Source of the DNA: Massiliimalia timonensis
GTDB lineage: Bacteria > Bacillota > Clostridia > Oscillospirales > Ruminococcaceae
NCBI RefSeq assembly: GCF_900186585.1
Contig: NZ_FYDD01000003.1
Coordinates: 620,001-684,000, forward strand
DNA: 64,000 nucleotides
Reading direction: 5' to 3'
This document shows, piece by piece, positions 1 through 64,000 of this stretch. The notes below the pieces were generated by a model, which was given only the letters and a program-made list of their open reading frames with translations, was not told where the DNA came from and did no database searches. Made by a program: the position numbers and the translations under genes. Positions within the stretch are counted from its first letter, which is position 1, and each line of letters begins with the position of its first letter.

Positions 1-558
1 TTTGAAAAGGGGATCAAAAAAGCGGCGGTGATCGGCGGCGGTGTAGGCTGTGCGATCGCATATCCGCAGGCAAAGCTTCTGCACTCTATGGGGGTAAGTG
101 TGGACTTGATCGCGGGATTCCGGAGCAAGGATATTGTGATTTTAGAGGATGAGATGCGCGCAGTTTCGGACAATCTGATCATCACAACAGACGACGGTTC
201 TTACGCAAAGAAAGGCTTTGTAACAGACGCGCTTCGGGAATTGATCGATGCTGGAAACAAGTACGATGTCGTGGTAGCGATCGGACCAATCCCGATGATG
301 AAATTTGTATGTAAGGTCACAGAGCCGTATGGCATTAAGACGATCGTTTCCTTAAACCCAATTATGATCGACGGGACCGGCATGTGCGGCGGATGCCGTG
401 TAACGGTAGACGGGCAGATCAAATTTGCATGTGTGGATGGTCCGGACTTTGACGGACACAAGGTCGATTTTGACGAACTGATGCGCCGCAATTCCACCTA
501 TCAAAAAGCGGAACGGGAACGCGGCTGCCGGCTGATGAAACATCAGGCGGAGGAATAA
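1..558 (+). CDS. nfnA: NADH-dependent ferredoxin:NADP+ oxidoreductase subunit A (5' partial)
   Basis: The reading frame is open from base 1, so the gene begins outside the window and the GTG at 28 is internal; 185 C-terminal residues are visible. A glycine-rich nucleotide-binding stretch (VIGGGVGCAIAYPQAK) is followed at the C-terminus by a cysteine cluster (MCGGCRVTV...FACVDGP) typical of the [2Fe-2S] site of dihydroorotate-dehydrogenase electron-transfer-type flavoproteins (SudB/NfnA). In known NfnAB enzymes this FAD subunit pairs with a GltD-like flavoprotein to couple NADH and reduced ferredoxin to NADP+ reduction in the cytoplasm. The GltD-like partner lies immediately downstream, which supports NfnA over PyrK. 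The identity is family-based, and the lost N-terminus prevents a length check. Confidence 0.85.
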   Translation, partial: FEKGIKKAAVIGGGVGCAIAYPQAKLLHSMGVSVDLIAGFRSKDIVILEDEMRAVSDNLIITTDDGSYAKKGFVTDALRELIDAGNKYDVVVAIGPIPMMKFVCKVTEPYGIKTIVSLNPIMIDGTGMCGGCRVTVDGQIKFACVDGPDFDGHKVDFDELMRRNSTYQKAERERGCRLMKHQAEE

Positions 559-597
559 AGGACTTTTGGGGTTTTGAATGGAAAGGGAATGAGGAAG

Positions 598-1986
598 ATG
601 GCAAATATGTCGTTAGAAAAAATCAAGATGCCGGAACAGGATCCGAACGTCAGAAATAAGAATTTTGAAGAGGTCGCATTGGGCTATGATGAACTGATGG
701 CAATGGAAGAAGCGACCCGTTGCCTAAATTGTAAAAACAAGCCTTGTGTTTCCGGATGCCCAGTCAATGTACGGATCCCGGAATTTATCGAAAAGGTGGC
801 TGCTGGTGAATTTGCCGAGGCTTACCGGATCATTACTTCTACGAATGCCCTGCCGGCTGTATGTGGGCGTGTATGTCCGCAGGAATCACAGTGCGAGGGG
901 AAGTGTGTCCGCGGCATCAAGGGGGAACCGGTAGCGATCGGCCGTTTGGAGCGGTTTGTTGCGGATTGGTATATGAAAAACGGCACAGATAAGATTGAAA
1001 AGCCCGAATCCAACGGGAAAAAAGTCGCGGTGATCGGCGCAGGGCCCGCCGGACTTTCCTGCGCAGGCGATTTGGCGCGCAAGGGTTATAAGGTAACCAT
1101 TTTTGAGGCGTTCCACAAGGCCGGCGGCGTGCTGGTATATGGGATCCCGGAATTCCGGCTGCCGAAACGGATCGTTCAGAAAGAGATCGACAAGCTGGCA
1201 GAGCTTGGAGTGGATATTGAAACAAACATGGTGATCGGGAAGATCCTTTCTGTAGACGAGCTGTTTGAAATGGGCTATGAAGCTGTTTTCATCGGTTCTG
1301 GCGCAGGCCTGCCGAGCTTTTTAGGAATCGAAGGGGAAGCGTACATCGGCGTTTATTCTGCCAATGAATTTTTGACCCGCATCAACCTGATGAAGGCATA
1401 TAACGAAAATTATGACACCCCGATCCGCCATGCAAAAGCGGTGGCGGTCGTCGGCGGCGGAAACGTCGCTATGGACGCGGCAAGAAGCGCCAAGCGACTG
1501 GGCGCGGAACATGTATATATCGTGTACCGCCGTTCGGAAGAGGAGATGCCTGCAAGAGCAGAAGAGATCCACCATGCCAAAGAAGAGGGGATCGAGTTCA
1601 TGCTCCTGACTAATCCGACCAAGGTACTCGGCAATGAGAACGGAGAGGTTTGCGGATTGGAATGCGTGAAGATGGAGCTGGGCGAGCCGGACGAATCCGG
1701 ACGCCGCCGTCCGAAAGCGGTAGAGGGCAGTGAGTTTGTACTGGAGGTTGACAGTGTGATCATGTCTGTCGGTACTTCGCCAAACCCATTGATCCGCACT
1801 ACGACACAGGGGCTGGAGGCGAACCGCCGCGGCTGTTTGGTAGCAAATGAAGAAACGATGCAGACGACCCGGGAGGGCGTTTATGCGGGCGGCGACGCGG
1901 TGACCGGCGCGGCGACCGTGATTTTGGCGATGGGCGCTGGAAAAACCGCCGCAGCTTCGATTGATGAATACCTAAAAACCAAATAA
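598..1986 (+). CDS. nfnB: NADPH-dependent glutamate synthase small-chain-like flavoprotein (NfnB / GltA type)
   Basis: 462 residues. An N-terminal cysteine domain (CLNCKNKPCVSGCP, then CGRVCPQESQCEGKC) would bind [4Fe-4S] clusters. It is followed by two dinucleotide-binding folds (VIGAGPAGLSCAGDLARKGY for FAD, VVGGGNVAMDAARSAKRLG for NADPH) and a C-terminal GGDAVTGAATVILAMGAGK FAD motif. This is the architecture of GltD and of NfnB. No glutamate synthase large chain is nearby and nfnA lies 39 bases upstream, so an electron-bifurcating NfnAB complex is the better reading. Several starts are possible (TTG 574, ATG 589, 598, 607). I chose ATG 598 because a purine-rich GGAAAGGG lies about 11 bases upstream; the choice is not firm. 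Confidence 0.85.
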   Translation: MANMSLEKIKMPEQDPNVRNKNFEEVALGYDELMAMEEATRCLNCKNKPCVSGCPVNVRIPEFIEKVAAGEFAEAYRIITSTNALPAVCGRVCPQESQCEGKCVRGIKGEPVAIGRLERFVADWYMKNGTDKIEKPESNGKKVAVIGAGPAGLSCAGDLARKGYKVTIFEAFHKAGGVLVYGIPEFRLPKRIVQKEIDKLAELGVDIETNMVIGKILSVDELFEMGYEAVFIGSGAGLPSFLGIEGEAYIGVYSANEFLTRINLMKAYNENYDTPIRHAKAVAVVGGGNVAMDAARSAKRLGAEHVYIVYRRSEEEMPARAEEIHHAKEEGIEFMLLTNPTKVLGNENGEVCGLECVKMELGEPDESGRRRPKAVEGSEFVLEVDSVIMSVGTSPNPLIRTTTQGLEANRRGCLVANEETMQTTREGVYAGGDAVTGAATVILAMGAGKTAAASIDEYLKTK

Positions 1987-2019
1987 TGTAAAGATATTAT
2001 AAATGTTTGGAAATACTTC

Positions 2020-2048
2020 TTGCATCCTCTAAAAAAGAAGTGTATAAT
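2020..2048 (+). promoter_or_regulatory. Sigma-70-type promoter for yajC
   Basis: TTGCAT at 2020-2025 and a perfect TATAAT at 2043-2048 are separated by 17 bases. It is the only good promoter between nfnB and yajC and implies a 5' untranslated leader of about 135 bases that contains two strong hairpins. Confidence 0.7.
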
Positions 2049-2064
2049 ATCTTTGTCTGAATCT

Positions 2065-2139
2065 GTGGAAACAACGGTTTTTTCTGTTGTTTCCATTGGT
2101 TTGTCCGGCGTGCCTTATCCGGCTCACGATAAGGCGCCA
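2065..2139 (+). promoter_or_regulatory. Structured yajC leader with two hairpins
   Basis: Between the promoter and yajC there are two strong inverted repeats. The first has a perfect 10-base-pair stem (arms 2066-2075 and 2086-2095). The second pairs GCCTTATC near 2112 with GATAAGGC near 2128 and extends through flanking GGC/GCC. Neither is followed by a U-tract, so they do not look like terminators. I recognise no known riboswitch class. They may be leader RNA or mRNA-stabilising structure. Confidence 0.5.
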
Positions 2140-2189
2140 TTTCGGGAAAGTAAAAATATGTTTGTGGGTCAGAAAGGCATTGGGATAAT

Positions 2190-2528
2190 ATGAATTTTAT
2201 GAATGTATTGACTGCTGACACTTCAGCGCAGGCGGGCGGCGGGGCTTTATCGCTGTTAATTACGATCGGGCCGTTGATTTTAATGTTCGTGATCATGTAC
2301 TTTATTTTGATCCGTCCGCAGAAAAAGAAAGATAAAGAAACACAGAAAATGCGTCAGAACGTCCAGGTAGGGGACGAGATCACTACCATCGGCGGGATCA
2401 TCGGCTTGGTTGTCAGCTTGAAAGAGGACAACGTTGTCATCGAAACCGCGGGGGAAAGAAACAAGATCCGGATCAAGCGCTGGGCGATCCAGTCTAACGC
2501 GACAATCCACGACGATCTGGAAGGCTGA
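2190..2528 (+). CDS. yajC: Preprotein translocase accessory subunit YajC
   Basis: 112 residues with a short N-terminal segment, one hydrophobic helix (about residues 18-38: LLITIGPLILMFVIMYFILI) and the conserved RPQKKKDKETQKM motif, then a small cytoplasmic domain (VGDEITTIGGIIGLV). This is the canonical YajC layout. YajC associates with SecDF and SecYEG in the cytoplasmic membrane. Its gene is followed by a TIGR04086-like membrane protein and the SCIFF peptide system, an arrangement known from Clostridia where secDF is often close. secD and secF are not in this window. The ribosome binding site (GGG at 2183-2185) is weak. Confidence 0.92.
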   Translation: MNFMNVLTADTSAQAGGGALSLLITIGPLILMFVIMYFILIRPQKKKDKETQKMRQNVQVGDEITTIGGIIGLVVSLKEDNVVIETAGERNKIRIKRWAIQSNATIHDDLEG

Positions 2529-2597
2529 TTGGATTCGGCATAAAACTGCAAATGACGGAATATCCTTTAGTAAGAACTTCGCTGAGGGGGAATTATT

Positions 2598-3032
2598 GTG
2601 CCGACTGTTACTGCGTCGCAGAATAATAGAAAAAAAACTGTAAGATCATCTGTTTTTCCGGTCGTGGTCTGCATTGCAGGCGGTGAACTGGTTACGGTGA
2701 TCTTGGCAGCTTTCTTTTCCTTTGTTTTTGCTTTAGTGGATTTGCCGGAAATTGCCGTTATGGTTTTTGTGTTTGTTGCCTTGATCTTTGGTGCGGTGGT
2801 GACTGGCCGTTTATGTGCCAGGGCTTTCCCGGAGGAACGGGGGACCATGTCGATCATCTGTGGTTTAATGATGGTTTTGATTTTGGTACTGGCGAATTTG
2901 ATCTTTTTCCGGGAACCGATCACAGCATTAAGCTTTGGGAAATATGCGGCTATTTTACTGCCGGCATTTTTGATTGCCGCTGTGACAAAGCCGGCAAGAT
3001 CAAGAAGCAAAAAAAAGCTCAAAAAACGTTGA
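2598..3032 (+). CDS. TIGR04086-family four-helix membrane protein
   Basis: 144 residues, starting at GTG 2598 with GAGGGGG about 7 bases upstream. Four hydrophobic segments are visible (about residues 19-43, 49-68, 84-102 and 110-127), framed by a basic N-terminus (NNRKKTVR) and a very basic C-terminus (KPARSRSKKKLKKR). Size, topology and position between yajC and the SCIFF peptide match the TIGR04086 family of Clostridia, whose function is unknown. It lies 69 bases after yajC and is probably co-transcribed with it. Assignment rests on context and topology rather than on a catalytic motif. Confidence 0.7.
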   Translation: MPTVTASQNNRKKTVRSSVFPVVVCIAGGELVTVILAAFFSFVFALVDLPEIAVMVFVFVALIFGAVVTGRLCARAFPEERGTMSIICGLMMVLILVLANLIFFREPITALSFGKYAAILLPAFLIAAVTKPARSRSKKKLKKR

Positions 3033-3057
3033 ATCTTTGCTGTGGTTATGATATAAT
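3029..3057 (+). promoter_or_regulatory. Strong promoter for the SCIFF precursor gene
   Basis: TTGAAT (3029-3034), a 17-base spacer and a perfect TATAAT (3052-3057) preceded by TGA (3049-3051), which forms an extended -10. The -35 overlaps the stop of the upstream membrane-protein gene. It gives the tiny peptide gene its own transcript start near 3064. Confidence 0.8.
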
Positions 3058-3090
3058 AAAGGTATAGATTTTAGCAGAGGAGTAAAAGAA

Positions 3091-3234
3091 ATGAAACACG
3101 TTAAAACGTTGAATCAGGCAAATTTGAAAAAATCTGCTGCAACTGGCGGATGCGGTGAATGTCAGGCTTCCTGTCAGTCTGCTTGCAAAACTTCCTGTAC
3201 AGTAGCTAACCAGAAATGCGAACACAGTAAGTAA
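3091..3234 (+). CDS. scfA: SCIFF (six-cysteine-in-forty-five) ranthipeptide precursor
   Basis: A 47-residue reading frame starting at ATG 3091 behind AGAGGAG (about 8 bases upstream). The N-terminal half is a lysine-rich leader (MKHVKTLNQANLKKSAATGG). The core carries six cysteines at residues 21, 24, 28, 32, 36 and 43, in the pattern C-x2-C-x3-C-x3-C-x3-C-x6-C. This matches the SCIFF family, whose members are modified by a dedicated radical-SAM enzyme that installs thioether cross-links; that enzyme is encoded directly downstream. The gene has its own promoter and an efficient-looking terminator, which suggests the peptide is made in large excess over its maturase. The biological role of SCIFF peptides is unsettled; quorum sensing has been proposed for relatives. 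Confidence 0.93.
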   Translation: MKHVKTLNQANLKKSAATGGCGECQASCQSACKTSCTVANQKCEHSK

Positions 3235-3250
3235 GAATTTGTTTTCTTGC

Positions 3251-3284
3251 ATTAAGGGACATGAAGATGTCCCTTAATTTTTTG
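3251..3284 (+). terminator. Intrinsic terminator after scfA
   Basis: A perfect 12-base-pair stem (arms 3251-3262 and 3267-3278, loop GAAG) runs into a T-tract. It lies between scfA and scfB, so partial read-through would set a high precursor to maturase ratio. Confidence 0.88.
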
Positions 3285-3309
3285 TATTTCTCAAAAAGAA
3301 AGGATGTTA

Positions 3310-3332
3310 GTGTGAAAAATACTTTTTCACAC
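3310..3332 (+). repeat. Inverted repeat in the scfA-scfB gap
   Basis: GTGTGAAAAA (3310-3319) and TTTTTCACAC (3323-3332) form a perfect 10-base-pair stem with a three-base loop, 26 bases after the scfA terminator. It could be a second RNA hairpin limiting read-through into scfB or a protein-binding palindrome. The remainder up to 3400 shows only a weak hairpin (CGGCTTCGCCG near 3375). Confidence 0.45.
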
Positions 3333-3421
3333 CCCGTTTTTGTGCTTTTGCTGCAAAAAGCAAAGCGGCAACCGGCTTCGCCGAGCGGCACAAATTCCGA
3401 AGAAAGGAATGATTGATTTTT

Positions 3422-4801
3422 ATGATCCATCAATATCGCATGAATGGGTATGACATTGTACTGGATGTCAATTCAGGCGCGGTCCATGTCGTGGATGACA
3501 TTGTATATGATTTACTGGAGCTGCTTAAAGCCCCACTTGCAGAGGAATGTCCAAAAGCAGTGCTGGAAGCACTGGAGGGGCGTTATCCAAAAGAGGAACT
3601 TCTGGCGGCTTATCAGGAAATTTTAGAGCTTTACCATGCGGACGTGCTGTTTTCTTCCGATGATTATGAACAGTATGCCGATATGATGGTAGCTTCTCCT
3701 ATTAAGGCGATGTGCCTGCACGTTGCGCACGACTGCAACCTGCGGTGTAAATATTGTTTTGCCTCCACCGGGGATTTTGGCGGCGGAAGAAAGCTTTTGG
3801 ACGCTGAAACCGGGAAAAAGGCGATCGACTTTTTGCTCAAATATTCTTACGGGCGGCGCAATATTGAACTGGATTTCTTTGGCGGAGAGCCGTTGATGAA
3901 CTTTGATGTGGTAAAAGAAGTGGTGGATTATGCCCGCAGCAAGGAAGAAGAGTATGGCAAGAATTTCCGCTTTACAATTACGACAAATGGTGTTTTACTG
4001 GATGACGCAAAGATCGATTACATCAATAAGGAAATGTCCAATGTAGTTTTGTCCATTGACGGGCGGAAAGAGATCAACGACCTGCTTCGGCCTGCAGTAA
4101 ACGGGAAGGGAAGCTATGACGTGATCGTTCCGCGTTATCAGAGATTGGTGGAAAAACGCCGTAACAATGAAGAAGACCGCTGGCAATACTATGTCCGCGG
4201 GACCTTTACCAAGCACAACCTGGATTTTGCAAAAGATGTGATGCATCTTAACGAGCTGGGCTTTGACCAGATCTCGATCGAGCCGGTGGTATCGGAAGAC
4301 TACCGGGATTATGCGATCACAGAAAAGGAACTGCCGCGGATCTTTGAAGAATATGAGGAGCTGGCGAAGCAGATGATCGCTTTGAAAAAAGCCGGCAAAG
4401 GCTTTAATTTCTTCCATTTTATGATCGACCTTGACCAAGGGCCTTGTGCGATCAAGCGTCTGCGCGGCTGTGGCTGCGGTAACGAATATGTCGCGGTGAC
4501 GCCGGATGGAGATGTATATCCCTGCCACCAGTTTGTGGGGATGGAAGACTGGAAAATGGGTAGCGTCCACGATTTAACGGTTGATTTCAAGAAAAAAGAT
4601 TATTTTGCAAAGGCAAATATTTACTCCAAAGAAGAGTGTAAAAACTGCTGGGCAAAATTTTATTGCAGCGGCGGGTGCAATGCGAACAGCTATCAATACG
4701 CCGGGGACATCCACAAACCGCACCGCATTTCCTGCGAGTTGGAGAAGAAGCGTCTGGAATGCGCGATCATGATCAAAGCGGCGATGGCCGGGGAAGATTA
4801 A
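3422..4801 (+). CDS. scfB: SCIFF radical-SAM maturase (thioether cross-link-forming, SPASM)
   Basis: 459 residues. An N-terminal peptide-recognition region (MIHQYRMNGYDIVLDVNSGA) precedes the radical-SAM motif C-x3-C-x2-C (C105, C109, C112: DCNLRCKYC). A C-terminal SPASM/twitch domain rich in cysteines (CGCGNEYVAVTPDGDVYPC; CKNCWAKFYCSGGC) would hold the auxiliary [4Fe-4S] clusters. This is the architecture of the SCIFF maturase family, which reductively cleaves SAM to cross-link cysteines of the precursor; scfA lies upstream. ATG 3422 fits the family N-terminus. The purine-rich AGAAAGGA at 3401-3408 is somewhat far (13 bases), and a TTG at 3413 in the same frame is the alternative. Confidence 0.92.
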   Translation: MIHQYRMNGYDIVLDVNSGAVHVVDDIVYDLLELLKAPLAEECPKAVLEALEGRYPKEELLAAYQEILELYHADVLFSSDDYEQYADMMVASPIKAMCLHVAHDCNLRCKYCFASTGDFGGGRKLLDAETGKKAIDFLLKYSYGRRNIELDFFGGEPLMNFDVVKEVVDYARSKEEEYGKNFRFTITTNGVLLDDAKIDYINKEMSNVVLSIDGRKEINDLLRPAVNGKGSYDVIVPRYQRLVEKRRNNEEDRWQYYVRGTFTKHNLDFAKDVMHLNELGFDQISIEPVVSEDYRDYAITEKELPRIFEEYEELAKQMIALKKAGKGFNFFHFMIDLDQGPCAIKRLRGCGCGNEYVAVTPDGDVYPCHQFVGMEDWKMGSVHDLTVDFKKKDYFAKANIYSKEECKNCWAKFYCSGGCNANSYQYAGDIHKPHRISCELEKKRLECAIMIKAAMAGED

Positions 4802-4814
4802 AGGAGAAGTGGCA

Positions 4815-5606
4815 ATGAATGAGATCGGTTTTATCGGAGCTGGAAATATGGCGACTGCCATTATCAAAGGGTACATAAAGCACGCAGTTTCCGATATTTT
4901 TGTGTATGACATCAATCCGGAACAGGTTCAAAGGTTAGCTGGGATCGGCGCTAAGCCGAAGGCTTCTGCCGGGGAGCTTGCCGAAAGCGTGAAATACCTG
5001 TTTTTGGCAGTGAAGCCGCAGAACTTTGGAGAGGTGTTGGAAGAACTGAAAGGCCATGTATCGGCGGATACGGTGATCGTCTCAATCGCTGCGGGAATCT
5101 CGTCCGATTATATCAAAGAGGGTCTGGGCTTTGATGTGAAGGTGGTTCGGGTGATGCCGAATACACCATTGCTGCTGGGCTGCGGCGCTTCAGCTTTGGC
5201 GCAGATTGCCCCGGCTACCGAGGAAGAATTTTCGTTCTGCTGTGAGATTTTTAAAGCCTCCGGAGAGATTGCCGTAGTACGGGAAGACCAGATCAACGCG
5301 ATCATTTCTGTCAGTGGGAGCACGCCGGCTTATATTTACCAGATCACAAAGCATTTTGTGGATTACGCAGAGGAAAGCGGGCTGGACCGGCAGATGGCGC
5401 TTTCTATGTTTTGCCAGACCTTGACCGGTTCTGCCAAGATGATGACCGAATCTGGGTACTCATTAGATGAGTTGATCCAGATGGTGTCCTCCAAGGGTGG
5501 CACGACTATTGCCGGGCTGACTTCTTTCGCAGAGGATGGCTTGGGAGATATGATAAAAAAAGCCTGCGACTGTTGTACAAAACGTGCAATTGAATTGGCG
5601 AAATAG
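4815..5606 (+). CDS. proC: Pyrroline-5-carboxylate reductase
   Basis: 263 residues with the N-terminal NAD(P)-binding loop IGFIGAGNMATAIIKGY, the VSIAAGIS and VMPNTP segments, and the C-terminal P5CR signature region (VSGSTPAYIYQITKHFVDYA and SSKGGTTIAGL). It catalyses the last step of proline synthesis in the cytoplasm. Start ATG 4815 has AAGGAG 8 bases upstream; an in-frame GTG at 4809 sits on that ribosome-binding site and is less likely. The gene begins 13 bases after scfB, so it may share that transcript, but no functional link is implied. Confidence 0.95.
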   Translation: MNEIGFIGAGNMATAIIKGYIKHAVSDIFVYDINPEQVQRLAGIGAKPKASAGELAESVKYLFLAVKPQNFGEVLEELKGHVSADTVIVSIAAGISSDYIKEGLGFDVKVVRVMPNTPLLLGCGASALAQIAPATEEEFSFCCEIFKASGEIAVVREDQINAIISVSGSTPAYIYQITKHFVDYAEESGLDRQMALSMFCQTLTGSAKMMTESGYSLDELIQMVSSKGGTTIAGLTSFAEDGLGDMIKKACDCCTKRAIELAK

Positions 5607-5666
5607 AATAATTCAGAGTTTCGTAACATATATATTATCATAATCTTTTATGATAGGAATGATGTT

Positions 5667-6383
5667 ATGATTCGGACAAGCGGTTTTACACCCGTGGCTT
5701 CGGCTCCGGTGACAGAACCCTCAAAAGAACGGATGGCTCCGGCAAAACCCACAGAGACACAACCTCCCTTACGAACGGTCAAACAGGTTTCGGTGAAACG
5801 GACACGTTCGGCAAGGATGCTTTATACATTACTGGCAGTTTTTCTGGTCGGCATGCTGTATGGCGCAGTATTCCTACAGACAGAGGACGGAGGGCTATGG
5901 TCCAAGATGTCGGCGATCAATCAGTCGTATCTGTATGCGGCGGAAAGCCAAAGCATGTTTGCGAACTTTTTAAATTCGCTGACTTCCTCCTGTGTTTTTC
6001 TGGCATTGTCGTTTTTAGGCGGATTATGCGCAGTTGGGCAGCCGGTTTCTGTTTTGACACTGTTTATCCGTGGATTGGGGATCGGCAGTTATATGGGGTA
6101 CTTTTATTTGGTGCACAGTGTGCAGGGGGTTGCGTATTCTTTGCTGCTGATCGTTCCGGGGGTATTAGTTTCGGTACTTGCACTGGGGTTATCATGCCGG
6201 GAATCTTTGCGGATGTCAAACCGGATTTTGTGTTCTTTCCTGCGGGGAGAGGCATTGTTGAACCGTGAGATTTTCACGTTATATTTGAAAAAGCACCTGA
6301 TCTTATTTATCTTCTTAGTCGCTTCCGCTGGGCTGGATTGTATTTTACGGGCTGTTTTTTCAGGGATTTTTCATTTAGGGTAA
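5667..6383 (+). CDS. SpoIIM-like (stage II sporulation protein M family) membrane protein
   Basis: 238 residues. A hydrophilic basic N-terminus (about 48 residues) is followed by five hydrophobic segments with the pattern of the SpoIIM/DUF95 family (FLVGMLYGAVFL; NFLNSLTSSCVFLALSFLGG; FIRGLGIGSYMGYFY; GVLVSVLALGLSCRESL; a C-terminal helix). In Bacillus, SpoIIM belongs to the engulfment complex with SpoIID and SpoIIP. Relatives occur in many Firmicutes, including organisms not known to sporulate, so this alone does not prove sporulation. Its neighbours give no sporulation context. The gene starts 60 bases after proC. Confidence 0.65.
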   Translation: MIRTSGFTPVASAPVTEPSKERMAPAKPTETQPPLRTVKQVSVKRTRSARMLYTLLAVFLVGMLYGAVFLQTEDGGLWSKMSAINQSYLYAAESQSMFANFLNSLTSSCVFLALSFLGGLCAVGQPVSVLTLFIRGLGIGSYMGYFYLVHSVQGVAYSLLLIVPGVLVSVLALGLSCRESLRMSNRILCSFLRGEALLNREIFTLYLKKHLILFIFLVASAGLDCILRAVFSGIFHLG

Positions 6384-6433
6384 AAGACAGGAAGCGAAAA
6401 AAGATCATCGTGTAAAAAAGAGGAGATGTATCC

Positions 6434-7267
6434 ATGGCTGGATTTTTTGGGTTGTTCGATTATTCCAAACCGGGAAAAGGGGTCGACAAAAACGGCCCCC
6501 AGAAGAAACGGTTTTTCCATTTCTTTGAACTGTATTTTAGAAAGTTCTGGAAGCTGATCACGCTGAACATGCTGTATGTTCTGTTTTGCATCCCGATCGT
6601 GACGATCGGCCCTGCAACAGCGGCAATGACCTACATTTTAAAGAATTATACCATGGAACGCCCGGTATTCTTATGGTCTGATTTTTGGGAAGCGTTTAAG
6701 AAAAACTGGAAACAGGGATTTTTAATGGGCTTGATCGACGCCGTGCTTTTCATAGTAAGTATTGTTTCTTGCCGGTTCTATTATGCGAGTGTGGAAACAA
6801 ACAGCTTTTTCTATGTGCCTTTGGTATTGGTTTTAAGCTTAACATTTGTGGCTTTGCTTGCCAGCATGTACATGTTCATTATGATCCCTATTTTGGATAT
6901 GAAATTTAAGCCTATGCTGAAAAATGCGCTTCTTTTGTCTGTTTTAGGGATCAAAACAAATATCCTGACTGCGTTGTTTGTAGCGGCGCTGTCCATTTTG
7001 ATGTTCCTGTTTTTCCCGATCACCCTTCTGGTTGCATTGGTGCTGTTCTTTTCAACCGTTTGGTTTATCATGACCTTTAACTCGTTCCAGTATGTTGAAA
7101 AATACATTATTGACCCGTATTATGAACAGATCGGGGAAAAACGTCCTGATGTGTTAAACCTGGACGATATGGATGAAGACGATTTTGTTTTTGAAGATAT
7201 TGGCTCCAAGGAAGTACCGGTAAATATCAAAGGGAATTCTAAAACAAAATCAAAAACGATTAAATAA
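6434..7267 (+). CDS. YesL-like (DUF624) membrane protein
   Basis: 277 residues. The N-terminus (MAGFFGLFDYSKPGKGV...KRFFHFFELYFRKFWKLI) and the following segment (NMLYVLFCIPIVTIGPATAAM) match the YesL/DUF624 family, usually found near carbohydrate uptake genes. About five membrane helices are visible before an acidic C-terminal tail (DDMDEDDFVFEDIG). The start ATG 6434 has GAGGAG 8 bases upstream. It is followed after 10 bases by a HAD phosphatase gene. The molecular function is unknown. Confidence 0.8.
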   Translation: MAGFFGLFDYSKPGKGVDKNGPQKKRFFHFFELYFRKFWKLITLNMLYVLFCIPIVTIGPATAAMTYILKNYTMERPVFLWSDFWEAFKKNWKQGFLMGLIDAVLFIVSIVSCRFYYASVETNSFFYVPLVLVLSLTFVALLASMYMFIMIPILDMKFKPMLKNALLLSVLGIKTNILTALFVAALSILMFLFFPITLLVALVLFFSTVWFIMTFNSFQYVEKYIIDPYYEQIGEKRPDVLNLDDMDEDDFVFEDIGSKEVPVNIKGNSKTKSKTIK

Positions 7268-7277
7268 GGACCATTCT

Positions 7278-8063
7278 ATGAACCTTTTAAAAAATATCAG
7301 ACTGTTTTTATTGGATATGGACGGTACCTTTTATTTAGGGGATCGGGTACTTGAGGGTTCCCGTCCGTTCGTAGACAAAATCGCTGCCATGCCAGACTGT
7401 CAGCTTGCTTTTTTAACGAATAATTCTTCCAAAAACCGGATGGACTATGTAAAAAAGCTTCAAAAAATGGGATTTTCCTTCTCGGAGAATCAGGTCATTA
7501 CTTCCGGTGAGGCGACAACAATCTATTTGAACCGGCAAAGGCCCGGGGCGAGGGTGTTTTTGCTGGGCACGCCAAGCTTGGAGCAAGAATTTGAGGAAGC
7601 CGGTTTTATATTAACCGATGCGGAACCGGATTTTGCAGTATTGGGATTTGACCAGTGCCTGACATATGAACGGCTGAGAAAATTATGTGATTTTGTGCGT
7701 GCCGACGTACCATATATTGCGACACATCCGGATTTTAACTGCCCGATAGAAAACGGTGGCTTTATTCCGGATACCGGTGCAATGATGGCGTTTGTAGAGG
7801 CTTCGACTGGAAAAAGGCCGCTGGTAATCGGAAAACCGAACCGGTATATCATTGACGCGGCGGCAGACAAGTTTCGGATCCCGCATGAGGAGATCGCTAT
7901 GGTCGGCGACCGGCTATATACAGACATTGCTGTAGGCGCACAGGCGGGGATCACTTCCATTTTAGTTTTGAGCGGGGAGACCGGGAGGCAGGATCTGGAA
8001 GGTTCTGAAATTCAGCCGGATTATATTTTTGAAGATCTGGGAGAATTGGCAAAACAGCTTTAA
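7278..8063 (+). CDS. HAD-IIA family phosphatase (NagD-like)
   Basis: 261 residues. Motif I LFLLDMDGTFYLGD, motif II FLTNNSS and the C-terminal motifs KPNRYIIDAAAD and MVGDRLYTDIAVGAQAGI define a class-IIA HAD hydrolase of the NagD / p-nitrophenylphosphatase type. These are cytoplasmic Mg2+-dependent phosphatases of sugar or nucleoside monophosphates. The substrate cannot be deduced here. It sits 10 bases after the YesL-like gene and ends just before a terminator. Confidence 0.88.
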   Translation: MNLLKNIRLFLLDMDGTFYLGDRVLEGSRPFVDKIAAMPDCQLAFLTNNSSKNRMDYVKKLQKMGFSFSENQVITSGEATTIYLNRQRPGARVFLLGTPSLEQEFEEAGFILTDAEPDFAVLGFDQCLTYERLRKLCDFVRADVPYIATHPDFNCPIENGGFIPDTGAMMAFVEASTGKRPLVIGKPNRYIIDAAADKFRIPHEEIAMVGDRLYTDIAVGAQAGITSILVLSGETGRQDLEGSEIQPDYIFEDLGELAKQL

Positions 8064-8071
8064 GAACGATC

Positions 8072-8098
8072 ACAGGACGGAAAGCTCCGTCCTGTTTT
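8072..8098 (+). terminator. Intrinsic terminator after the HAD-IIA gene
   Basis: ACAGGACGGA (8072-8081) pairs with TCCGTCCTGT (8085-8094), followed by TTT. The T-tract is short, so termination may be incomplete before the next gene at 8124. Confidence 0.7.
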
Positions 8099-8123
8099 GC
8101 TGTGAAAGAAAAGGGGGACAAAC

Positions 8124-9077
8124 TTGGAACGGACTGCGAGTTTTTTTCAGAAAAATACGGTGATACTGCTTTGCGCAACGTTATGCTGTGTTTTGTGGGG
8201 AAGTGCTTATCCCTGTGTAAAAATCGGATATGAACTGTTTTCCATTACAGAAGCGGATACGTTTGGAAAAATATTGTTTGCCGGGTACCGTTTTGCCCTT
8301 GCAGGAGTGATCGTGATCTTTTTCGCAAGTATTTTTCAGAAGAAACTGATCCTGCCGAAAAGGAAAAACTGGGGTGGGATTGTCCTGCTGTCAGTTTTTC
8401 AGACAAGCCTGCAATACATGTTTTTCTACATAGGGATGTCCTATACCTCCGGGGTGAAGGGCGCGATCTTGAACTCCTTCGGCACATTCATTGCTGTGAT
8501 ACTGGCTCACTTTTTCTATCGAAATGACCGGCTGAACTGGTCGAAGGGAATAGGCTGTATCATCGGAATGGCAGGGGTAGTATTAGTGAACCTCAACGGT
8601 GTTTCTGATTTACAGGGCGGATTCCGCTTTTTAGGAGAAGGGTTTGTGATTTTAGCGGCCGCCTCCTTTGCGGTCAGCTTCCTCATTAGCAAAAAGGTGT
8701 CGGCGGGGGAAGATTCTGCTGCTGTGACCGGATACAACCTAGCAATTGGCGGGCTTATTTTGGTTTTGATCGGAAAGGCTGGCGGCGCTTCTTTTTCTGA
8801 TTTGAGCATGAAAGCTGTTTTACTGCTGCTTTACATGGCGGTGCTTTCTTCTGCGGCGTTCAGCCTATGGACGATCTTACTGAAGTACAACCGGATGGGA
8901 AAAATTTCGGTGTATAATTTTCTAGTGCCGGTATTTGGAGCGCTCCTATCTGCCGTATTTTTAGGGGAAGAGATTTTTTCGGTGAAAAGCATCTCTGCCT
9001 TAGTACTGGTGTGTGCAGGAATTTATATTGTAAACTGCCAAAAGGAGCCGGCAGAAGAACTTGGAGGAAACGGATAA
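8124..9077 (+). CDS. EamA/DMT-superfamily transporter
   Basis: 317 residues with ten hydrophobic segments arranged as two five-helix EamA repeats (first repeat about 12-145, second about 155-305). The N-terminal stretch CATLCCVLWGSAYPCVKIGYE and LNSFGTFIAVILAHFF are typical of drug/metabolite exporters. Cargo is unknown. Start TTG 8124 was chosen because AAAGGGGGAC lies about 5 bases upstream. The stop codon is followed directly by the ATG of the next gene, so the two are translationally linked. Confidence 0.85.
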   Translation: MERTASFFQKNTVILLCATLCCVLWGSAYPCVKIGYELFSITEADTFGKILFAGYRFALAGVIVIFFASIFQKKLILPKRKNWGGIVLLSVFQTSLQYMFFYIGMSYTSGVKGAILNSFGTFIAVILAHFFYRNDRLNWSKGIGCIIGMAGVVLVNLNGVSDLQGGFRFLGEGFVILAAASFAVSFLISKKVSAGEDSAAVTGYNLAIGGLILVLIGKAGGASFSDLSMKAVLLLLYMAVLSSAAFSLWTILLKYNRMGKISVYNFLVPVFGALLSAVFLGEEIFSVKSISALVLVCAGIYIVNCQKEPAEELGGNG

Positions 9078-9728
9078 ATGAAAGCTGTTATTTTTGATTT
9101 AGACGGAACGCTGTTGAACACAGTAGAATCCATGGAGGCGGCGGGAAGCAAAATGCTGAAAGATTTGGGGCTATCTCCGCGTCCGGCAGAAGAATATAAG
9201 CTGTATGCTGGAGATGGTGCAAAGACTTTAGTGGAGCGTGTGCTTCATGCCTGTGGAAAGGATGACCCGGCTTTGCTGGAAAAAGCATTTCCGATCTATA
9301 TGGGATATTTTGAAAAGACCTGTACTTACCACGTGGCGCCTTATCCGGGGATCGTGGAGCTGCTTCAGGAACTGAAACGCAGAATGGTAAAGCTGGCAGT
9401 GCTCTCTAATAAGCCGCATCAGCAGACAGTAGATGTGATCTCCCGGTATTTTCCGGAACACTTGTTTGATTATGTTCAGGGGCAGTGTGAATCTGTTCCG
9501 AAAAAGCCTTCTCCGGTTGGAGCAAAAAAGATTGCGGAACAATTTGGGATAGAGGCAAAAGATTGTTTTTATGTAGGCGATACCAACGTGGATATGCAGA
9601 CAGGGAAAAGCGCTGGGATGAAAACGATTGGCGTGCTGTGGGGATTCCGAACAGAGCGGGAACTAAGGGAAAACCATGCAGACAGGATCATTGCAAGCCC
9701 AAAACAGCTATTAGAATTATTGGCCTAA
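9078..9728 (+). CDS. HAD-IA phosphatase (phosphoglycolate-phosphatase-like)
   Basis: 216 residues with HAD motif I FDLDGTLLNTVESM, motif II LAVLSNKPHQQT, the lysine motif (VPKKPSP) and motif IV YVGDTNVDMQTGKSAGM. The cap-domain position places it with Gph/PgmB-type enzymes. Gph annotation would be reasonable, but the substrate is not certain. It abuts the EamA gene with no spacer and ends at a strong bidirectional terminator. Confidence 0.85.
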   Translation: MKAVIFDLDGTLLNTVESMEAAGSKMLKDLGLSPRPAEEYKLYAGDGAKTLVERVLHACGKDDPALLEKAFPIYMGYFEKTCTYHVAPYPGIVELLQELKRRMVKLAVLSNKPHQQTVDVISRYFPEHLFDYVQGQCESVPKKPSPVGAKKIAEQFGIEAKDCFYVGDTNVDMQTGKSAGMKTIGVLWGFRTERELRENHADRIIASPKQLLELLA

Positions 9729-9758
9729 GCAGGAAGTACGCAAACCACATGCTTTCGT

Positions 9759-9797
9759 AAAAAGGAGCGGCACAAAAATGTGCCGCTCCTTTTTACC
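9759..9797. terminator. Bidirectional terminator between convergent genes
   Basis: A long, near-perfect palindrome (AAAAAGGAGCGGCACA pairing with TGTGCCGCTCCTTTTT) gives a T-tract on both strands. It separates the plus-strand HAD gene from the minus-strand gene ending at 9797. Confidence 0.88.
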
Positions 9798-10369
9798 TAT
9801 TCGGATTCAGTATTTTTCTGAAATAGAAAGTCTGAAAATTCACAGGACAGATCCAGCGAGGGTACCTCCAAGTTTAGGATGGAAGAATGTTTTGGGTCGA
9901 TCTGCATGGAAAACCTGCCGTCTTCATTTTCTCCTTTTACCAGAAGGATCCCATCTTTTGAGGAAATGTCAACGCCGGTTCCTTCTGTTGCGGAACTGAG
10001 AGAGCGGAACAAGACCCCGGCCAGTGTTTTGGCAACCAGAGAATCATCGCTGATCGAAACGCTCATGCCATGGTAAGAGGCGGTAATATCTTCGCCGTTA
10101 TACTGAAAAGACAGGTCTTTCAGCGCCGCCGGTTCTGTCAAATGCAGGGTAAAGGTATTTTGGGCCGTACGGTTTAAGTCGGCAGTTGCAGTGATCTGGT
10201 CCAGTTTAATGGTAGCAGTTGCGGAGAATGGCTGTTGCAGCTCCTGGACAAGGTTTTCTTTCTTCGTTTCCGGGACCTGAGTCCGGTCGTGGAAGAAAAA
10301 CCAGGCGAGGAGCATCCCAAACAGAAACAGCCCCACAAACACCGCTGCATAGATGACTTTCTTTTTCAA
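9797..10369 (-). CDS. Membrane-anchored extracytoplasmic protein, unknown function (LolA-like beta pattern)
   Basis: 190 residues. A basic N-terminus and a single hydrophobic helix (about residues 4-27, VIYAAVFVGLFLFGMLLAWFF) are followed by a beta-strand-rich extracytoplasmic part with alternating hydrophobic residues (TATIKLDQITATADLNRT; FTLHLTEPAALKDLSFQYNG). This resembles the lipoprotein-carrier-like fold (LolA/LppX) found in several Gram-positive surface proteins. That comparison is by pattern only and no catalytic motif is visible. It is the last gene of the acpS-nnr transcript, 46 bases after nnr. Confidence 0.6.
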   Translation of the reverse strand: MKKKVIYAAVFVGLFLFGMLLAWFFFHDRTQVPETKKENLVQELQQPFSATATIKLDQITATADLNRTAQNTFTLHLTEPAALKDLSFQYNGEDITASYHGMSVSISDDSLVAKTLAGVLFRSLSSATEGTGVDISSKDGILLVKGENEDGRFSMQIDPKHSSILNLEVPSLDLSCEFSDFLFQKNTESE

Positions 10370-10415
10370 ACCAATTCAGCTCCTTTTCCATAGTTCGGGA
10401 GCGAAACGGTACAGT

Positions 10416-11975
10416 TTATCTGTTTTGTTCCAATTCCCGCAACAGCAAAGGGATTTCCTGAATCAGGTCTCTGGCAAGGATCCCATATTCGGAGAGACGC
10501 TGGGCGCATTGGTCACCACAGGCGCCATGCAGGCAGACCGCAAGACACGCCGCCTTCTCTGACGCGATTCCCTGCGCCAGAAATGAACCGATCATGCCAG
10601 CCAGGACATCGCCGCTTCCGCCTTTTGCCATCCCAGCATTCCCGGTAGTATTTTGGTATACCGTCCCATCCGGCAGGGCGATCACGGTGGCATGCCCCTT
10701 CAGCACCAAATGGACAGAGTACTGTTGGGCGAATTGTGAAGCTGCCTGCTCGCGGTCTGCTTCGATCTCTGCAACAGATTTTCCACAAATGCGTGAAAAT
10801 TCTTTAGGGTGGGGCGTTAAGATAATGGGCGCCTTTGCTGTTTGTACTATATTTATGTCACCAGCAAGGCAATTTATACCATCTGCGTCAATAACAAGCG
10901 GGGTTTGTGTTTCTTTTACCAACGACCGTACCAGTTTTTCGGTATGCTCATCATGTCCCAGCCCACAGCCAATAACAGCGGCGGTAGAGGAGGAAAGACG
11001 TTCGGAAAGGAGCGTCAGGCTTTCGGAAGAAACGGCGCCGTCTTTCGTTTCCGCTAAAGACAGGGTAACGGCTTCCATCAAGTGGGGGAAACAGGCATTG
11101 ATGACGCTACTGGCCGCGGCCAGCGTAGTCAGGCCGCAGCCACACCGCAGGGCGGACAGGGTAGCCATCATGGCGGCGCCGCCCATCCCGGAACGTCCGG
11201 CAAGGATGAGCAGTTTTCCAAAATCACCTTTGTTGGCGTTTGGATCCCGTTTCGGGAGAAGGGCGGGCAGATTTTCCCATTTGAGAAGCTTTACAGAAGA
11301 ACTGTCTTCTAAAGCTTCACTGGGCATCCCGATGTCCAATGTGTGGATCTTCCCGCAGACAGACTGGGTATCTTCCAGAAGATGGGCGGGTTTGAGCGCC
11401 CCCAGAGCAAGGGTGTGATCTGCACGGAATACCGAGATGGAGCAACTGCCGTCATCACCATTCATTCCACTGGGGATATCCACCGCAATGCGTACGGCGT
11501 CCGCTTTGTTGGCTGTGCCGATCATCGGTTGTGCACTGCCTTGAACTTCACCGTGAAAACCGGTTCCAAAGATGCAATCAATGATCAGATCTGCCTGATT
11601 CAAGCAGAAATGACAGAGCATCGGTTCCTTTTTTGCATCAAGAAATTGTATGGAAGAAATAGCCGCCGCCTGCTGATACACCTTTTGGGAAAGCTCTGTT
11701 CCCGGTTCTCCACAGCAAAAGATGCAGGTGATATCTGCGGCGGAATTTTCCAGCTTGCGGGCAATGACAAGGCCGTCACCGCCGTTGTTCCCTTTTCCAC
11801 ATAGGATTACAACAGAAGAGGTGGAAAGCTTTGGGAAAAGCTCTTTGATTTTTGCTGTACAGGCCGAACCTGCGTTTTCCATGAGCTGAGCGTAGGATAC
11901 GCCTAATTCGTTACTGCGGGCTTCTGCTTCTTTCATCTGCGCGATCGTCAGCGCCTTTGCTTGCAAATTGATCAC
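10416..11975 (-). CDS. nnr: Bifunctional NAD(P)H-hydrate epimerase / ADP-dependent NAD(P)H-hydrate dehydratase
   Basis: 519 residues. The N-terminal epimerase domain (about 1-215) has the ILCGKGNNGGDGLVIARKL motif. The C-terminal dehydratase domain (about 225-500) has NKGDFGKLLILAGRSGMGGA, ILTPHPKEFSRI and NAGMAKGGSGDVLAGMI. Together they repair hydrated NADH and NADPH in the cytoplasm: the epimerase converts R to S forms and the dehydratase restores NAD(P)H. The start is GTG at 11975, overlapping the acpS stop as GTGA, so translation is coupled. The acpS-nnr pairing is common in Firmicutes. Confidence 0.95.
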   Translation of the reverse strand: MINLQAKALTIAQMKEAEARSNELGVSYAQLMENAGSACTAKIKELFPKLSTSSVVILCGKGNNGGDGLVIARKLENSAADITCIFCCGEPGTELSQKVYQQAAAISSIQFLDAKKEPMLCHFCLNQADLIIDCIFGTGFHGEVQGSAQPMIGTANKADAVRIAVDIPSGMNGDDGSCSISVFRADHTLALGALKPAHLLEDTQSVCGKIHTLDIGMPSEALEDSSSVKLLKWENLPALLPKRDPNANKGDFGKLLILAGRSGMGGAAMMATLSALRCGCGLTTLAAASSVINACFPHLMEAVTLSLAETKDGAVSSESLTLLSERLSSSTAAVIGCGLGHDEHTEKLVRSLVKETQTPLVIDADGINCLAGDINIVQTAKAPIILTPHPKEFSRICGKSVAEIEADREQAASQFAQQYSVHLVLKGHATVIALPDGTVYQNTTGNAGMAKGGSGDVLAGMIGSFLAQGIASEKAACLAVCLHGACGDQCAQRLSEYGILARDLIQEIPLLLRELEQNR

Positions 11976-12352
11976 TCTTTTCGTTCATTTTGGTTTTTTG
12001 TAAGGATCACCACAGCGGACGCATAGTGCGTCGTATGGGTAAGGCTTAGGGAGATTTCATATCCCTGCGCCAGTTGTGCCGCTTTTTTGGAAAGGGAAAG
12101 AAACGGTGCGCCCAGCTTGTCGCGCAGGACAGACACCTCCCGCAGGGAGAATCCCCGCACACCGGTTCCCAGCGCTTTGGAAAAAGCTTCTTTCGCGGCA
12201 AAGTTTGCGGCGGCACTTTCTATTTTATGCGCGCCTTTTTGCTGAAAGTACTCCAGTTCTTCCTCTGAAAAAACCCTCGTTAAAAAACGAGGGTTTTCCA
12301 TACTCTTTTGGATCCTGGAGATCTCTACTAAATCAATTCCAGTCTTTATCAT
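11972..12352 (-). CDS. acpS: Holo-[acyl-carrier-protein] synthase
   Basis: 126 residues. The N-terminal GIDLVEISRIQKSM and the FAAKEAFSKALGTGVRGF motif (Mg2+ and CoA binding) identify a 4'-phosphopantetheinyl transferase of the AcpS family, which activates the acyl carrier protein for fatty acid synthesis. I chose ATG 12352 (MIKTGIDLV) because GGAAAG lies about 6 bases upstream; a further in-frame ATG at 12364 would overlap the upstream gene. The start overlaps the upstream stop by one base (TAATG), and the stop overlaps the nnr start. Confidence 0.95.
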   Translation of the reverse strand: MIKTGIDLVEISRIQKSMENPRFLTRVFSEEELEYFQQKGAHKIESAAANFAAKEAFSKALGTGVRGFSLREVSVLRDKLGAPFLSLSKKAAQLAQGYEISLSLTHTTHYASAVVILTKNQNERKE

Positions 12353-12897
12353 TATGCTTTCCAAATATTCCTTTTAATATACTGTTTCATGTTGGTCAAG
12401 ATTTTTTCGTTGGGATTGAAAACCAGCATACATTTCCCAAATTTTGCATGATCCAACAGCGCATAGTATGTATTAGGGTCCTGGGTAGAACTGCATGCCA
12501 TAATGACAGTGGTGCCTGAATCTGTCTGCGGGGCGTTTTGGTACAGCCCAAATTCTGTAAACTGGCGGGTATCCACTGTGATCAGGCGTTTTCTTTTCCG
12601 GCGGGCAATGATCTTGTCAACGTCGATCTCCCCGTTGGTCAAGATATATTCATACTCGATGCTCATGCCGGAGATCAGGTAATATGTTCCATAAATAACA
12701 CCGGCTGCAAGCAAAAGGCCAAGGGTGCTGAAAATTTGCCCAATGATGCCAAGGACACCCTCTGCCATTTGAAAGCCTGGTAAAATAAACGCAAAGATAA
12801 AAATCAAGAGAAGGGCCGCTACCACGATCCCAATTTTTTTAACCAGGTCTATTCCTGTGTTTCTTTTTGCTACGATTTGTTCAAAAAATACATCCAT
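12352..12897 (-). CDS. Membrane protein of unknown function (possibly DUF6106)
   Basis: 181 residues starting at MDVFFEQIVAKRN, with AAAGGAG about 8 bases upstream; upstream in-frame starts lie in the promoter region and are unlikely. Two hydrophobic helices (about residues 22-41 and 49-74) are followed by a cytoplasmic domain (IEYEYILTNGEIDVDKI; KRKRLITVDTRQF) resembling a PH-like fold. The N-terminus reminds me of DUF6106 of Clostridia, but I cannot confirm that. It is the first gene of the acpS-nnr transcript. Confidence 0.6.
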   Translation of the reverse strand: MDVFFEQIVAKRNTGIDLVKKIGIVVAALLLIFIFAFILPGFQMAEGVLGIIGQIFSTLGLLLAAGVIYGTYYLISGMSIEYEYILTNGEIDVDKIIARRKRKRLITVDTRQFTEFGLYQNAPQTDSGTTVIMACSSTQDPNTYYALLDHAKFGKCMLVFNPNEKILTNMKQYIKRNIWKA

Positions 12898-12946
12898 TGT
12901 TGAAAGCTCCTTTAAATGTTCAGTGGCAAAACTGCCTGTTAGATAT

Positions 12947-12975
12947 ATTATAGAGGATTTTAGGAAAAGATTCAA
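12947..12975 (-). promoter_or_regulatory. Promoter of the acpS-nnr operon
   Basis: On the minus strand TTGAAT (12975-12970), a 17-base spacer and TATAAT (12952-12947) lie about 50 bases before the first gene. It diverges from the pheST leader promoter, with about 22 bases between the two -35 elements. Confidence 0.82.
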
Positions 12976-12996
12976 TATATTTTGTAGATTTTGTAC

Positions 12997-13025
12997 TTGA
13001 AAAATTGTAAAAAATTTGTTATATT
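12997..13025 (+). promoter_or_regulatory. Promoter of the pheST T-box transcript
   Basis: TTGAAA (12997-13002), a 17-base spacer and TATATT (13020-13025). Transcription would begin near 13032, at the 5' end of the T-box leader. Confidence 0.7.
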
Positions 13026-13044
13026 ATTAGTTGTCATATGATAA

Positions 13045-13307
13045 ACACGATGATTAAGAAAGTATGTATTTCAAAAATCTTGAGAAGAGAAGTTCCGTCA
13101 CCGGCTGAAAGCGGGCGCTTGATTGGAAATACAGAAGTTCGCTTAGGAGTGGTTTTGCTGAACCTTTTACAGTAGGCAAAAACGGGTTGGCTTTCGTTAA
13201 AGGGCTTTTGAGTGTCTGCGCAGGTTTGCGCAGAAATCAGGGTGGTACCGCGTTAGAGATAAAGTCTTTCGTCCCTTGAATGATTCAGGGGGACGGAAGT
13301 TTTTTTA
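13045..13307 (+). ncRNA. T-box leader, phenylalanine specifier
   Basis: A typical T-box element. A long stem I region (13050-13150) carries the specifier TTC at 13138-13140, followed by TTAGGAGTGG. The highly conserved T-box sequence AGGGTGGTACCGCG lies at 13239-13252, and the leader ends in a terminator hairpin at 13270-13307. Uncharged tRNA-Phe should pair with the UUC specifier and, through its CCA end, with the T-box bulge to stabilise the antiterminator, turning on pheST when phenylalanine is short. The specifier agrees with the downstream genes. Confidence 0.95.
13270..13307 (+). terminator. T-box regulatory terminator
   Basis: CGTCCC (13270-13275) and TTGAA pair with TTCA and GGGACG (ending 13295) around one bulged G, followed by seven T residues. 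It is the 'off' structure of the T-box. Confidence 0.85.
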
Positions 13308-13364
13308 TTTACGGGGTATTTTGTTTGTCATGAAAAGAAGTTTAAGACAGGAGGCTTTGTTCAA

Positions 13365-14384
13365 ATGAGAAACGCATTGGAGCAAATCAAAAATACTGCG
13401 ATCGAGAAGCTGGAGGCTTGCAGCGATTTAAAAGCGTTAGATGAACTGAAGGTAAAATATCTTGGAAAAAAAGGGGAACTGACCGCAATTTTAAAGCAGA
13501 TGGGAAAGCTTTCCCCGGAAGAACGCCCGGTGATTGGACAGCTTGCCAATGAGGTGCGCGCAAAAATTGAGGAAGAAGTGACCCAAAGGATCGCACAGCT
13601 CAAGGAAAAACAGCTGCAAGAGCAGCTGAAAGCTGAAAAAATCGACGTGACCATGCCGGGGAAAAAATTTGACGTGGGGAAAAAGCATCCTTTGACCATT
13701 GTGATGGATGAGATCAAGGAAATATTCTTAGGGATGGGATTTGACGTTGTCAGCGGGCCGGAGGTAGAGCTTGACTACTACAACTTTGAGGCGCTGAACC
13801 TGCCGAAAGACCACCCAGCCCGCGACACGCAGGATACCTTTTACATTACAGAAAACACTCTCTTGCGGACTCAGACCTCTCCGGTGCAGATCCGTACCAT
13901 GGAAAAAAGAAAACCGCCGATCCGGATCATCTCCCCGGGACGGGTATACCGTTCTGACGCGCTGGACGCGACCCATTCCCCGGTATTCCATCAGATCGAG
14001 GGGCTTGTCGTGGACAAAGGGGTCACGATGAGCGACCTGAAAGGGACGCTGGAAATGTTCATTAAGGGCTTGTACGGCGAAGATTCCCAGATCCGCTTCC
14101 GCCCGCATCACTTCCCGTTCACTGAACCGAGCGCAGAGATCGACGTGATGTGCTTTAACTGTCACGGCGAGGGCTGCCGCTTATGTAAGGGGGAAGGCTG
14201 GATCGAAGTGTTAGGCGCTGGGATGGTTCATCCAAAGGTGCTGTTAAACTGTGGGATCGATCCGGAGGAATATTCCGGCTTTGCGTTTGGCGTCGGGTTG
14301 GAACGCGTGGTAATGCGCCGCTTCAACATTGACGACATCAGGATGTTCTTTGAAAACGACATGCGTTTCTTAGACCAGTTTTAA
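13365..14384 (+). CDS. pheS: Phenylalanyl-tRNA synthetase alpha subunit
   Basis: 339 residues. An N-terminal coiled coil (about 1-85) binds tRNA. The class-II catalytic core contains motif 2 ([27 protein letters not shown]) and motif 3 ([22 protein letters not shown]). [13 protein letters not shown] insertion with four cysteines is visible near residue 263. The enzyme works as an alpha2beta2 tetramer with PheT, charging tRNA-Phe. ATG 13365 has GACAGGAGG about 11 bases upstream. Expression is controlled by the upstream T-box. Confidence 0.97.
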
Positions 14385-14418
14385 TAGATCACACAGCAAG
14401 AGAAGGAGAGAATGAACC

Positions 14419-16800
14419 ATGAATTTATCTATGAAATGGTTATCTGATTATGTAGATATTACCGCAACCCCCAGAGAATACGCAGAGGCCCTGACCATGT
14501 CCGGCTCTAAGGTAGAGGGATATGAAATAGAAGGATCTGAAATTGAGAATGTGGTAGTGGGAAAGGTGCTTTCCATTGACAAGCACCCGGACGCTGACAA
14601 GCTGGTCATCTGCCAGGTCGAGGTAGGGCAGGCAAGCCCGGTACAGATCGTCACCGGGGCGACCAATGTTACCGTGGGCGCGCTGGTCCCAGTTTGTCTG
14701 GACGGCGCTGTGCTGCCGGGCGGCAAAAAAATCAAAAAAGGCAAGCTGCGCGGCGTTCTTAGCGAAGGGATGCTCTGCTCCTTAGGGGAATTGGGCCTGA
14801 CGGTGAACGATTTCCCGTATGCGATCGAAGACGGGATATTCCTGATCGAAGAGAACTGTGAAGTAGGGCAGGATATTCAGAGCGCGATCGCTCTCAACGA
14901 TACGAGTGTAGAATTTGAGATCACCTCCAACCGGCCGGACTGCCTTTCTGTGATTGGTCTAGCGCGGGAAACAGCCGCGACGTTTGACGTGCCGCTTAGG
15001 CTGCATACCCCGCAGGTAAAGGGAAGCAACGACGGGGACGACATCAAAAATTATCTAAAAGTGGCAGTAGAAGCGACCGACCTTTGCCCAAGATACACCG
15101 CTAAAATTGTAAAGGATGTCAAAATTGAGCCATCCCCGCTGTGGATGCGGGAACGTCTGCGGGCGAGCGGTGTGCGTCCGATCAACAATTTAGTGGATAT
15201 TACAAACTATGTTATGCTGGAATACGGTCAGCCGATGCATGCGTTTGACCTACGCTATGTAGCTGGGAACGAGATCGTAGTCCGCCGTGCGAAAAACGGG
15301 GAAACGATGATGACTCTGGACGGCGTGGACCGCACCTTTACCGAGGACATGCTGATCATTTCGGACGCGGAAAAACCAGTTGCTGTTGCCGGCGTAATGG
15401 GCGGAGAATACAGCGGAATTATGGAAGACACCAAAACCGTTGTCTTTGAATCTGCCAATTTCTTAGGAAACAGCGTGCGCCGTACCGCGAAAAAACTGGG
15501 AATGAGAACAGACGCCTCGGCACGGTATGAAAAGGGGATCTCCCCGCTGAGCACCATGGAGTGTGTGGAACGTGCCTGTGAACTGGTAGAGATGCTGGGC
15601 GCCGGCACCGTAGTTGACGGGGTGATCGATGTAGATCATTCTGACAAGACTCCGAAGACCGTAAAACTGGAACCGGATTGGATCAACCGCTTCTTAGGGA
15701 TCAGCCTAAGCCGCGATGAAATGGTCAAAACGCTGGAGGCTTTAGGCTTTACCATGGACGGCGATCAAATTGTGGTGCCATATTTCAGAATCGACATTGA
15801 GCATAAAGCGGACATAGCGGAAGAGATTGCCCGCATTTACGGATACAACAAGATCCCGACGACTGCACCGACCGGGACTGCACGCGGAGTGATTACGCCC
15901 CGGCAGAAATTTGAGCGTACCATCAATGAAACCATGCTGTCATTGGGTTGTTATGAGATCATGACTTATTCCTTTATCAGCCCGAAATATTATGACAATA
16001 TCCTGCTGCCGGCCGACAGCGAGCTGCGCGATTCGGTGACGATCATGAATCCGCTGGGTGAGGATACAAGCATTATGCGGACGACCACGATCCCTTCCAT
16101 GATGGAGATCGTATCCAGAAACTACAACAACCGCAACCCATATCTGTGGGCTTATGAGATCGGGATGGAATACATCCCGGCTGAAGATAAAGATTTGCCT
16201 GACGAAAATCCGATGCTTACCATTGGCCTATATGGCAACGACGCGGATTTCTATACTTTAAAAGGGATGGTAGAAACTGTTCTGGATCGGATCGGGACGG
16301 CAGAGGTGGATGTTGATCCATGCACGGACGATCCGACTTTCCACCCGGGACGCTGCGCGGTGCTATCAAAGGACGGCGGCAAGATCGGTGTTTTGGGAGA
16401 GATTTCTCCAAGGGTGTGCCAGAATTATGATGTCGGAGCCAAAGTGTACGTTGCGAAATTAGACGTTAACGCATTGTTTGAGATTTCCGACAGTGAAAAA
16501 ACTTACCGCCCATTGCCAAAATATCCGGCGACCTCCCGCGACCTGAGTTTGATCTGCGATGACGAGCTTCCGATCGTGCAGATCGAACGGGCAATCAAAG
16601 GGGCTGTTGGAAAGATCTTGGAAAAGGTGGAATTGTTTGACGTTTACAGAGGCGCGCAGGTAGAGAAGGATAAAAAATCAGTATCCTATTCGATTGTGAT
16701 GCGTTCCGATCAGGGGACCCTGACTGACGAAGAAGCTGACGGCGCTGTAAAACGTGTATTAAAAGCATTGGATAAAATTGGCGTTTCCCTGCGCCAGTAA
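14419..16800 (+). CDS. pheT: Phenylalanyl-tRNA synthetase beta subunit
   Basis: 793 residues, the usual bacterial length. In order there is an N-terminal tRNA-binding OB domain (about 40-150, with DKHPDADKLVICQVEVG), the B3/B4 editing domain (about 200-380), the B5 domain (about 400-470, ADIAEEIARIYGYNKIP), a catalytic-like core and a C-terminal anticodon-binding FDX-ACB domain (about 700-793, PLPKYPATSRDLSLICDD). It starts 34 bases after pheS behind AGAAGGAGAG and is co-transcribed with it. A strong terminator follows. Confidence 0.97.
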   Translation: MNLSMKWLSDYVDITATPREYAEALTMSGSKVEGYEIEGSEIENVVVGKVLSIDKHPDADKLVICQVEVGQASPVQIVTGATNVTVGALVPVCLDGAVLPGGKKIKKGKLRGVLSEGMLCSLGELGLTVNDFPYAIEDGIFLIEENCEVGQDIQSAIALNDTSVEFEITSNRPDCLSVIGLARETAATFDVPLRLHTPQVKGSNDGDDIKNYLKVAVEATDLCPRYTAKIVKDVKIEPSPLWMRERLRASGVRPINNLVDITNYVMLEYGQPMHAFDLRYVAGNEIVVRRAKNGETMMTLDGVDRTFTEDMLIISDAEKPVAVAGVMGGEYSGIMEDTKTVVFESANFLGNSVRRTAKKLGMRTDASARYEKGISPLSTMECVERACELVEMLGAGTVVDGVIDVDHSDKTPKTVKLEPDWINRFLGISLSRDEMVKTLEALGFTMDGDQIVVPYFRIDIEHKADIAEEIARIYGYNKIPTTAPTGTARGVITPRQKFERTINETMLSLGCYEIMTYSFISPKYYDNILLPADSELRDSVTIMNPLGEDTSIMRTTTIPSMMEIVSRNYNNRNPYLWAYEIGMEYIPAEDKDLPDENPMLTIGLYGNDADFYTLKGMVETVLDRIGTAEVDVDPCTDDPTFHPGRCAVLSKDGGKIGVLGEISPRVCQNYDVGAKVYVAKLDVNALFEISDSEKTYRPLPKYPATSRDLSLICDDELPIVQIERAIKGAVGKILEKVELFDVYRGAQVEKDKKSVSYSIVMRSDQGTLTDEEADGAVKRVLKALDKIGVSLRQ

Positions 16801-16838
16801 TGTAAAGATCCCCTGCCAAATGGCAGGGGATCTTTACG
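16801..16838. terminator. Terminator between pheT and the DUF1540 gene
   Basis: GTAAAGATCCCCTGCCA pairs with TGGCAGGGGATCTTTAC. The stem is long and its ends carry A/T runs, so it can serve both the plus-strand pheST transcript and the converging minus-strand gene. Confidence 0.75.
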
Positions 16839-16845
16839 AGAAGGG

Positions 16846-17022
16846 TTATTTTTTTAAGCAGAAGGATTCGCAGTCTGTACATTGGACCATGGTCGGGTTT
16901 GCTTCGTGGGTGCCGACGGTGATGCAATCTAAAGAACAGTAGTTCTTGTCCTGACAGTGGTATTCGCACTGAGAAACAGAACAATGGATAGACTGGTTTG
17001 GTTTACAATTACAATTTGCCAT
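16846..17022 (-). CDS. DUF1540 cysteine-rich small protein
   Basis: 58 residues (MANCNCKPNQSIHC...) with ten cysteines, spaced as C-x-C, then single and paired positions ending in CTDCESFC. This pattern with VGTHEANPTMVQCTDCESF is that of DUF1540, a small probably metal-binding protein common in Firmicutes whose function is not established. The start has AAGAGG about 8 bases upstream; upstream in-frame starts have no ribosome binding site. The 5' region holds an inverted repeat (TGGGAAAT / ATTTCCCA, 17050-17069). Confidence 0.88.
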   Translation of the reverse strand: MANCNCKPNQSIHCSVSQCEYHCQDKNYCSLDCITVGTHEANPTMVQCTDCESFCLKK

Positions 17023-17157
17023 GATGATTACCTCTTTTCTCAAATAAAATTGGGAAATGGCATTTCCCATTGATAGTATGTGAAAGAAACAGAAAATCAT
17101 ACTTGCTTCTTTTTAGATGGGAAAACAAAGGTTTTTGTGAATAAAAAAAGAAATCTC

Positions 17158-17185
17158 TTGTTTTTTTGACAAAATGAGGTATAAT
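17158..17185 (+). promoter_or_regulatory. Probable promoter of ireB
   Basis: A perfect TATAAT at 17180-17185 with TTGTTT at 17158-17163 (16-base spacer). A TTGACA at 17166 is too close to serve as its -35. The -10 is convincing, the -35 less so. Confidence 0.55.
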
Positions 17186-17260
17186 AAAAATAATTCATCA
17201 TATTGTATTAACAACAGCAATTTGCGCGGTAAAATAGATTATCAGGAGGGGAAACCAAAG

Positions 17261-17506
17261 ATGATGGACAAAACTATGACATTTTCGGTAAAGGATGAAA
17301 AGGAAAATGAAATGAAACGTATCCTGACTACCGTTTATGATGCCTTAAGCCAGAAGGGATACAACCCGGTAAATCAGATTGTGGGTTATATCCTGTCTGA
17401 AGATCCGACATACATTACAACACATAACAATGCAAGAAGCCTGATTCGTCATGTTGACCGTGATGAATTGCTGCAGGCCATGGTGAAATCGTATCTTGCC
17501 GATTAA
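17261..17506 (+). CDS. ireB: IreB family regulatory phosphoprotein (UPF0297)
   Basis: 81 residues. The sequence [41 protein letters not shown] is diagnostic of the IreB/YrzL (UPF0297) family, a small cytoplasmic protein that in enterococci is phosphorylated by the Ser/Thr kinase IreK and tempers cephalosporin resistance. The start ATG 17261 follows AGGAGGGG by about 10 bases. In most Firmicutes this gene is followed by ruvX/yqgF; here a terminator and a metal transporter follow instead. Confidence 0.93.
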
Positions 17507-17518
17507 GCGTGAAATGTT

Positions 17519-17553
17519 GAAAAGCAGTACGGCTTGCGCTGTACTGCTTTTTC
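17519..17553 (+). terminator. Intrinsic terminator after ireB
   Basis: AAAAGCAGTAC (17520-17530) pairs with GTACTGCTTTT (17541-17551), followed by TT. The loop is ten bases. Confidence 0.8.
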
Positions 17554-17582
17554 GTATTGAAATCAAATAGGGAGGTGGAGCT

Positions 17583-18377
17583 ATGACACAGCCGGTCATT
17601 TGGGCGGCAATTGGGACAGGCTTTACATTTTTGATGACGACAGCAGGCTCGTCTATTGTGTTTTTCTTCCGCAACGCGATCAGTGAAAAGATTCAGCGGA
17701 TCTTTTTAGGCTTTGCAGCTGGGGTAATGATAGCGGCTTCAGTTTGGAGTTTGCTGATCCCGGCTATTGAAGAAGCAGAAGCCAATGGAATGCCGGGAAT
17801 GATCCCAGCGGCAGGAGGATTTATTTTAGGGGTCGCTTTTCTGATGCTGATGGACTCCCTGCTGCCGCATCTCCATCCGGGTGCTGCTGAGGCGGAGGGA
17901 AAGGCTTCCTCTTGGAAAAGGACGACGTTATTGGTATTGGCAGTGACCCTGCACAATATTCCGGAAGGGATGGCGGTTGGGTTATCGTTCGCGCTGGCGG
18001 CACAGCACCAGGGGGAAAGCGCTGCATACACCGCGGCGTTTGCGCTGGCGCTTGGGATTGGGATCCAGAATTTTCCGGAGGGGGCGGCCATTTCATTGCC
18101 GCTTCGCCAGGAAGGACTTTCCGCTTGGAAGTCGTTTTTATATGGCAGCGCATCCGGCATTGTAGAGCCGATTTTCGGGATTTTGGTAGTGATGATCGCC
18201 GGAAATATCCAGCCGCTGATGCCGTGGCTTTTGAGCTTTGCGGCCGGAACGATGATGTATGTCGTAGTGGAGGAGCTGATTCCCGAAGCACATTTAGGAG
18301 AACATTCCAATACCGGGACGCTTGGCGTAATGGCAGGCTTTTTAGTGATGATGATCTTAGATGTGGCATTGGGATGA
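17583..18377 (+). CDS. ZIP family divalent metal transporter
   Basis: 264 residues with about eight hydrophobic helices. The two signature metal-binding motifs of ZIP proteins are present: LHNIPEGMAVGLSFA (helix IV) and GIQNFPEGAAISLPL (helix V). Members import Zn2+ or other divalent metals across the cytoplasmic membrane, and this one belongs to the ZupT-like branch. ATG 17583 is preceded by AGGGAGGTGG. It stands alone between two terminators. Confidence 0.9.
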   Translation: MTQPVIWAAIGTGFTFLMTTAGSSIVFFFRNAISEKIQRIFLGFAAGVMIAASVWSLLIPAIEEAEANGMPGMIPAAGGFILGVAFLMLMDSLLPHLHPGAAEAEGKASSWKRTTLLVLAVTLHNIPEGMAVGLSFALAAQHQGESAAYTAAFALALGIGIQNFPEGAAISLPLRQEGLSAWKSFLYGSASGIVEPIFGILVVMIAGNIQPLMPWLLSFAAGTMMYVVVEELIPEAHLGEHSNTGTLGVMAGFLVMMILDVALG

Positions 18378-18416
18378 TTTAGCTGAAAAGCGGATTTTAT
18401 CAATTTTTATTATTTT

Positions 18417-18453
18417 AAAACAGAGGTACAGCTAGCTGTACCTCTGTTTTTTT
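18417..18453 (+). terminator. Intrinsic terminator after the ZIP gene
   Basis: A perfect palindrome (AAAACAGAGGTACAGC pairing with GCTGTACCTCTGTTTT) runs into a T-tract. It insulates the following phage-derived block from upstream transcription. Confidence 0.88.
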
Positions 18454-18511
18454 ATATGACAGAATCATATCAAAAATTGTAATATTTTACATATTTATTC
18501 TTTTGATTTTG

Positions 18512-18517
18512 TATAAT
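18512..18517 (+). promoter_or_regulatory. Candidate -10 element for the phage-derived operon
   Basis: A perfect TATAAT in an A+T-rich stretch after the ZIP terminator. No good -35 at 16-18 bases is visible, so an activator may be needed. A start near 18524 would place the hairpin at 18540-18571 in the leader. Confidence 0.4.
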
Positions 18518-18539
18518 ATTACGGTTTTATGATTTGCTG

Positions 18540-18571
18540 AAAAAAGTTGTACGTTACTGTGCAACTTTTTT
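18540..18571 (+). terminator. Leader hairpin-U terminator before the first phage gene
   Basis: Arms 18540-18552 and 18559-18571 form 13 pairs (one G-U) with a six-base loop; the 3' arm ends in six T residues. It lies between the candidate promoter and the terminase small-subunit gene, so it could hold the operon off unless antitermination occurs. It could alternatively be a DNA-level operator. Confidence 0.6.
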
Positions 18572-18621
18572 CATATTTGCGGGTAAGGTCGGAAGTGTTT
18601 TACAGGCTTCTAAACAGATTG

Positions 18622-19149
18622 ATGGAGGGGGAAGATGACACGGAACAGACAGAGAATAAGAAAACTACGATAAAAGAGACCTTGTTTTGCTATTATTTCC
18701 ATCATTACCGCAATGGTCGGGAAGCAGCTGTGAAGGCGGGGTATTCACCGCGACTGTCCGAAAGCATTGCCGCTCGACTGCTCCAGCGAGAGGAGATAAG
18801 ACGGCTTTGCAGGCAGTTTGACCGGGAATATCACAAACAGCAATTATACAATGATGTGATCTCCGGGTTAAAACGGCTTGCGTTTGGTTCTGTCCGTGAT
18901 GGGGTAAAGCTGATGTTTGACGGCGAAATATCAGATTGGGAAAATTTAGATCTATTTTCTGTCCGGGAGATCAAACGTCAAAAGAACGGGACAATGGAAA
19001 TTCGTTTTGCCGACCGTTTCCAGGCATTGGAAAAGCTTTTGGAACTTGAGGAGATGGAAAGTGAACAGGAGGGAACGGCTGCCCTTTACCGTGCGCTGGA
19101 ACTGGGCGCCCAAAGCCTGGGGAAACATCTGAAAGAAGATGGAGATTAA
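18622..19149 (+). CDS. Phage terminase small subunit
   Basis: About 175 residues. A helix-turn-helix-like region (FCYYFHHYRNGREAAVKAGYS...ESIAARLLQREEIRRL) matches the DNA-recognition domain of terminase small subunits of the PBSX XtmA type. The C-terminal half probably mediates oligomerisation and contact with the large subunit. The start is uncertain: ATG 18622 has no clear ribosome binding site, and GTG 18595 or TTG 18577 in the same frame are possible. The end overlaps the large-subunit start by 11 bases, which fits a packaging module. Confidence 0.8.
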   Translation: MEGEDDTEQTENKKTTIKETLFCYYFHHYRNGREAAVKAGYSPRLSESIAARLLQREEIRRLCRQFDREYHKQQLYNDVISGLKRLAFGSVRDGVKLMFDGEISDWENLDLFSVREIKRQKNGTMEIRFADRFQALEKLLELEEMESEQEGTAALYRALELGAQSLGKHLKEDGD

Positions 19150-20389
19150 GCCTTTTTCCGAAAAGCAGCTGCGGTTGATGACTTGGTGGTGTCATAACAG
19201 TCCAGACAGGCAGTATGACGCCGTGATCTGCGATGGGGCTGTGCGAAGCGGAAAAACCTTTTGCATGTCGCTTTCCTTTGTGTTATGGGCACATGCCTCC
19301 TTTCAGAATACTGCTTTTGCCTTTTGTGCAAAAACGATCTTATCCCTTAGGAGAAACGTGATAGCCCCGCTTCTTCCGGCACTGAGGCAATTTGGATTTT
19401 CCTGTTGTGAAAAGCTATCCCAGAATTATGTGGATATTTCCTGCCGGGGCAGGACGAACCGGTTTTACCTGTTTGGGGGAAAGGATGAAGGCTCAGCGAC
19501 ATTGATCCAGGGAATCACCCTTGCAGGGGTACTGCTGGATGAAGCGGCGCTGATGCCGCGCAGCTTTGTGGAACAGGCTTTGGCAAGATGCTCGGTAGAA
19601 GGGTCCCGGTTTTGGTTTAACTGCAATCCGGAGCATCCGTATCACTGGTTTTACCGGGAATGGATTTTACAGGCAAAGCCCAAAAACGCGCTGTATCTTC
19701 ATTTTACGATGGAGGACAACCCCGCACTTTCCCCAAGGATACGAAAACGATATGAAGCGCTTTATTCCGGCGCCTTTTACCAGCGTTTTGTAGAGGGAAA
19801 GTGGGTAAGCGCTAACGGGCTTGTTTATCCGATGTTTTCCCACGAACGTCATTTATTCGAGCAATACCACACCTATTCCGAATACTACATCTCCTGTGAT
19901 TATGGGACGGTGAACCCTACCTCTATGGGGCTTTGGGGAAATGATAACGGCTGTTGGGAACGGCTGAGGGAATATTATTATGACGCGCGGAAAAATCAGC
20001 GGCTGAAAACGGATGAAGAACACTATGAAGCTTTATGTGAGCTGGCGGGGGAGCTTCCTGTTAAGGCGGTGATCGTAGACCCATCGGCGGCAAGCTTTTT
20101 AGAATGTATCCGCAGGCATGAAAAATTTTTGGTAAAAAAAGCTGACAATGATGTGCTAAGCGGGATACGTAGGGTATCTGACGCGCTGCGTGAGGGGAAA
20201 ATCAAGTTCCATCTATCCTGTCAGGACACGATCCGCGAATTTTCCATGTATGCTTGGGAAAGTCAAAGAAGCCGTGACGCCCCAAAAAAGGAATATGATC
20301 ATGCGATGGATGATATACGGTATTTTGTCAGCACGGTACTGCATCGTCAGGAGGAGCCCTTCTTCTTTCTGGCCCTAGCAGAACGGTGA
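19139..20389 (+). CDS. Phage terminase large subunit (PBSX family)
   Basis: 416 residues. The ATPase domain has Walker A DGAVRSGKTF (G33-T40) and Walker B GVLLDEAALM (D134, E135). The C-terminal nuclease domain shows the acidic positions expected of terminase endonucleases (ISCDYGTVNP, VIVDPSAASF, DHAMDDIRYF). It is the DNA-packaging motor that pumps DNA into proheads and cuts it. All key acidic residues seem preserved, which argues against simple decay. It overlaps the small subunit gene at its start. Confidence 0.95.
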   Translation: MEIKPFSEKQLRLMTWWCHNSPDRQYDAVICDGAVRSGKTFCMSLSFVLWAHASFQNTAFAFCAKTILSLRRNVIAPLLPALRQFGFSCCEKLSQNYVDISCRGRTNRFYLFGGKDEGSATLIQGITLAGVLLDEAALMPRSFVEQALARCSVEGSRFWFNCNPEHPYHWFYREWILQAKPKNALYLHFTMEDNPALSPRIRKRYEALYSGAFYQRFVEGKWVSANGLVYPMFSHERHLFEQYHTYSEYYISCDYGTVNPTSMGLWGNDNGCWERLREYYYDARKNQRLKTDEEHYEALCELAGELPVKAVIVDPSAASFLECIRRHEKFLVKKADNDVLSGIRRVSDALREGKIKFHLSCQDTIREFSMYAWESQRSRDAPKKEYDHAMDDIRYFVSTVLHRQEEPFFFLALAER

Positions 20390-20424
20390 CCGTCCATCAA
20401 CAAACAGAAAGGAGTGTGAAGAAC

Positions 20425-21594
20425 ATGAAAAGATGGAAACGAAAAGCAAATCCGTCAAAAGAGGAACCGGTTTCCTTTTCCTCTGCGGCGAGGGGGACAA
20501 ACCAGCCCTTTTCTATGCTGGATTCCTACACGCCGCTGTCCGCCCCGGAGCTTCGGCTTTACGAAGCGATCCGGGAGGGGGTCCCGATTATTGACGCGGC
20601 CATTTACAAGACGATCCGGCTGGTCGGCGGGTTTCATGTGGAATGCAGGGACAAAAGGACGCAGTCTTTGCTGGACCAATTTATCCGAGAGGTGAACGTT
20701 GGGGGCAGAAGCATGGGATTGGAAAGCTTTATTGCTTGTTACCTGGACAGCTTGCTGACATATGGGAATGCAGCCGGAGAAATGATTTTGAACCCGTGGA
20801 ACACTGGCTTGAGCGCCCTATACAATGCGGACATTTCCAAAATTGAGATTAGGGAGAGCAGCGACCCAATGGAGTTGGATTTTTATGTATCTGATGAAAT
20901 GGGACAAGCCCACAAGATCACCCGCAAAGAACTGGTGCTGTTTACTGCGCTGAACCCTAAGGCTGGCCGGCTGACGGGGGAATCGATCCTTCGGGGGCTG
21001 CCGTTTGTGACCTCGATCCTGTTTAAGATCTACCATTCGATCGGGCAGAATTTTGAACGGGTAGGAAATATCCGGTATGCGGTGACCTACAAGCCGGCTG
21101 GGGACATGGTGGACCGCGCTTATGCCAAGGAACGCGCCCAGATGATCGCCCGGGAATGGGCGGAGGGGATGCGCCAAAGCGCGGACGGGCAGGTGCGCGA
21201 TTTTATCACCGTCGGGGATGTAAATATCAAGGTGATAGGGGCTGACAACCAGGTGATCGACACCAATATCCCGGTGCGCCACATGCTGGAACAGGTGATC
21301 GCCAAAATGGGGATACCGCCGTTTTTATTGGGGCTTTCATGGTCCACAACAGAACGGATGAGTCAGCAGCAAACAGATATTTTAACCACAGAGCTGGAGT
21401 ATTACCGCCGTCTATTAACGCCGGTGATCTTAAAAATTTGTACTGCTATGCTGCGGTTAAACGGATCGGAACAAGAGCTTTCCGTGACTTGGGATACGAT
21501 CAATCTCAAGGATGAGGTAGAACAGGCGCATGCCGGGCTTTACCGGGCACAGGCGGAACAAATCCAGCAAACGTTGAAACAGGGAGGTGCATGA
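20425..21594 (+). CDS. Phage portal protein
   Basis: 389 residues. The segments TPLSAPELRLYEAIREGVPIIDAAIYKTIRLV and MLEQVIAKMGIPPFLLGLSWSTTERMSQQQTDIL match phage portal proteins, the dodecameric ring at the capsid vertex through which DNA enters and to which the tail attaches. I prefer ATG 20425 (AAAGGAG about 11 bases upstream) to the GTG 20386 that overlaps the terminase stop. Its place between terminase and protease is canonical. Confidence 0.9.
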   Translation: MKRWKRKANPSKEEPVSFSSAARGTNQPFSMLDSYTPLSAPELRLYEAIREGVPIIDAAIYKTIRLVGGFHVECRDKRTQSLLDQFIREVNVGGRSMGLESFIACYLDSLLTYGNAAGEMILNPWNTGLSALYNADISKIEIRESSDPMELDFYVSDEMGQAHKITRKELVLFTALNPKAGRLTGESILRGLPFVTSILFKIYHSIGQNFERVGNIRYAVTYKPAGDMVDRAYAKERAQMIAREWAEGMRQSADGQVRDFITVGDVNIKVIGADNQVIDTNIPVRHMLEQVIAKMGIPPFLLGLSWSTTERMSQQQTDILTTELEYYRRLLTPVILKICTAMLRLNGSEQELSVTWDTINLKDEVEQAHAGLYRAQAEQIQQTLKQGGA

Positions 21595-22582
21595 TATCAG
21601 ACAGGGAACGATTTTAAAATCTGCCGTTCCGGCGAAGGAAGACCTGCAAAAGATCAACCGGTATACCCGCCGGGAATTGGAGGAAAAGGAGCTTTATTGC
21701 TTCAATGTGATCTTGTGCGACAACGAGATCGACCGGGATGGCGAAGCTTTCAGCGTACCAGCGCTTCACAAGCTTGCAGAATTGTTTTTAGGAAAAACAG
21801 GGATCTTTAACCATGATCCCAAAGGGGAAAACCAGACGGCGCGGATTTATGACACAAAGGTTTGCGTGAAAGAGGGAACAGCGACCCAAAATGGAGAACC
21901 GTATACCTATCTTTTAGCAAGGGCTTATATGGTGCGCAGTGAAAAGACCGCAGACCTGATCCTGGAGATCGACGCAGGGATCAAAAAAGAGGTCAGCGTA
22001 GGATGCAGTGTGGATTCAGTCACCTGCTCAATTTGTGGGACAGATCTGCGCGGCCGCAGCTGTGAGCACCAAAAGGGTGAAATATACAATCATCGGGTAT
22101 GCTGTGCGGTCTTAAGCGAGCCGACAGATGCTTATGAATGGTCCTTTGTAGCGGTGCCGGCGCAAAAAAACGCTGGAGTCACCAAACGCTACGGCGCTTT
22201 CCGGACAGAGGAACAGCCGCAGGAGGCAGAGAATACCGTCTGCCGGGAGCCGGAAGAGGTATTGAAGCTATTAAAGCTGACAGAAAAAGAACTTGTGCTG
22301 AATAGGCTGGAAGCACAAAAGCTGACAGGATATGTAAACCGGTTAAAGCAGGAAGCAAAGCTTGGGAAAGAATTCCGCAGGCGCAGGCAGGAGCAGGTAA
22401 AGGGTGTTTTCCTGTTGCAGTACCCGCAATTAGGAGTAGGGACGATACAAGCAGTGGTGGAAAAGATGTCCGATCAGGAGCTTTCCGAGTTTGAAGCAGT
22501 GTGTAAAAATCCCGGTGGAACGCCTCAGCTTCAGAGTGCTGCAGGGACAGAATGCTTTTTCCAAAAGGACTTTAAAATTTAA
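21587..22582 (+). CDS. Prohead protease / capsid maturation protein
   Basis: 331 residues. The region GIFNHDPKGENQTARIYDTKV supplies a probable catalytic histidine. KKEVSVGCSVDSVTC contains the probable nucleophilic serine of a herpesvirus-assemblin-like (S78-type) prohead protease, and AYEWSFVAVPAQKNAG is a typical C-terminal strand. A small zinc-finger-like insert (CSICGTDLRGRSCEH) sits next to the serine. After residue 210 a helical, charged region resembles a scaffold. The only early start is GTG 21587, overlapping the portal gene by 8 bases with a poorly spaced ribosome binding site, so the N-terminus is uncertain. Confidence 0.75.
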   Translation: MHDIRQGTILKSAVPAKEDLQKINRYTRRELEEKELYCFNVILCDNEIDRDGEAFSVPALHKLAELFLGKTGIFNHDPKGENQTARIYDTKVCVKEGTATQNGEPYTYLLARAYMVRSEKTADLILEIDAGIKKEVSVGCSVDSVTCSICGTDLRGRSCEHQKGEIYNHRVCCAVLSEPTDAYEWSFVAVPAQKNAGVTKRYGAFRTEEQPQEAENTVCREPEEVLKLLKLTEKELVLNRLEAQKLTGYVNRLKQEAKLGKEFRRRRQEQVKGVFLLQYPQLGVGTIQAVVEKMSDQELSEFEAVCKNPGGTPQLQSAAGTECFFQKDFKI

Positions 22583-22611
22583 AGGCAGGGAATGCCGGAA
22601 AGGAAACAGAG

Positions 22612-22947
22612 ATGAACTATAATCAAATTGGGGATGTAACAGCAACATTTCGGACAAGTGGGAATGTTTTAGTAGGGGACTTGGTTTCTCTCAAAGAAAA
22701 CAGCACGGTTCAAGCCGCGGCAGCAGACGAGGAAATTATTGGCGTATGCGTCAGCAAAAACGGGATCTACGCAGGAGTTCAGGTAAGAGGCGGCGTAACC
22801 GTAGCTTGTGCCGACAGCGCCTTAAAGGTGGGCTATCGCCAGTTAAAAGCGGCTGCGGACAATAAAATCGCTTTGGGTACTGCCGGGGCTTATCATTTAG
22901 TCGTTTCAGTGGACACTGCAGCAGAAACCGCGATGGTTTTGTTATAA
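22612..22947 (+). CDS. Capsid cement / head decoration protein (DUF2190-like)
   Basis: 111 residues, mostly short beta strands with glycine turns (TSGNVLVGDLVSLKENSTVQAA; IIGVCVSKNGIYAGVQVRGGVTVAC). The size, the beta pattern and the position between protease and major capsid gene match DUF2190-like capsid cement proteins. Such proteins bind the outside of the expanded capsid. It ends 16 bases before the capsid gene. Assignment is by pattern and context. Confidence 0.7.
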   Translation: MNYNQIGDVTATFRTSGNVLVGDLVSLKENSTVQAAAADEEIIGVCVSKNGIYAGVQVRGGVTVACADSALKVGYRQLKAAADNKIALGTAGAYHLVVSVDTAAETAMVLL

Positions 22948-22963
22948 GAAGGGGGAAAAATCA

Positions 22964-23968
22964 ATGGCATATTATGATAATATCCGTTTGGAAAAAGGAA
23001 TGTATGCGGTAAGCGGGAAGTCTTTTACCAAGGTTTTGGAGGAAATGGACCCCAGCGAAAATTACCGCGGGACCCAGCTGGAGGGATTGGACGCATTTGA
23101 ACGCCAGTTAAAGCGGTTTGACATTAAAGTATCCGGCGGGAGGTCGGATATGGTGGAAAAATTTTTCAGCACCGCAACCTCTTCCGCATTGTTTCCGGAA
23201 TATGTGAAGCGCGCCGTTGTATCCGGGCTGAACGACAGCAACATTTTGGAACAGATCATTGCGGCAAAAACTTACATTGATTCTTTGGATTACCGTTCCA
23301 TTACTTCTTCCCGGGATGATGAAGAATTAAAGCCGGTCGCGGAGGGGAGCACGATCCCTGCAACCACAGTAAAGACGCAGGAAAACCTGGTAAAGCTTTA
23401 TAAACGCGGCAGGCTGTTGGTGGCTTCTTATGAAGCGATCCGTTTCCAGAGGCTGGATTTGTTCACAGTGACCCTAAAACAGATCGGGAACCGGATCGCC
23501 CGTTCCCAGCTGGAGGATGCAGTCAACGTCCTGTTAAACGGTGACGGAAATGAAAATCCCGCCAAAGAGGTAGAATTAGCAGGAGAAAGCCTGACCTACC
23601 AAGATTTGATCAACTTGTGGGGAGAATTTGACGAGCATGAAATGAACACGATGCTGGTAGACACTCAGGCTATGATGAAGCTACTGGCGTTAGAGGAATT
23701 GAAAGACCCGGCAACGGGATTAAATTTTCAGGGCACTGGGAAACTGAGCACGCCGATGGGAGCCAACCTGTACAAAAGTATTGCTGTGCCGGCTGGGAAG
23801 CTGATCGCTTTGGACAAGAGAAGCGCACTGGAAATGGTCACAGTAGGCGACGTGGGGATCGAATACGACAAGCTGATCGATCGTCAGCTGGAGCGCGCGG
23901 CCATTACCGCGACTTACGGGTTTGCAAAAATTTTCCCGGATGCAGTCCGTGCAATGGATTTAAACTAG
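22964..23968 (+). CDS. Phage major capsid protein
   Basis: 334 residues. The middle (RSITSSRDDEELKPVAEGSTIPATTVKTQENLVKLYKRGRLL) and the C-terminal region (GANLYKSIAVPAGKLIALDKRSALEMV) have the character of an HK97-fold major capsid protein: an N-terminal arm, an E-loop segment and an A-domain. A good ribosome binding site (GAAGGGGG) precedes ATG 22964. It is followed by an unusually strong hairpin before the connector genes, which would favour high capsid expression. Confidence 0.85.
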   Translation: MAYYDNIRLEKGMYAVSGKSFTKVLEEMDPSENYRGTQLEGLDAFERQLKRFDIKVSGGRSDMVEKFFSTATSSALFPEYVKRAVVSGLNDSNILEQIIAAKTYIDSLDYRSITSSRDDEELKPVAEGSTIPATTVKTQENLVKLYKRGRLLVASYEAIRFQRLDLFTVTLKQIGNRIARSQLEDAVNVLLNGDGNENPAKEVELAGESLTYQDLINLWGEFDEHEMNTMLVDTQAMMKLLALEELKDPATGLNFQGTGKLSTPMGANLYKSIAVPAGKLIALDKRSALEMVTVGDVGIEYDKLIDRQLERAAITATYGFAKIFPDAVRAMDLN

Positions 23969-23976
23969 TGTGAAAG

Positions 23977-24004
23977 CATGGCGGGAGTATACACTCCCGC
24001 CATG
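23977..24004 (+). repeat. 12-bp perfect hairpin after the capsid gene
   Basis: CATGGCGGGAGT (23977-23988) and ACTCCCGCCATG (23993-24004) with an ATAC loop. No T-tract follows, so it is more likely an mRNA 3'-end stabiliser, pause site or processing site than a full terminator. Confidence 0.65.
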
Positions 24005-24021
24005 AAAGGGGGAATAGCTTT

Positions 24022-24381
24022 GTGGTTGATTTTTTGGAGGTGACAGACCGATTCCGAATCATGTCAAAGCTTTCGGAAGAGGAGATCGCACAGTATACAG
24101 AGATGATCCGGCTGTGCACAGAAGAAATCGAAAAAAAATTAAAACCGGGGGTGTGCTGGGAAGAACATTGTCCGCTTTTACAACAGTTGGCAGCCGCCAC
24201 TGCCTATTACCGGTATATAGTCATGACCAATATGACTACGGGCAGCATTAATGCGCTGGACCTGACAGTGACAATGGATAACACAAAACAGATCCAGGCG
24301 GCAAAGAGGCTGAAGGATGAATTGACAGTGATGGCAAAAGGCCTGTTGCGGGACGATGTGTTCCTATTCGGCATGATGTAA
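24022..24381 (+). CDS. Head-tail connector protein
   Basis: 119 residues, mainly helical (SKLSEEEIAQYTEMIRLCTEEIEKKL; CPLLQQLAAATAYYRYIV), followed by a short extended segment. The helical content, size and position just after the major capsid gene are those of gp6/gp15-type adaptor proteins that dock on the portal. The start is GTG 24022 with AAAGGGGG about 9 bases upstream. No residue-level signature, so the name rests on position and shape. Confidence 0.6.
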   Translation: MVDFLEVTDRFRIMSKLSEEEIAQYTEMIRLCTEEIEKKLKPGVCWEEHCPLLQQLAAATAYYRYIVMTNMTTGSINALDLTVTMDNTKQIQAAKRLKDELTVMAKGLLRDDVFLFGMM

Positions 24382-24392
24382 GGGGACGCGAT

Positions 24393-24728
24393 ATGGTCGA
24401 TTATAAATTGATCCGGGACTTTTTGGAACGGTACGGCTCCAAAATTACAGATCTAGAAGGGAAAAAGGAAACCTTTGGGGTTCTGTCTCCGGTTCGGTAC
24501 TGGGAGGCGGAACGGGAAGAAAAAATTTTTTTCCCAGCAGGTTACCGGATGAAATGCGAATATGTTTTGATGAGCCTGAATGAAAGCGGAGTGATCCAAA
24601 AAGGAAAGTCTATCCGGTTGAACAGGAAGGTGTTCCATGTGATCGGCGCCGATTGGTATTACTATGCCGACAAGCCGTTATATCTGCGTGCCTATTTGAA
24701 CGAGGAGGTGGCGTATGATCCGTGCTGA
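24393..24728 (+). CDS. Head-closure / tail-attachment protein
   Basis: 111 residues. The sequence alternates short strands (EEKIFFPAGYRMKCEYVLMSL; SIRLNRKVFHVIGADWYYYADKPLYLRAYL), consistent with the beta-barrel head-completion or stopper proteins found second after the capsid in myophages. It overlaps the next gene by 14 bases, so the two are translated together. I do not recognise a named family; the function is inferred from gene order. Confidence 0.5.
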   Translation: MVDYKLIRDFLERYGSKITDLEGKKETFGVLSPVRYWEAEREEKIFFPAGYRMKCEYVLMSLNESGVIQKGKSIRLNRKVFHVIGADWYYYADKPLYLRAYLNEEVAYDPC

Positions 24729-25209
24729 GTCATTAAGCTTGTTCAAAGAGGGCTTGCTAAAGGAGCTTGCGGGAATTTTTCCGGAAATGCAGATTTTAGA
24801 TGGGTTTCGGAAAGAACAGGTCTACAAGGCGGTGGAACAACCGTTTTTAGCAATGAATATCCAAAAGATTTTTGCGCGGTCGGACAGCTGTTCGGATTAT
24901 TGGGGAACCGCGGTACAGGAAGATGGGAGCACCGAGGTTTACGGCCGGCTGGCAGAGGTGACGTTTCGGTTCCAGTTTGGGCTGCCGGCCTTTTCCTGCC
25001 TGTCTGAAACGACGCTGTTTTTGCGGCTGTGCAATTATCTTTTGGGGCAGCCGGATTATGATTTTTCCGAGATCCTCTGCGGGGAAGTGGAATTTTCACA
25101 GGCAATGCAGTGCTTTGTTTTAACGGCGAGCGCTAAAACAAAGATTATTTTAACAAGGCAGGAGATTTTCCAGCCAATTCGGGATATTGTAGTTCAGACC
25201 AAAAAATAG
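24715..25209 (+). CDS. Tail terminator / tail completion protein
   Basis: 164 residues starting at ATG 24715 within the previous gene (GAGGAGG just upstream). The mix of an N-terminal helix (SLFKEGLLKELAGIF) and central strands (TEVYGRLAEVTFRFQFGLPAF) suits a tail-terminator protein that caps the tube. Its position directly before the sheath gene is where XkdJ-type proteins are encoded in PBSX-like phages. No family signature was recognised. Confidence 0.5.
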   Translation: MIRAESLSLFKEGLLKELAGIFPEMQILDGFRKEQVYKAVEQPFLAMNIQKIFARSDSCSDYWGTAVQEDGSTEVYGRLAEVTFRFQFGLPAFSCLSETTLFLRLCNYLLGQPDYDFSEILCGEVEFSQAMQCFVLTASAKTKIILTRQEIFQPIRDIVVQTKK

Positions 25210-25301
25210 GAAGGCTAACAGGGATATTATTTGCGGCCCTTGATATTCCGATGAGATTTTATAAAGAAAGGAAGCCTTTTAAAAAAGGCATGGTGATACA
25301 T

Positions 25302-26327
25302 ATGGCCAATAGTATGCGCCCCGGGATTTATACTGACTACACCATTACCCCGGTCTTTTCCAAAAACCGGGGACAAAGTATTGGGATAGCGGCGCGGGTA
25401 AAACATGCAGTGGAAGGGATCCAAACGATCACTTCATTGAGCCAGGCGCAGCGGATCTTTGGGGAAGAAGCTTTGGATAATCCAATGATGCAGCTAATTG
25501 GAGCGGTTTACGAGGCAACAGCCCCGACTATTTATGCCGTTGGAGTGACAGAAGACACCGACGAGGCTTATTTAGGAGCAGTTGACAGCCTTTTCCAAAG
25601 CAGAGCCTATCTGCTGACAACCGACCGGAAAAGCCTGCCTGTCTATCAAAAGATAAGGGAGAAACTCAGAGAAAGCGGGGAAAAGCTTGCGGTTTTGCCT
25701 ACGATCCCGGACACACCGCCCGATGAGTTGGCGCAAGAACTAAATTGTGAGCGGATCTGCGTCACGTATCCACCTGTAAAGAAAAATAGATTTACAGAAG
25801 ATTTTTCAGCAATTGGGTTGACCGCTTTGATCTCTGACCGGAACGGAGAGCCAGGAAGCTTCAACGGCGCCGCTTATTCTCAAAACTGCGTGCTGACAGA
25901 AGAACCGGAGGAAGAAGAGGTGGAAACATATCTGCGCAGCGGTGTGTGCGTGCTGGAAACCAGTGGGGGAAGTGTTACCTTGATCCGCGGGGTGACTACC
26001 CGTACCCATGACGAGGCAGGGGAACCGGAAACGTCTTATCGTAATTTAGGGGTCATCTTAACGGTCGATACGGTGCTGCCGCAGCTTCAGGAAACACTGC
26101 GTCAGAAGCTTGATTTGACTCAGAACAGTCTGGTGGGACTGAACTCTATTTTATCACTGACGGTGAGCAGGTTGGAGGATTTTGTAGACGCCGGGCTTTT
26201 AAGCGGATATGATATGCCGCGGATCACCTTAGACCCAGATGACGCATCTGTTTGTATAGTAGAAATCGGGTTTACTGTGGCACAGGGGATCAGCAGTATT
26301 TATCTGACTGCGCAGATCACAGTTTAG
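25302..26327 (+). CDS. Contractile tail sheath protein
   Basis: 341 residues. The N-terminus MRPGIYTDYTITPVFSKNRGQSIGIAARVKH and the C-terminal domain (LSLTVSRLEDFVDAGLLSGYDMPRITLDPDDASVCIVEIGFTV, cut here into its motifs SRLEDFVDAG and EIGFTVAQGISSIYLTAQI) are typical of myophage tail sheaths such as XkdK. It is shorter than many sheaths (often 430-480 residues), so one of the outer domains seems reduced. ATG 25302 is preferred; ATG 25290 is in frame. Its presence makes the particle a contractile-tail type. Confidence 0.88.
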   Translation: MANSMRPGIYTDYTITPVFSKNRGQSIGIAARVKHAVEGIQTITSLSQAQRIFGEEALDNPMMQLIGAVYEATAPTIYAVGVTEDTDEAYLGAVDSLFQSRAYLLTTDRKSLPVYQKIREKLRESGEKLAVLPTIPDTPPDELAQELNCERICVTYPPVKKNRFTEDFSAIGLTALISDRNGEPGSFNGAAYSQNCVLTEEPEEEEVETYLRSGVCVLETSGGSVTLIRGVTTRTHDEAGEPETSYRNLGVILTVDTVLPQLQETLRQKLDLTQNSLVGLNSILSLTVSRLEDFVDAGLLSGYDMPRITLDPDDASVCIVEIGFTVAQGISSIYLTAQITV

Positions 26328-26343
26328 AAGGGGGAGATATAAG

Positions 26344-26721
26344 ATGACAGGTGTTACGATCCCCACCAGCAAGGACATTACGATCGAAATAGACGGCAAA
26401 AAGCTGGCAGTGGTGCAGAGCTGTACGGTGAAGACTGTGCGGGAGACCCGGAGCATTGAGGCGTTTGGGAGCGAAAATCCAGTTGCAACGGTAGGTGGGA
26501 AGCTGACCCACACACTGGAATTAAAAAAGATCGTACCGGTGAAAGGGCTGAATGACCTTGACTTTTACGGGCTCAGTGATTTTACCATTGTGATCGCCAA
26601 ACCGGATACCCGAATCGTTTATTCTGGATGCGAGTGGAGCAGTATCGGGGAAACATTGGGGTTAAATTCTCCGTGCATCGAAACGATGCAGGCAGTAGCG
26701 CGCAAGCGCTTGGTGCTGTGA
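26344..26721 (+). CDS. Tail tube (core) protein
   Basis: 125 residues with the beta-rich profile of contractile tail tubes (DITIEIDGKKLAVVQSCTVKTVRETRSIEAFG, then VATVGGKLTHTLELKKIVPV). It follows the sheath gene by 16 bases, the canonical sheath-tube order (XkdK-XkdM). AGAAGGGGGAG precedes the ATG. In such particles tube hexamers stack to form the rigid conduit that is pushed through the cell envelope on sheath contraction. Confidence 0.78.
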   Translation: MTGVTIPTSKDITIEIDGKKLAVVQSCTVKTVRETRSIEAFGSENPVATVGGKLTHTLELKKIVPVKGLNDLDFYGLSDFTIVIAKPDTRIVYSGCEWSSIGETLGLNSPCIETMQAVARKRLVL

Positions 26722-26732
26722 GGAGGGGAAAG

Positions 26733-27071
26733 ATGAGAACGACTTTCATTCAGCTTGGCGGGCAGTATTATGAGATGCGGGAGCTTTCCTGCGAGCAGGT
26801 GATTGTAAGTCTTGGCAGGTGCGAAGCCATGCAGCAGGCTGATTGGCCCTTTGATCTGGACAAGGAACTGCTGCGTGCCATGTGTGAGAACGCGGTTTTA
26901 GGGTTTGAAAGCATTTACACTGGAGAAAAGAAACGATTCGCTTCTCCGGATGAGGTGTTAAAAACCCTATCTCTTTCAGAGCTGGCCAATATTTTTGACA
27001 CATATAGCACCGCCTTTTCTAAGGATGGCTCTGGCCAGACCATTTTTGAAGCAGCAGAGGTAGAGGAATGA
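26733..27071 (+). CDS. Tail assembly chaperone-like protein
   Basis: 112 residues starting at ATG 26733 with GGAGGGG 5 bases upstream. It is acidic and helical (FDLDKELLRAMCENAVLGFESI; SPDEVLKTLSLSELANIFDTYSTAF), like XkdN/gp13-type tail chaperones, which normally coat the tape measure protein during assembly. Its stop overlaps the next start as ATGA. No slippery heptamer was seen near the overlap, so a programmed frameshift is not evident. Confidence 0.6.
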   Translation: MRTTFIQLGGQYYEMRELSCEQVIVSLGRCEAMQQADWPFDLDKELLRAMCENAVLGFESIYTGEKKRFASPDEVLKTLSLSELANIFDTYSTAFSKDGSGQTIFEAAEVEE

Positions 27072-27286
27072 AGATTTTTGAAAAAGCACTTTTCCGGCTG
27101 ATACAGCAGAGAGAAAGCAGTCAGGAACCGGAAATACCGATGGCCGATCCCCAGCAGGAGCATGAAAAAATAAAAACGATTGACGGAGAATACGATACCG
27201 TTGCGTTTGGAGAGGGGATCAGCTTGGAGGAGATCGAAGAAAAAACCGAATACCGCAGGCGGCGCAGCGTCCGGGCGCTGGACTGA
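27068..27286 (+). CDS. Small acidic/basic protein in the tape-measure position
   Basis: 72 residues, overlapping the chaperone gene by ATGA. It is hydrophilic, with an acidic centre and a basic C-terminus (EEIEEKTEYRRRRSVRALD), and has no transmembrane or coiled-coil repeat. It occupies exactly the slot where contractile phages encode the long tape measure protein (commonly many hundreds of residues). It may be a second chaperone-like subunit or a new protein. I recognise no family. Confidence 0.5.
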   Translation: MKIFEKALFRLIQQRESSQEPEIPMADPQQEHEKIKTIDGEYDTVAFGEGISLEEIEEKTEYRRRRSVRALD

Positions 27287-27298
27287 CAGGAGGAACAT

Positions 27299-27835
27299 AT
27301 GGCGACACAGTTTCAGTTTAAGGATTATACCTTTGCGGTGAATCCCGGGCAGTTTCAAATTTCCCGCGGGAAGATACTAAAAGCATTCCAGCCACCGATG
27401 ATCACTGGAACAGTGTATCCCCGCGCAGTGATCCAGCCGATTGGTGTGGAACCTATCCTTGTAACAGGGAGGGGCGAACTGATCGGAGAAAATGTGATGG
27501 AAGAATATACGCGGCTTTACCAGGTGTTTATACAGGAGGAAAGCGGGTTGTTATATCTGCCGAACCTTGCGCCGTTTTACGCCTATTTTCAAAAGCTGGA
27601 GATGACCGGTAAGGCGGGCCCCAATATTTTAAGCTATGAGTTTTCCTTTTTAGAGGACTGCGGAAAAAATCAAACGGAATTATCTGCCCAAGAGCCGTTT
27701 TATATCAGCCGCTCCGGGGATACCCTGTGCCTGATTTCGGTAAAAACAGGGAAAACGGTGGAGGAATTGTTGTTAAGCAATCCGGCTTTACAGGTTTCCG
27801 GCGAGCTTTCAGAGGGGACGATGGTATGGCTGTAA
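27299..27835 (+). CDS. LysM-containing tail/baseplate protein (XkdP-like)
   Basis: 178 residues. The N-terminal two-thirds (FQFKDYTFAVNPGQFQIS; YSFLEDCG-like strand region) resemble phage tail proteins that connect tube and hub. The last 45 residues form a LysM domain (FYISRSGDTLCLISVKTGKTVEELLLSNPAL), which binds peptidoglycan. Genes of this type (XkdP, Mu gp45 neighbourhood) lie between tape measure and hub. It starts 12 bases after the 72-residue gene and overlaps the hub gene by 10 bases. Confidence 0.75.
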   Translation: MATQFQFKDYTFAVNPGQFQISRGKILKAFQPPMITGTVYPRAVIQPIGVEPILVTGRGELIGENVMEEYTRLYQVFIQEESGLLYLPNLAPFYAYFQKLEMTGKAGPNILSYEFSFLEDCGKNQTELSAQEPFYISRSGDTLCLISVKTGKTVEELLLSNPALQVSGELSEGTMVWL

Positions 27836-28806
27836 GAAGTTCTGGAAATGTAAGGATAACAGGTACAGCGATCGACGATCAAAAAGTGACCTTTCAAAAG
27901 ATCGTGAGCTTATCGTTTGAAAGCGACCGGTTCACCCCGGCGGATGAATTGCAGTTCACGGTGCTGGACGTTTTAAACGGGCGGTTTAAATTCATTACAA
28001 TGGAACTAAACGGACGGAAGATTTTTGACGGGATCGTAGATATTCAGAAGCGGGTCATTGACCAAAAGGGAAACTACACCAGCTTTGTATGCCGCCGTAA
28101 AACCTGCATGATGCTTGACAACGAGGTAAAACCATACTGGTATTTTAATCTGACATCAGATCAGTTGATCAAAAGCCATGCGCTTCCCTATGGAGCAAAT
28201 GGGGCAAAGCTGCCAAAGGCGGCGGTATTGCCGCAGATTTTGGCAAAAAAGGGGATCTCGCATTGGGAATTTTTGACCCTGTTTTGCCGGTTGGCCTATC
28301 ACAGATCCCCCTATGTTGACCGTATGGGAAATATCACCTGCGACCCCTTTCAGGAAACGGAGCATCTGTTTTCCAATTCACGGGCAGATGGGATTCCTTT
28401 TTTAACAGCGGAATTGACGGATGATCATTATCAAATCATCTCTAAGCTTTCTGTAAAAACTGGAAAGGCGGAATACGGTGCGACCTATGGATATGTGCTG
28501 AACAATGCCTCTGCGGACCAGTTTGAGATCGTAAGGGAACGGTACTACCACCCGGAAACAGAGTGGCAGGGAGAACCGGCGCTCAGTGCCCGGCAGTATT
28601 ACGAGGATAAGCAGGCCGGTTTTTTTGAAGTTACTGTCACGGTACCCGGAATTTATGATATTCGGGCCGGGGACAGCGCGCGCTTTGAAGACGTGATCGG
28701 GAGCTATTATGATCTGTATGTGACAAAGGTACGCCTGCGCAGTGACTCGGACGGGAATACGATGACCATTACCCTTTGGGAGAAGAGCGGGCTGATCAAT
28801 CGTTAA
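27826..28806 (+). CDS. Baseplate hub protein (gpD / XkdQ-like)
   Basis: 326 residues starting at ATG 27826 inside the previous gene, with GAGGGG just upstream. The N-terminal strands (TFQKIVSLSFESDRFTPADELQFTV; FDGIVDIQKRVIDQKG) and the central LILAKKGISHWEFLTLFCR-type segment (here VLPQILAKKGISHWEFLTLF) match the gp27/gpD hub fold. The end (GDSARFEDVIGSYYDLYVTKV) is also characteristic. The hub forms a trimeric platform at the tube tip on which the spike sits. Confidence 0.8.
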   Translation: MAVRSSGNVRITGTAIDDQKVTFQKIVSLSFESDRFTPADELQFTVLDVLNGRFKFITMELNGRKIFDGIVDIQKRVIDQKGNYTSFVCRRKTCMMLDNEVKPYWYFNLTSDQLIKSHALPYGANGAKLPKAAVLPQILAKKGISHWEFLTLFCRLAYHRSPYVDRMGNITCDPFQETEHLFSNSRADGIPFLTAELTDDHYQIISKLSVKTGKAEYGATYGYVLNNASADQFEIVRERYYHPETEWQGEPALSARQYYEDKQAGFFEVTVTVPGIYDIRAGDSARFEDVIGSYYDLYVTKVRLRSDSDGNTMTITLWEKSGLINR

Positions 28807-28818
28807 AAAGGAGGGAAA

Positions 28819-29196
28819 ATGATGGTGAACCGGTTTTGGGAAAAACAGCCGGAGGAATTTGCCAGCTTTGGCACAGTGCTCCGTTCCGAAAAAAACGGCC
28901 TAGGGATCTCGTCCCAGGTCGATGTGCAGGCGGCACAGGCGGTGCATCCGTATGGGATATACAGCCTCCCCTGTGAACAGGACGAGGTGCTGATGCTGCC
29001 GACTCAGGATGGAAAATATGTTCTTCTAGGGGTGACCCGGCAAGCAGGAGAGCTGGAAAGCGGAGAAATTTTGATCCAAGCAAAAAGCGGGGCATATTTA
29101 AAGCTGCGTTCTGATGGATGCGCAGAACTCAACGGCATGGTGATTGATCCAAGTGGAGTGGCTGTAACGCTAGGAAAGGAGCGAAACAATGGATAA
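28819..29196 (+). CDS. Baseplate spike / gpV-like protein
   Basis: 125 residues. An N-terminal OB-like part (HPYGIYSLPCEQDEVLMLPTQDGKYVLLGV) is followed by a repetitive beta segment (EILIQAKSGAYLKLRSDGCAELNG), as in phage gpV/gp45 and short spike proteins. It would form the membrane-piercing tip below the hub. The protein is short, with little of the long beta-helix found in many spikes. AAAAAGGAGGG precedes the start, and the end overlaps the next gene by 8 bases. Confidence 0.72.
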   Translation: MMVNRFWEKQPEEFASFGTVLRSEKNGLGISSQVDVQAAQAVHPYGIYSLPCEQDEVLMLPTQDGKYVLLGVTRQAGELESGEILIQAKSGAYLKLRSDGCAELNGMVIDPSGVAVTLGKERNNG

Positions 29197-29542
29197 CTTG
29201 ATTGCAAACGGCGACATGGTGATGGGCAGAAACGGCGATCCGGAAATGATTTCCGGGCTAAAGGAACTAATTCAGCGGGTGATGCTCCGCCTTAGCGTGA
29301 AACGGGGCGGTTTTCCTTACAACCAGCAGCTGGGCAGCCGGTTAGCTCAGCTGGATTTAAACCAGACAGACGAATTTACTTTGCTGGCGGCCGTTCGAGA
29401 GGCTTTAGCCGATTTGGAGGAGGTTACTGTTTCCGGCATTGAAAAAACGCTGGACCGGGAAACACAGACCCTGTACCTAACGGTTTACCTGGTAGTCAAC
29501 GGCAGGGAAGCGATCGTTGAACTCAATGACCAGCTTTGGTAG
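29189..29542 (+). CDS. Baseplate wedge protein (gp25 / gpW-like, XkdS)
   Basis: 117 residues. The stretch LSVKRGGFPYNQQLGSRLAQL and the following helix-strand pattern (TLLAAVREALADLEEVTVSGIE) are typical of gp25-like wedge components, including the conserved G-x-FPYN-x2-LGS-type motif. It connects the central hub to the gpJ wedge arms. It overlaps the spike gene by 8 bases and is followed by the J gene after 12 bases. Confidence 0.85.
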   Translation: MDNLIANGDMVMGRNGDPEMISGLKELIQRVMLRLSVKRGGFPYNQQLGSRLAQLDLNQTDEFTLLAAVREALADLEEVTVSGIEKTLDRETQTLYLTVYLVVNGREAIVELNDQLW

Positions 29543-29554
29543 AAAGGAAGAAGA

Positions 29555-30616
29555 ATGACATATCAGTTGATCTATAACAATTTGAAGCAGACTTTTGAGG
29601 AAGAAAGCGGATATCCAGTACATGATGATTCTGATTTAGGGATCCGGATGCAGGTGATTGCCGGGGAATTATTCCATCTTTCCGAACAGATTAGCTTCTG
29701 CGAAAAACAAATGTTCCCTCAGACTGCAACCGGGGAATATCTGGAACGCCATGGCGTGAGCCGGGACTTGTATAAAAAGAAAGCGACAGCCGCAACAGGG
29801 ATTTTGCGTTTTTCCCGTTCCAGCGCCGCCGCGCAGGACATTGTGATTCCGGCCGGGACGCTCTGCACCAGCTCTTCCTCCGGCGGGGTGATGTATGCCA
29901 CCACAGAAGACGGCGTGATTTCCAAGGGCGCTACCTTTGCGGATATTCCTGCCGCCGCTTCGGAAAAAGGCGGGGAGGGAAATATCCTGAAAGGAAAGAT
30001 TGATACTTTGGTAGGCACGGTTGCAGGGGTGAGCAGTGTGACGAACCCGAACAATTTTTCGGGCGGGATGGAAGAGGAATCGGATCAGTCTTTCCGAAAG
30101 CGTTTGCTGGATTCCTACATTAACCCATCGAATGGCGCAAACGCCAAGTTTTATCAGGAATTTGCATTGAGATATGAACGGGTGATGTCGGCAAAAACGG
30201 AATACCAGTCTAGCGGGAATGTGCTGAATCTTTATGTATCTGATTATTTCCGGATGACAGACGATGATCTCATCCAACAGATTCAGGATGACCTGAAAGC
30301 AGAAAAGGAGTTAAATGTCAACGTACAGGTAAAAGCGGCGATACCTGTGAAGCAGGATATAGAGGTGACCGTTTATGCAAAAAACAGCCAGAATACCGGT
30401 ATGAAGCAAAGTCAAGTGATTTCCTATCTTCGTCAAAAGACGTATGAGCTGGGTGTGGGAGAAGCATTTAACCCCTATTCGATCGCGCATGATATTGCAG
30501 AACAGGTAGACGGGATCCTGTCTATTTCATTTGTACAGCCGTCAGGATTAGTAAAGGTATCGGCGGGACAGATCATTTCCCCGGGTAATATGAGCGTCAC
30601 AGTGGAGCGGGGATAA
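29555..30616 (+). CDS. Baseplate J-like protein (XkdT)
   Basis: 353 residues. The sequence follows the gpJ/gp47 family: an N-terminal helix (SDLGIRMQVIAGELFHLSEQI), the YLERHGVSRDLYKKKATAATG region, the IPAGTLCTSSSSGGVMYAT and GGMEEESDQSFRKRLL motifs, and a C-terminal strand-rich part. It forms the inner wedge ring of the contractile baseplate. It is full length for the family, and it sits in the usual W-J-I order. Confidence 0.9.
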   Translation: MTYQLIYNNLKQTFEEESGYPVHDDSDLGIRMQVIAGELFHLSEQISFCEKQMFPQTATGEYLERHGVSRDLYKKKATAATGILRFSRSSAAAQDIVIPAGTLCTSSSSGGVMYATTEDGVISKGATFADIPAAASEKGGEGNILKGKIDTLVGTVAGVSSVTNPNNFSGGMEEESDQSFRKRLLDSYINPSNGANAKFYQEFALRYERVMSAKTEYQSSGNVLNLYVSDYFRMTDDDLIQQIQDDLKAEKELNVNVQVKAAIPVKQDIEVTVYAKNSQNTGMKQSQVISYLRQKTYELGVGEAFNPYSIAHDIAEQVDGILSISFVQPSGLVKVSAGQIISPGNMSVTVERG

Positions 30617-30627
30617 GGAGGAGTATC

Positions 30628-31116
30628 ATGGGTTCTTTTCAGCGGATTTGCCGGCTCTTAAAGGATACCGGGTTTTATAAGCTACGGGGAAACAGCTTGG
30701 TGGAAGCGGAGATGAAAGCATATGCCTCGGTTTTAGAGGAACTGAGCACACAGCTAGAAAGGATATTGGAATACTGCTTTCTGGACTCTCCCGATAATCT
30801 AAGGCTATCTTATTTTGAAGATTTATTTGGTTTGGCGATCGATCCCCAGGACGATGAACAAACAAAGCTGGACAAGATCCAGCAGATGAAAAAAAGGTTT
30901 CAGGTACACAATACAGATTTTTCTAAAGCTGCGGTCACAGAGCAACTTCGCATGGGCGGCTTCACTGCGGATTTGACAGAAGATCCAGACAGCCGCGAAG
31001 TGCAGGTCGTGATCACACAGGACCGCGGTTATTGCAGTACCAAAGCGGACAAAGAGATGTGGATCCGCAATGCAATGCCTTGCCACGCGACACCGAAAAT
31101 TATTGAAAAAATTTAA
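30628..31116 (+). CDS. Baseplate / tail protein I-like (YmfQ, DUF2313; XkdU)
   Basis: 162 residues. The N-terminal helices (CRLLKDTGFYKLRGNSLVEAEMKAYASVLEEL), a DSPDNLRLSYFEDLFGLAIDP segment and the C-terminal CHATPKI motif agree with DUF2313/YmfQ proteins such as XkdU. These bridge the wedge to tail fibres. It is the last structural gene: no fibre, fibre chaperone or lysis gene follows, and a new promoter begins 9 bases after its stop. Confidence 0.8.
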   Translation: MGSFQRICRLLKDTGFYKLRGNSLVEAEMKAYASVLEELSTQLERILEYCFLDSPDNLRLSYFEDLFGLAIDPQDDEQTKLDKIQQMKKRFQVHNTDFSKAAVTEQLRMGGFTADLTEDPDSREVQVVITQDRGYCSTKADKEMWIRNAMPCHATPKIIEKI

Positions 31117-31124
31117 AAAAATGC

Positions 31125-31153
31125 TTGACAAATGGGGAATCATAGCATATAAT
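31125..31153 (+). promoter_or_regulatory. Consensus sigma-70 promoter after the phage block
   Basis: A perfect TTGACA (31125-31130), a 17-base spacer and a perfect TATAAT (31148-31153). The predicted start (about 31160) lies within the palindrome at 31158-31179, as expected for a tightly repressed promoter. Confidence 0.88.
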
Positions 31154-31157
31154 ATAG

Positions 31158-31179
31158 AAAAAGAACAAATGTTCTTTTT
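31158..31179. promoter_or_regulatory. LexA/DinR-type SOS box
   Basis: GAAC-AAAT-GTTC at 31163-31174 fits the Gram-positive LexA core GAAC-RNRY-GTTC exactly. Its A/T arms extend the palindrome to ten bases on each side. It overlaps the transcription start of a consensus promoter, the classical operator position. A hairpin in the RNA is the alternative reading. Confidence 0.7.
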
Positions 31180-31209
31180 GAGAATTTGCAGTAATTGAGG
31201 TGCAGAAAA

Positions 31210-31467
31210 ATGAAAAAAGTGATGATGTTTCTTACATTTTTAGGATTTATTTTTTTGGCGGGGGCAGTTGGCGCATATGATCAGGATAGCTTTACCTTTG
31301 GTCAAACAGCAGTACAATGCCTGATCGGCTGTTCTTTGATGGGGGCAGGCGCTTTTGGAACACGTGTTGTCAAAATGCTGCATAGAAAAAAACGGCTTCG
31401 CCGCAGATATGAAAGGATCCGCACCATCTGTGATTATGAAGCACAGCAGATGCGGCGCACAGCCTAA
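31210..31467 (+). CDS. Small two-helix membrane protein under SOS-type control
   Basis: 85 residues starting at ATG 31210 with GAGG 9 bases upstream. Two hydrophobic segments (about residues 3-21 and 34-52: VMMFLTFLGFIFLAGAVGA and TAVQCLIGCSLMGAGAFG) are separated by a short acidic loop. A very basic tail follows (HRKKRLRRRYERIRTICD). The layout resembles class II holins or small SOS-induced division inhibitors, but no family was recognised. It is transcribed from a consensus promoter with a LexA-type operator right behind the phage-derived block, and a strong hairpin follows. Whether it belongs to that block is unknown. Confidence 0.6.
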   Translation: MKKVMMFLTFLGFIFLAGAVGAYDQDSFTFGQTAVQCLIGCSLMGAGAFGTRVVKMLHRKKRLRRRYERIRTICDYEAQQMRRTA

Positions 31468-31508
31468 AGTTAGAGGATATGGATCTATTAGATAAAGTGG
31501 AAAGAGCA

Positions 31509-31550
31509 GACAAGCCCCCTCCGATAATACCGGAGGGGGCTTGTCATTTC
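31509..31550 (+). terminator. Terminator after the SOS-controlled gene
   Basis: A perfect 15-base-pair G+C-rich stem (31509-31523 and 31531-31545) with a seven-base loop. The following T-tract is weak, but the stem is very strong and sits before the phoU promoter region. Confidence 0.65.
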
Positions 31551-31564
31551 AGTTATCCTTTGAT

Positions 31565-31619
31565 TTTACATAGATTTAACAAAAACAGGATTTTGCACTT
31601 TACCTAGTACCCTTATGAT
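31565..31619 (+). promoter_or_regulatory. phoU promoter with Pho-box-like repeats
   Basis: TTTACA (31565-31570) and TTAACA (31576-31581) are direct repeats 11 bases apart, the arrangement bound by PhoP of Firmicutes; TTTACC at 31599-31604 is in near-phase (23 bases on). A -10 TATGAT (31614-31619) with a weak -35 (TTTGCA, 31592-31597) lies just downstream, as for an activator-dependent promoter. Confidence 0.55.
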
Positions 31620-31639
31620 AAAGACATACAAAAACTTTG

Positions 31640-31790
31640 TAAAAGAACAAGGGTTCTATCCGGTGAAAACCGGGTTGAACAAAACATCTGGAACGCAACT
31701 TCCCAATCTCTCTGAGGACAGGATAAATCTCCGGGCAGCAGGTCTGTCCGGAGATTTTGTGGGGAAAGCATATAACGCAAAACGGGAGGA
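31640..31790 (+). promoter_or_regulatory. Structured phoU leader
   Basis: Several inverted repeats lie between the phoU promoter and start: AGAAC-AAGG-GTTCT (31644-31657), CCGG-TGAAAA-CCGG (about 31660-31673) flanked by GTTC/GAAC, and a ten-base-pair stem (31725-31734 with 31748-31757). No T-tract or known riboswitch core was found. Function unknown. Confidence 0.45.
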
Positions 31791-31799
31791 ACAAATAAA

Positions 31800-32441
31800 A
31801 TGCGCATACACTTTGAAGAACAATTAAAAAGACTGCATGTGGAACTGATCAAAATGGGGAGCCTGTGTGAAGAGGCGATCTCTCTTTCAGCTAAGAGCTT
31901 GGAAACGCCGGGCAAATACTTTTACGACAAGGTAAAAGAACTGGAGATCGCGATCGACCAACAGGAAAATGAGATAGAAAGCATCTGCATGCGTTTGCTA
32001 TTGCAGCAGCAGCCGGTCGCAAGGGATCTTCGGAATATTTCCTCCGCTTTAAAGATGATCTCCGACATGGAGCGGATCGGGGATCAGGCGGTCGATATTA
32101 CAGAAATCGCGCCGTTTATCTCCCAAAGCCAGCCAAAAAGCAAGGTGCATTTAGCAGATATGGCGCGGATCGTTGTAAGCATGGTAACGGACAGCATCGA
32201 AGCCTTTGTCAAAAAGGATTTGACCCTGGCACAGCATGTTATGAAAACAGACGATGAGGTAGACGCGCTGTTTGATCGGGTGAAGGAAGAAATTACCGAC
32301 CTGATCGCACAAAAAGATACCGACGGGGTTTTACCGGTAGACCTGTTGATGGCGGCAAAATATTTTGAACGGATCGGGGACCATGCGGTGAATATTGCAG
32401 AATGGGTAGAGTATTCTATCACCGGGGAACATAAAAAATAG
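31800..32441 (+). CDS. phoU: Phosphate signalling regulator PhoU
   Basis: 213 residues in two helical PhoU repeats (about 1-105 and 115-210), with conserved motifs LSAKSLETPG, DQQENEIESICMRLLLQQQPVARDLR, MISDMERIGDQAVDI and the matching YFERIGDHAVNIAEWVEY of the second half. PhoU is a cytoplasmic metal-binding protein that links Pst phosphate uptake to the PhoR kinase and keeps the Pho response off when phosphate is plentiful. GGGAGG lies about 11 bases upstream of ATG 31800. A PhoB/PhoR-type pair follows; no pst genes are in the window. Confidence 0.93.
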   Translation: MRIHFEEQLKRLHVELIKMGSLCEEAISLSAKSLETPGKYFYDKVKELEIAIDQQENEIESICMRLLLQQQPVARDLRNISSALKMISDMERIGDQAVDITEIAPFISQSQPKSKVHLADMARIVVSMVTDSIEAFVKKDLTLAQHVMKTDDEVDALFDRVKEEITDLIAQKDTDGVLPVDLLMAAKYFERIGDHAVNIAEWVEYSITGEHKK

Positions 32442-32457
32442 GATTCCAGATCGTTTT

Positions 32458-32467
32458 ATGGTATAAT
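32458..32467 (+). promoter_or_regulatory. Extended -10 promoter of the PhoB/PhoR pair
   Basis: TGG-TATAAT (TATAAT at 32462-32467), an extended -10 element without a clear -35. It is directly followed by the palindrome at 32469-32491. Confidence 0.55.
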
Positions 32468-32468
32468 A

Positions 32469-32635
32469 GCGTTAAACGGGTCGTTTAACGCCCAGAAAAA
32501 CGGCTGTCAGAACGAGGTTCTTTCCCGCCTAGCGGCGCCGCCGTTTTTATCACGGAAGGCTTGCGGGCATCATAACGGGGAAACGGGTCGTTACATGTCC
32601 GGGAAAATGGATCTTAGAACGAATTTTACCGTGCT
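32469..32635 (+). repeat. Palindrome and duplicated element in the phoB leader
   Basis: GCGTTAAAC-GGGTC-GTTTAACGC (32469-32491) is a perfect nine-base-pair inverted repeat overlapping the expected transcription start. Its core AAACGGGTCGTT (32474-32485) recurs exactly at 32581-32592, and about 45 further bases after each copy also align loosely (shared AAAA-x-GG and AGAACGA). Between the copies, AAAAACGGC (near 32495) can pair with GCCGTTTTT (near 32541) in a terminator-like stem. Operator pair or duplicated RNA element are both possible. Confidence 0.5.
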
Positions 32636-32719
32636 TTACAAAAGATTTGCAGCACGCGACAGATAAAAGGGCCATAATTGATTTGGCTGAACGTTAGTGG
32701 AAAGCAAAGGAGGAAGCTC

Positions 32720-33388
32720 ATGATCTACTTAGTAGAAGATGACGGCAATATCCGGGAACTGGTTACTTACACCTTTCATACTCAGGGATTAGAGGCGGAA
32801 GGATTTGAACGTCCCTCAGAGTTTTGGGAGGCCATATCCCAAAAATTGCCGGATTTGATCTTGCTTGATATTATGCTTCCTGAAGAAGACGGCCTGAGTA
32901 TTTTGAAAAAGCTGAGGAATACTTCCGCTACCCAAAGGATCCCGGTGATGATGCTCACTGCCAAGGGGAGCGAATATGACACGGTCTTGGGGCTGGACAG
33001 CGGCGCTGACGATTATGTGGCAAAGCCGTTTCGGATGATGGAATTATTGTCGCGGGTCAGGGCGTTGCTGCGGCGCACCAGGGAAACAGATTCCGTGCAG
33101 GAATACCGGATCGGGGAGCTTTATGTCTGCCCGCAGAAACACCAGATCACTGTGTCTGGCCGGCCGGTGGTTTTAACGCTCAAAGAATTCGAGCTGCTCT
33201 GCCTCTTACTGGAGCATGAAGGCATGGTGTTCACCCGCGCTCAGCTTTTGGACCAGATCTGGGGCTATGCCTTTGACGGGGAAAGCCGGACGGTGGATGT
33301 CCATATCCGGACTTTGCGCCAAAAGCTGGGAAAAAGCGGCGCTCTGATTGAAACGGTGCGGGGCATTGGGTATAAGATAGGGGGCTGA
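32720..33388 (+). CDS. PhoB/PhoP-type response regulator
   Basis: 222 residues. The receiver domain has the acidic pocket (VEDD), phospho-acceptor D50 (LPDLILLDIMLP), T80 and K102 (ADDYVAKPF). The C-terminal OmpR/PhoB winged helix (about 125-222) has LTLKEFELLCLLLEHEGMVF and RTVDVHIRTLRQKLG. ATG 32720 follows AAAGGAGG. The position between phoU and a PAS-containing kinase makes it the likely phosphate regulator, but sequence alone cannot fix the signal. Confidence 0.9.
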   Translation: MIYLVEDDGNIRELVTYTFHTQGLEAEGFERPSEFWEAISQKLPDLILLDIMLPEEDGLSILKKLRNTSATQRIPVMMLTAKGSEYDTVLGLDSGADDYVAKPFRMMELLSRVRALLRRTRETDSVQEYRIGELYVCPQKHQITVSGRPVVLTLKEFELLCLLLEHEGMVFTRAQLLDQIWGYAFDGESRTVDVHIRTLRQKLGKSGALIETVRGIGYKIGG

Positions 33389-33393
33389 ACAAC

Positions 33394-35049
33394 GTGGTAA
33401 AACGAATTTTTCGTTCGGTAGTTCTGGTTGCCGCCTTGGTCTTAGTAACAAGCCTTGTCTGCATCATGGGGGTATTATACCAGTACTTTAACGGACAGTT
33501 CCAGAAAGAATTAAAAAGCGAAGCTGCGTACCTTTCTGTAGGGGTAGAACAAAATGGAACTGATTATCTGACGCAGATCAACGACCATGAAAAGAGGATC
33601 ACCTTGATCGCGGCCGATGGTACGGTGCTGTATGACAATACTGCGGACATTGCCCAAATGGAGAACCACCGTGACCGGGAAGAGGTACGGGAGGCCATGG
33701 AAAACGGAAGTGGGAAAAGCAGCCGTCAATCTAGTACCTTGTCGGAACAAACTTATTATTATGCGCTTCAGCTTTCGGATGGGAATATTTTGCGGGTATC
33801 CGGGACCCAATACTCCGTTTGGAGATTGCTGTTTGGGCTCCTTCAGCCGATTGCAATCGTTTTCGCGGTAGTTTTGATTTTGTCCGCAGTTTTTGCAGAC
33901 CGTGCGGCAAAGAAGATTGTGGAGCCGATCAACGCATTGGATCTGGAGCGTCCGGACGAATTGGAGGGGTATGATGAGCTTTCTCCATTTTTCGTTAAGA
34001 TACGCCGCCAGAACCGGCAAATTCAAAAGCAGTTAAATGAGGCAAAACAAAAACAGAAAGAATTTTCCATGATCACCGAAAACATGCAGGAAGGCTTTTT
34101 GGTAATTAACCAGCAGACAGAACTGCTTTCTTATAACTCCAGTGCGATGAGGATCCTGCAAAGCCCCGGTGCAGGAGAAGGGCAAAGCGTATTGGAACTC
34201 AATCACAGCGCGCCGTTTCGCAACACGGTGGACCGTGTCCTATCCGGAGAGCATCAGGAAACGGAACTGACGCTGGAGGGAAAAATTTACCGGCTGATTG
34301 CAAATCCTGTGTGGCGGCACGATCAAATCAGCGGTGCGGTACTGGTTTTATTGGATGTGACTGAACAGGTGGAACGGGAAGATTTACGCAGGGAGTTCAC
34401 GGCGAACATCTCCCACGAGCTGAAAACGCCGCTGACCTCCATTTCCGGTTTTGCGGAGATCATGCAGCAAGGCTTTGTAAAGCCGCAGGATATTGAAAAA
34501 TTTTCCGGCAATATTTTTACCGAATCCCAGAGGCTGATCTCTTTGGTGAATGACATCATCAAGCTTTCACAACTGGATGAGGGCTCTGTGCCCTATGAGC
34601 CGGAAGAGGTGGATTTGTTTTCTTTGGCCGGTCAGGTAGCGGCACGGCTGGAGGCTTCTGCCGGTCAAAACGGCGTGAACATGGCGGTGGAAGGGGAGCC
34701 CGTTTTTGTGAAAGCGGTGCGCCCTATTCTGGAGGAGGTACTGTATAACCTGTGCGATAATGCGATCAAATATAACCGCCCGCAGGGAAAGGTGACGGTC
34801 ATAGCCAAACAAAAGGATGGAAAGCCCTTTGTTTCTGTACAGGATACGGGGATCGGTATCCCGGCAGCAGAGCAGGGCAGGGTGTTTGAACGGTTTTACC
34901 GGGTGGATAAAAGCCATTCCAAAGAGATCGGCGGCACGGGGCTTGGATTGTCTATTGTAAAACATGGTGCGGCCTATTTAGGAGCACAGTTAACCCTTCA
35001 AAGCCGACCTGGAGTGGGAACGGTTATTTCTTTGAGCTGGGATCAATAA
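33394..35049 (+). CDS. PhoR-type sensor histidine kinase
   Basis: 551 residues. Two membrane helices (about 7-29 and 145-168) flank an extracytoplasmic sensor region of about 115 residues. A PAS-like domain (about 225-325) and HisKA/HATPase domains follow. The phospho-acceptor histidine is H341 (FTANISHELKTPLTSISGFA), with N-box NLCDNAIKY and G-boxes QDTGIGIP and GGTGLGLSIVKH. This is the layout of PhoR/PnpS-type kinases. The start is GTG 33394, five bases after the regulator stop, with GGGGG upstream. Confidence 0.9.
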   Translation: MVKRIFRSVVLVAALVLVTSLVCIMGVLYQYFNGQFQKELKSEAAYLSVGVEQNGTDYLTQINDHEKRITLIAADGTVLYDNTADIAQMENHRDREEVREAMENGSGKSSRQSSTLSEQTYYYALQLSDGNILRVSGTQYSVWRLLFGLLQPIAIVFAVVLILSAVFADRAAKKIVEPINALDLERPDELEGYDELSPFFVKIRRQNRQIQKQLNEAKQKQKEFSMITENMQEGFLVINQQTELLSYNSSAMRILQSPGAGEGQSVLELNHSAPFRNTVDRVLSGEHQETELTLEGKIYRLIANPVWRHDQISGAVLVLLDVTEQVEREDLRREFTANISHELKTPLTSISGFAEIMQQGFVKPQDIEKFSGNIFTESQRLISLVNDIIKLSQLDEGSVPYEPEEVDLFSLAGQVAARLEASAGQNGVNMAVEGEPVFVKAVRPILEEVLYNLCDNAIKYNRPQGKVTVIAKQKDGKPFVSVQDTGIGIPAAEQGRVFERFYRVDKSHSKEIGGTGLGLSIVKHGAAYLGAQLTLQSRPGVGTVISLSWDQ

Positions 35050-35085
35050 AAAACAGCCAGGATTTTTTCCTGGCTGTTTTTTATT
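35047..35085. terminator. Bidirectional terminator after the sensor kinase
   Basis: AAAAAACAGCCAGGA pairs with TCCTGGCTGTTTTTT, giving T-tracts on both strands. It separates the converging kinase gene and VanZ-like gene. Confidence 0.88.
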
Positions 35086-35701
35086 TTGGGGAACTGCGCA
35101 TGTTCCTTTTTTGGATCGGCAGTTTTAATTTTTGAAAGATCAGGTAACCGAGATGGATTCCGATGACATATAACAGAATATCAAAGCTGTCAAAGAAACC
35201 AAGCCGGAACACTATCTGGATCACTTCGATCAAAAGCGACAGGCAAACCGAAAACAGAAGTAGCTTGAGGTAGGGCAGTTTTTTTACAAAAAAACCGATG
35301 GGAATGAAAACGAGCAGGTTTAATAAGCTTTGGATCAGCATCTGCCGGCCGGAAAATGCATCGAACAGCCCGGTAAGGGGATTGAAAACAAAGACGCGCT
35401 CGGGCAGGGGATAACGCATAAAAAGAACAATTAGAAGCATCGCGAAATACAAGACACAGAGGAGGAAAAATAAAAAATAGCTGATAGCCCGGTTGATGAT
35501 CAGCTCGAAAATGACTGTACATCCAACAATACTGCCTGCCAGGCAAAGAATGGATACAAAATACTCAGCTTTGGAGGTGGAAAAGTAAGGCAGCCGTTCC
35601 ATAAGAAAGCAGGAATAAATAAAATACCCCACAATGATCCCCAAAACGATTGGCAAGACGCGGTGCAATAGGATCTGTGAAAAATTTTTCGTGTTGTTCA
35701 T
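35081..35701 (-). CDS. VanZ-like family membrane protein
   Basis: 206 residues with five or six membrane helices. The signature is in the second half: LLNLLVFIPIGFFVKKL, then SLLIEVIQIVFRLGFFDSFDILLYVIGIHLGY, matching the VanZ-like family (named after a teicoplanin-resistance accessory protein). Most chromosomal members have unknown roles and should not be read as a glycopeptide resistance marker. AAGGAG precedes ATG 35701. It is 25 bases downstream of the adenine deaminase gene and may be co-transcribed. Confidence 0.82.
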   Translation of the reverse strand: MNNTKNFSQILLHRVLPIVLGIIVGYFIYSCFLMERLPYFSTSKAEYFVSILCLAGSIVGCTVIFELIINRAISYFLFFLLCVLYFAMLLIVLFMRYPLPERVFVFNPLTGLFDAFSGRQMLIQSLLNLLVFIPIGFFVKKLPYLKLLLFSVCLSLLIEVIQIVFRLGFFDSFDILLYVIGIHLGYLIFQKLKLPIQKRNMRSSPK

Positions 35702-35726
35702 TGTTGTGACTCCTTATATCTTTACG

Positions 35727-37472
35727 TCACGACAAAGTACTGTCTGCATTGTTTGGCTGTGGTTCTGTGTTTTCCGGCTGTGGCTGGAACGGAAGGTATG
35801 AAAAGCTTTGGCTGTCGAAGATCCCGCGGTTGGTGATCCTTACCTCCGGAATCACTGGCAGGGAAAGGAAAGACAGTGTTTGGAACGGGTCAAATCCTTC
35901 CGGGATTCCTATTTGCCGTGCGGCCCGGATAAACTGGGCAGTTTTTTCCTGCACAAAATCGGCCGTTTGGTCGGACATCAGGCCGCAGACTGGAAGCGGA
36001 ACCTGAGCCAGCACATTCTTTCCCTGCACTGCGGCATATCCGCCTTTCTGCTGTATCAGGATCTGGGCGGCCAGAAGCATTTCTTCGTCTGAACTGCCGA
36101 TCACGATCAGGTTGTGCGAATCGTGCGCAACGGTGGAAGCGATTGCGCCTTGCAGGGAAAATCCCTTTACAACTCCGATCCCAGAAACGGAAAGGCCGCG
36201 GTGCCGTTCCAAAACAGCGATTTTCTGGTAGATGCTGTCGGCGATAAATGCTCCATTTTCGTGGGGCAGTTCTTCAAACCGAAGCTTGGTGTTGATTTGG
36301 TGGGGGATCAACTCAATGACTGGGTATTTCCCAGCTTTACAGGGGAGACGGAACAGACCGAGGGATAGCGGCTGGGTGTGGACGGTATCGCCCAACTGTT
36401 CCGGGACAGCCGAAGGGATGGGGGAGGTGCGGGCGACCTTTTTGCCGTGATAAAAAACGGAGTCGATTTCAACTTCAAATAGGCTGTTCAAAATGACAAG
36501 GTCAGCAAAATATCCCGGAGCCACAGCACCTGTGGCAGATAACCCGTAAATACGGGCAGGGTTCCAGGTGGCACAGCAGTATGCCGTGATCGGGTCGACT
36601 CCCAGCTGGATCGCTTTGCGGATGTGCACGTTCATGTGCCCCTCCCGCCGGATGTCCTCCACATGGCGGTCGTCGGTGCAAAAAGCGATCCGATCAAAAT
36701 CAAGGTGATGATTCAGCGCTGCCTTGACCACTGCTTCTAGGTTTTTGGCGGCGGAGCCTTCCCGTGCCAGAATCGCCATCCCGGAACGGAGCTTTTCCAC
36801 CACCTCTTCTTCCTCCGAGCATTCATGATCTGTATGGATCCCCGCAAGCAGGTATCCCTGCAACCTTTTTCCCTTTATACCAGGCGCGTGGCCGTCAATG
36901 ACCCTGTCGGAGAATTGAATCAATTTTTCCATCACTTCGGCGTCGCAGTCAAGCACCCCCTGATAGTTCATCATCTCGCCTAATCCCAGCACCTGCGGAT
37001 CTGTTTTTAAGGTAAGCAGATTTTGGGCGTTTAATCTGGCGCCGCTGTCATCGAAGCCCGTGGCGGGAACACAGGAGGGGAGCATAAACAGAAAATTACA
37101 GCTGGCTTTTTTGGCGTTTTGCATTAGAAATCGGATACCATCTAAGCCTGCCACGTTGGCGATTTCATGAGGATCGGCAAGTACTGTCGTGGTACCCCAT
37201 GGCGCAATTTCTGCGCCAAACTGCTCGGGCAGGAGCATCGAGGATTCAATGTGCAGATGGGCGTCAATAAACCCGGGGACGATAAATTTTCCGGTAAGGT
37301 CCAATTCTTGTACGCCTTCATACTCTCCCAGTCCGACAATGATGTCCTGACAGATCGCTACATCGGCGCGGATGAGCTCCTTGGTAAATACATTGAGGAC
37401 CACTGCATTTTTTAAGACCAGATCTGCGGGGGTTTCTCCGGTGGCGGCACGCATCATAGCTTGGGTAAACAT
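35727..37472 (-). CDS. ade: Adenine deaminase
   Basis: 581 residues, the usual length for the amidohydrolase-type adenine deaminase. Metal-binding motifs are visible: GFIDAHLHIESS, DPHEIANVAG, GHAPGI and AFCTDDRHVEDI. A C-terminal domain follows, with VAHDSHNLIVIGSSDEEM. It converts adenine to hypoxanthine and ammonia in purine salvage. The gene is 37 bases downstream of aroD and reads in the same direction; no regulatory site of its own was evident. Confidence 0.95.
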   Translation of the reverse strand: MFTQAMMRAATGETPADLVLKNAVVLNVFTKELIRADVAICQDIIVGLGEYEGVQELDLTGKFIVPGFIDAHLHIESSMLLPEQFGAEIAPWGTTTVLADPHEIANVAGLDGIRFLMQNAKKASCNFLFMLPSCVPATGFDDSGARLNAQNLLTLKTDPQVLGLGEMMNYQGVLDCDAEVMEKLIQFSDRVIDGHAPGIKGKRLQGYLLAGIHTDHECSEEEEVVEKLRSGMAILAREGSAAKNLEAVVKAALNHHLDFDRIAFCTDDRHVEDIRREGHMNVHIRKAIQLGVDPITAYCCATWNPARIYGLSATGAVAPGYFADLVILNSLFEVEIDSVFYHGKKVARTSPIPSAVPEQLGDTVHTQPLSLGLFRLPCKAGKYPVIELIPHQINTKLRFEELPHENGAFIADSIYQKIAVLERHRGLSVSGIGVVKGFSLQGAIASTVAHDSHNLIVIGSSDEEMLLAAQILIQQKGGYAAVQGKNVLAQVPLPVCGLMSDQTADFVQEKTAQFIRAARQIGIPEGFDPFQTLSFLSLPVIPEVRITNRGIFDSQSFSYLPFQPQPENTEPQPNNADSTLS

Positions 37473-37509
37473 CGTTTGTTCGCTCCTTTCCTGTGTTGGG
37501 TATCAAAAA

Positions 37510-38265
37510 TTATTGATGAAGCTGTGTTAGGATTTCTTTTAAAAGGACGGAGGGTAGCTGTCCCGGCGCGGAAGCCTCCTGTGCGGTGCCAAAGGTCAGA
37601 ACACTGCCAAAGGTTTCGCCGCATATCCGGCTAACAGCCCCTAGTTTTCCCATGGACATGGTGATAACAGGGCTTTGGTAACGGGTGGTATAGGTTTCGG
37701 TAGCTTCTAAAAGCGCCAGTACGTCTTTTGGAGAAGCGGGCATTACCGCAATTTTAGGAAGGTCTGCCCCTAAGGTACGCATCAATTCCAGCCGGTGTAA
37801 CAATTCTTCTTTTGGCGGGGTCATTTGAAAGTCATGATTTGATACCACAGCTATTTTGCCATACTGGTGTGCTGTTTCAATGATTTTCAAAACGGTATTG
37901 TTTCCCATAAACAATTCTGCATCCACCAAATCAACATGTCCGGTACGGATGACACGGCAGTTAAGCGCACAGTATTCCTGGGCGGTGATAGCTGCCTGCC
38001 CGCCCTCCTGCTTGGTGCGGAACGTAAATAAAATTGGGGTGTTCTCCAAACGCTCCCGCAGAAAAGAAAGCGTTTCTAACACTTTGGGAATTTGGGAAAC
38101 CTCTTCAAAAAAGTCCACCCGCCACTCCACAAGGTCAAAGGCCGCATTTTTTAAGCAGTCGATTTCCCTGGCAAGCTCCTCTTTGTTCTTTCCCATGAGG
38201 GGGATACAGATTTTGGGCATTCCTTCGCCAAAGATAAGATTATTTCTGGTAACGATTTGTTTCAT
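37510..38265 (-). CDS. aroD: Type I 3-dehydroquinate dehydratase
   Basis: 251 residues starting at MKQIVTRNNLIFGEG with AGAAAGGAA about 6 bases upstream. Class I motifs are present: DLVEWRVDFFE, ILFTFRTKQEGG, the catalytic histidine in VVSNHDFQMTP, and the Schiff-base lysine in LPKIAVMPASP. It catalyses the third step of the shikimate pathway. No other shikimate genes are nearby. It lies 11 bases after the cat gene, so it is probably driven by the cat promoter. Confidence 0.95.
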   Translation of the reverse strand: MKQIVTRNNLIFGEGMPKICIPLMGKNKEELAREIDCLKNAAFDLVEWRVDFFEEVSQIPKVLETLSFLRERLENTPILFTFRTKQEGGQAAITAQEYCALNCRVIRTGHVDLVDAELFMGNNTVLKIIETAHQYGKIAVVSNHDFQMTPPKEELLHRLELMRTLGADLPKIAVMPASPKDVLALLEATETYTTRYQSPVITMSMGKLGAVSRICGETFGSVLTFGTAQEASAPGQLPSVLLKEILTQLHQ

Positions 38266-38276
38266 AGTATTCCTTT

Positions 38277-38927
38277 CTATTCCGGCAGTGAAAAATAGTC
38301 GGCCCACGCTTGAAGCTCGTTTGTCAGCCGGGCAGTATGAAAGCCGTCGCAAGCAGCGTGATGGACCTGAACGGCAAGCGGCAGCAGGATCTTTTCCCCG
38401 GAACGCTGATATTTTCCGATCGTAAAAATCGGTGCAAAATGATTATATCCATGCTGTATATTCAGGTGAAATTCTGTGAAAGAGACCCACGGGATACAGG
38501 AAATAAAGAATTGGTTCGGAATATCCGGCATCGGGGAAAAGGCAGTGGGCTGATCGCCGTACCGAACCAGATTCTCCTGATATTGCCGGAGAAAAGCAGA
38601 CAGGTTTTCCTGATATGGCGTCCAAAGGGAAGAAAAGGTTTCTGTTTTTGGATGAAAAATCGTGTAATTTGGGTGTACCACATCGTAATACCCTAAGCGT
38701 CCCAATTCGTCCAGCGCCATACGAAATTCCTGATGAGCGTTGACAACGCGCGAGATCCCATAGATGATAACAGGATAAAAAGGAAACCCCTTTTCCTTGA
38801 TTTTCTGGAGCATGTGAGTCATGTCCAGCGTAACTGTCATACTATAAGTACAAGGAACAGCCTGACGGTAATGCCAGTAGTGCTCCTTGCGCGGATATTG
38901 CTCCAGATCGATCCGATGAAATTCCAT
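38277..38927 (-). CDS. cat: Chloramphenicol O-acetyltransferase, type A
   Basis: 216 residues, typical for CAT. The N-terminal segment PCTYSMTVTLDMT, the middle YTIFHPKTETFSSLW and the C-terminal catalytic motif VQVHHAACDGFH (H190 and D194) are conserved with clostridial CatP/CatD-type enzymes. CAT acetylates chloramphenicol with acetyl-CoA as a cytoplasmic trimer. Several bases differ from well-known mobile alleles as far as I remember them, so it may be a native chromosomal member with weaker or other acetyltransferase activity. It has a strong promoter and heads the cat-aroD-ade transcript; no mobile element flanks it. Confidence 0.88.
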   Translation of the reverse strand: MEFHRIDLEQYPRKEHYWHYRQAVPCTYSMTVTLDMTHMLQKIKEKGFPFYPVIIYGISRVVNAHQEFRMALDELGRLGYYDVVHPNYTIFHPKTETFSSLWTPYQENLSAFLRQYQENLVRYGDQPTAFSPMPDIPNQFFISCIPWVSFTEFHLNIQHGYNHFAPIFTIGKYQRSGEKILLPLAVQVHHAACDGFHTARLTNELQAWADYFSLPE

Positions 38928-38956
38928 AGGCTCCCTCCTTTTTGGTGCTTTTTTCT

Positions 38957-38985
38957 ATTATAAGATAAAAATAGATTTTTGTTAA
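38957..38985 (-). promoter_or_regulatory. Promoter of the cat-aroD-ade transcript
   Basis: On the minus strand TTAACA (38985-38980), a 17-base spacer and TATAAT (38962-38957). No attenuator leader peptide or strong hairpin lies between it and cat, so induction by translational attenuation is not evident. Confidence 0.75.
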
Positions 38986-39017
38986 GGGGGAATTTCAAAT
39001 GATACGGCACAGCTTTC

Positions 39018-39046
39018 TTGCATAAATACGGCAAACATAGTATACT
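39018..39046 (+). promoter_or_regulatory. Promoter of the rlmD-like gene
   Basis: TTGCAT (39018-39023), a 17-base spacer and TATACT (39041-39046), about 37 bases before the start codon. Confidence 0.72.
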
Positions 39047-39082
39047 TAAAAAACAAAGGACAGAGAAGAAAGGAACGTCGGC

Positions 39083-40447
39083 ATGGCAGCTATTCAAAAA
39101 AATAACAGTTACGAGGCCGTGATTATAGGAATGACCTCAGAAGGAAACGGGGTAGCCCGGATCGACGGATTTGCTGTGTTTATTCCCAATACGGCGATTG
39201 GGGACAGGGTGAAATTTAAGGCAGTCAAAGTATTGGCGCACTATGGATACGGGATCGTGGAAGAAATTTTGACTCCCTCTCCGGACCGAATCGAAAACGA
39301 TTGTCCGGTTTTTGAACAGTGCGGCGGCTGTTGTTACCGCCATATCTCTTATGAAGCGGAATGCCGGTTAAAACAGCAGCAGGTGCAGGATGCGTTTGCC
39401 CGTCTTGGCGGGATCACACTCCAACCGGAAGAGATCGTTGGCGGAAAGGAAGCCAGTGCCTACCGGAACAAGGCGCAGTTCCCAATAGGGTTGAACAGCG
39501 ATAAAAAAGCAGTGACTGGTTTTTTTGCCAGCCGGAGCCACAGGATCGTAAAAAGTGACAACTGCAAGCTGCTGCCTCCGCTCATGAATGAAATAGCCAG
39601 AGATGTAGTGCGTTTTATCAATAAAAACAAGCTGAAAGTATATGATGAAAAAGCACATACCGGGGTTTTCCGGCATGTGTATCTGCGGTATGCAAAAACC
39701 ACCGGACAAGTTATGGTATGTATTGTATCCACAGCGCCGAACCTGCCCAAAGAAGAGGCTTTCGTTCAGTTTTTAACATCCCGTCATCCCAAAATCCATA
39801 CGATTGTGGTAAACCACAATCCTCACCGCACTAATGTGATTTTGGGAGAAGGAGAGAGGATCATCTATGGGGATGGGGTCATTACGGACACGATGTGCGG
39901 CGTGACGGTAGAAATTTCTCCCAAAGCATTTTATCAGGTCAACCATGATCAGGCACAAAGGCTGTATGAGCAGGCGATCGACTATGCCCAGTTGCGGCCG
40001 GACGAAACTTTATTGGACTTATACTGTGGGATCGGTACGATTGGGCTGTCTGCGGCTGAACGGGTAAAGCTGTTGATCGGGGCTGAAATCATTCCAGAGG
40101 CAGTGAAAAATGCCGAAAGGAACGCTTCTTTAAACGGCTTCGAGAACACCCGGTTTCTCTGTGCGGACTGCTCAGAGGCGGTAAAAACACTGGAAACAGA
40201 GGGTATGCAGCCGGATGCGCTGATCGTTGACCCGCCGCGCAAGGGCTGTGCTCCGGAGGTGCTGGATACGATCGTCCGTTTTCAGCCGTCGAGGGTAGTG
40301 ATGGTATCCTGTAACGCATCCACTGCGGCAAGGGATTGCAAGTATTTGGAGGAACGCGGATACCGGGTGGAAAAATACCGACCGTTTGATTTATTTCCGC
40401 GGACAAAGCATACAGAGGTAGTTGTGCTAATGATAAAGGAGAAATGA
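39083..40447 (+). CDS. rlmD: 23S rRNA (uracil-5-)-methyltransferase, RumA/RlmD-like
   Basis: 454 residues. An N-terminal TRAM domain (about 1-60, GMTSEGNGVARIDGFAVFIP) precedes an iron-sulfur cysteine set (CPVFEQCGGCCYRHISYE) and the SAM-binding methyltransferase domain (LLDLYCGIGTIGLSAAE; LIVDPPRKGC). The catalytic cysteine is in VMVSCNASTAARDCKYL. The family methylates uracil C5 in 23S rRNA; Firmicutes homologues are often called RlmCD, so the exact target uridine (747, 1939 or both) is not certain. AGAAAGGA precedes ATG 39083. Confidence 0.92.
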   Translation: MAAIQKNNSYEAVIIGMTSEGNGVARIDGFAVFIPNTAIGDRVKFKAVKVLAHYGYGIVEEILTPSPDRIENDCPVFEQCGGCCYRHISYEAECRLKQQQVQDAFARLGGITLQPEEIVGGKEASAYRNKAQFPIGLNSDKKAVTGFFASRSHRIVKSDNCKLLPPLMNEIARDVVRFINKNKLKVYDEKAHTGVFRHVYLRYAKTTGQVMVCIVSTAPNLPKEEAFVQFLTSRHPKIHTIVVNHNPHRTNVILGEGERIIYGDGVITDTMCGVTVEISPKAFYQVNHDQAQRLYEQAIDYAQLRPDETLLDLYCGIGTIGLSAAERVKLLIGAEIIPEAVKNAERNASLNGFENTRFLCADCSEAVKTLETEGMQPDALIVDPPRKGCAPEVLDTIVRFQPSRVVMVSCNASTAARDCKYLEERGYRVEKYRPFDLFPRTKHTEVVVLMIKEK

Positions 40448-40454
40448 TGATTAA

Positions 40455-41312
40455 ATGGTAAGAGGGAAAACTATTCGACAATTTTTAATAGATGGGATTA
40501 CTACTGGACGATGGGTAAGTGAACTTTCTAATTGGACAGGTAAAGCCTATAAAATTCCACGCACCTATATCAACAAATGTGATGATAGAAAAGACTTAAA
40601 TAATACAGGCGTATATTTTTTATTTGGGGTAAATGACGATACAGACAGTCAACAGGTTTATATCGGCGAAGCAGAAAATGTTTTAAATCGTATTAAAAAG
40701 CACGTTGTAGAAAAAGAATTTTGGAATGAATGTGTCATATTTATTAGTAAAGATAATAATTTAAATAAGGCGCATATAAAGTACTTAGAGAACCATTTAT
40801 ACATACTGGCAAAAAATAGCAATAGATACGAAATTTTAAATTCTAATATTCCTACAGAATCTTCTATATCTGAAATGGATCGTGCTGAAATGGATGAGTT
40901 TATTGATAATATGCGTTTGATTTTAAGCGTTTTAGGACATAAGGTATTGGAAACTCCTATTGATGATACTTTAAAAAAGAAAAGTGAGCCAGTATTTTGT
41001 ATACAAGGTCGTACAGGCACTAAAGCAAAAGGAAAGCTTACTGCAGAAGGGTTTGTAGTGTTAAAGGGCTCAACAATTTCAAAGGAGGTTGCTTCGTCGT
41101 TATCACCCTCTATTTTAAACAAACGCCAACAGTTGATAGACCGGGGAATTATAAACGGACAATTGGAATTTACACAGAATTGGATTTTTACAAGCCCATC
41201 ACTTGCGGCTGGTATTATTATGGGGTATAGTATCAACGGACGTACTGCTTGGAAGAATTCTAAGGGGATTTCGCTAAAAGATTTAGAACTACAGGCACAA
41301 CATTTACAATAG
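40455..41312 (+). CDS. GIY-YIG nuclease-like protein with C-terminal DUF4357
   Basis: 285 residues. The N-terminal half has a GIY-YIG core (NTGVYFLFGVND...QVYIGEAENVLNRIKKHV), followed by a helix-rich linker. The last about 60 residues (LAAGIIMGYSINGRTAWKN) are a DUF4357 module. GIY-YIG/DUF4357 proteins are widespread, often near restriction or defence genes, with unknown targets. The codons are clearly richer in A and T than in the neighbours (AAA, AAT, TTA, ATA dominate), suggesting recent transfer. It begins 7 bases after rlmD, uses AAGGAG at the rlmD end, and is closed by its own terminator. Confidence 0.82.
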   Translation: MVRGKTIRQFLIDGITTGRWVSELSNWTGKAYKIPRTYINKCDDRKDLNNTGVYFLFGVNDDTDSQQVYIGEAENVLNRIKKHVVEKEFWNECVIFISKDNNLNKAHIKYLENHLYILAKNSNRYEILNSNIPTESSISEMDRAEMDEFIDNMRLILSVLGHKVLETPIDDTLKKKSEPVFCIQGRTGTKAKGKLTAEGFVVLKGSTISKEVASSLSPSILNKRQQLIDRGIINGQLEFTQNWIFTSPSLAAGIIMGYSINGRTAWKNSKGISLKDLELQAQHLQ

Positions 41313-41351
41313 AATTAAAAGAATTTTGATTTTTATATTTAAGACAACTTA

Positions 41352-41392
41352 CAAAAAGGGATGGCAACCAAACGGTTTCCATCCCTTTTTGT
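41352..41392 (+). terminator. Terminator after the GIY-YIG gene
   Basis: CAAAAAGGGATGG pairs with CCATCCCTTTTTG around a loop of about 13 bases, with T-tracts on both strands. Confidence 0.82.
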
Positions 41393-41479
41393 AAAGAATA
41401 AGAAAAAATTAAGAAATCCCCCTAGTTTTTCAGGGCGGGATTTAGTATACTATGGTCAGAAAAGATACAGGAGGACAAT

Positions 41480-42187
41480 ATGGAATTAGTAATTGAAGGG
41501 TTATCCAAATATTTTGAAAAAAAGGAAGTGCTTCGGGATATTACATTCCGTTTCCAGAAAGGGAAGATTTACGGGCTTCTGGGCAGAAACGGAGCGGGGA
41601 AAACCACCCTGTTTAACTGCCTGAACCGCGATATTAAAACAGACGGCGGGGATTTTTACATTGACGAAGCCGGACAGCGCCGAGAAACGACAGCGGATGA
41701 CATTGGGTACGTTTTGTCAACCCCTACCGTTCCGGAATTTTTAACGGGAAGAGAATTTTTAAAATTTTTTATTGATATCAACCAGAAAAATATCCAAGAT
41801 CTTAAAAGCATCGATGAGTATTTCGAGATCATCAATCTGGCGGAAGAGGACCGGGATAAGCTGTTAAAAGATTATTCGCACGGGATGAAAAATAAAATGC
41901 AGATGTTGGTGAATATTATCGCAAAACCGCATATTCTGTTGCTGGACGAGCCGTTAACATCGTTGGATGTTGTGGTGGCAGAAGAAATGAAACAGCTTTT
42001 AAAGACCCTGAAAGAGGATCAAATCATTATTTTTTCCACCCATATTATGGAATTGGCCTTAGATTTGTGTGATGAGATCGTTATTCTCAACCATGGCAAG
42101 CTGGAACTGGTGGATCAGGAAAACTTGAACAATGAGGAATTTAAAAACAAAATTATTGACACTCTGCGGGAGGAAAGCCATGCTTAA
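41480..42187 (+). CDS. ABC transporter ATP-binding protein
   Basis: 235 residues. Walker A GLLGRNGAGKTTLFN, a Q-loop region, an atypical signature KDYSHGMKNKMQ in place of LSGGQ, Walker B ILLLDEPLTSLD and the switch histidine in FSTHIMELA. The overall type is the exporter-like CcmA family often paired with a large two-domain membrane protein, as here. AGGAGG precedes the ATG. The TAGTATACTA palindrome at 41443-41452 just upstream includes a possible -10 (TATACT). Cargo is unknown. Confidence 0.9.
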   Translation: MELVIEGLSKYFEKKEVLRDITFRFQKGKIYGLLGRNGAGKTTLFNCLNRDIKTDGGDFYIDEAGQRRETTADDIGYVLSTPTVPEFLTGREFLKFFIDINQKNIQDLKSIDEYFEIINLAEEDRDKLLKDYSHGMKNKMQMLVNIIAKPHILLLDEPLTSLDVVVAEEMKQLLKTLKEDQIIIFSTHIMELALDLCDEIVILNHGKLELVDQENLNNEEFKNKIIDTLREESHA

Positions 42188-43751
42188 TTCGTTTCGGATC
42201 TCCTTTTCGCTGAAAAATACATACCGGGTCAACAGTATTATTTATTCCATCAAACAAATCCCGATTTTAAAGCGTTTCTTACCAGATACCTTATATAAAA
42301 ATCTGGGGATCAAGATTTTTGCCATGATGCTCAGCGCCGTGTGGGAACTGATGACCGCTTTTTTGGGGAAATTCCTTTATATTGCATGCATGATTTTTTT
42401 CATGCTGTCCCTTTACGATGCGGACGATCCGGATATATTTACCCATATTTTTGCCTGCCTGACGGTCATTGGCGCGGTGATGAACACCTACATGTTTGAC
42501 CCTACCAATGACAAATACTATGCGATCTGCCTGATGCGGATGGATGCGAAAAAATACACACTGTCCAATTACCTGTATGCAATACTGAAGGTTGTGGCAG
42601 GATTTTTGCCATTTACACTGTTGTTTGGGCTGTTGTCCGGTGTTCCGCTGATCACCTGCTTGCTGATGCCCTTTTTTGTGGCGGGTGTCAAACTGATTTC
42701 AGCGGCTTATATCTTATACCGATATGAAAAATATGAGAAGGTAATGAACGAAAACCTGCCTGCCAAGGTGATCTGGAGCCTTACGGGGATCATGCTGGCA
42801 GCCGCTTATGTGCCGCCTTACTTTGGGTTTGTACTGCCGAACCTGGCGTTTTTGCTTCTGGCAATTCTGGTGATATTGGCAGGAGGATTTTGCCTGCGCT
42901 ATATTTTCCGGTTTCAACAGTACCGGGAGATGTATCAAATCCTTCTGGCTGACAAAAAGAACGGCACCAATGTAGATGTAAAAAAGATCACTGAAGAGCA
43001 GACGAGAAAGATGATCATCCAAGATGCCTCGATCACCAGCAAGAAAAAGGGGTATGAGTATTTTAATGAGTTGTTCGTGAAACGCCATCAAAAGCTGTTA
43101 TGGCGTGCGGCGAAACGGGTAGCTGCAATCTCTGCCTTTGTGGTTGCAGGCTTGTTGGCTCTTGTTCAGATAGAACCCAAGGCTGCGGAAGTCATCAATG
43201 GGCTGATGCTGCGCTATCTGCCGTACTTTGTCTTTATTATGTACTTGATCAACCGCGGTACGGCTATTACCCAGGCAATGTTTATGAACTGCGACCACAG
43301 TATGCTGTCCTATTCCTTTTATCGCAAGCCCGAAACGATTTTAAGGCTGTTTGCAATCCGCCTGCGCGAGATCGTGAAAATCAATCTTTTGCCGGCTTTT
43401 GTGATTGCGGCAGGCCTGCCTTTGATTTTATTTTTTTCCGGCGGGACAGAAAACGTGTTGAATTACGCGGTTTTATTTATTTCTATCCTTTCCATGAGCG
43501 TTTTCTTTTCTGTCCACCACCTGATTTGTTATTACCTGCTCCAGCCCTATAACGTCAACACGGAGATCAAAAGCAGTACCTACCAGATCGTAACTTGGGG
43601 GACCTATATGGTGTGCTGGCTCTTTATCAATGTAAGGCTGGATACCTTGGTATTTGGGGTCAGCGTGACGGCGTTCAGTATCCTTTACTGTATCATCGCC
43701 TGTGTTCTAGCCTATCAATATGCGCCGAAAACCTTTAAACTGCGCGCCTGA
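42180..43751 (+). CDS. ABC transporter membrane protein, about 12 helices
   Basis: 523 residues starting at ATG 42180, overlapping the ATPase gene by 8 bases with GGGAGG upstream. Two clusters of hydrophobic helices (about residues 45-260 and 325-520) are separated by a cytoplasmic linker rich in charged residues (DVKKITEEQTRKMIIQDASI). It would form the permease of the exporter with the preceding ATPase. Its large size resembles the permeases of bacitracin- or lantibiotic-type exporters in shape only; I see no substrate clue. Confidence 0.78.
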   Translation: MLNSFRISFSLKNTYRVNSIIYSIKQIPILKRFLPDTLYKNLGIKIFAMMLSAVWELMTAFLGKFLYIACMIFFMLSLYDADDPDIFTHIFACLTVIGAVMNTYMFDPTNDKYYAICLMRMDAKKYTLSNYLYAILKVVAGFLPFTLLFGLLSGVPLITCLLMPFFVAGVKLISAAYILYRYEKYEKVMNENLPAKVIWSLTGIMLAAAYVPPYFGFVLPNLAFLLLAILVILAGGFCLRYIFRFQQYREMYQILLADKKNGTNVDVKKITEEQTRKMIIQDASITSKKKGYEYFNELFVKRHQKLLWRAAKRVAAISAFVVAGLLALVQIEPKAAEVINGLMLRYLPYFVFIMYLINRGTAITQAMFMNCDHSMLSYSFYRKPETILRLFAIRLREIVKINLLPAFVIAAGLPLILFFSGGTENVLNYAVLFISILSMSVFFSVHHLICYYLLQPYNVNTEIKSSTYQIVTWGTYMVCWLFINVRLDTLVFGVSVTAFSILYCIIACVLAYQYAPKTFKLRA

Positions 43752-43760
43752 GAACAAGCC

Positions 43761-43799
43761 AAAATAACTCCATGGGAATTTTTCTGTGGAGTTATTTTA
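43761..43799 (+). terminator. Terminator after the ABC transporter
   Basis: AAAATAACTCCA (43761-43772) pairs with TGGAGTTATTTT (43787-43798) around a 14-base loop. Confidence 0.75.
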
Positions 43800-43813
43800 A
43801 TATTATTTTTATA

Positions 43814-43843
43814 TTGACAATAGTGTATATCATACAGTATAAT
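43814..43843 (+). promoter_or_regulatory. PadR-type promoter with internal operator
   Basis: TTGACA (43814-43819), an 18-base spacer and TATAAT (43838-43843). The spacer holds the dyad TGTAT-ATC-ATACA (43824-43836), so the PadR protein encoded just downstream may repress its own gene. Confidence 0.72.
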
Positions 43844-43860
43844 GTGATTGAGGTGATGAC

Positions 43861-44202
43861 ATGGCGCAAGAACGGGAGCTGCTTTCAGCCTTGGTACTGG
43901 AGCTGCGAAGAGGAACGCTGATTTTAAGCGTCCTCAGCCAACTGAAGGATTTGGAATATGGCTATTCTTTGGTGCAGAAACTGAATCAAAAAGGGGTTGC
44001 GATCGATCCTAGTACGCTATATCCTTTATTAAGGCGGCTTGAAAAGCAGGGGCTTTTGTGCAGCAGGTGGGACACCAGTGAAACGAAACCGCGAAAATAT
44101 TATCAGCGAACTGAATTTGGCGATACAGTTTATGCTTCGTTAAAACAGCAATGGGGACAAATGACAAAAACCATGGAAGAATTGTTATGGGAGGATAAAT
44201 AG
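43861..44202 (+). CDS. PadR family transcriptional regulator
   Basis: 113 residues. The winged-helix sequence (LILSVLSQLKDLEYGYSLVQKLNQKG, IDPSTLYPLLRRLEKQGLL and KPRKYYQRTEFG) is a clear PadR N-terminal domain of the short (PadR-s2) type. Such dimers repress promoters in response to small molecules or stress. GAGGTGATGAC precedes ATG 43861. It ends directly against the HAAS-domain gene (TAG-ATG), a common pairing in which the membrane partner may sense or relay the signal. Confidence 0.92.
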   Translation: MAQERELLSALVLELRRGTLILSVLSQLKDLEYGYSLVQKLNQKGVAIDPSTLYPLLRRLEKQGLLCSRWDTSETKPRKYYQRTEFGDTVYASLKQQWGQMTKTMEELLWEDK

Positions 44203-45186
44203 ATGGACGGTCAGCATTACATGGAACGGTATATTCAGGAGGTCGTGCGCCGGCTCCCTAAGGGGCAGCGGGCTGAGATCGCCTTGGAATTGCAGGAAAT
44301 GATTCAGGAAATGCTTTCTGCCGACGGGGAAGAAGCGACAGTGGAAAGCGTACTACTAAAGCTTGGCCCGCCCAAAGAACTGGCAAAAAAATACCGGGAT
44401 GACCGGCGGTATCTGGTTAGCCCGGAATATTTTGACAACTATCTTTGGGTTTTGCGGATCGTTTTACTTTGTGTTGGGCTATCTGTAATCTTTTCAGCGG
44501 TCGTCAATTTTTTCCTTGACCCCAAACAGGCAAAGGAGGCAGCTATGGAGCTGTTATATCTGCCCTCCGGCTTACTGGCGGCTTTTGGCGCAGTGACATT
44601 GTTGTTTGTGATATTAGAACGGCTCCATGTAAAGTTTGAGCCTTCCCAGTCCAGTCCTTGGAACCCCAGCCAGCTCCCGCCGCTGCTCCAAAAGAAAGCA
44701 GTCATCAGCAGATCAGACACAGTAGTAGGCTTAGTTTTCATTGTACTGTTTTGCATGCTTTTGACCTTTGCGCCGCAGGTGTTCAGCCTGTACCTGTTTT
44801 CGGATTCTAAAGAACTGACGATGATCCCTGTCTTTGACATGGAGCATTGGAACGTGATCCTTCCGTTGATCTTGGCCAGCATGATGATCGGCCTTGTGGA
44901 TGAGGTGGTGAAGCTGGTCACAGGCAGATACTGCGGAGCAGTGCTGGCAGTAAATGCAGTCACGAATTTGTGCCAAGTCATGTTAAGCTTCGTGGTTCTG
45001 AAAATGATCCCGTTTTGGAATCCGGAATTTTTTTCTTGGCTGCGGAAAAAATGCGATATACCGGATCTTTTGCCCTACATCACGGAGGAAGCGTTTTCCA
45101 ACCTATTTCTAGGGCTGATCGTCTTCGGCACAGCGCTGGAGTTAGGAACGACCGCCTATAAATCCCTACGGTACGGTAAAAATTAA
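44203..45186 (+). CDS. HAAS-domain membrane protein
   Basis: 327 residues. The N-terminal domain (RYIQEVVRRLPKGQRAEIALELQEMIQEML; ESVLLKLGPPKELAKKYRDD) is the HAAS domain (related to DUF1700). Six or so hydrophobic segments follow (about residues 80-100, 115-135, 175-195, 220-240, 245-265 and 300-315). HAAS proteins are usually encoded after a PadR regulator, as here, and their function is unknown. The region between the first helices holds no sensory motif I can name. Confidence 0.8.
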   Translation: MDGQHYMERYIQEVVRRLPKGQRAEIALELQEMIQEMLSADGEEATVESVLLKLGPPKELAKKYRDDRRYLVSPEYFDNYLWVLRIVLLCVGLSVIFSAVVNFFLDPKQAKEAAMELLYLPSGLLAAFGAVTLLFVILERLHVKFEPSQSSPWNPSQLPPLLQKKAVISRSDTVVGLVFIVLFCMLLTFAPQVFSLYLFSDSKELTMIPVFDMEHWNVILPLILASMMIGLVDEVVKLVTGRYCGAVLAVNAVTNLCQVMLSFVVLKMIPFWNPEFFSWLRKKCDIPDLLPYITEEAFSNLFLGLIVFGTALELGTTAYKSLRYGKN

Positions 45187-45198
45187 GAATACAAACAG

Positions 45199-45231
45199 AA
45201 AAAAGGAACTGCAAGTTGCAGTTCCTTTTTT
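45199..45231. terminator. Bidirectional terminator between HAAS gene and hemL
   Basis: A nearly perfect palindrome (AAAAAAGGAACTGCAA with TTGCAGTTCCTTTTTT) gives T-tracts on both strands between convergent transcripts. Confidence 0.88.
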
Positions 45232-45234
45232 CGT

Positions 45235-46512
45235 TTAATCCCAAAATTCTTCTGCTGTGTGCAGCAGGAAATCAATATCTTTCATGGTGTGTGCGTTGGA
45301 TAAAAAGACCGCTTCAAACTGGGAGGGTGCTAAATAGATCCCGTGCTCCAGCATATGGCGGAAATAGGCTCCAAACGCCGCAGTATCCGAGGATTTTGCA
45401 GTTTGGTAGTCGGTTACAGCTTCCTTGGTAAAGAACAGGCAGGCGAGGGAACCGACCCCGGTCACCGTGCAGGGCAGGTCGTGACACTGTATCATTTGCT
45501 TCAGGCCGTTCCTGAGATGCTCTCCAAGGGCAAACAGATGATCGTATACCTCTGGATGCTCCACAAGCAGGTTTAACTGCGCAAGGCCGGCGGCCATAGC
45601 GACAGGGTTCCCGCTTAAAGTCCCAGCCTGGTAGACGGCTCCCACCGGGGAAACCATTTCCATGATCTCTTTCCGGCCTCCATACGCGCCGACCGGCATT
45701 CCCGCCCCGACGATTTTTCCAAAGGTAGTCAGGTCCGGGGCAACGCCAAACAGCCCCTGCGCGCCGGAAAGCCCTAACCGGAAGCCGGTGATCACCTCAT
45801 CGAAGATCAATAAGGCGTTTTCTTTGGTGCAGAGTTCCCGCAGATCCTGCAAAAAGTTGTCTTTCGGGGTGACGACCCCCATGTTTGCCGCAACCGGTTC
45901 GATAATAACGGCGGCGATCTGGCGGGGAAATTCTGCAAATAACTTTTTCACACTTTCAAGGTCGTTGTAGCGGGCGGTCAGCGTGTCTTTTGCACAGCCT
46001 TCCGGCACGCCGGCGCTGTCTGGTACGCCGGCGGTCATCACGCCCGACCCGGCCTTTACCAGCATGGCGTCGCAATGCCCGTGATAACACCCCTCAAATT
46101 TGATGATCTTGTCCCGTCCGGTGAACCCTCTGGCGACCCGAAGCGCTGACATTACAGCCTCGGTGCCGGAGTTTACCATGCGCACCATTTCGACAGAGGG
46201 AACTAAACCGCAGATCAGCTCTGCCATTTCCACTTCTGCCGGGGTAGCCGCGCCAAAACTAAGCCCGGACTGGGCGGCATAGACGGCTGCCTGCCGGATC
46301 ACTGGATGGTTATGCCCTAAGATCATCGGCCCCCATGAGCCGACATAGTCTGTATACTGCCGGCCGTCCACATCCCAGATATGCTGCTGCGTCGCCTTTG
46401 ACATAAAGCGCGGCCTGCCGCCGACAGCCTGAAATGCCCGGACCGGGCTGTTTACCCCGCCTGGGATCTTTTGCACGGCACGGTCAAATAATGTTTCTGA
46501 ATGATTCTGCAT
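45235..46512 (-). CDS. hemL: Glutamate-1-semialdehyde 2,1-aminomutase
   Basis: 425 residues starting at MQNHSETLFDRAV; AAGGAG lies 9 bases upstream of this ATG (a second ATG six bases earlier is too close). The PLP-binding lysine is in TFGKIVGAGMPVGAYGG, and LLIFDEVITGFRLG is typical of class-III aminotransferase folds. It converts glutamate-1-semialdehyde to 5-aminolevulinate. It is the last gene of the hemA-hemC-cobA/hemD-hemB-hemL operon, 13 bases after hemB. Confidence 0.96.
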   Translation of the reverse strand: MQNHSETLFDRAVQKIPGGVNSPVRAFQAVGGRPRFMSKATQQHIWDVDGRQYTDYVGSWGPMILGHNHPVIRQAAVYAAQSGLSFGAATPAEVEMAELICGLVPSVEMVRMVNSGTEAVMSALRVARGFTGRDKIIKFEGCYHGHCDAMLVKAGSGVMTAGVPDSAGVPEGCAKDTLTARYNDLESVKKLFAEFPRQIAAVIIEPVAANMGVVTPKDNFLQDLRELCTKENALLIFDEVITGFRLGLSGAQGLFGVAPDLTTFGKIVGAGMPVGAYGGRKEIMEMVSPVGAVYQAGTLSGNPVAMAAGLAQLNLLVEHPEVYDHLFALGEHLRNGLKQMIQCHDLPCTVTGVGSLACLFFTKEAVTDYQTAKSSDTAAFGAYFRHMLEHGIYLAPSQFEAVFLSNAHTMKDIDFLLHTAEEFWD

Positions 46513-46525
46513 GGTCATCTTCTCC

Positions 46526-47509
46526 TTATCCCAGCCTGCCTTCGGCCATATACTGCGCCAGCTCCTTGGCATAGTAAGTGAGCAGGATATCGGCTCCTGC
46601 CCGGTAAATGGAAGCAGCGGTCTCACATACAATGGAAGCCTCATCGATCCACCCCTTTTGGGCGGCGGCCTTGATCATGGCGTATTCTCCGCTGACGCTG
46701 TAGGCGGCGACTGGAACATCAAATTTCTGTTCTACGGTTTGGATCACATCCAAATAGGAAAGCGCCGGCTTTACCATTAACAGGTCGGCTCCTTCCTCCA
46801 GATCCAGCCGGGCTTCTTTGATGGCTTCCTTTTTGTTATGGTAATCCATTTGATAGCTTTTCCGGTCCCCAAAACTGGGTGCGGAGTCTGCCGCTGTCCG
46901 GAACGGGCCGTAAAAGGAGGAGGAATATTTCACTGCATAAGATAAAATCGGGATAGAGGAGAAACCGTTTTTGTCCAGTAGGGTGCGGATCGCCGAAACC
47001 CTGCCGTCCATCATATCGGAGGGAGCGACCATATCGGAGCCTGCCTGTACGTGGGAAAGCGCTGTTTTTGCCAAAACGGGAAGGGTAGCGTCGTTGTCCA
47101 CCTCGTGTCCGCAAAGCATTCCGCAGTGTCCGTGCGAGGTGTATTCACACAGGCAGACGTCGGTGATATAGTAAAGGTTTGGAAACTCCTGCTTTGCCAT
47201 TTTCAATGCTTTTTGTACGATGCCGTCCTCTGCCCATGCGCCGGAAGCAAGCTCGTCCTTTTTCTCTGGGATCCCGAAGAGCATGACTGAGGAAACGCCT
47301 GCCTTAGCGACCCGTTCCAGCTCGTAGGGAAGGGTATCCACGCTATAACGGAACTGCCCCGGCATAGCAGAAATTTCCTGGGTAATATTGTTTCCTTCCT
47401 GTACAAACAACGGGTAGATCAGGGAAGATTTGTTCATTCTGGTTTCCCGTACCATATTCCTTAACCGGGGATCATACCGCAGACGTCGGGGGCGTTGTAA
47501 TTGGTCCAT
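46526..47509 (-). CDS. hemB: Porphobilinogen synthase
   Basis: 327 residues. The zinc-site cysteines are in DVCLCEYTSHGHCGML. The Schiff-base lysine is in LLMVKPALSYLDV, and the companion lysine in ILSYAVKYSSSFYGPFR. The enzyme condenses two 5-aminolevulinate molecules to porphobilinogen. It follows cobA-hemD by 4 bases and precedes hemL, in one transcript with the rest of the early tetrapyrrole genes. Confidence 0.96.
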   Translation of the reverse strand: MDQLQRPRRLRYDPRLRNMVRETRMNKSSLIYPLFVQEGNNITQEISAMPGQFRYSVDTLPYELERVAKAGVSSVMLFGIPEKKDELASGAWAEDGIVQKALKMAKQEFPNLYYITDVCLCEYTSHGHCGMLCGHEVDNDATLPVLAKTALSHVQAGSDMVAPSDMMDGRVSAIRTLLDKNGFSSIPILSYAVKYSSSFYGPFRTAADSAPSFGDRKSYQMDYHNKKEAIKEARLDLEEGADLLMVKPALSYLDVIQTVEQKFDVPVAAYSVSGEYAMIKAAAQKGWIDEASIVCETAASIYRAGADILLTYYAKELAQYMAEGRLG

Positions 47510-47513
47510 GAGA

Positions 47514-49019
47514 TCAGTTCCTTTCTTCTTTTTGATAAGTCTTGAGCAGGGCCTCTATCATGCTGTCGATCGTGGCTTTTTCCGCCTGAATCGTCTTCAT
47601 GCCGTGCTCCTGCGCTTCGCGGGCAGTCTGTTCGCCGATGCACAGGGCGGTCATGCCCTGATATTGTTCTTTGGAAAGCCTCTCTGTGACCCCGCGTACG
47701 GTAGAGGCGCTGGTAAACGCGAAAATATCCTGCGGGGTTACAGGAATGTTGGGCAATGGCTCGGACAAGGTATCATAGATAGGAACGTCGGTAAAAGAAA
47801 GCCCAGCTTGACGTAACGGTTCCAGCAGTTCATCTGTCCCGATCTTAGAACGGGGGATCAGCAGCTTTTCATCCGGCCTGCAAACCTTGGCAAGCCCTTC
47901 GCCCAAGGCCTTGCCGGTATATTCCTCCGGCAGGTAATCGCAGAGTATCCCGCCGAACTGCAGTACCGCTTTCGCCGTAGCCGGGCCGATCGCCGCAAAC
48001 TGCAAAAAGGGGAGGTTCCGGCTGTCGATCCCAAACCGGCGAAGCCCTTTGAAAAATCCCTCTGCCCCAGCTGCCGAGGTGAACACCACCCAACGGTATC
48101 CGGGCAGGCTTTTGATCGCATTGGACAAGGCTTCGTTGCCCTCCAGCAAAAGCTTGGTGGATATAGAGGGCAGCAGTACTACCTCCGCCCCCAATGCCGA
48201 GAGCTTTTCGGCAAGGGAGGAAACGCGCTCACGCGGACGGGTGACCAGCACCCTGCATCCGTGAAGCGGGCGGAATTCCGCCCAGGAAAATTGGGAGGAT
48301 AAGCCGCATACCTCGCCTACAAGGATCAGCGCCGGGCTTTGTACGCCCGCCTGTACTGCCCGTTCTGGAAGACGCTTTAAGTCGGACACGATGTTCCGTT
48401 GCCGAGCCGTGGTGCCGTTTTCTATGACTGCCGCAGGGGTTTGCTCCGCCATGCCGGCACGGATCAACCCCGCGCATATCTCAGGCAGGGAGGACACCCC
48501 CATGAAAAAGACGAGTGTTCCGTGCAGCTTGACAAGGGTTTCAAAATCGGGCAGGGAATCATCGCCCCGTTTTCGGTGCGCTGTGATGATATGCAGGGAA
48601 GAGCAGTATTCCCGGTGGGTAACAGGAATCCCGGCATAGGCGGGTACTGCGGCGGCAGCGCTGATTCCCGGGACAACTTCAAAGGGAACCCCATGCTTTG
48701 CCAGCAATTCCAATTCTTCCCCTCCGCGGCCGAAAATAAACGGGTCGCCGCCCTTTAGCCGTACTACCCGCTTGCCCTGCTGGGCTTCCCGCAGTAAAAT
48801 CTGATTGATCTCTTCTTGACCGACCGGATGGCATCCGGCGTTTTTGCCAACGTTGATCGTTTGAACAGCAGGGGGGATCATACTTAATATCCCGGCTCCT
48901 ACCAGACGGTCGTAAACGACAACATCCGCATGCTCGATCAAATATTTTCCTTTGATCGTAAAAAGCCCCGGGTCGCCCGGACCAGCGCCCACCAGCCATA
49001 CCTTTCCTTGCCTCATCAT
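47514..49019 (-). CDS. cobA-hemD: Uroporphyrinogen-III C-methyltransferase / uroporphyrinogen-III synthase fusion
   Basis: 501 residues. The N-terminal half (about 1-245) is a SAM-dependent CobA/SUMT domain (VWLVGAGPGDPGLFTIKG; RLKGGDPFIFGRGGEE; PGISAAAAVPAYAGIP). The C-terminal half (about 250-500) is HemD-type synthase (GCRVLVTRPRERVSSLAEKL; VVFTSAAGAEGFF; IFAFTSASTVRG). The fusion closes the ring and methylates it to precorrin-2, the branch to siroheme and cobalamin. Its ATG overlaps the hemC stop as ATGA. This fusion is common in Clostridia. Confidence 0.95.
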   Translation of the reverse strand: MMRQGKVWLVGAGPGDPGLFTIKGKYLIEHADVVVYDRLVGAGILSMIPPAVQTINVGKNAGCHPVGQEEINQILLREAQQGKRVVRLKGGDPFIFGRGGEELELLAKHGVPFEVVPGISAAAAVPAYAGIPVTHREYCSSLHIITAHRKRGDDSLPDFETLVKLHGTLVFFMGVSSLPEICAGLIRAGMAEQTPAAVIENGTTARQRNIVSDLKRLPERAVQAGVQSPALILVGEVCGLSSQFSWAEFRPLHGCRVLVTRPRERVSSLAEKLSALGAEVVLLPSISTKLLLEGNEALSNAIKSLPGYRWVVFTSAAGAEGFFKGLRRFGIDSRNLPFLQFAAIGPATAKAVLQFGGILCDYLPEEYTGKALGEGLAKVCRPDEKLLIPRSKIGTDELLEPLRQAGLSFTDVPIYDTLSEPLPNIPVTPQDIFAFTSASTVRGVTERLSKEQYQGMTALCIGEQTAREAQEHGMKTIQAEKATIDSMIEALLKTYQKEERN

Positions 49020-49897
49020 AAAGCCTCCTGCCGTAGTTTGTTTGCCAGCTTCTCGCCCAGCTGTTCTGCCTGCGAAACAACGCCTGTCAGGGCGCCTGTC
49101 GTGACCGCGCCGCCTTCTTCGTGGTAATAAAGACCAGTCAGGGCAAGTTCTTCGCCGTGCACTTCGGCATAAGCCGCTACCGGGGAGGAACAGCCACCGT
49201 CCAAGGCGCGCACAAAACTCCGCTCAGCCAAAGAGGTCAGTTTCGAAACAGGGGAGTGGACGCAATCTAAAAAGCTGTAGTCTTCTCCGCGCCGTCCCTG
49301 TACTGCCAGCACGCCCTGCCCGGCGGCGGGGATCATTTCAGCCGGGGAAAAATACCGGCTGATCCGCTGTCCCAGCCCTAGGCGATTTAAGCCGCTGGCG
49401 GCTAAGATCAGGGAGGTATACTCTCCGTGATCCAGCTTTTTGAGCCTGGTGAGAACATTTCCGCGTACCATTTCATGCTTGGCGTCAGGGAAAAGCTTTT
49501 GAAGCTGTAGGATTCGCCTCAGGCTGGACGTACCTACCTTTTCCACGGAGCCGGAGCCGTTTTCCGGGAATACCAGCACATCGCGGGAATCGCCGCGGCG
49601 GGAATACGCGACAAGCGGGTAATCAGGGGTTTCTTCCATGGGCAGGTCTTTTAGGCTATGTATAGACAGGTCGATCCTGCCGTCAGCCAAGGCGGCGTCC
49701 AGTTCTTTGACAAACAGCCCTTTTCCGCCGATCTGGTCTAAGCGCCGGTCTAAAATAACATCGCCGGTGGTTTTCATGGTAATCAGTTCTATAGAAAGCT
49801 CGGGGTGGGCTTTTTCGATTTCCCGGAGCAGGAGCATGGTCTGCTCCACAGCAAGCCGGCTGTCCCGGCTGCCTACCCGAATGGTGCGTTTTGGCAT
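49016..49897 (-). CDS. hemC: Hydroxymethylbilane synthase
   Basis: 293 residues. IRVGSRDSRLAVEQTMLLL, DGRIDLSIHSLKDLP and the dipyrromethane-cofactor cysteine region ALDGGCSSPVAAYAE identify porphobilinogen deaminase. It polymerises four porphobilinogens into hydroxymethylbilane. It is the second gene of the operon, 27 bases after hemA, with GAAAGAGGT about 8 bases upstream of the start. Confidence 0.96.
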   Translation of the reverse strand: MPKRTIRVGSRDSRLAVEQTMLLLREIEKAHPELSIELITMKTTGDVILDRRLDQIGGKGLFVKELDAALADGRIDLSIHSLKDLPMEETPDYPLVAYSRRGDSRDVLVFPENGSGSVEKVGTSSLRRILQLQKLFPDAKHEMVRGNVLTRLKKLDHGEYTSLILAASGLNRLGLGQRISRYFSPAEMIPAAGQGVLAVQGRRGEDYSFLDCVHSPVSKLTSLAERSFVRALDGGCSSPVAAYAEVHGEELALTGLYYHEEGGAVTTGALTGVVSQAEQLGEKLANKLRQEAL

Positions 49898-49924
49898 AGG
49901 TGTGACCTCTTTCTTCCTAAAGGT

Positions 49925-51163
49925 TTATTTTTGAAGGCGTTTGGCGCTGTCTGAAAGTGCCCGGAATGATTCTTCTAAAGCGTTTTCTCCCAACTCCTCC
50001 CGCAAACCAAACAAAATATTGGAAACTACCTTCGCGGAGGTATTCTGTATTTTCCGGAGCAGTACCTCCTGTTCGGAATCAGACAAAGGATAGGAACGAA
50101 GCTCTTTTTTCAGCCGCGCGGCAGTTTCTTTTCCGGACAGCTTGGAAATCTGCTGAACAGCCGGGATATATTGCCGGAAGGAATACCACGTTTCAAATTC
50201 TTCCTCAAATTCTGTTAGCACAGCGCGCACAGCCGCAAGCTGGCGTTCTTCCGCTTGCTGGGTCAGGCTGGAAAAGCAGTCCATATCAAACAGGGCGGCA
50301 AGGGGAAGGGTTCGGACTTCCGGTTCAATATCCCGTGGGAGAGCAAGATCTAAAAACACGGTTTCCTGCTTTAAAACAGACCTTACCTGCTCTGCGACCA
50401 GGGTATGGTGCGGGCTTGTGGTGGCGCTGACCACGATCTGAAAATCACCTAATCTTTTATACCGATCTTCATAAGGGATCACACTGCATCCGGCGGGGAT
50501 CACGGTGTCCCTGTGTTTGTACTGCCGCAGCGTCATGGTCACTTTTCCGCCTGCCTGTTCTAGGTTAGCGGCTGTGAGCCGCCCGATCTCGCCATTTCCG
50601 ATCACCAGGCAGGGCTTTCCGGCTACAGAAATATGCTGTTCCTGTAAAAGACGCAGGACAGCCGCCGCAACGGAACGGTCTACTGCGGAACATAAAACAG
50701 AGGATTTTACCTTTTTGGCAGCCGTGACCGCCGTGCGGAACAATACCTCCAACACAGTACCGGCACAGTGCTCTTCCCGGGCGATATGAAGGGCGTTTTT
50801 GACTTGGGAGATGATCTGGTCGTCGCCAAAAATCTGGGAATGTATCCCACTGGCCAGCTCGCAGAGATAGCGGACCGCATCCATTCCCTGACGGACGGTA
50901 AAGTAGGGAAGGTATCCTGTTTCGTCAAGCCCTCTTGCTTCGCACAATAGTTTGACCGGGGAAAGCGCCGTACCGTCCGTCTGATTTCCGCAGACCCACA
51001 GCTCGGTGCGGTTACAGGTAGAGATCAGCAGGCACTCGTCAACGCCGGGCTGCCAGCGGATCTGACGCAGGGTGCGGGCAAGGGCAGCCGCAGTAAGGGA
51101 AAACGGTTCCCGCTGTGCCACATCTGCTTTATGAAAGTCGATCCCTGCCATTAAAATATTCAT
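49925..51163 (-). CDS. hemA: Glutamyl-tRNA reductase
   Basis: 412 residues. The N-terminal catalytic domain has the nucleophilic cysteine in LLISTCNRTELWV. It is followed by EHCAGTVLEVLFRTAVTAAKKVKS and the NADPH-binding VIGNGEIGRLTAANLEQAG. A C-terminal dimerisation helix completes it. It is slightly shorter than many HemA proteins but complete. It makes glutamate-1-semialdehyde from glutamyl-tRNA, the first committed step. It heads the operon with its own promoter and a terminator just upstream. Confidence 0.94.
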   Translation of the reverse strand: MNILMAGIDFHKADVAQREPFSLTAAALARTLRQIRWQPGVDECLLISTCNRTELWVCGNQTDGTALSPVKLLCEARGLDETGYLPYFTVRQGMDAVRYLCELASGIHSQIFGDDQIISQVKNALHIAREEHCAGTVLEVLFRTAVTAAKKVKSSVLCSAVDRSVAAAVLRLLQEQHISVAGKPCLVIGNGEIGRLTAANLEQAGGKVTMTLRQYKHRDTVIPAGCSVIPYEDRYKRLGDFQIVVSATTSPHHTLVAEQVRSVLKQETVFLDLALPRDIEPEVRTLPLAALFDMDCFSSLTQQAEERQLAAVRAVLTEFEEEFETWYSFRQYIPAVQQISKLSGKETAARLKKELRSYPLSDSEQEVLLRKIQNTSAKVVSNILFGLREELGENALEESFRALSDSAKRLQK

Positions 51164-51201
51164 CTTCGAGCCTCATTCCGTTGAAATTATTCTTAAAATT
51201 T

Positions 51202-51230
51202 AGTATACCACATTTTTCCCCTCCCGTTAA
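51202..51230 (-). promoter_or_regulatory. Promoter of the hemA operon
   Basis: On the minus strand TTAACG (51230-51225), a 17-base spacer and TATACT (51207-51202) preceded by TGG, an extended -10. It lies about 40 bases before the hemA start. Confidence 0.7.
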
Positions 51231-51241
51231 GTGGCGCGGGC

Positions 51242-51284
51242 AAAAAATAACAGAACCCGAAAGCGGTATCCTTTCGGGTTCTGT
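51242..51284 (-). terminator. Terminator between the asrC-like gene and hemA
   Basis: ACAGAACCCGAAAG and CTTTCGGGTTCTGT form a 14-base-pair stem. On the minus strand it is followed by TTATTTTTTG. It ends the sulfite-reductase transcript before the hemA promoter. Confidence 0.85.
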
Positions 51285-51301
51285 GTCGGCCTTCCAAAAC
51301 G

Positions 51302-52225
51302 TTAGTTGGAGGATAAGATCTCCTGCTTACGGCAAAGAAGTTCATTGCCCAAAAGCTGTGCTTCTACCTGCTCAAAGCCCAAACGTTCAATCGTGTTTGA
51401 AAAACGTTCGCCCGGTTTTCCTTGCTCCCGGAACAGGAGAATTGCTTTTTCTACAATGTCCAGCACTTCTTCCTTAGAGGTGAAGATCTGGCTCATTGCC
51501 CGGCCCTGAGCCACCTGCTTGCCCCATCTTCCGCCTAAATAAATTTTATAGCCGGAGATGCCCTCATCGTTGCAGTGGAAATAACAGTTCCCGATACACC
51601 GGCCGCAGTTATTGCAGATGGATTTGTCGATTTTCAGCACACCGTCAACCACTTTTGCGGCATGAACGGGACATACCTCTTCCATTTTACATTTTTTACA
51701 ACCCTTGCAGGATTCCTGCTGGAAATTCGGAATCCTCTGGCCAATGATCCCAAGGTCGTTCAGGTCCGGTTTTACACAGTTATTCGGACAGCCGCCCACC
51801 GCGATCTTAAATTTGTGCGGAAGGGATACATGGTGATAGCCTTCATAAAACCGGTGATGAATCTCTTCGGACAAGGCAAAGGTATCCTGGAGCCCGTATT
51901 GGCAGGTGGTACCTTTGCAGGAAACGACCGGGCGCACCTTTGCGCCTGTCCCGCCGGTGACTAGGCCGGCTTGCGCGATAAATTCCTGAAAAGCCGGAAT
52001 GTCTTCATAAGAGATTCCCGGAACTTCCACGGTAAGGCGGGAAGTAAAAGCGACATCGCCGCTTCCGAATTTTTCCGCCGCTTTTGCAATACAGGCAGTT
52101 TGCTCGGCGGTGATCTTTCCGTTTACGGTAATGATCCTGCCGTTAAAACGGTTCGTCCCCTTGTTATTCAAAAAGCCCATTGCTTTGACTGATTTGATCT
52201 CCTCTGGTTTTAACGTACATGCCAT
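51302..52225 (-). CDS. Siroheme-binding sulfite/nitrite reductase subunit (AsrC-like)
   Basis: 307 residues. An N-terminal ferredoxin-like half domain (FNGRIITVNGKITAEQTACI) precedes the siroheme/[4Fe-4S] site (VVSCKGTTCQYG and VGGCPNNCVKPDLNDLG). A bacterial ferredoxin insert (CKGCKKCKMEEVCP; CNNCGRCIGNC) follows. The size and order fit AsrC-type anaerobic sulfite reductase catalytic subunits. No AsrA or AsrB lies beside it, so its electron donor is unclear. A divergent LysR gene sits 129 bases away, and the neighbouring hem operon would supply its siroheme. Confidence 0.82.
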   Translation of the reverse strand: MACTLKPEEIKSVKAMGFLNNKGTNRFNGRIITVNGKITAEQTACIAKAAEKFGSGDVAFTSRLTVEVPGISYEDIPAFQEFIAQAGLVTGGTGAKVRPVVSCKGTTCQYGLQDTFALSEEIHHRFYEGYHHVSLPHKFKIAVGGCPNNCVKPDLNDLGIIGQRIPNFQQESCKGCKKCKMEEVCPVHAAKVVDGVLKIDKSICNNCGRCIGNCYFHCNDEGISGYKIYLGGRWGKQVAQGRAMSQIFTSKEEVLDIVEKAILLFREQGKPGERFSNTIERLGFEQVEAQLLGNELLCRKQEILSSN

Positions 52226-52268
52226 ATCAGTTTACCCTCCAAAAAATTAACGTTGTTTTCCGTACACT

Positions 52269-52335
52269 ATTATAACACTTGCAAGAATAAGAAGAAAATA
52301 GTATTATTGAATGAAAGGTATTGGAAAAACCAATA
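52269..52335. promoter_or_regulatory. Divergent control region with LysR-type palindrome
   Basis: TATTGG-AAAAA-CCAATA (52319-52335) is a perfect inverted repeat with the T-N11-A form of LysR binding sites, 20 bases before the LysR gene. On the minus strand TATAAT (52274-52269) is a likely -10 for the asrC-like gene, without a good -35, as for an activator-dependent promoter. Confidence 0.65.
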
Positions 52336-52354
52336 GTGGAAATGGGGGAGTTTC

Positions 52355-53305
52355 ATGACGATCAAACACTTGAAGGTATTTTTAGTGGTTGCAGAAGAAA
52401 AAAATATGAGCGTGGCAGCCGGAAAGCTTTTTCTATCCCAGCCAACCGTCAGCCAGACCATTTCCGAGATGGAAAAACATTATGGGGTAAAACTATTTGA
52501 ACGTTATCCCAAAACATTGTACCTGACCGAAGCGGGAGAACGCTTAAAAGGGTATGCCCAGCATATCGTTGCTTCTTTTGACCGGCTGGATCAAATCATG
52601 GCGCAGGCGGCTGAAGAAAAGCAGCTACGGATCGGCGCCAGCGTTACGGTGGGAAACTGCATCATCAGTGAACTGGCCGATCAGCTAAAGCAGGAGTTTC
52701 CTAATATCCGTACATTCATCAGGGTGGATAATACCCGTGTGATCGAAAACCAGCTTTTGCAGAACCAGCTCGATGTGGCGGTAGTGGAGGGAGAAATAAA
52801 AAGCACAGAGATACTCACCAAGCCTGTCATTGACGACTGCATGGTGCTGGTGTGCAGCCGTTTCCACCCATTTGCAGACAGACGGCATGTTTCGCTCAGA
52901 GAACTAGCGGAGGAGCAGTTTATCCTGCGAGAGGAGGGAAGCGGCACCCGCGAGCTGTTTGAAAGCAAAATGAAGGCGGAGGGAGTGCCAGTCCACGTTT
53001 GCTGGGAATGCAGTAATTTGGGGAGCATCAAACAGGCGCTGCTGCACAACCATGGGCTTTCGGTGCTTTCGGCACGGCTGGTGGCGGACGAGCTGAGAAG
53101 CGGCGAGCTGTGTGTTGTTAAGATAGAGGACTGTGTCTGGAAACGAAGGTTTTGTACTGCCATTCATAAAAATAAACATCTCACAGAAGAATTAGAGGTA
53201 TTTTTAGAGTTGGCGGGCTGCTATCAGGATCACGGGAATCCCTGCCCGATGCAGGGCTCTGAATTGCTGGGAAACCAGGGCTGCGTGGTGGACTGTGAAG
53301 CATGA
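52355..53305 (+). CDS. LysR family transcriptional regulator
   Basis: 316 residues. The N-terminal helix-turn-helix (LKVFLVVAEEKNMSVAAGKLFLSQPTVSQTISEMEKHYG) and the periplasmic-binding-protein-like effector domain (from about 90, RIGASVTVGNCIISELADQL) define a LysR regulator. It resembles the CysL/YwfK group, which activates sulfite reductase genes in Bacillus, and lies divergently from the AsrC-like gene. The effector is unknown. Its end overlaps the ROK gene by ATGA, which is odd for two unrelated regulators. Confidence 0.9.
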   Translation: MTIKHLKVFLVVAEEKNMSVAAGKLFLSQPTVSQTISEMEKHYGVKLFERYPKTLYLTEAGERLKGYAQHIVASFDRLDQIMAQAAEEKQLRIGASVTVGNCIISELADQLKQEFPNIRTFIRVDNTRVIENQLLQNQLDVAVVEGEIKSTEILTKPVIDDCMVLVCSRFHPFADRRHVSLRELAEEQFILREEGSGTRELFESKMKAEGVPVHVCWECSNLGSIKQALLHNHGLSVLSARLVADELRSGELCVVKIEDCVWKRRFCTAIHKNKHLTEELEVFLELAGCYQDHGNPCPMQGSELLGNQGCVVDCEA

Positions 53306-54456
53306 TTGTTGGAGAGGAGGGAAAAACCGTGCCGCAGGTAACGGTAAATAATTTGGAAGTGCGCCGGGCAAACCGCAACCGGATTTATCAATACATTTCC
53401 CGAAAGGAACAGGTGTCCAAGCAGGAGATCGCCCATGCTTTGCATATGAGCCTGCCCACTGTAACCCAAAATCTCAAGGATTTAATGGAGCAGGAACTGG
53501 TAGAAGAAGCGGGGATGCTGGAATCGACCGGGGGAAGGAAAGCGGCCGCCTATTCCTGCCGGTTTCGGGCACGGGCCGCGATCGGGGTGGATCTGACTAA
53601 AAACCATATTTCGGCAGTTGTGGTAGATTTAAAGGGGACCGTACTCAGCCACAAGCGGATCCGCTGTGCTTTTTCTAAAACCGAGGCCTATTTTCACCGG
53701 CTAGGGCAGTTGGTGGAGCAGGTGATCGGCTGTGCGGGGGTATCCTCATCCCAGATATTGGGAGTGGGGATTGCGGTGCCGGCAATCGTGTCGCAGGATC
53801 ACCAGACTATGAGTTACTCTCCGGCTTTAGGGGAAACAAGCTGCCGCTTATCGGATTTTGAGCAGGCCTTGCCCTACCCCTGCTTTTTGTATAACGATGC
53901 GAACGCGGCGGGCTTTGCCGAAACATGGAACCATTCCCAGATCGGGAACGTAGCTTATCTTTCTTTAAACTTTACCGTTGGGGGAGCGATCCTGATCGAC
54001 GGGAAGGTGTATGGCGGTGACGACCGCCGCAGTGCCGAGTTTGGGCACATGACCATCGTACCGGAAGGAGAGCTTTGTTATTGTGGGCAGCGCGGGTGCG
54101 CGGACGCATATCTTTCGGCGCAAAGGCTGGCTGAATGTGCAGACGGAAGCGTGGCCTTGTTTTTTGATAAACTGAAAGCCGGGGACGAGCACTGCCGGGA
54201 AGTGTGGGACCAGTATGTAAAGGCGCTGGTGCTTACCGTGAATAACCTGCGGATGATCTTTGACTGCAGTGTGATCTTGGGTGGATATGTGGGGTCGTAC
54301 GCCGAAGATTTTTTGGCAGAGGTAGTGGAAGCGGCGGCGCAGAAAAACACCTTTGAACGCGACGGGGGTTACTTACGCGCCTGTTCTTACCGTTTGGAAG
54401 CAACGGCGGTAGGCGCCGGGCTGCAATTTGTAGAACGGTTTATTAAACAGATTTGA
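53302..54456 (+). CDS. ROK family transcriptional regulator (XylR/NagC type)
   Basis: 384 residues. An N-terminal winged helix (RIYQYISRKEQVSKQEIAHALHMSLPTVTQNLKDLMEQ) is followed by a ROK sugar-kinase-like domain (IGVDLTKNHISAVVVDLKG; the zinc site FGHMTIVPEGELCYCGQRGC). As xylulokinase follows, a XylR-type repressor responding to a pentose is likely, though the sugar cannot be proven. It starts at ATG 53302 overlapping the LysR stop. Confidence 0.9.
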   Translation: MIVGEEGKTVPQVTVNNLEVRRANRNRIYQYISRKEQVSKQEIAHALHMSLPTVTQNLKDLMEQELVEEAGMLESTGGRKAAAYSCRFRARAAIGVDLTKNHISAVVVDLKGTVLSHKRIRCAFSKTEAYFHRLGQLVEQVIGCAGVSSSQILGVGIAVPAIVSQDHQTMSYSPALGETSCRLSDFEQALPYPCFLYNDANAAGFAETWNHSQIGNVAYLSLNFTVGGAILIDGKVYGGDDRRSAEFGHMTIVPEGELCYCGQRGCADAYLSAQRLAECADGSVALFFDKLKAGDEHCREVWDQYVKALVLTVNNLRMIFDCSVILGGYVGSYAEDFLAEVVEAAAQKNTFERDGGYLRACSYRLEATAVGAGLQFVERFIKQI

Positions 54457-54522
54457 CCGATAGGCTTTGTTTGAAATCGTGCAGTTTTCTTTTGTGGACT
54501 TTGATAAACCGGTTTTCAGGTA

Positions 54523-54592
54523 TTGACAAGGGCCGCTGGTCCGTTGTATCATACTTATAAAGAGTGTTTCATAAAAGTATCACGAAAAGTAT
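54523..54592 (+). promoter_or_regulatory. xylB promoter with repeat elements
   Basis: TTGACA (54523-54528), an 18-base spacer and TATCAT (54547-54552). Downstream, AAAAGTAT occurs at 54573-54580 and 54585-54592 (12-base period), and ATACTT (54551-54556) pairs with AAGTAT (54575-54580). Either could be a ROK-repressor operator. Confidence 0.6.
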
Positions 54593-54631
54593 TGGTAAAA
54601 ACTATAAAATCATCAGAAAGAAGGAAAGACC

Positions 54632-56161
54632 ATGAAGTATTTACTGGGAATCGACCTTGGCACCTCTGGAACCAAGACAGTGCTGTTTGACGAAAATGGG
54701 ACCGCGGTTTGCTCCAAAACGATCGAATATCCGCTTTACCAGCCGCAGAACGGCTGGGCGGAACAGGATCCGCTGGACTGGTGGAATGCCTCGAAGGACG
54801 GGATCAAATATGTTGTGACAGAAAGCGGTGTTGACCCGAAAGAAATTGCAGGGCTTGGGATTTCCGGCCAGATGCACGGTCTGGTCATGCTGGACAAGGA
54901 TGGAAACGTATTAAGAAGATCTATTATCTGGTGCGACCAGAGGACTGCCAAAGAAGTGGAGCAGATGAACCGTGTGGTTGGGGAAAAGCGTCTGATCGAG
55001 ATCACCGCAAATCCGGCGCTGACTGGATTTACCGCCGCAAAAATTTTATGGGTTCAGAACAATGAACCGGAAATTTATGAAAAATGCGCTCATATCCTTT
55101 TGCCGAAGGATTATGTCCGCTACATGCTGACCGGCGAATTTGCGACCGAAGTTTCTGATGCCGCCGGAATGCAGCTGATGGATATTCCGAACCGCTGCTG
55201 GTCGGATGAGATTTTAGAAGCGTTCCATATTGATAAATCTCTCCTTGCGAAAATCTATGAATCTCCAGACGTTACCGGGACAGTCCATGCGAAGGCTGCT
55301 GAATTGACCGGCCTAGCTGAGGGTACGGTAGTGGTAGGCGGCGCAGGCGACAATGCGGCTGCGGCTGTCGGTACTGGGATCGTCCGGGAAGGGAAAGCGT
55401 TCACTACGATCGGTACTTCCGGGGTAGTATACGCGGTTTCTGATAAGGTTTCGATCGACCCGAAGGGGCGGGTACATACCCTTTGCGCCTCTGTCCCGGG
55501 TAAGTGGACTGTGATGAGCTGTACCCAAGGGGCTGGGCTGTCCTTAAAATGGCTGCGTGACACCTGTTGCAAACAGGAAGTGGAGGAAGCACAAAAACAG
55601 GGCGTCGACCCGTATATCATCATGGATAAATTGGCAGAACAGGTAAAACCAGGTGCCGGTGGACTTTTGTACCTGCCGTATCTTATGGGCGAACGCTCCC
55701 CGCATCCGGACCCGGATTGCCGCGGTGTGTTCTTTGGGCTGTCTGCGATGCACGACCGTTCCAATATGATCCGTGCGGTCCTGGAGGGCGTTGTTTATTC
55801 CCAGTTGGAGTGCGTTGACGTGTTCCGTGATATGGGCGTTAACATCAATGATATGATGGCCTGCGGCGGCGGCGGAAGAAGCCCGTTGTGGCGTCAAATG
55901 CTGGCTGATATGTACGGGATCCCGGTCAGCACCATTCAGGCTGACGAAGGCCCTGCGTTGGGCGTGGCGATTCTGGCAGGCGTTGGCGCCGGGCTGTATC
56001 CTTCTGTAGAGGAAGCCTGTGACAAGCTGATCAAGAAAAATAAAACACAGGAACCAATTAAGGAAAACCACGACGCTTACATGGGCTATTATGAACTATA
56101 CAAAAAACTGTACTGCGATTTGAAAGAGGACTTCAAAACGCTGTCTGCCTTGGATAAGTAA
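54632..56161 (+). CDS. xylB: Xylulokinase
   Basis: 509 residues. The FGGY-kinase motifs are clear: LLGIDLGTSGTKTVLFDENG at the start, GISGQMHGLVMLD in the substrate region (typical for xylulokinases), GGAGDNAAAAVGTG, and MACGGGGRSPLWRQMLADM in the ATP domain. It phosphorylates D-xylulose to D-xylulose-5-phosphate for the pentose phosphate pathway. AGAAAGAAGG precedes the ATG. No xylose isomerase or transporter is in the window. The ROK gene just upstream is the likely regulator. Confidence 0.93.
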   Translation: MKYLLGIDLGTSGTKTVLFDENGTAVCSKTIEYPLYQPQNGWAEQDPLDWWNASKDGIKYVVTESGVDPKEIAGLGISGQMHGLVMLDKDGNVLRRSIIWCDQRTAKEVEQMNRVVGEKRLIEITANPALTGFTAAKILWVQNNEPEIYEKCAHILLPKDYVRYMLTGEFATEVSDAAGMQLMDIPNRCWSDEILEAFHIDKSLLAKIYESPDVTGTVHAKAAELTGLAEGTVVVGGAGDNAAAAVGTGIVREGKAFTTIGTSGVVYAVSDKVSIDPKGRVHTLCASVPGKWTVMSCTQGAGLSLKWLRDTCCKQEVEEAQKQGVDPYIIMDKLAEQVKPGAGGLLYLPYLMGERSPHPDPDCRGVFFGLSAMHDRSNMIRAVLEGVVYSQLECVDVFRDMGVNINDMMACGGGGRSPLWRQMLADMYGIPVSTIQADEGPALGVAILAGVGAGLYPSVEEACDKLIKKNKTQEPIKENHDAYMGYYELYKKLYCDLKEDFKTLSALDK

Positions 56162-56163
56162 AT

Positions 56164-56207
56164 AAAAAATCCCCCGGAAAGAATCTTCTTTCCGGGGGAT
56201 TTTTTTA
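56164..56207. terminator. Bidirectional terminator between xylB and the MATE gene
   Basis: AAAATCCCCCGGAAAGAA pairs with TTCTTTCCGGGGGATTTT, with T-tracts on both strands. Confidence 0.9.
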
Positions 56208-56219
56208 TGTTTCCATCAT

Positions 56220-57560
56220 CTATCTAACACCCCATTGGGATATGTACCGCCGGATATAACAGTAGGCGGGAACAAGGAACATATCTGCCAGGACCCAAGC
56301 GATTGGGCTGGAGTAGCATGCCGCTGTAAATCCAAACGCCGGTACCAGAAATACGCCGATAAAGCCGCGCGCTACCATTTCGCAGATCCCTGCACAGATT
56401 GCCATTTTGCTGTATCCGATCCCTTGGATCAGCAGGCGGAAAATGTTCACCGCTGCCAACGGGATAAAGAAAAACGCACTGATAACAAGGTATTCATATG
56501 ATTTTGCGATGATCTCGGTCTCAGACGCTTCTACAAACAGGGTGGTCATCGGCTTTCCAAAGAAGATAATCACCACCAGAGAAATAACTGCGTATACGCT
56601 CCCGATGATCATGCCGGCTCTTAATCCGGGGTTTAAGCGCTCCACCTTGCGGGCGCCGATATTCTGTCCGCCGTAAGTAGACATTGCGATACCGATCGCA
56701 TCAAACGCCGTGGAGAAAAAGCCGGACAGCCTACTTGCGGCGGTGACAGCCGCGACTGCGATAGACCCTAATGTGTTGACTGAAGCTTGGAGCACGATCG
56801 CCCCAAGCGCTGTAATAGAGGACTGAAGCCCCATGGGAATCCCCATCCCCAACAGGTCCCTGATGATGTCCGGCCGGATCTTCAGATCTTGTTTGGTGAT
56901 GTGCAGGATATGGAACTTTTTGACTACAAAGATAAAACAGGCAATCCCTGAAACTAGCTGGGAGGTTATGGTCGCAATCGCTGCACCAGCCACCCCCATA
57001 GGGATCACGACGATCAAAAACAGGTCCAGTGCGATATTGATGACCGAAGCCAGTACCAGAAAAATTACCGGAGTACGGCTGTCGCCCAATGCACGCAGAA
57101 GGCTTGCCATAATGTTATATAAAAAGGTCGCGGGGATCCCGGCAAAAATAATGACGATGTAAATATATGCTTCTTCTATAATATCTTCCGGTGTGCTCAT
57201 GATCAGCAGGATCCCGCGGCAAAACACCACGGTAACAAGGGTAAATAAAACAGACGCGCCGATAGAAAGCCAGACTGTGTTTCCAATGTAGCGGCGCATA
57301 TCCTCGAAATTCTTTGCACCGAACGATTGTGCTACAGGGATTGCGAACCCACTGCACAGCCCCAAGCAAAAGCCGATAATCAAAAAGCAGATCGAGCCGG
57401 TAGAACCAACTGCCGCCAGAGATTCCTTGCCCAGAAAACGGCCTACGATGATGGCGTCTACCGTGGAATAAAACTGCTGGAATATATTTCCGAAAATAAG
57501 TGGAATAGAAAATTTTAACAGCAGCTTAAATGGGGACCCAACGGTCATATCCTTGGTCAT
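56220..57560 (-). CDS. MATE family multidrug efflux transporter
   Basis: 446 residues with about twelve hydrophobic helices. The start MTKDMTVGSPFKLLLKFSIPLIFGNIFQQFY and the motif VDAIIVGRFLGKESLAAVGSTGS are characteristic of the clostridial DinF/NorM-like MATE group, which exports cationic compounds by Na+ or H+ antiport. The second half repeats the pattern (GLQSSITALGAIVLQASVN). It is transcribed alone from a promoter at 57608-57636. Substrates are unknown. Confidence 0.92.
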   Translation of the reverse strand: MTKDMTVGSPFKLLLKFSIPLIFGNIFQQFYSTVDAIIVGRFLGKESLAAVGSTGSICFLIIGFCLGLCSGFAIPVAQSFGAKNFEDMRRYIGNTVWLSIGASVLFTLVTVVFCRGILLIMSTPEDIIEEAYIYIVIIFAGIPATFLYNIMASLLRALGDSRTPVIFLVLASVINIALDLFLIVVIPMGVAGAAIATITSQLVSGIACFIFVVKKFHILHITKQDLKIRPDIIRDLLGMGIPMGLQSSITALGAIVLQASVNTLGSIAVAAVTAASRLSGFFSTAFDAIGIAMSTYGGQNIGARKVERLNPGLRAGMIIGSVYAVISLVVIIFFGKPMTTLFVEASETEIIAKSYEYLVISAFFFIPLAAVNIFRLLIQGIGYSKMAICAGICEMVARGFIGVFLVPAFGFTAACYSSPIAWVLADMFLVPAYCYIRRYISQWGVR

Positions 57561-57607
57561 GGGGCACTGTCCTTTCTATTTTTTTCTAGCATCTTTATGC
57601 GAATTTT

Positions 57608-57636
57608 ATCATAGCACACACCTACTTAACCTGCAA
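57608..57636 (-). promoter_or_regulatory. Promoter of the MATE gene
   Basis: On the minus strand TTGCAG (57636-57631), a 17-base spacer and TATGAT (57613-57608). Confidence 0.7.
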
Positions 57637-57731
57637 TACCTTTTTGAATTTAATTTTGAGGGAAATTTCATGCTGTTTTCCCGGTATTTTTGTGAAATAT
57701 TTCGTCATTTTTCTAAAGTTTCTTGTAAAGT

Positions 57732-57763
57732 AAAAAAGCTTCCCATAAAGGGAAGCTTTTTAT
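57732..57763 (-). terminator. Terminator after the CmpB-like gene
   Basis: AAAAAGCTTCCC pairs with GGGAAGCTTTTT around a five-base loop, with T-tracts on both strands. It ends the minus-strand transcript that stops at 57769. Confidence 0.85.
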
Positions 57764-57768
57764 AAAAA

Positions 57769-58479
57769 CTATTTTGTGATGGATTGCAGAGGGATCCGTT
57801 CTTCTCCTTCGACGAATAAAACATTGGTAAAGATTTTTTCCATTCGCTCGTCTGGAAAATGGGAATCGACCCATTCTTCTATAGTATTTTCCGGTGCGAT
57901 TCCGTGGTGGCGCTCCGACATCCGTGACATTGCCGCCGCTGAAACAGCGATATTTATGATCATAAACACGATCATCCCCACAGTCAGGGGACGGACCAGT
58001 ATCTCCGGAAGCTTTTGCAGCAGGCTGTGGCAGAGGGGAAACAGCACCTTCATCCAGAAAATCCCTAAAAGCCCCCATATCAGGGACAGCGACAGGTGGA
58101 TCCGTCCGCCAAGGTTCCAAGAGATCTCACGGTAATCCCAGGAAACGGTCCCGAACATTGTTTCCTGAAACCAGCTACATAAAAATTCAAAAACAGATCC
58201 AACAATACAGCTTCCGGCAAACAAAAGGATCAGGCTTTTTTTGGAGATCCAGTACAGGCAGGCTGTCATTCCCAATACCCCCAATCCGTAGACTAGGTTA
58301 AAGGGGCCATAAACCAAACCGGAACGGTTTTCATAATAATGATGGGTAATATAAAACCAAGCGATTTCTAAAATCACCCCTAAAAAGCAGCCGATCATAA
58401 AGACCCAAAACAAGGTATAAAAGCCCAAGGGTTTTTGAAAATAGTTTTTTTGCCCCAAAAGGGAGGATTGTTTGGACAT
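57769..58479 (-). CDS. Putative ABC-transporter type IV family membrane protein (CmpB-like)
   Basis: 236 residues starting at MSKQSSLLG, with AAAGGAG about 9 bases upstream. Six hydrophobic segments are visible. FWVFMIGCFLGVILEIAWFY, LVYGPFNLVYGLGVLGM and VFEFLCSWFQETMFGTVSWDY are typical of the 'putative ABC-transporter type IV' family (CmpB-like), common in gut Clostridia. No ATPase is adjacent, and the name says little about function. It follows a 140-residue membrane protein gene by 32 bases. Confidence 0.78.
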   Translation of the reverse strand: MSKQSSLLGQKNYFQKPLGFYTLFWVFMIGCFLGVILEIAWFYITHHYYENRSGLVYGPFNLVYGLGVLGMTACLYWISKKSLILLFAGSCIVGSVFEFLCSWFQETMFGTVSWDYREISWNLGGRIHLSLSLIWGLLGIFWMKVLFPLCHSLLQKLPEILVRPLTVGMIVFMIINIAVSAAAMSRMSERHHGIAPENTIEEWVDSHFPDERMEKIFTNVLFVEGEERIPLQSITK

Positions 58480-58511
58480 CAAAAAATTCTCCTTTATATA
58501 GAAATGTGAAC

Positions 58512-58934
58512 TTATACACGGTCCAGCCGGAACAAGAATGAAGCGCTGCGCGGCTTTTGGATCATTAAATTGCAAAAGTATGCCGCAGTAGTAAGCGTTA
58601 GCCCAACATAAAATTCAGGATATGCCATTTGGAAGCTTTCGGTAATGCTGAAACGTCCGCTGATCGTTCCGATATGCCAATCTAAGAAATAGAACACTTC
58701 CATCATGATAATTCCCAGAAATCCCAAGTTGGTCAGCAAAAAGCTATACTTAGGTCCGCCTGCCCAAACCCCAATCAAAATGGCAAGGATACAGCTGATC
58801 GTGACAGGATGAAGCAGTACGATGGTACCGGATAGCTCCTGTACTCCCCGTGAACCGCCAAACCATGAAAAAAACATGGAACCGCAAACGATCAGTAAGC
58901 TTGTGGTCACAATGATCCGTTCTTGAATCTTCAT
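58512..58934 (-). CDS. Small four-helix membrane protein, unknown
   Basis: 140 residues with four hydrophobic helices (about 8-25, 38-58, 65-85 and 108-128). The segment GPKYSFLLTNLGFLGIIMMEVFYFLDWHIG is rich in aromatic residues. No family was recognised. GGGGGATACTGAT precedes ATG 58934. It is upstream of, and probably co-transcribed with, the CmpB-like gene. The 254 bases before it (58935-59188) hold no gene, only the next terminator. Confidence 0.6.
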   Translation of the reverse strand: MKIQERIIVTTSLLIVCGSMFFSWFGGSRGVQELSGTIVLLHPVTISCILAILIGVWAGGPKYSFLLTNLGFLGIIMMEVFYFLDWHIGTISGRFSITESFQMAYPEFYVGLTLTTAAYFCNLMIQKPRSASFLFRLDRV

Positions 58935-59150
58935 ATCAGTATCCCCCTTATTATGTGGCTATCCTTTTTTCTTATTTCATAGTTTAGCATGGAAATTTCA
59001 AGAAAAGCGGCATAAATCCTTAAAATTCCCTTAAAATATGTTTTTGTTGCAGGATATTACTTGACGGGGAAAAGCTTTCAGGAGCGCTTTGTTTCTAGGA
59101 ACAGTTGATGACGACCGTTTGTTTTTCTATGCTTGAACAGGAGAAAATAA

Positions 59151-59188
59151 CGAAATAGCCGGGACCATTTGCGGTCCCGGCTGTTTCG
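59151..59188 (-). terminator. Terminator of the acyltransferase operon
   Basis: CGAAATAGCCGGGACC pairs with GGTCCCGGCTGTTTCG (one G-U), just after the stop at 59189. The stem is strong, but the following T-run on the minus strand is broken. Confidence 0.75.
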
Positions 59189-59851
59189 CTATAGATGCAG
59201 TTTTTTTGAAACCTCCCGGTACAGGGCTTTCCAGTTAAAAATCAACTGAATTGAAATGATGATCAGGCTGACGGCCACGCAGATCACCGAGGGAAGAATC
59301 ACCGTTAAGATACCGGTAAATAAGAAAATCAATGGGATGATCCCGATCACGGCGCATACGATCAAAAGGATCAGGTATTCCTTATCAGGCATGCGGAACA
59401 CGGTCGCAAGGATAATGACCGCCAGCATCGCTCCGGTACAGACGCAGGGGAATACAAACTCTGCAGACCATCCGTGCCATCCTGTAACGGCATCCCACAA
59501 AAAAGCCAGTGCAGAGATCAGCACACATTGCCAGACGATGTTATTCAAGAGCTTCGCCTTTTTTAAAATTCCAACCACAGCCCAAAGCCATCCACAGGCC
59601 AAACCAAGCACCGCGAACAAGGACCACCAGATCCCGGCAGGTACTAAAACATTTATAGCCACACAGATAATTGCCCCGGCAATAGCCGAAATGGATAGGA
59701 TCTGAATGATCCGCTTGATCCGGTTAGGGTTGGGGGCAATGATGGGATAGCTGCGTTCCTTTTCCGGCTCGCCGGAAAGATTTCCTCCGCAAAGAGGGCA
59801 ATGCTCATGAACTCCCGCTATTTTTGCTTTGCAGGGTTTACAATATAACAT
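59189..59851 (-). CDS. Zinc-ribbon membrane protein (DUF6320-like)
   Basis: 220 residues. A short N-terminal zinc ribbon (YCKPCKAKIAGVHEHCPLCGG: two CxxC pairs) is followed by a linker and six hydrophobic helices (from residue 46). This arrangement, together with the upstream condensation-type acyltransferase, matches DUF6320 proteins of gut Firmicutes. Its role is unknown. It lies 16 bases after the acyltransferase gene, and its end is at a terminator. Confidence 0.68.
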   Translation of the reverse strand: MLYCKPCKAKIAGVHEHCPLCGGNLSGEPEKERSYPIIAPNPNRIKRIIQILSISAIAGAIICVAINVLVPAGIWWSLFAVLGLACGWLWAVVGILKKAKLLNNIVWQCVLISALAFLWDAVTGWHGWSAEFVFPCVCTGAMLAVIILATVFRMPDKEYLILLIVCAVIGIIPLIFLFTGILTVILPSVICVAVSLIIISIQLIFNWKALYREVSKKLHL

Positions 59852-59867
59852 AACATAACATCCTCCT

Positions 59868-61124
59868 TTAATCTGCTGCGCTGTTGCTTTGGATCACTGG
59901 TTCGATCCCCATATCGGCAAGGATACGGAAAAAGTTGCGTTGAATATCTGTTTCTTCAAAGCTGGAGCTGAAGCCTACCGATAACGTATCTCCGCAGGTA
60001 CAGATGCATGCTTGCAGCTTTGTGGTGCTGGCAAATACCGACATATGGTGCACATAAGGCAGGATCTGCTGGGGAAGGCCGGTCTTTCCGATATTGGATA
60101 CGACTATTGTTTCCCCGGTATCCGATGAGCGCCTTGCTATTTTGAGAAAAAAGTTTTTGACGGACAAGGGAATCACTTTGACTGCCGGATTGCGTTCTAC
60201 CGCCATATACCCGCTGATAATGCCGCTGAGGTGTTCTTCGGTCAATTCACGGGAAAAGGATTCGCTTAAGGAACGGATGATCTGCTGCAAATCGTCCGGC
60301 CCATGCCCAAACTGATAAGACACACGGATATTTCCAAAGAAATTGCGCAGGGTATCCGAGGTAAAATACTGCCGCAGATTGACCGGAACAGTGATCACGA
60401 TCGGCTTTTTTTCCTTGTAAAGGAGCATTTCTTGATGAATAGACAAAATAAGTACTGCGCAGAGAAAGACGGTCAGGGTGGCGTGATAAGACTTTGCCAG
60501 CGCCAATACCTTGCTGCATGGCAGCAGCCCTTCGATAACTGTATATCTCTCTGTTCGGGTTCCGGTAAGATGATAGACGCCGCGGGGCTTTTTCCCCTTT
60601 TTCTTCGCTACCTTTTTGTAATACTTTTTGAAGCTGTCTTCGGTGCTGGAGGAAATGGATACAGGAGTGATCTCGTCTGCAAGGTCTGCCCGGACAGTAT
60701 CGGGATGTACGATAGACAAATAGGAGCACACCAGATATTTTAAGAAGAGCATAACGCCTGTGCCATCCGCAAGCGCGTGATAGGTTTCCAGGTTGATCCG
60801 GTTGTGATAGTAGCTGACGTCAAATAAAAGGTGCCGCTGATTGCGGTAAAACAGTTGGGAGCAAACCCCGGTATTTTCTTCGTGGCACGTCGGTTTTAGC
60901 TCACTTGGTTCCAAATAGTACCAAAACAGCCCGTTTCTTAGGATATAGAGAAAATGCGGAAATTTAACGAGGGTCTTTTCCAACGCAGTTTGCAGTACGG
61001 ATTCCTGAACAGGTTCGTTCAATTCGCAGGAAAAACGGAATACCCCTGTTTCATGTTTACTGCTGGTAGCAGGGAAGATCTTTCCTGCATTATCCAGCTT
61101 AAGCCAGCGGCTTGACTGATTCAT
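59868..61124 (-). CDS. Condensation-domain-like acyltransferase
   Basis: 418 residues. The fold resembles alcohol acetyltransferase and NRPS condensation domains. The active-site motif H-x3-D-G is at H116-ALA-D120-G121 (ETYHALADGTG), and a second conserved stretch is VPVNLRQYFTSDTLRNFFGN (about residue 245). A typical C-terminal half follows (TIVVSNIGKTGLP). It has no carrier protein or adenylation domain beside it, so free acyl-CoA or alcohol substrates are more likely than a peptide assembly line. The gene start overlaps the upstream alpha/beta hydrolase gene by 26 bases. Confidence 0.75.
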   Translation of the reverse strand: MNQSSRWLKLDNAGKIFPATSSKHETGVFRFSCELNEPVQESVLQTALEKTLVKFPHFLYILRNGLFWYYLEPSELKPTCHEENTGVCSQLFYRNQRHLLFDVSYYHNRINLETYHALADGTGVMLFLKYLVCSYLSIVHPDTVRADLADEITPVSISSSTEDSFKKYYKKVAKKKGKKPRGVYHLTGTRTERYTVIEGLLPCSKVLALAKSYHATLTVFLCAVLILSIHQEMLLYKEKKPIVITVPVNLRQYFTSDTLRNFFGNIRVSYQFGHGPDDLQQIIRSLSESFSRELTEEHLSGIISGYMAVERNPAVKVIPLSVKNFFLKIARRSSDTGETIVVSNIGKTGLPQQILPYVHHMSVFASTTKLQACICTCGDTLSVGFSSSFEETDIQRNFFRILADMGIEPVIQSNSAAD

Positions 61125-62052
61125 GCTGTTCGCTCCTATTTAAAAATGTATTGATCAAATCGTGGGCACGCCGGACATGCACATATCCGATCCCAAGGCT
61201 CATAAAGCCGTGCAGGGCGTCTTTCATCCGGTAAAGAGTGACATGGTTTCCCGCTTCCTGTAATTTCAAAGCATAGGCCTCGCCTTCATCACGTAAAGGG
61301 TCAAATTCGGCGGTGATGAGCAGGGTGTCAGGCTGATGGGAAAGATCTTCAGCCATCAGCGGGGAAAAATATGGATCTACCAAGTCGTCGTCATTGCGTT
61401 TATACAGGTCGATATACTCGCAGATGCGCCGTGAAGTCAGCAGATAGTCGCTTCCATTTTCTTTGACCGAGGGAAAAGGGGAGGCGTCGCTGTGATCATA
61501 ATAAGTTGCCGGATAAATTAATATTTGCCGTTCCACGGAAAAAACACCTTCATCCCGCGCTTTTAGCGAAACCGCCGCGGCAAGGTTCCCGCCGGCGCTG
61601 TCGCCGACCAAAGTGATTTTTCCAGGCGCAAAGCCAAAGCTTTTTGGCGTTAAAAAAAGCCTTTGCGCAACGGCATAACAATCTTCGAGCCCATTGGGAA
61701 AGGGGCTTTCCGGGGCAAGGCGGTAATCTACCGACACGACCCTGTGCCGGGTAGCCTGTGCCAGCGCCGTGCACACCTTATGATATGTGTCGATGTTTTC
61801 AGTTACCCAGCCGCCGCCATGGAAAAATAAAAGTGTCCCCTCCGCTTTTTGCTGGAGCGGAAAATAGATGCGGGTCAATATTTTCCTGCCTTCAGAAACG
61901 ACGATATGGTCTTGCCAATCCTGCTTATGCGGTGAAACTTTCGGTGCAGCTAGGTTTTGGAGAGACCGCTGGAGCTGGTATGTTTTACGGATGTCAATAT
62001 CAGGATAAGAAAGCGCTTTTAAAGCAAGCTTCATAAATTTATTGATTGCCAT
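61099..62052 (-). CDS. Alpha/beta hydrolase (hormone-sensitive-lipase family esterase)
   Basis: 317 residues. The oxyanion motif HGGGW (LLFFHGGGWVTEN), the nucleophile elbow GDSAGG (LVGDSAGGNLAAAV), the acid residue in AEFDPLRDEG and the histidine in DALHGFMSLG form a complete catalytic set of HSL-type esterases. It probably hydrolyses short acyl esters in the cytoplasm. It is the first gene of the esterase / acyltransferase / zinc-ribbon membrane protein trio, suggesting a shared pathway that makes and breaks an ester. Confidence 0.88.
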   Translation of the reverse strand: MAINKFMKLALKALSYPDIDIRKTYQLQRSLQNLAAPKVSPHKQDWQDHIVVSEGRKILTRIYFPLQQKAEGTLLFFHGGGWVTENIDTYHKVCTALAQATRHRVVSVDYRLAPESPFPNGLEDCYAVAQRLFLTPKSFGFAPGKITLVGDSAGGNLAAAVSLKARDEGVFSVERQILIYPATYYDHSDASPFPSVKENGSDYLLTSRRICEYIDLYKRNDDDLVDPYFSPLMAEDLSHQPDTLLITAEFDPLRDEGEAYALKLQEAGNHVTLYRMKDALHGFMSLGIGYVHVRRAHDLINTFLNRSEQHESVKPLA

Positions 62053-62159
62053 TTGTTTCCTTTCCGTACACTATGACGGGAATTATTTGATGGATTTGGA
62101 TTGGTTTTACAGGTAAAAACGTTTGGGAATGGCCCAAACCCCTTTACAAAAGAGGGGAT

Positions 62160-62534
62160 CTACCGAGTACCTGTCAAAATAAAATGGATCAGTCGTTCTA
62201 CATCGTCAAATTCATCGTAGTCGCCATTTATGCCATTTCGATGATATGCAATCCCTTTTTTCTCATTTTCTTCTAAGCAGTCTAATAATTTAGCCACTCC
62301 ATATCTTTTTACAAATACAGTGAAAGCATACGGTTTTATTTTGTTTAACAGCTCTTTTTTACAATCTTCCTGACACATATAACAGGCAGGGAGATCCTTT
62401 TCCATGGAGCATGTTTTATTTTCGCATCTGTCATGATCAGGGCATTCATTTGAGCCGCACCCTTTGCATGTTATATTTTCTGAGCACAAGCAGCACGCAA
62501 GGCCGCATCTTGCGATCCCTAATTCTCGTTTCAT
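62160..62534 (-). CDS. DUF3795 cysteine-rich protein
   Basis: 124 residues starting at MKRELGIARCGLACC; GGAG lies 9 bases upstream (a GTG 15 bases earlier overlaps that site). About twelve cysteines lie in the first 70 residues (CGLACCLC, CKGCGSNECPDHDRC, CYMCQEDC), followed by a helical half. This is DUF3795, a putative metal-binding family of unknown function in anaerobes. The 107 bases downstream hold only a weak hairpin near 62140. It sits 63 bases after the alpha-galactosidase gene. Confidence 0.82.
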   Translation of the reverse strand: MKRELGIARCGLACCLCSENITCKGCGSNECPDHDRCENKTCSMEKDLPACYMCQEDCKKELLNKIKPYAFTVFVKRYGVAKLLDCLEENEKKGIAYHRNGINGDYDEFDDVERLIHFILTGTR

Positions 62535-62597
62535 AAGTATATTCTCCACTATCTATCGTTTTCAGAAGTGAAAGCCCCACACCGGGGAAAACTATCT

Positions 62598-64000
62598 TTA
62601 AAGCGTAAACTCAAAGAGCCTTGCGGCAGGATAAGAAGCGGTATGCACCGTTAACGTCCCGTTCTGGTATTGATAGGCGCACAGTTCTTCTTTTGGGTAA
62701 ATGACCTTGACAGACACCGGCTCCCGGTCAAAAGGAAGCGGGATTTCAGCATCCTGCTGCCGTGTGAAAAAGACGGAGAGGTAACACTTCTTCCCGCAGC
62801 GCAGGCCGTAGGAGAGCACCGCGTCACGGATGTCCGCAAACCCCAAAGGGAAGAAGGGCAGGCCCTTTGCGATTTCGGGACGGAGCCGCTTATAGAGCGT
62901 GATCCCTTCTCGCAGGCGGTCAAGGGAAGGCTGCGACAATGCCCATACCTTCCCGCTGATGTAAGGCCGGAGCAACAAGCCGTTGACCATGTTAAAAAGG
63001 ACGTGTTCCTCTTCATCTTCATATGGGTATACCCACATTCCAGCCTGTTCCGGTGTGACGGCGCTGGCGGCATTTGCGGCAATATATGCGTTGTAGCAGT
63101 AATCGGTTTGGTCGCTGGTGGATTGCAGGCTTTGCCCCTGGAGCATTCCGTAGTCCATCCTCATGCCGCCGCTTCCACAGTTTTCGATCACCAAAAACGG
63201 ATATTTCCGGTAAAGAGCCGCATACCAGCCATATAAGGCACGGACATGCTCCAGCAGGGCATCCCCGCAGGAATCGCTTTGATATTCCGATCCAAACAGG
63301 GTGGTGACATTGTAATCTACCTTAAAAAATTCCACACCGTAGTCCAAGATCAGCCGGTCTATGACAGAGGTGGCGTAATTTCTGACAGCCGGGTTCCGGA
63401 AATCCAGCAGATAACGCTTGTTGTCGATATGCCGCTTTCCGCCGCGCTGGAAGAACCAATCATCCGGAAGCTGGGAGGCAAGCTCACAGGCGGTGCCCAT
63501 AACTTCGATCTCGATCCAAAGACCGGGTTTCATCCCCTTTTTCCGGACGTAATCCAAGGTGTGTTTCAGCCCGTGGGGGAAACGCTCTGGAGATTCTTTC
63601 CATTCCCCGACCCGGTCCCACCAATAGCCTTTGTCGTACCAGCCGGCGTCAATGCAGTAGTACTCACAGCCCAGATCGGCGGCAAGGTCTATCATCGGGA
63701 GTTCTTTTTCTTCGGTTGGATCACCGTCCAGACAGTTCATAAAATCGTTGAATACCAGATTCAGCCTCCGGTCATCCTCGTTGGGGCGGCGGATAGCACG
63801 GCGGTATTTGGTCAGCTCTGCTGCCGCTTCGCTGACAGAGCCTGTTGTCACGCCGCAGGATGCTGTCACGGTCTGGAAGGTATCGCCCGGCTTTAACGAT
63901 TTGTGCCAGTGTCCTTCGTTCTCGGTAGGGCCGCTTAAAGTGAGGGAAAGCTGATGGCGTTCCACTGTTGTATATTCCGCTTCCCAGCCGCAGGAGCTTT
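62598..64000 (-). CDS. Alpha-galactosidase, GH36 family (N-terminus outside window)
   Basis: The frame stays open through base 64000, so the GTG at 63965 is internal and about 466 C-terminal residues are visible. The GH36/GH-D core shows LVFNDFMNCLDGDP, YYCIDAGWYDKG, the nucleophile aspartate in VEFFKVDYN, ENCGSGGMRMDYG and the acid/base aspartate in STSDQTDYCYN. It ends in a small beta domain. The enzyme releases alpha-linked galactose from raffinose-type oligosaccharides. Residue numbers cannot be given without the N-terminus. No transporter is visible on this side. Confidence 0.88.
   Translation of the reverse strand, partial: SSCGWEAEYTTVERHQLSLTLSGPTENEGHWHKSLKPGDTFQTVTASCGVTTGSVSEAAAELTKYRRAIRRPNEDDRRLNLVFNDFMNCLDGDPTEEKELPMIDLAADLGCEYYCIDAGWYDKGYWWDRVGEWKESPERFPHGLKHTLDYVRKKGMKPGLWIEIEVMGTACELASQLPDDWFFQRGGKRHIDNKRYLLDFRNPAVRNYATSVIDRLILDYGVEFFKVDYNVTTLFGSEYQSDSCGDALLEHVRALYGWYAALYRKYPFLVIENCGSGGMRMDYGMLQGQSLQSTSDQTDYCYNAYIAANAASAVTPEQAGMWVYPYEDEEEHVLFNMVNGLLLRPYISGKVWALSQPSLDRLREGITLYKRLRPEIAKGLPFFPLGFADIRDAVLSYGLRCGKKCYLSVFFTRQQDAEIPLPFDREPVSVKVIYPKEELCAYQYQNGTLTVHTASYPAARLFEFTL

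Follow-up and report, generated by a model that had tools for sequence, protein, structure and literature searches.

We posit that the phage-type operon of Massiliimalia timonensis is probably the late operon of a domesticated prophage, inherited vertically and giving rise to a small capsid filled with DNA, i.e., a gene transfer agent (GTA)-like element. Across its relatives the genes for the contractile tail can be dispensed with and those for DNA packaging form the conserved core, which makes a GTA-like particle a better fit than either a tailocin or a defense device.

In the window, i.e., the 64 kb of M. timonensis DNA analyzed here, positions 18547–31116 form a single uninterrupted plus-strand operon of 19 ORFs, all intact, with neighboring ORFs overlapping or leaving short gaps. 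Its contents are those of a phage-type late operon, running on the one strand in PBSX-like order from terminase, portal, protease and capsid through neck, sheath and tube to spike and baseplate, and it is undivided in this genome (Table 1). TerS, TerL, portal, capsid, sheath, tube, hub, sheath initiator, baseplate J and the Gp48-like protein were named via Pfam, PHROG and NCBIfam family searches, while structure prediction added the identities of the protease and the spike. All the packaging, capsid, sheath/tube and baseplate genes that a first-pass annotation had placed here in order were recovered, as were its intact, overlapping frames and preserved ATPase residues: TerL scores 200 bits against the NCBIfam PBSX-family TerL model (cut-off 105), and its ATPase and nuclease motifs are intact, with Walker A (GAVRSGK), Walker B (LLDEAAL) and D254, D314 and D391 conserved, and mostly invariant, in an alignment of 18 members. 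TerS probably starts at ATG 18622 rather than at TTG 18547, where its ORF opens. In the protease (g4), H76 and S137 are invariant, a CxxC...CxH motif is inserted, and the C-terminal part is helical and scaffold-like; its fold retrieved nothing significant from the PDB but did match in the viral structure library BFVD. The Foldseek matches of the spike include baseplate chain V of phage Mu (6.9e-4) and P2 gpV (1.3e-3), at probability 1.00.

Table 1. Features of the M. timonensis locus in window coordinates, with the evidence for each.
Feature	Position	Strand	Evidence
TerS, small terminase	18622..19149	+	Pfam Terminase_2 1.7e-16; HTH-like N-terminal region kept (domain comparison across loci)
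TerL, large terminase	19139..20389	+	TIGR01547 above cut-off; PDB 5oe8 E 1.9e-173 (family profile)
Portal protein	20386..21594	+	phrog_30703 3e-144
g4, prohead serine protease	21587..22582	+	AlphaFold2 pLDDT 84.5; BFVD best match prohead serine protease E 2.4e-21
g5, capsid decoration-like	22612..22947	+	phrog_4588 3.1e-12; missing from many relatives
Major capsid protein (MCP), HK97-type	22964..23968	+	Phage_capsid_4 9e-16; phrog_3922 4.7e-99
g7, head-completion/adaptor-like	24022..24381	+	Position; kept in most loci, short ones included
g8, head-tail connector-like	24393..24728	+	Position; conserved
g9, tail-terminator-like	24715..25209	+	Position; conserved
Tail sheath	25251..26327	+	PF17482 1.9e-6 (C-terminal domain); phrog_279 1.9e-13
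Tail tube	26344..26721	+	phrog_27038 9.7e-33; phrog_985 5.4e-5; position
g12, tail-assembly-chaperone-like	26733..27071	+	Position, family profile; ORF opens at 26628
g13, 72-aa low-complexity ORF	27068..27286	+	Tape-measure (xkdO) position
g14, tube-baseplate joining protein	27299..27835	+	XkdP-like position; conserved in long and some short forms
Hub (XkdQ-like)	27826..28806	+	phrog_177 baseplate hub 3.1e-8; ORF opens at 27727
g16, short gpV-type membrane-piercing spike	28819..29196	+	AlphaFold2 pLDDT 86.4; Foldseek
Sheath initiator/baseplate wedge (gp25-like, XkdS)	29189..29542	+	phrog_120 9e-9; PF10934 8.9e-4
Baseplate J (XkdT)	29555..30616	+	PF04865 5.6e-41
Gp48/XkdU-like baseplate protein	30628..31116	+	PF10076 0.009; phrog_521 2.2e-4
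g20, 90 aa, candidate locus member	31195..31467	+	Two hydrophobic segments, basic tail; after baseplate genes

In agreement with the initial reading, no ORF between 18547 and 31116 corresponds to an integrase, repressor, replication gene, fiber or lysin, and no lysis gene was identified in the operon interval. The near flanks share no exact repeat of at least 13 bp and the two 5-kb flanks no 16-mer, i.e., no att-like repeat borders the locus, again as first described; the 64-kb window holds no tRNA genes. Hence, the locus lacks the integrase/att, replication, lysis and full-tail functions of a functional prophage, and presents instead, as GTAs do, a phage-derived structural cluster in the chromosome without integration or replication genes. 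The first-pass annotation had left the choice between a GTA-like element and a defensive or packaging device; the GTA-like role is favored, while a PADLOC defense-system search returned no match in support of a defensive one. Its exclusion of lysis genes holds for the lysin but is qualified by the adjoining g20, a predicted protein found only in M. timonensis and M. massiliensis that could possibly be holin-like. Similarly, the canonical tape measure is absent, as had been noted, but its usual place after the sheath–tube–chaperone block is taken by the 72-aa ORF g13. The interval from the tube gene to g14 measures 578 bp in the window and 28–1431 bp over 46 sheath-bearing loci (22 from genomes and 24 from IMG/VR), and this shortness throughout marks it as a family trait and not a deletion in one genome; in relatives, the ORFs after the chaperone at the g13 position span about 72–215 aa. 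With a 72-aa ORF in place of a tape measure, the contractile tail would not be a normal complete one, and g13 itself may act as a mini tape measure.

The prophage-like element PBSX of Bacillus subtilis packages host DNA and has the gene order terS-terL-portal-protease-MCP-connectors-sheath-tube-chaperone-(xkdO)-xkdP-xkdQ-xkdS-xkdT-xkdU. The locus matches this order up to the baseplate, and its TerL falls within the PBSX-family model. However, it is much shorter and lacks the canonical tape measure (xkdO), fibers, holin, endolysin and regulators, whereas a PBSX-type element would have tape measure, fiber and lysis genes; its capsid and portal are far from those of known phages. The RcGTA-type agents of Alphaproteobacteria have an independent origin and are siphovirus-like. 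Like them, the locus family is inherited vertically and under purifying selection, combines a core cluster with parts located elsewhere, has no self-propagation genes and, in many members, has a TerS without a DNA-binding domain, but it descends from a phage of the myovirus type whose terminase belonged to the PBSX family.

A further parallel is FpGTA from Faecalibacterium (Borodovich et al. 2026; PMC12946183), whose operon encodes TerS, TerL, portal, scaffold and MCP and whose 40 nm particles pack 8.4–8.9 kb of seemingly random host DNA. The same study reports GTA-like packaging in other Ruminococcaceae, Oscillospiraceae and Christensenellaceae, with the gene clusters not given (PMC12946183). 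Both FpGTA and the locus are chromosomal operons of ~10 kb without replication genes in gut Clostridia of the same order, and the accession given for the FpGTA portal differs by two from that of its MCP, which agrees with an order portal–g4–MCP. In contrast, FpGTA was reported to be podovirus-like and to have a second operon for baseplate, fiber, holin and endolysin, whereas the window form carries sheath, tube, spike and baseplate all within one operon. With gene order and host group in agreement, a common family is likely, and on this comparison the locus family is probably kin of FpGTA; beyond the FpGTA paper, we found nothing on the locus in the family or order in the open-licence literature. 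Small terminases of known GTAs are without a DNA-binding domain (PMC11841831), as is that of FpGTA and as are roughly a third of ~110 TerS sequences of the locus family, which are about 95–140 aa long and miss the N-terminal DNA-binding region. The window copy, in contrast, keeps its HTH-like region. Thus, judged by sequence, the family seems to include TerS both with and without the DNA-binding domain, and packaging could be less random in M. timonensis than in its relatives.

Portal homologs are present, one per genome, in 105 of the 249 genomes of the family (in two drafts among these the single copy is split across two contigs). For the order the count is 57 of 345 genomes, spread over at least six families; a class-wide genome sample gave portal matches only within the order and none in the sampled genomes outside it. 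TerL, being ~50% identical to those of Lactobacillus phages and phage D6E, is a poor marker of the locus family. Absence from close relatives, which would have spoken against domestication, was not observed: all four sampled members of Massiliimalia have the locus. Among the 75 genera with at least two sampled genomes, 62 are uniform for presence or absence and 13 mixed, as against a mean of 48 mixed under shuffling, and presence is largely a genus-level trait. We found no complete phage with a locus-type portal and capsid, the nearest named phage portal being 25% identical. GenBank "Bacteriophage sp." scaffolds were considered as complete phages and rejected, MT835508 (46.7 kb) reading as host chromosome beside the locus with trmL nearby. 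The best 80 IMG/VR contigs, most of them short, likewise carry this locus, and IMG/VR even holds 12.5 kb of the M. timonensis locus itself as a viral contig.

The 63 analyzed genome loci comprise 22 with a sheath, 9 with baseplate J but no sheath, 29 with a hub and neither of these, and 3 in which sheath, baseplate J and hub are all absent nearby. Sheath presence switches at least three times on the trees, with loss more likely than gain. Where sheath, tube and baseplate are lost, terminase, portal, protease, capsid and usually the hub are kept, and many relatives retain packaging, head, neck and hub genes only. Accordingly, the "compact contractile particle" of the first-pass annotation holds for the genes in the window but not as a description of what the family maintains. 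The hub-only forms, with no recognizable ejection tail, bring up the alternative of a DNA-packaging particle that the host maintains without delivery to other cells, for instance for DNA release, DNA protection or nutrient recycling. Delivery by FpGTA is likewise unproven (PMC12946183), and the pho/pst/phoU neighbors in several genera would fit phosphate regulation, even if they may be there by chance. Nevertheless, wherever a locus has neck, hub, spike and baseplate genes, these are conserved, as a delivery device would require, and we regard a non-delivering particle as unlikely. A tailocin or PBSX-like killer, whose contractile tail kills relatives and whose capsid is incidental, would draw on the sheath, tube, gpV-type spike and J baseplate of the window form as well as on the PBSX gene order and PBSX-family TerL. 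Against this, the locus has no fiber or receptor-binding gene and no canonical tape measure, many relatives have lost sheath, tube and baseplate yet keep terminase, portal and capsid, and the most constrained genes are MCP, portal and TerL (median dN/dS 0.07, 0.10 and 0.12, respectively). A tailocin is a contractile tail without capsid and terminase, while here both are present and most conserved, rendering a killer quite improbable.

Evidence for vertical inheritance of a GTA-like element comes from both gene neighborhoods and trees. In M. massiliensis (G002; NZ_FUHT01000004.1) the locus has pheT-ireB on one side and phoU-phoB-phoR on the other, just as it does in the window, with 37–86% protein identity; the shared position between a ZIP gene and phoU proposed earlier is therefore upheld on the phoU side, whereas the ZIP gene does not adjoin there. 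The M. massiliensis portal ORF is intact (399 aa), and a stop codon in the portal match proved to lie outside the gene. The chromosomal site varies across the family; housekeeping neighbors common to several genera include all or most of tpiA-pgk-degV-trmL (four genera), glgP (five), pho/pst (three) and coaD-rsmD, several neighbor genes having been named by eye from sequence. Element and PheT distances correlate across 36 genomes (Mantel r 0.79, p 0.0002), and the two trees have 13 of 33 splits in common, well-supported deep ones included, with three supported conflicts (involving G013, G059 and G195) that leave room for some horizontal exchange. Since dN/dS between the window and M. massiliensis is saturated at most genes, closer pairs were used; eleven of these give whole-locus values of 0.09–0.31, the low range across relatives that had been sought as a sign of domestication. 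The combination of vertical inheritance and purifying selection is that of GTAs, and together with genus-level presence it bears out the earlier view of a maintained, domesticated particle.

Of the genome loci, which number more than 60, nearly all have intact frames and some carry broken genes (L226, L248, L265, L278, L098 and L099). In four reduced genomes of 0.7–0.9 Mb (G087, G180, G106 and G193) the operon has come apart and occupies three or four separate sites, a dispersal over several loci also found in GTAs, with the modules terS-terL, portal, protease-MCP and neck/hub each present once; in G193 the portal (L099) and a short gpJ (L302) are each split into two frames, and the other genes of the reduced genomes are whole. 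Such retention of the core fits a multi-protein host function and is unexpected of a decaying prophage. A recently degraded prophage heading for loss, though in keeping with the missing integrase, replication, regulator and lysin genes and the split genes of a few relatives, is contradicted by the intact frames, low dN/dS, host-tree congruence, same position in M. massiliensis, lack of an att repeat and persistence in such small genomes, and deserves very little credence.

We therefore return to the GTA-like element. Several observations run against it: the window TerS retains a DNA-binding region, unlike known GTA TerS, no lysis gene was identified, some loci are broken, the site is not fixed and three tree conflicts exist. 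That particles are produced, take up host DNA and deliver it to other cells is inferred, as are their tail length and regulation, along the following lines. A host signal would switch the operon on, upon which the protease/scaffold and capsid protein would assemble a procapsid on the portal. TerS and TerL might then fill the capsid with a headful of whatever DNA is available, and the neck proteins and hub would close the vertex. The Massiliimalia form would further gain a very short contractile tail comprising sheath, tube, gpV-type spike, J baseplate and the 72-aa stub, while in relatives the vertex would end in a sheathless baseplate or the hub alone. Release of the particle would depend on lysis functions encoded elsewhere.

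To our knowledge, few lineages are known to have GTAs. It was not until 2026 that one from the gut was described, in Faecalibacterium (PMC12946183). For GTA-like packaging in several families of a single order, the locus family provides a candidate gene set together with a portal profile for its detection; it also grades naturally from forms with a contractile tail to those with just a hub, and the reduced genomes reveal which parts are indispensable. On balance, we lean toward a single GTA lineage that has passed down within one order of gut Clostridia from the ancestor of several families or earlier, shed its contractile tail several times, was useful enough that genomes below 1 Mb kept scattered packaging, capsid and hub genes, and has as its fullest form a contractile particle without a canonical tape measure. 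Given that these loci are catalogued as viral contigs, part of the catalogued gut "virome" may consist of host-owned particles.

In same-family genomes reduced to 0.7–0.9 Mb, the particle genes are dispersed over three or four places, yet retained. Small terminases (TerS) of 95–140 aa, devoid of the DNA-binding domain, are found in L151, L152, L153 and other loci. The domain looks to have been lost repeatedly, in separate families, and its loss is possibly a marker of a switch to non-specific packaging.

Beyond the last baseplate gene, 13 loci code for an additional protein of 150–170 aa (cluster d0), which is absent from the window and might possibly constitute a fibre or receptor-binding component. 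The window itself has, between the baseplate genes and phoU, an ORF whose conservation is limited to Massiliimalia massiliensis; its 90-aa product combines a basic tail with two hydrophobic segments and may be a holin. In several genera, phoU, phoB, phoR or pst genes adjoin the locus, an association that possibly reflects either a regulatory link or chance.

Feature coordinates in the window and corresponding loci (L, individual loci with relatives of the operon)
Feature	Window	Other loci
90-aa ORF	31195-31467	
Phosphate genes	31800-35049	L019, L026, L064, L088
Cluster d0 protein		L023, L066, L068, L069, L073, L075, L077, L160, L161, L164, L166, L168, L169
Scattered gene sets, reduced genomes		L205-L210, L300-L304, L078, L081, L084, L099

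Many excerpts of this bacterial locus sit in viral contig collections, including the window's own copy in IMG/VR (IMGVR_UViG_2788500065_000001, 12522 bp), where a portal homologue is present on 361 contigs. The GenBank 'Bacteriophage sp.' scaffolds MT835508, MT835769 and MT835952 (L015, L016 and L017) also contain the locus; in MT835508 at least, the DNA around it looks like bacterial chromosome.
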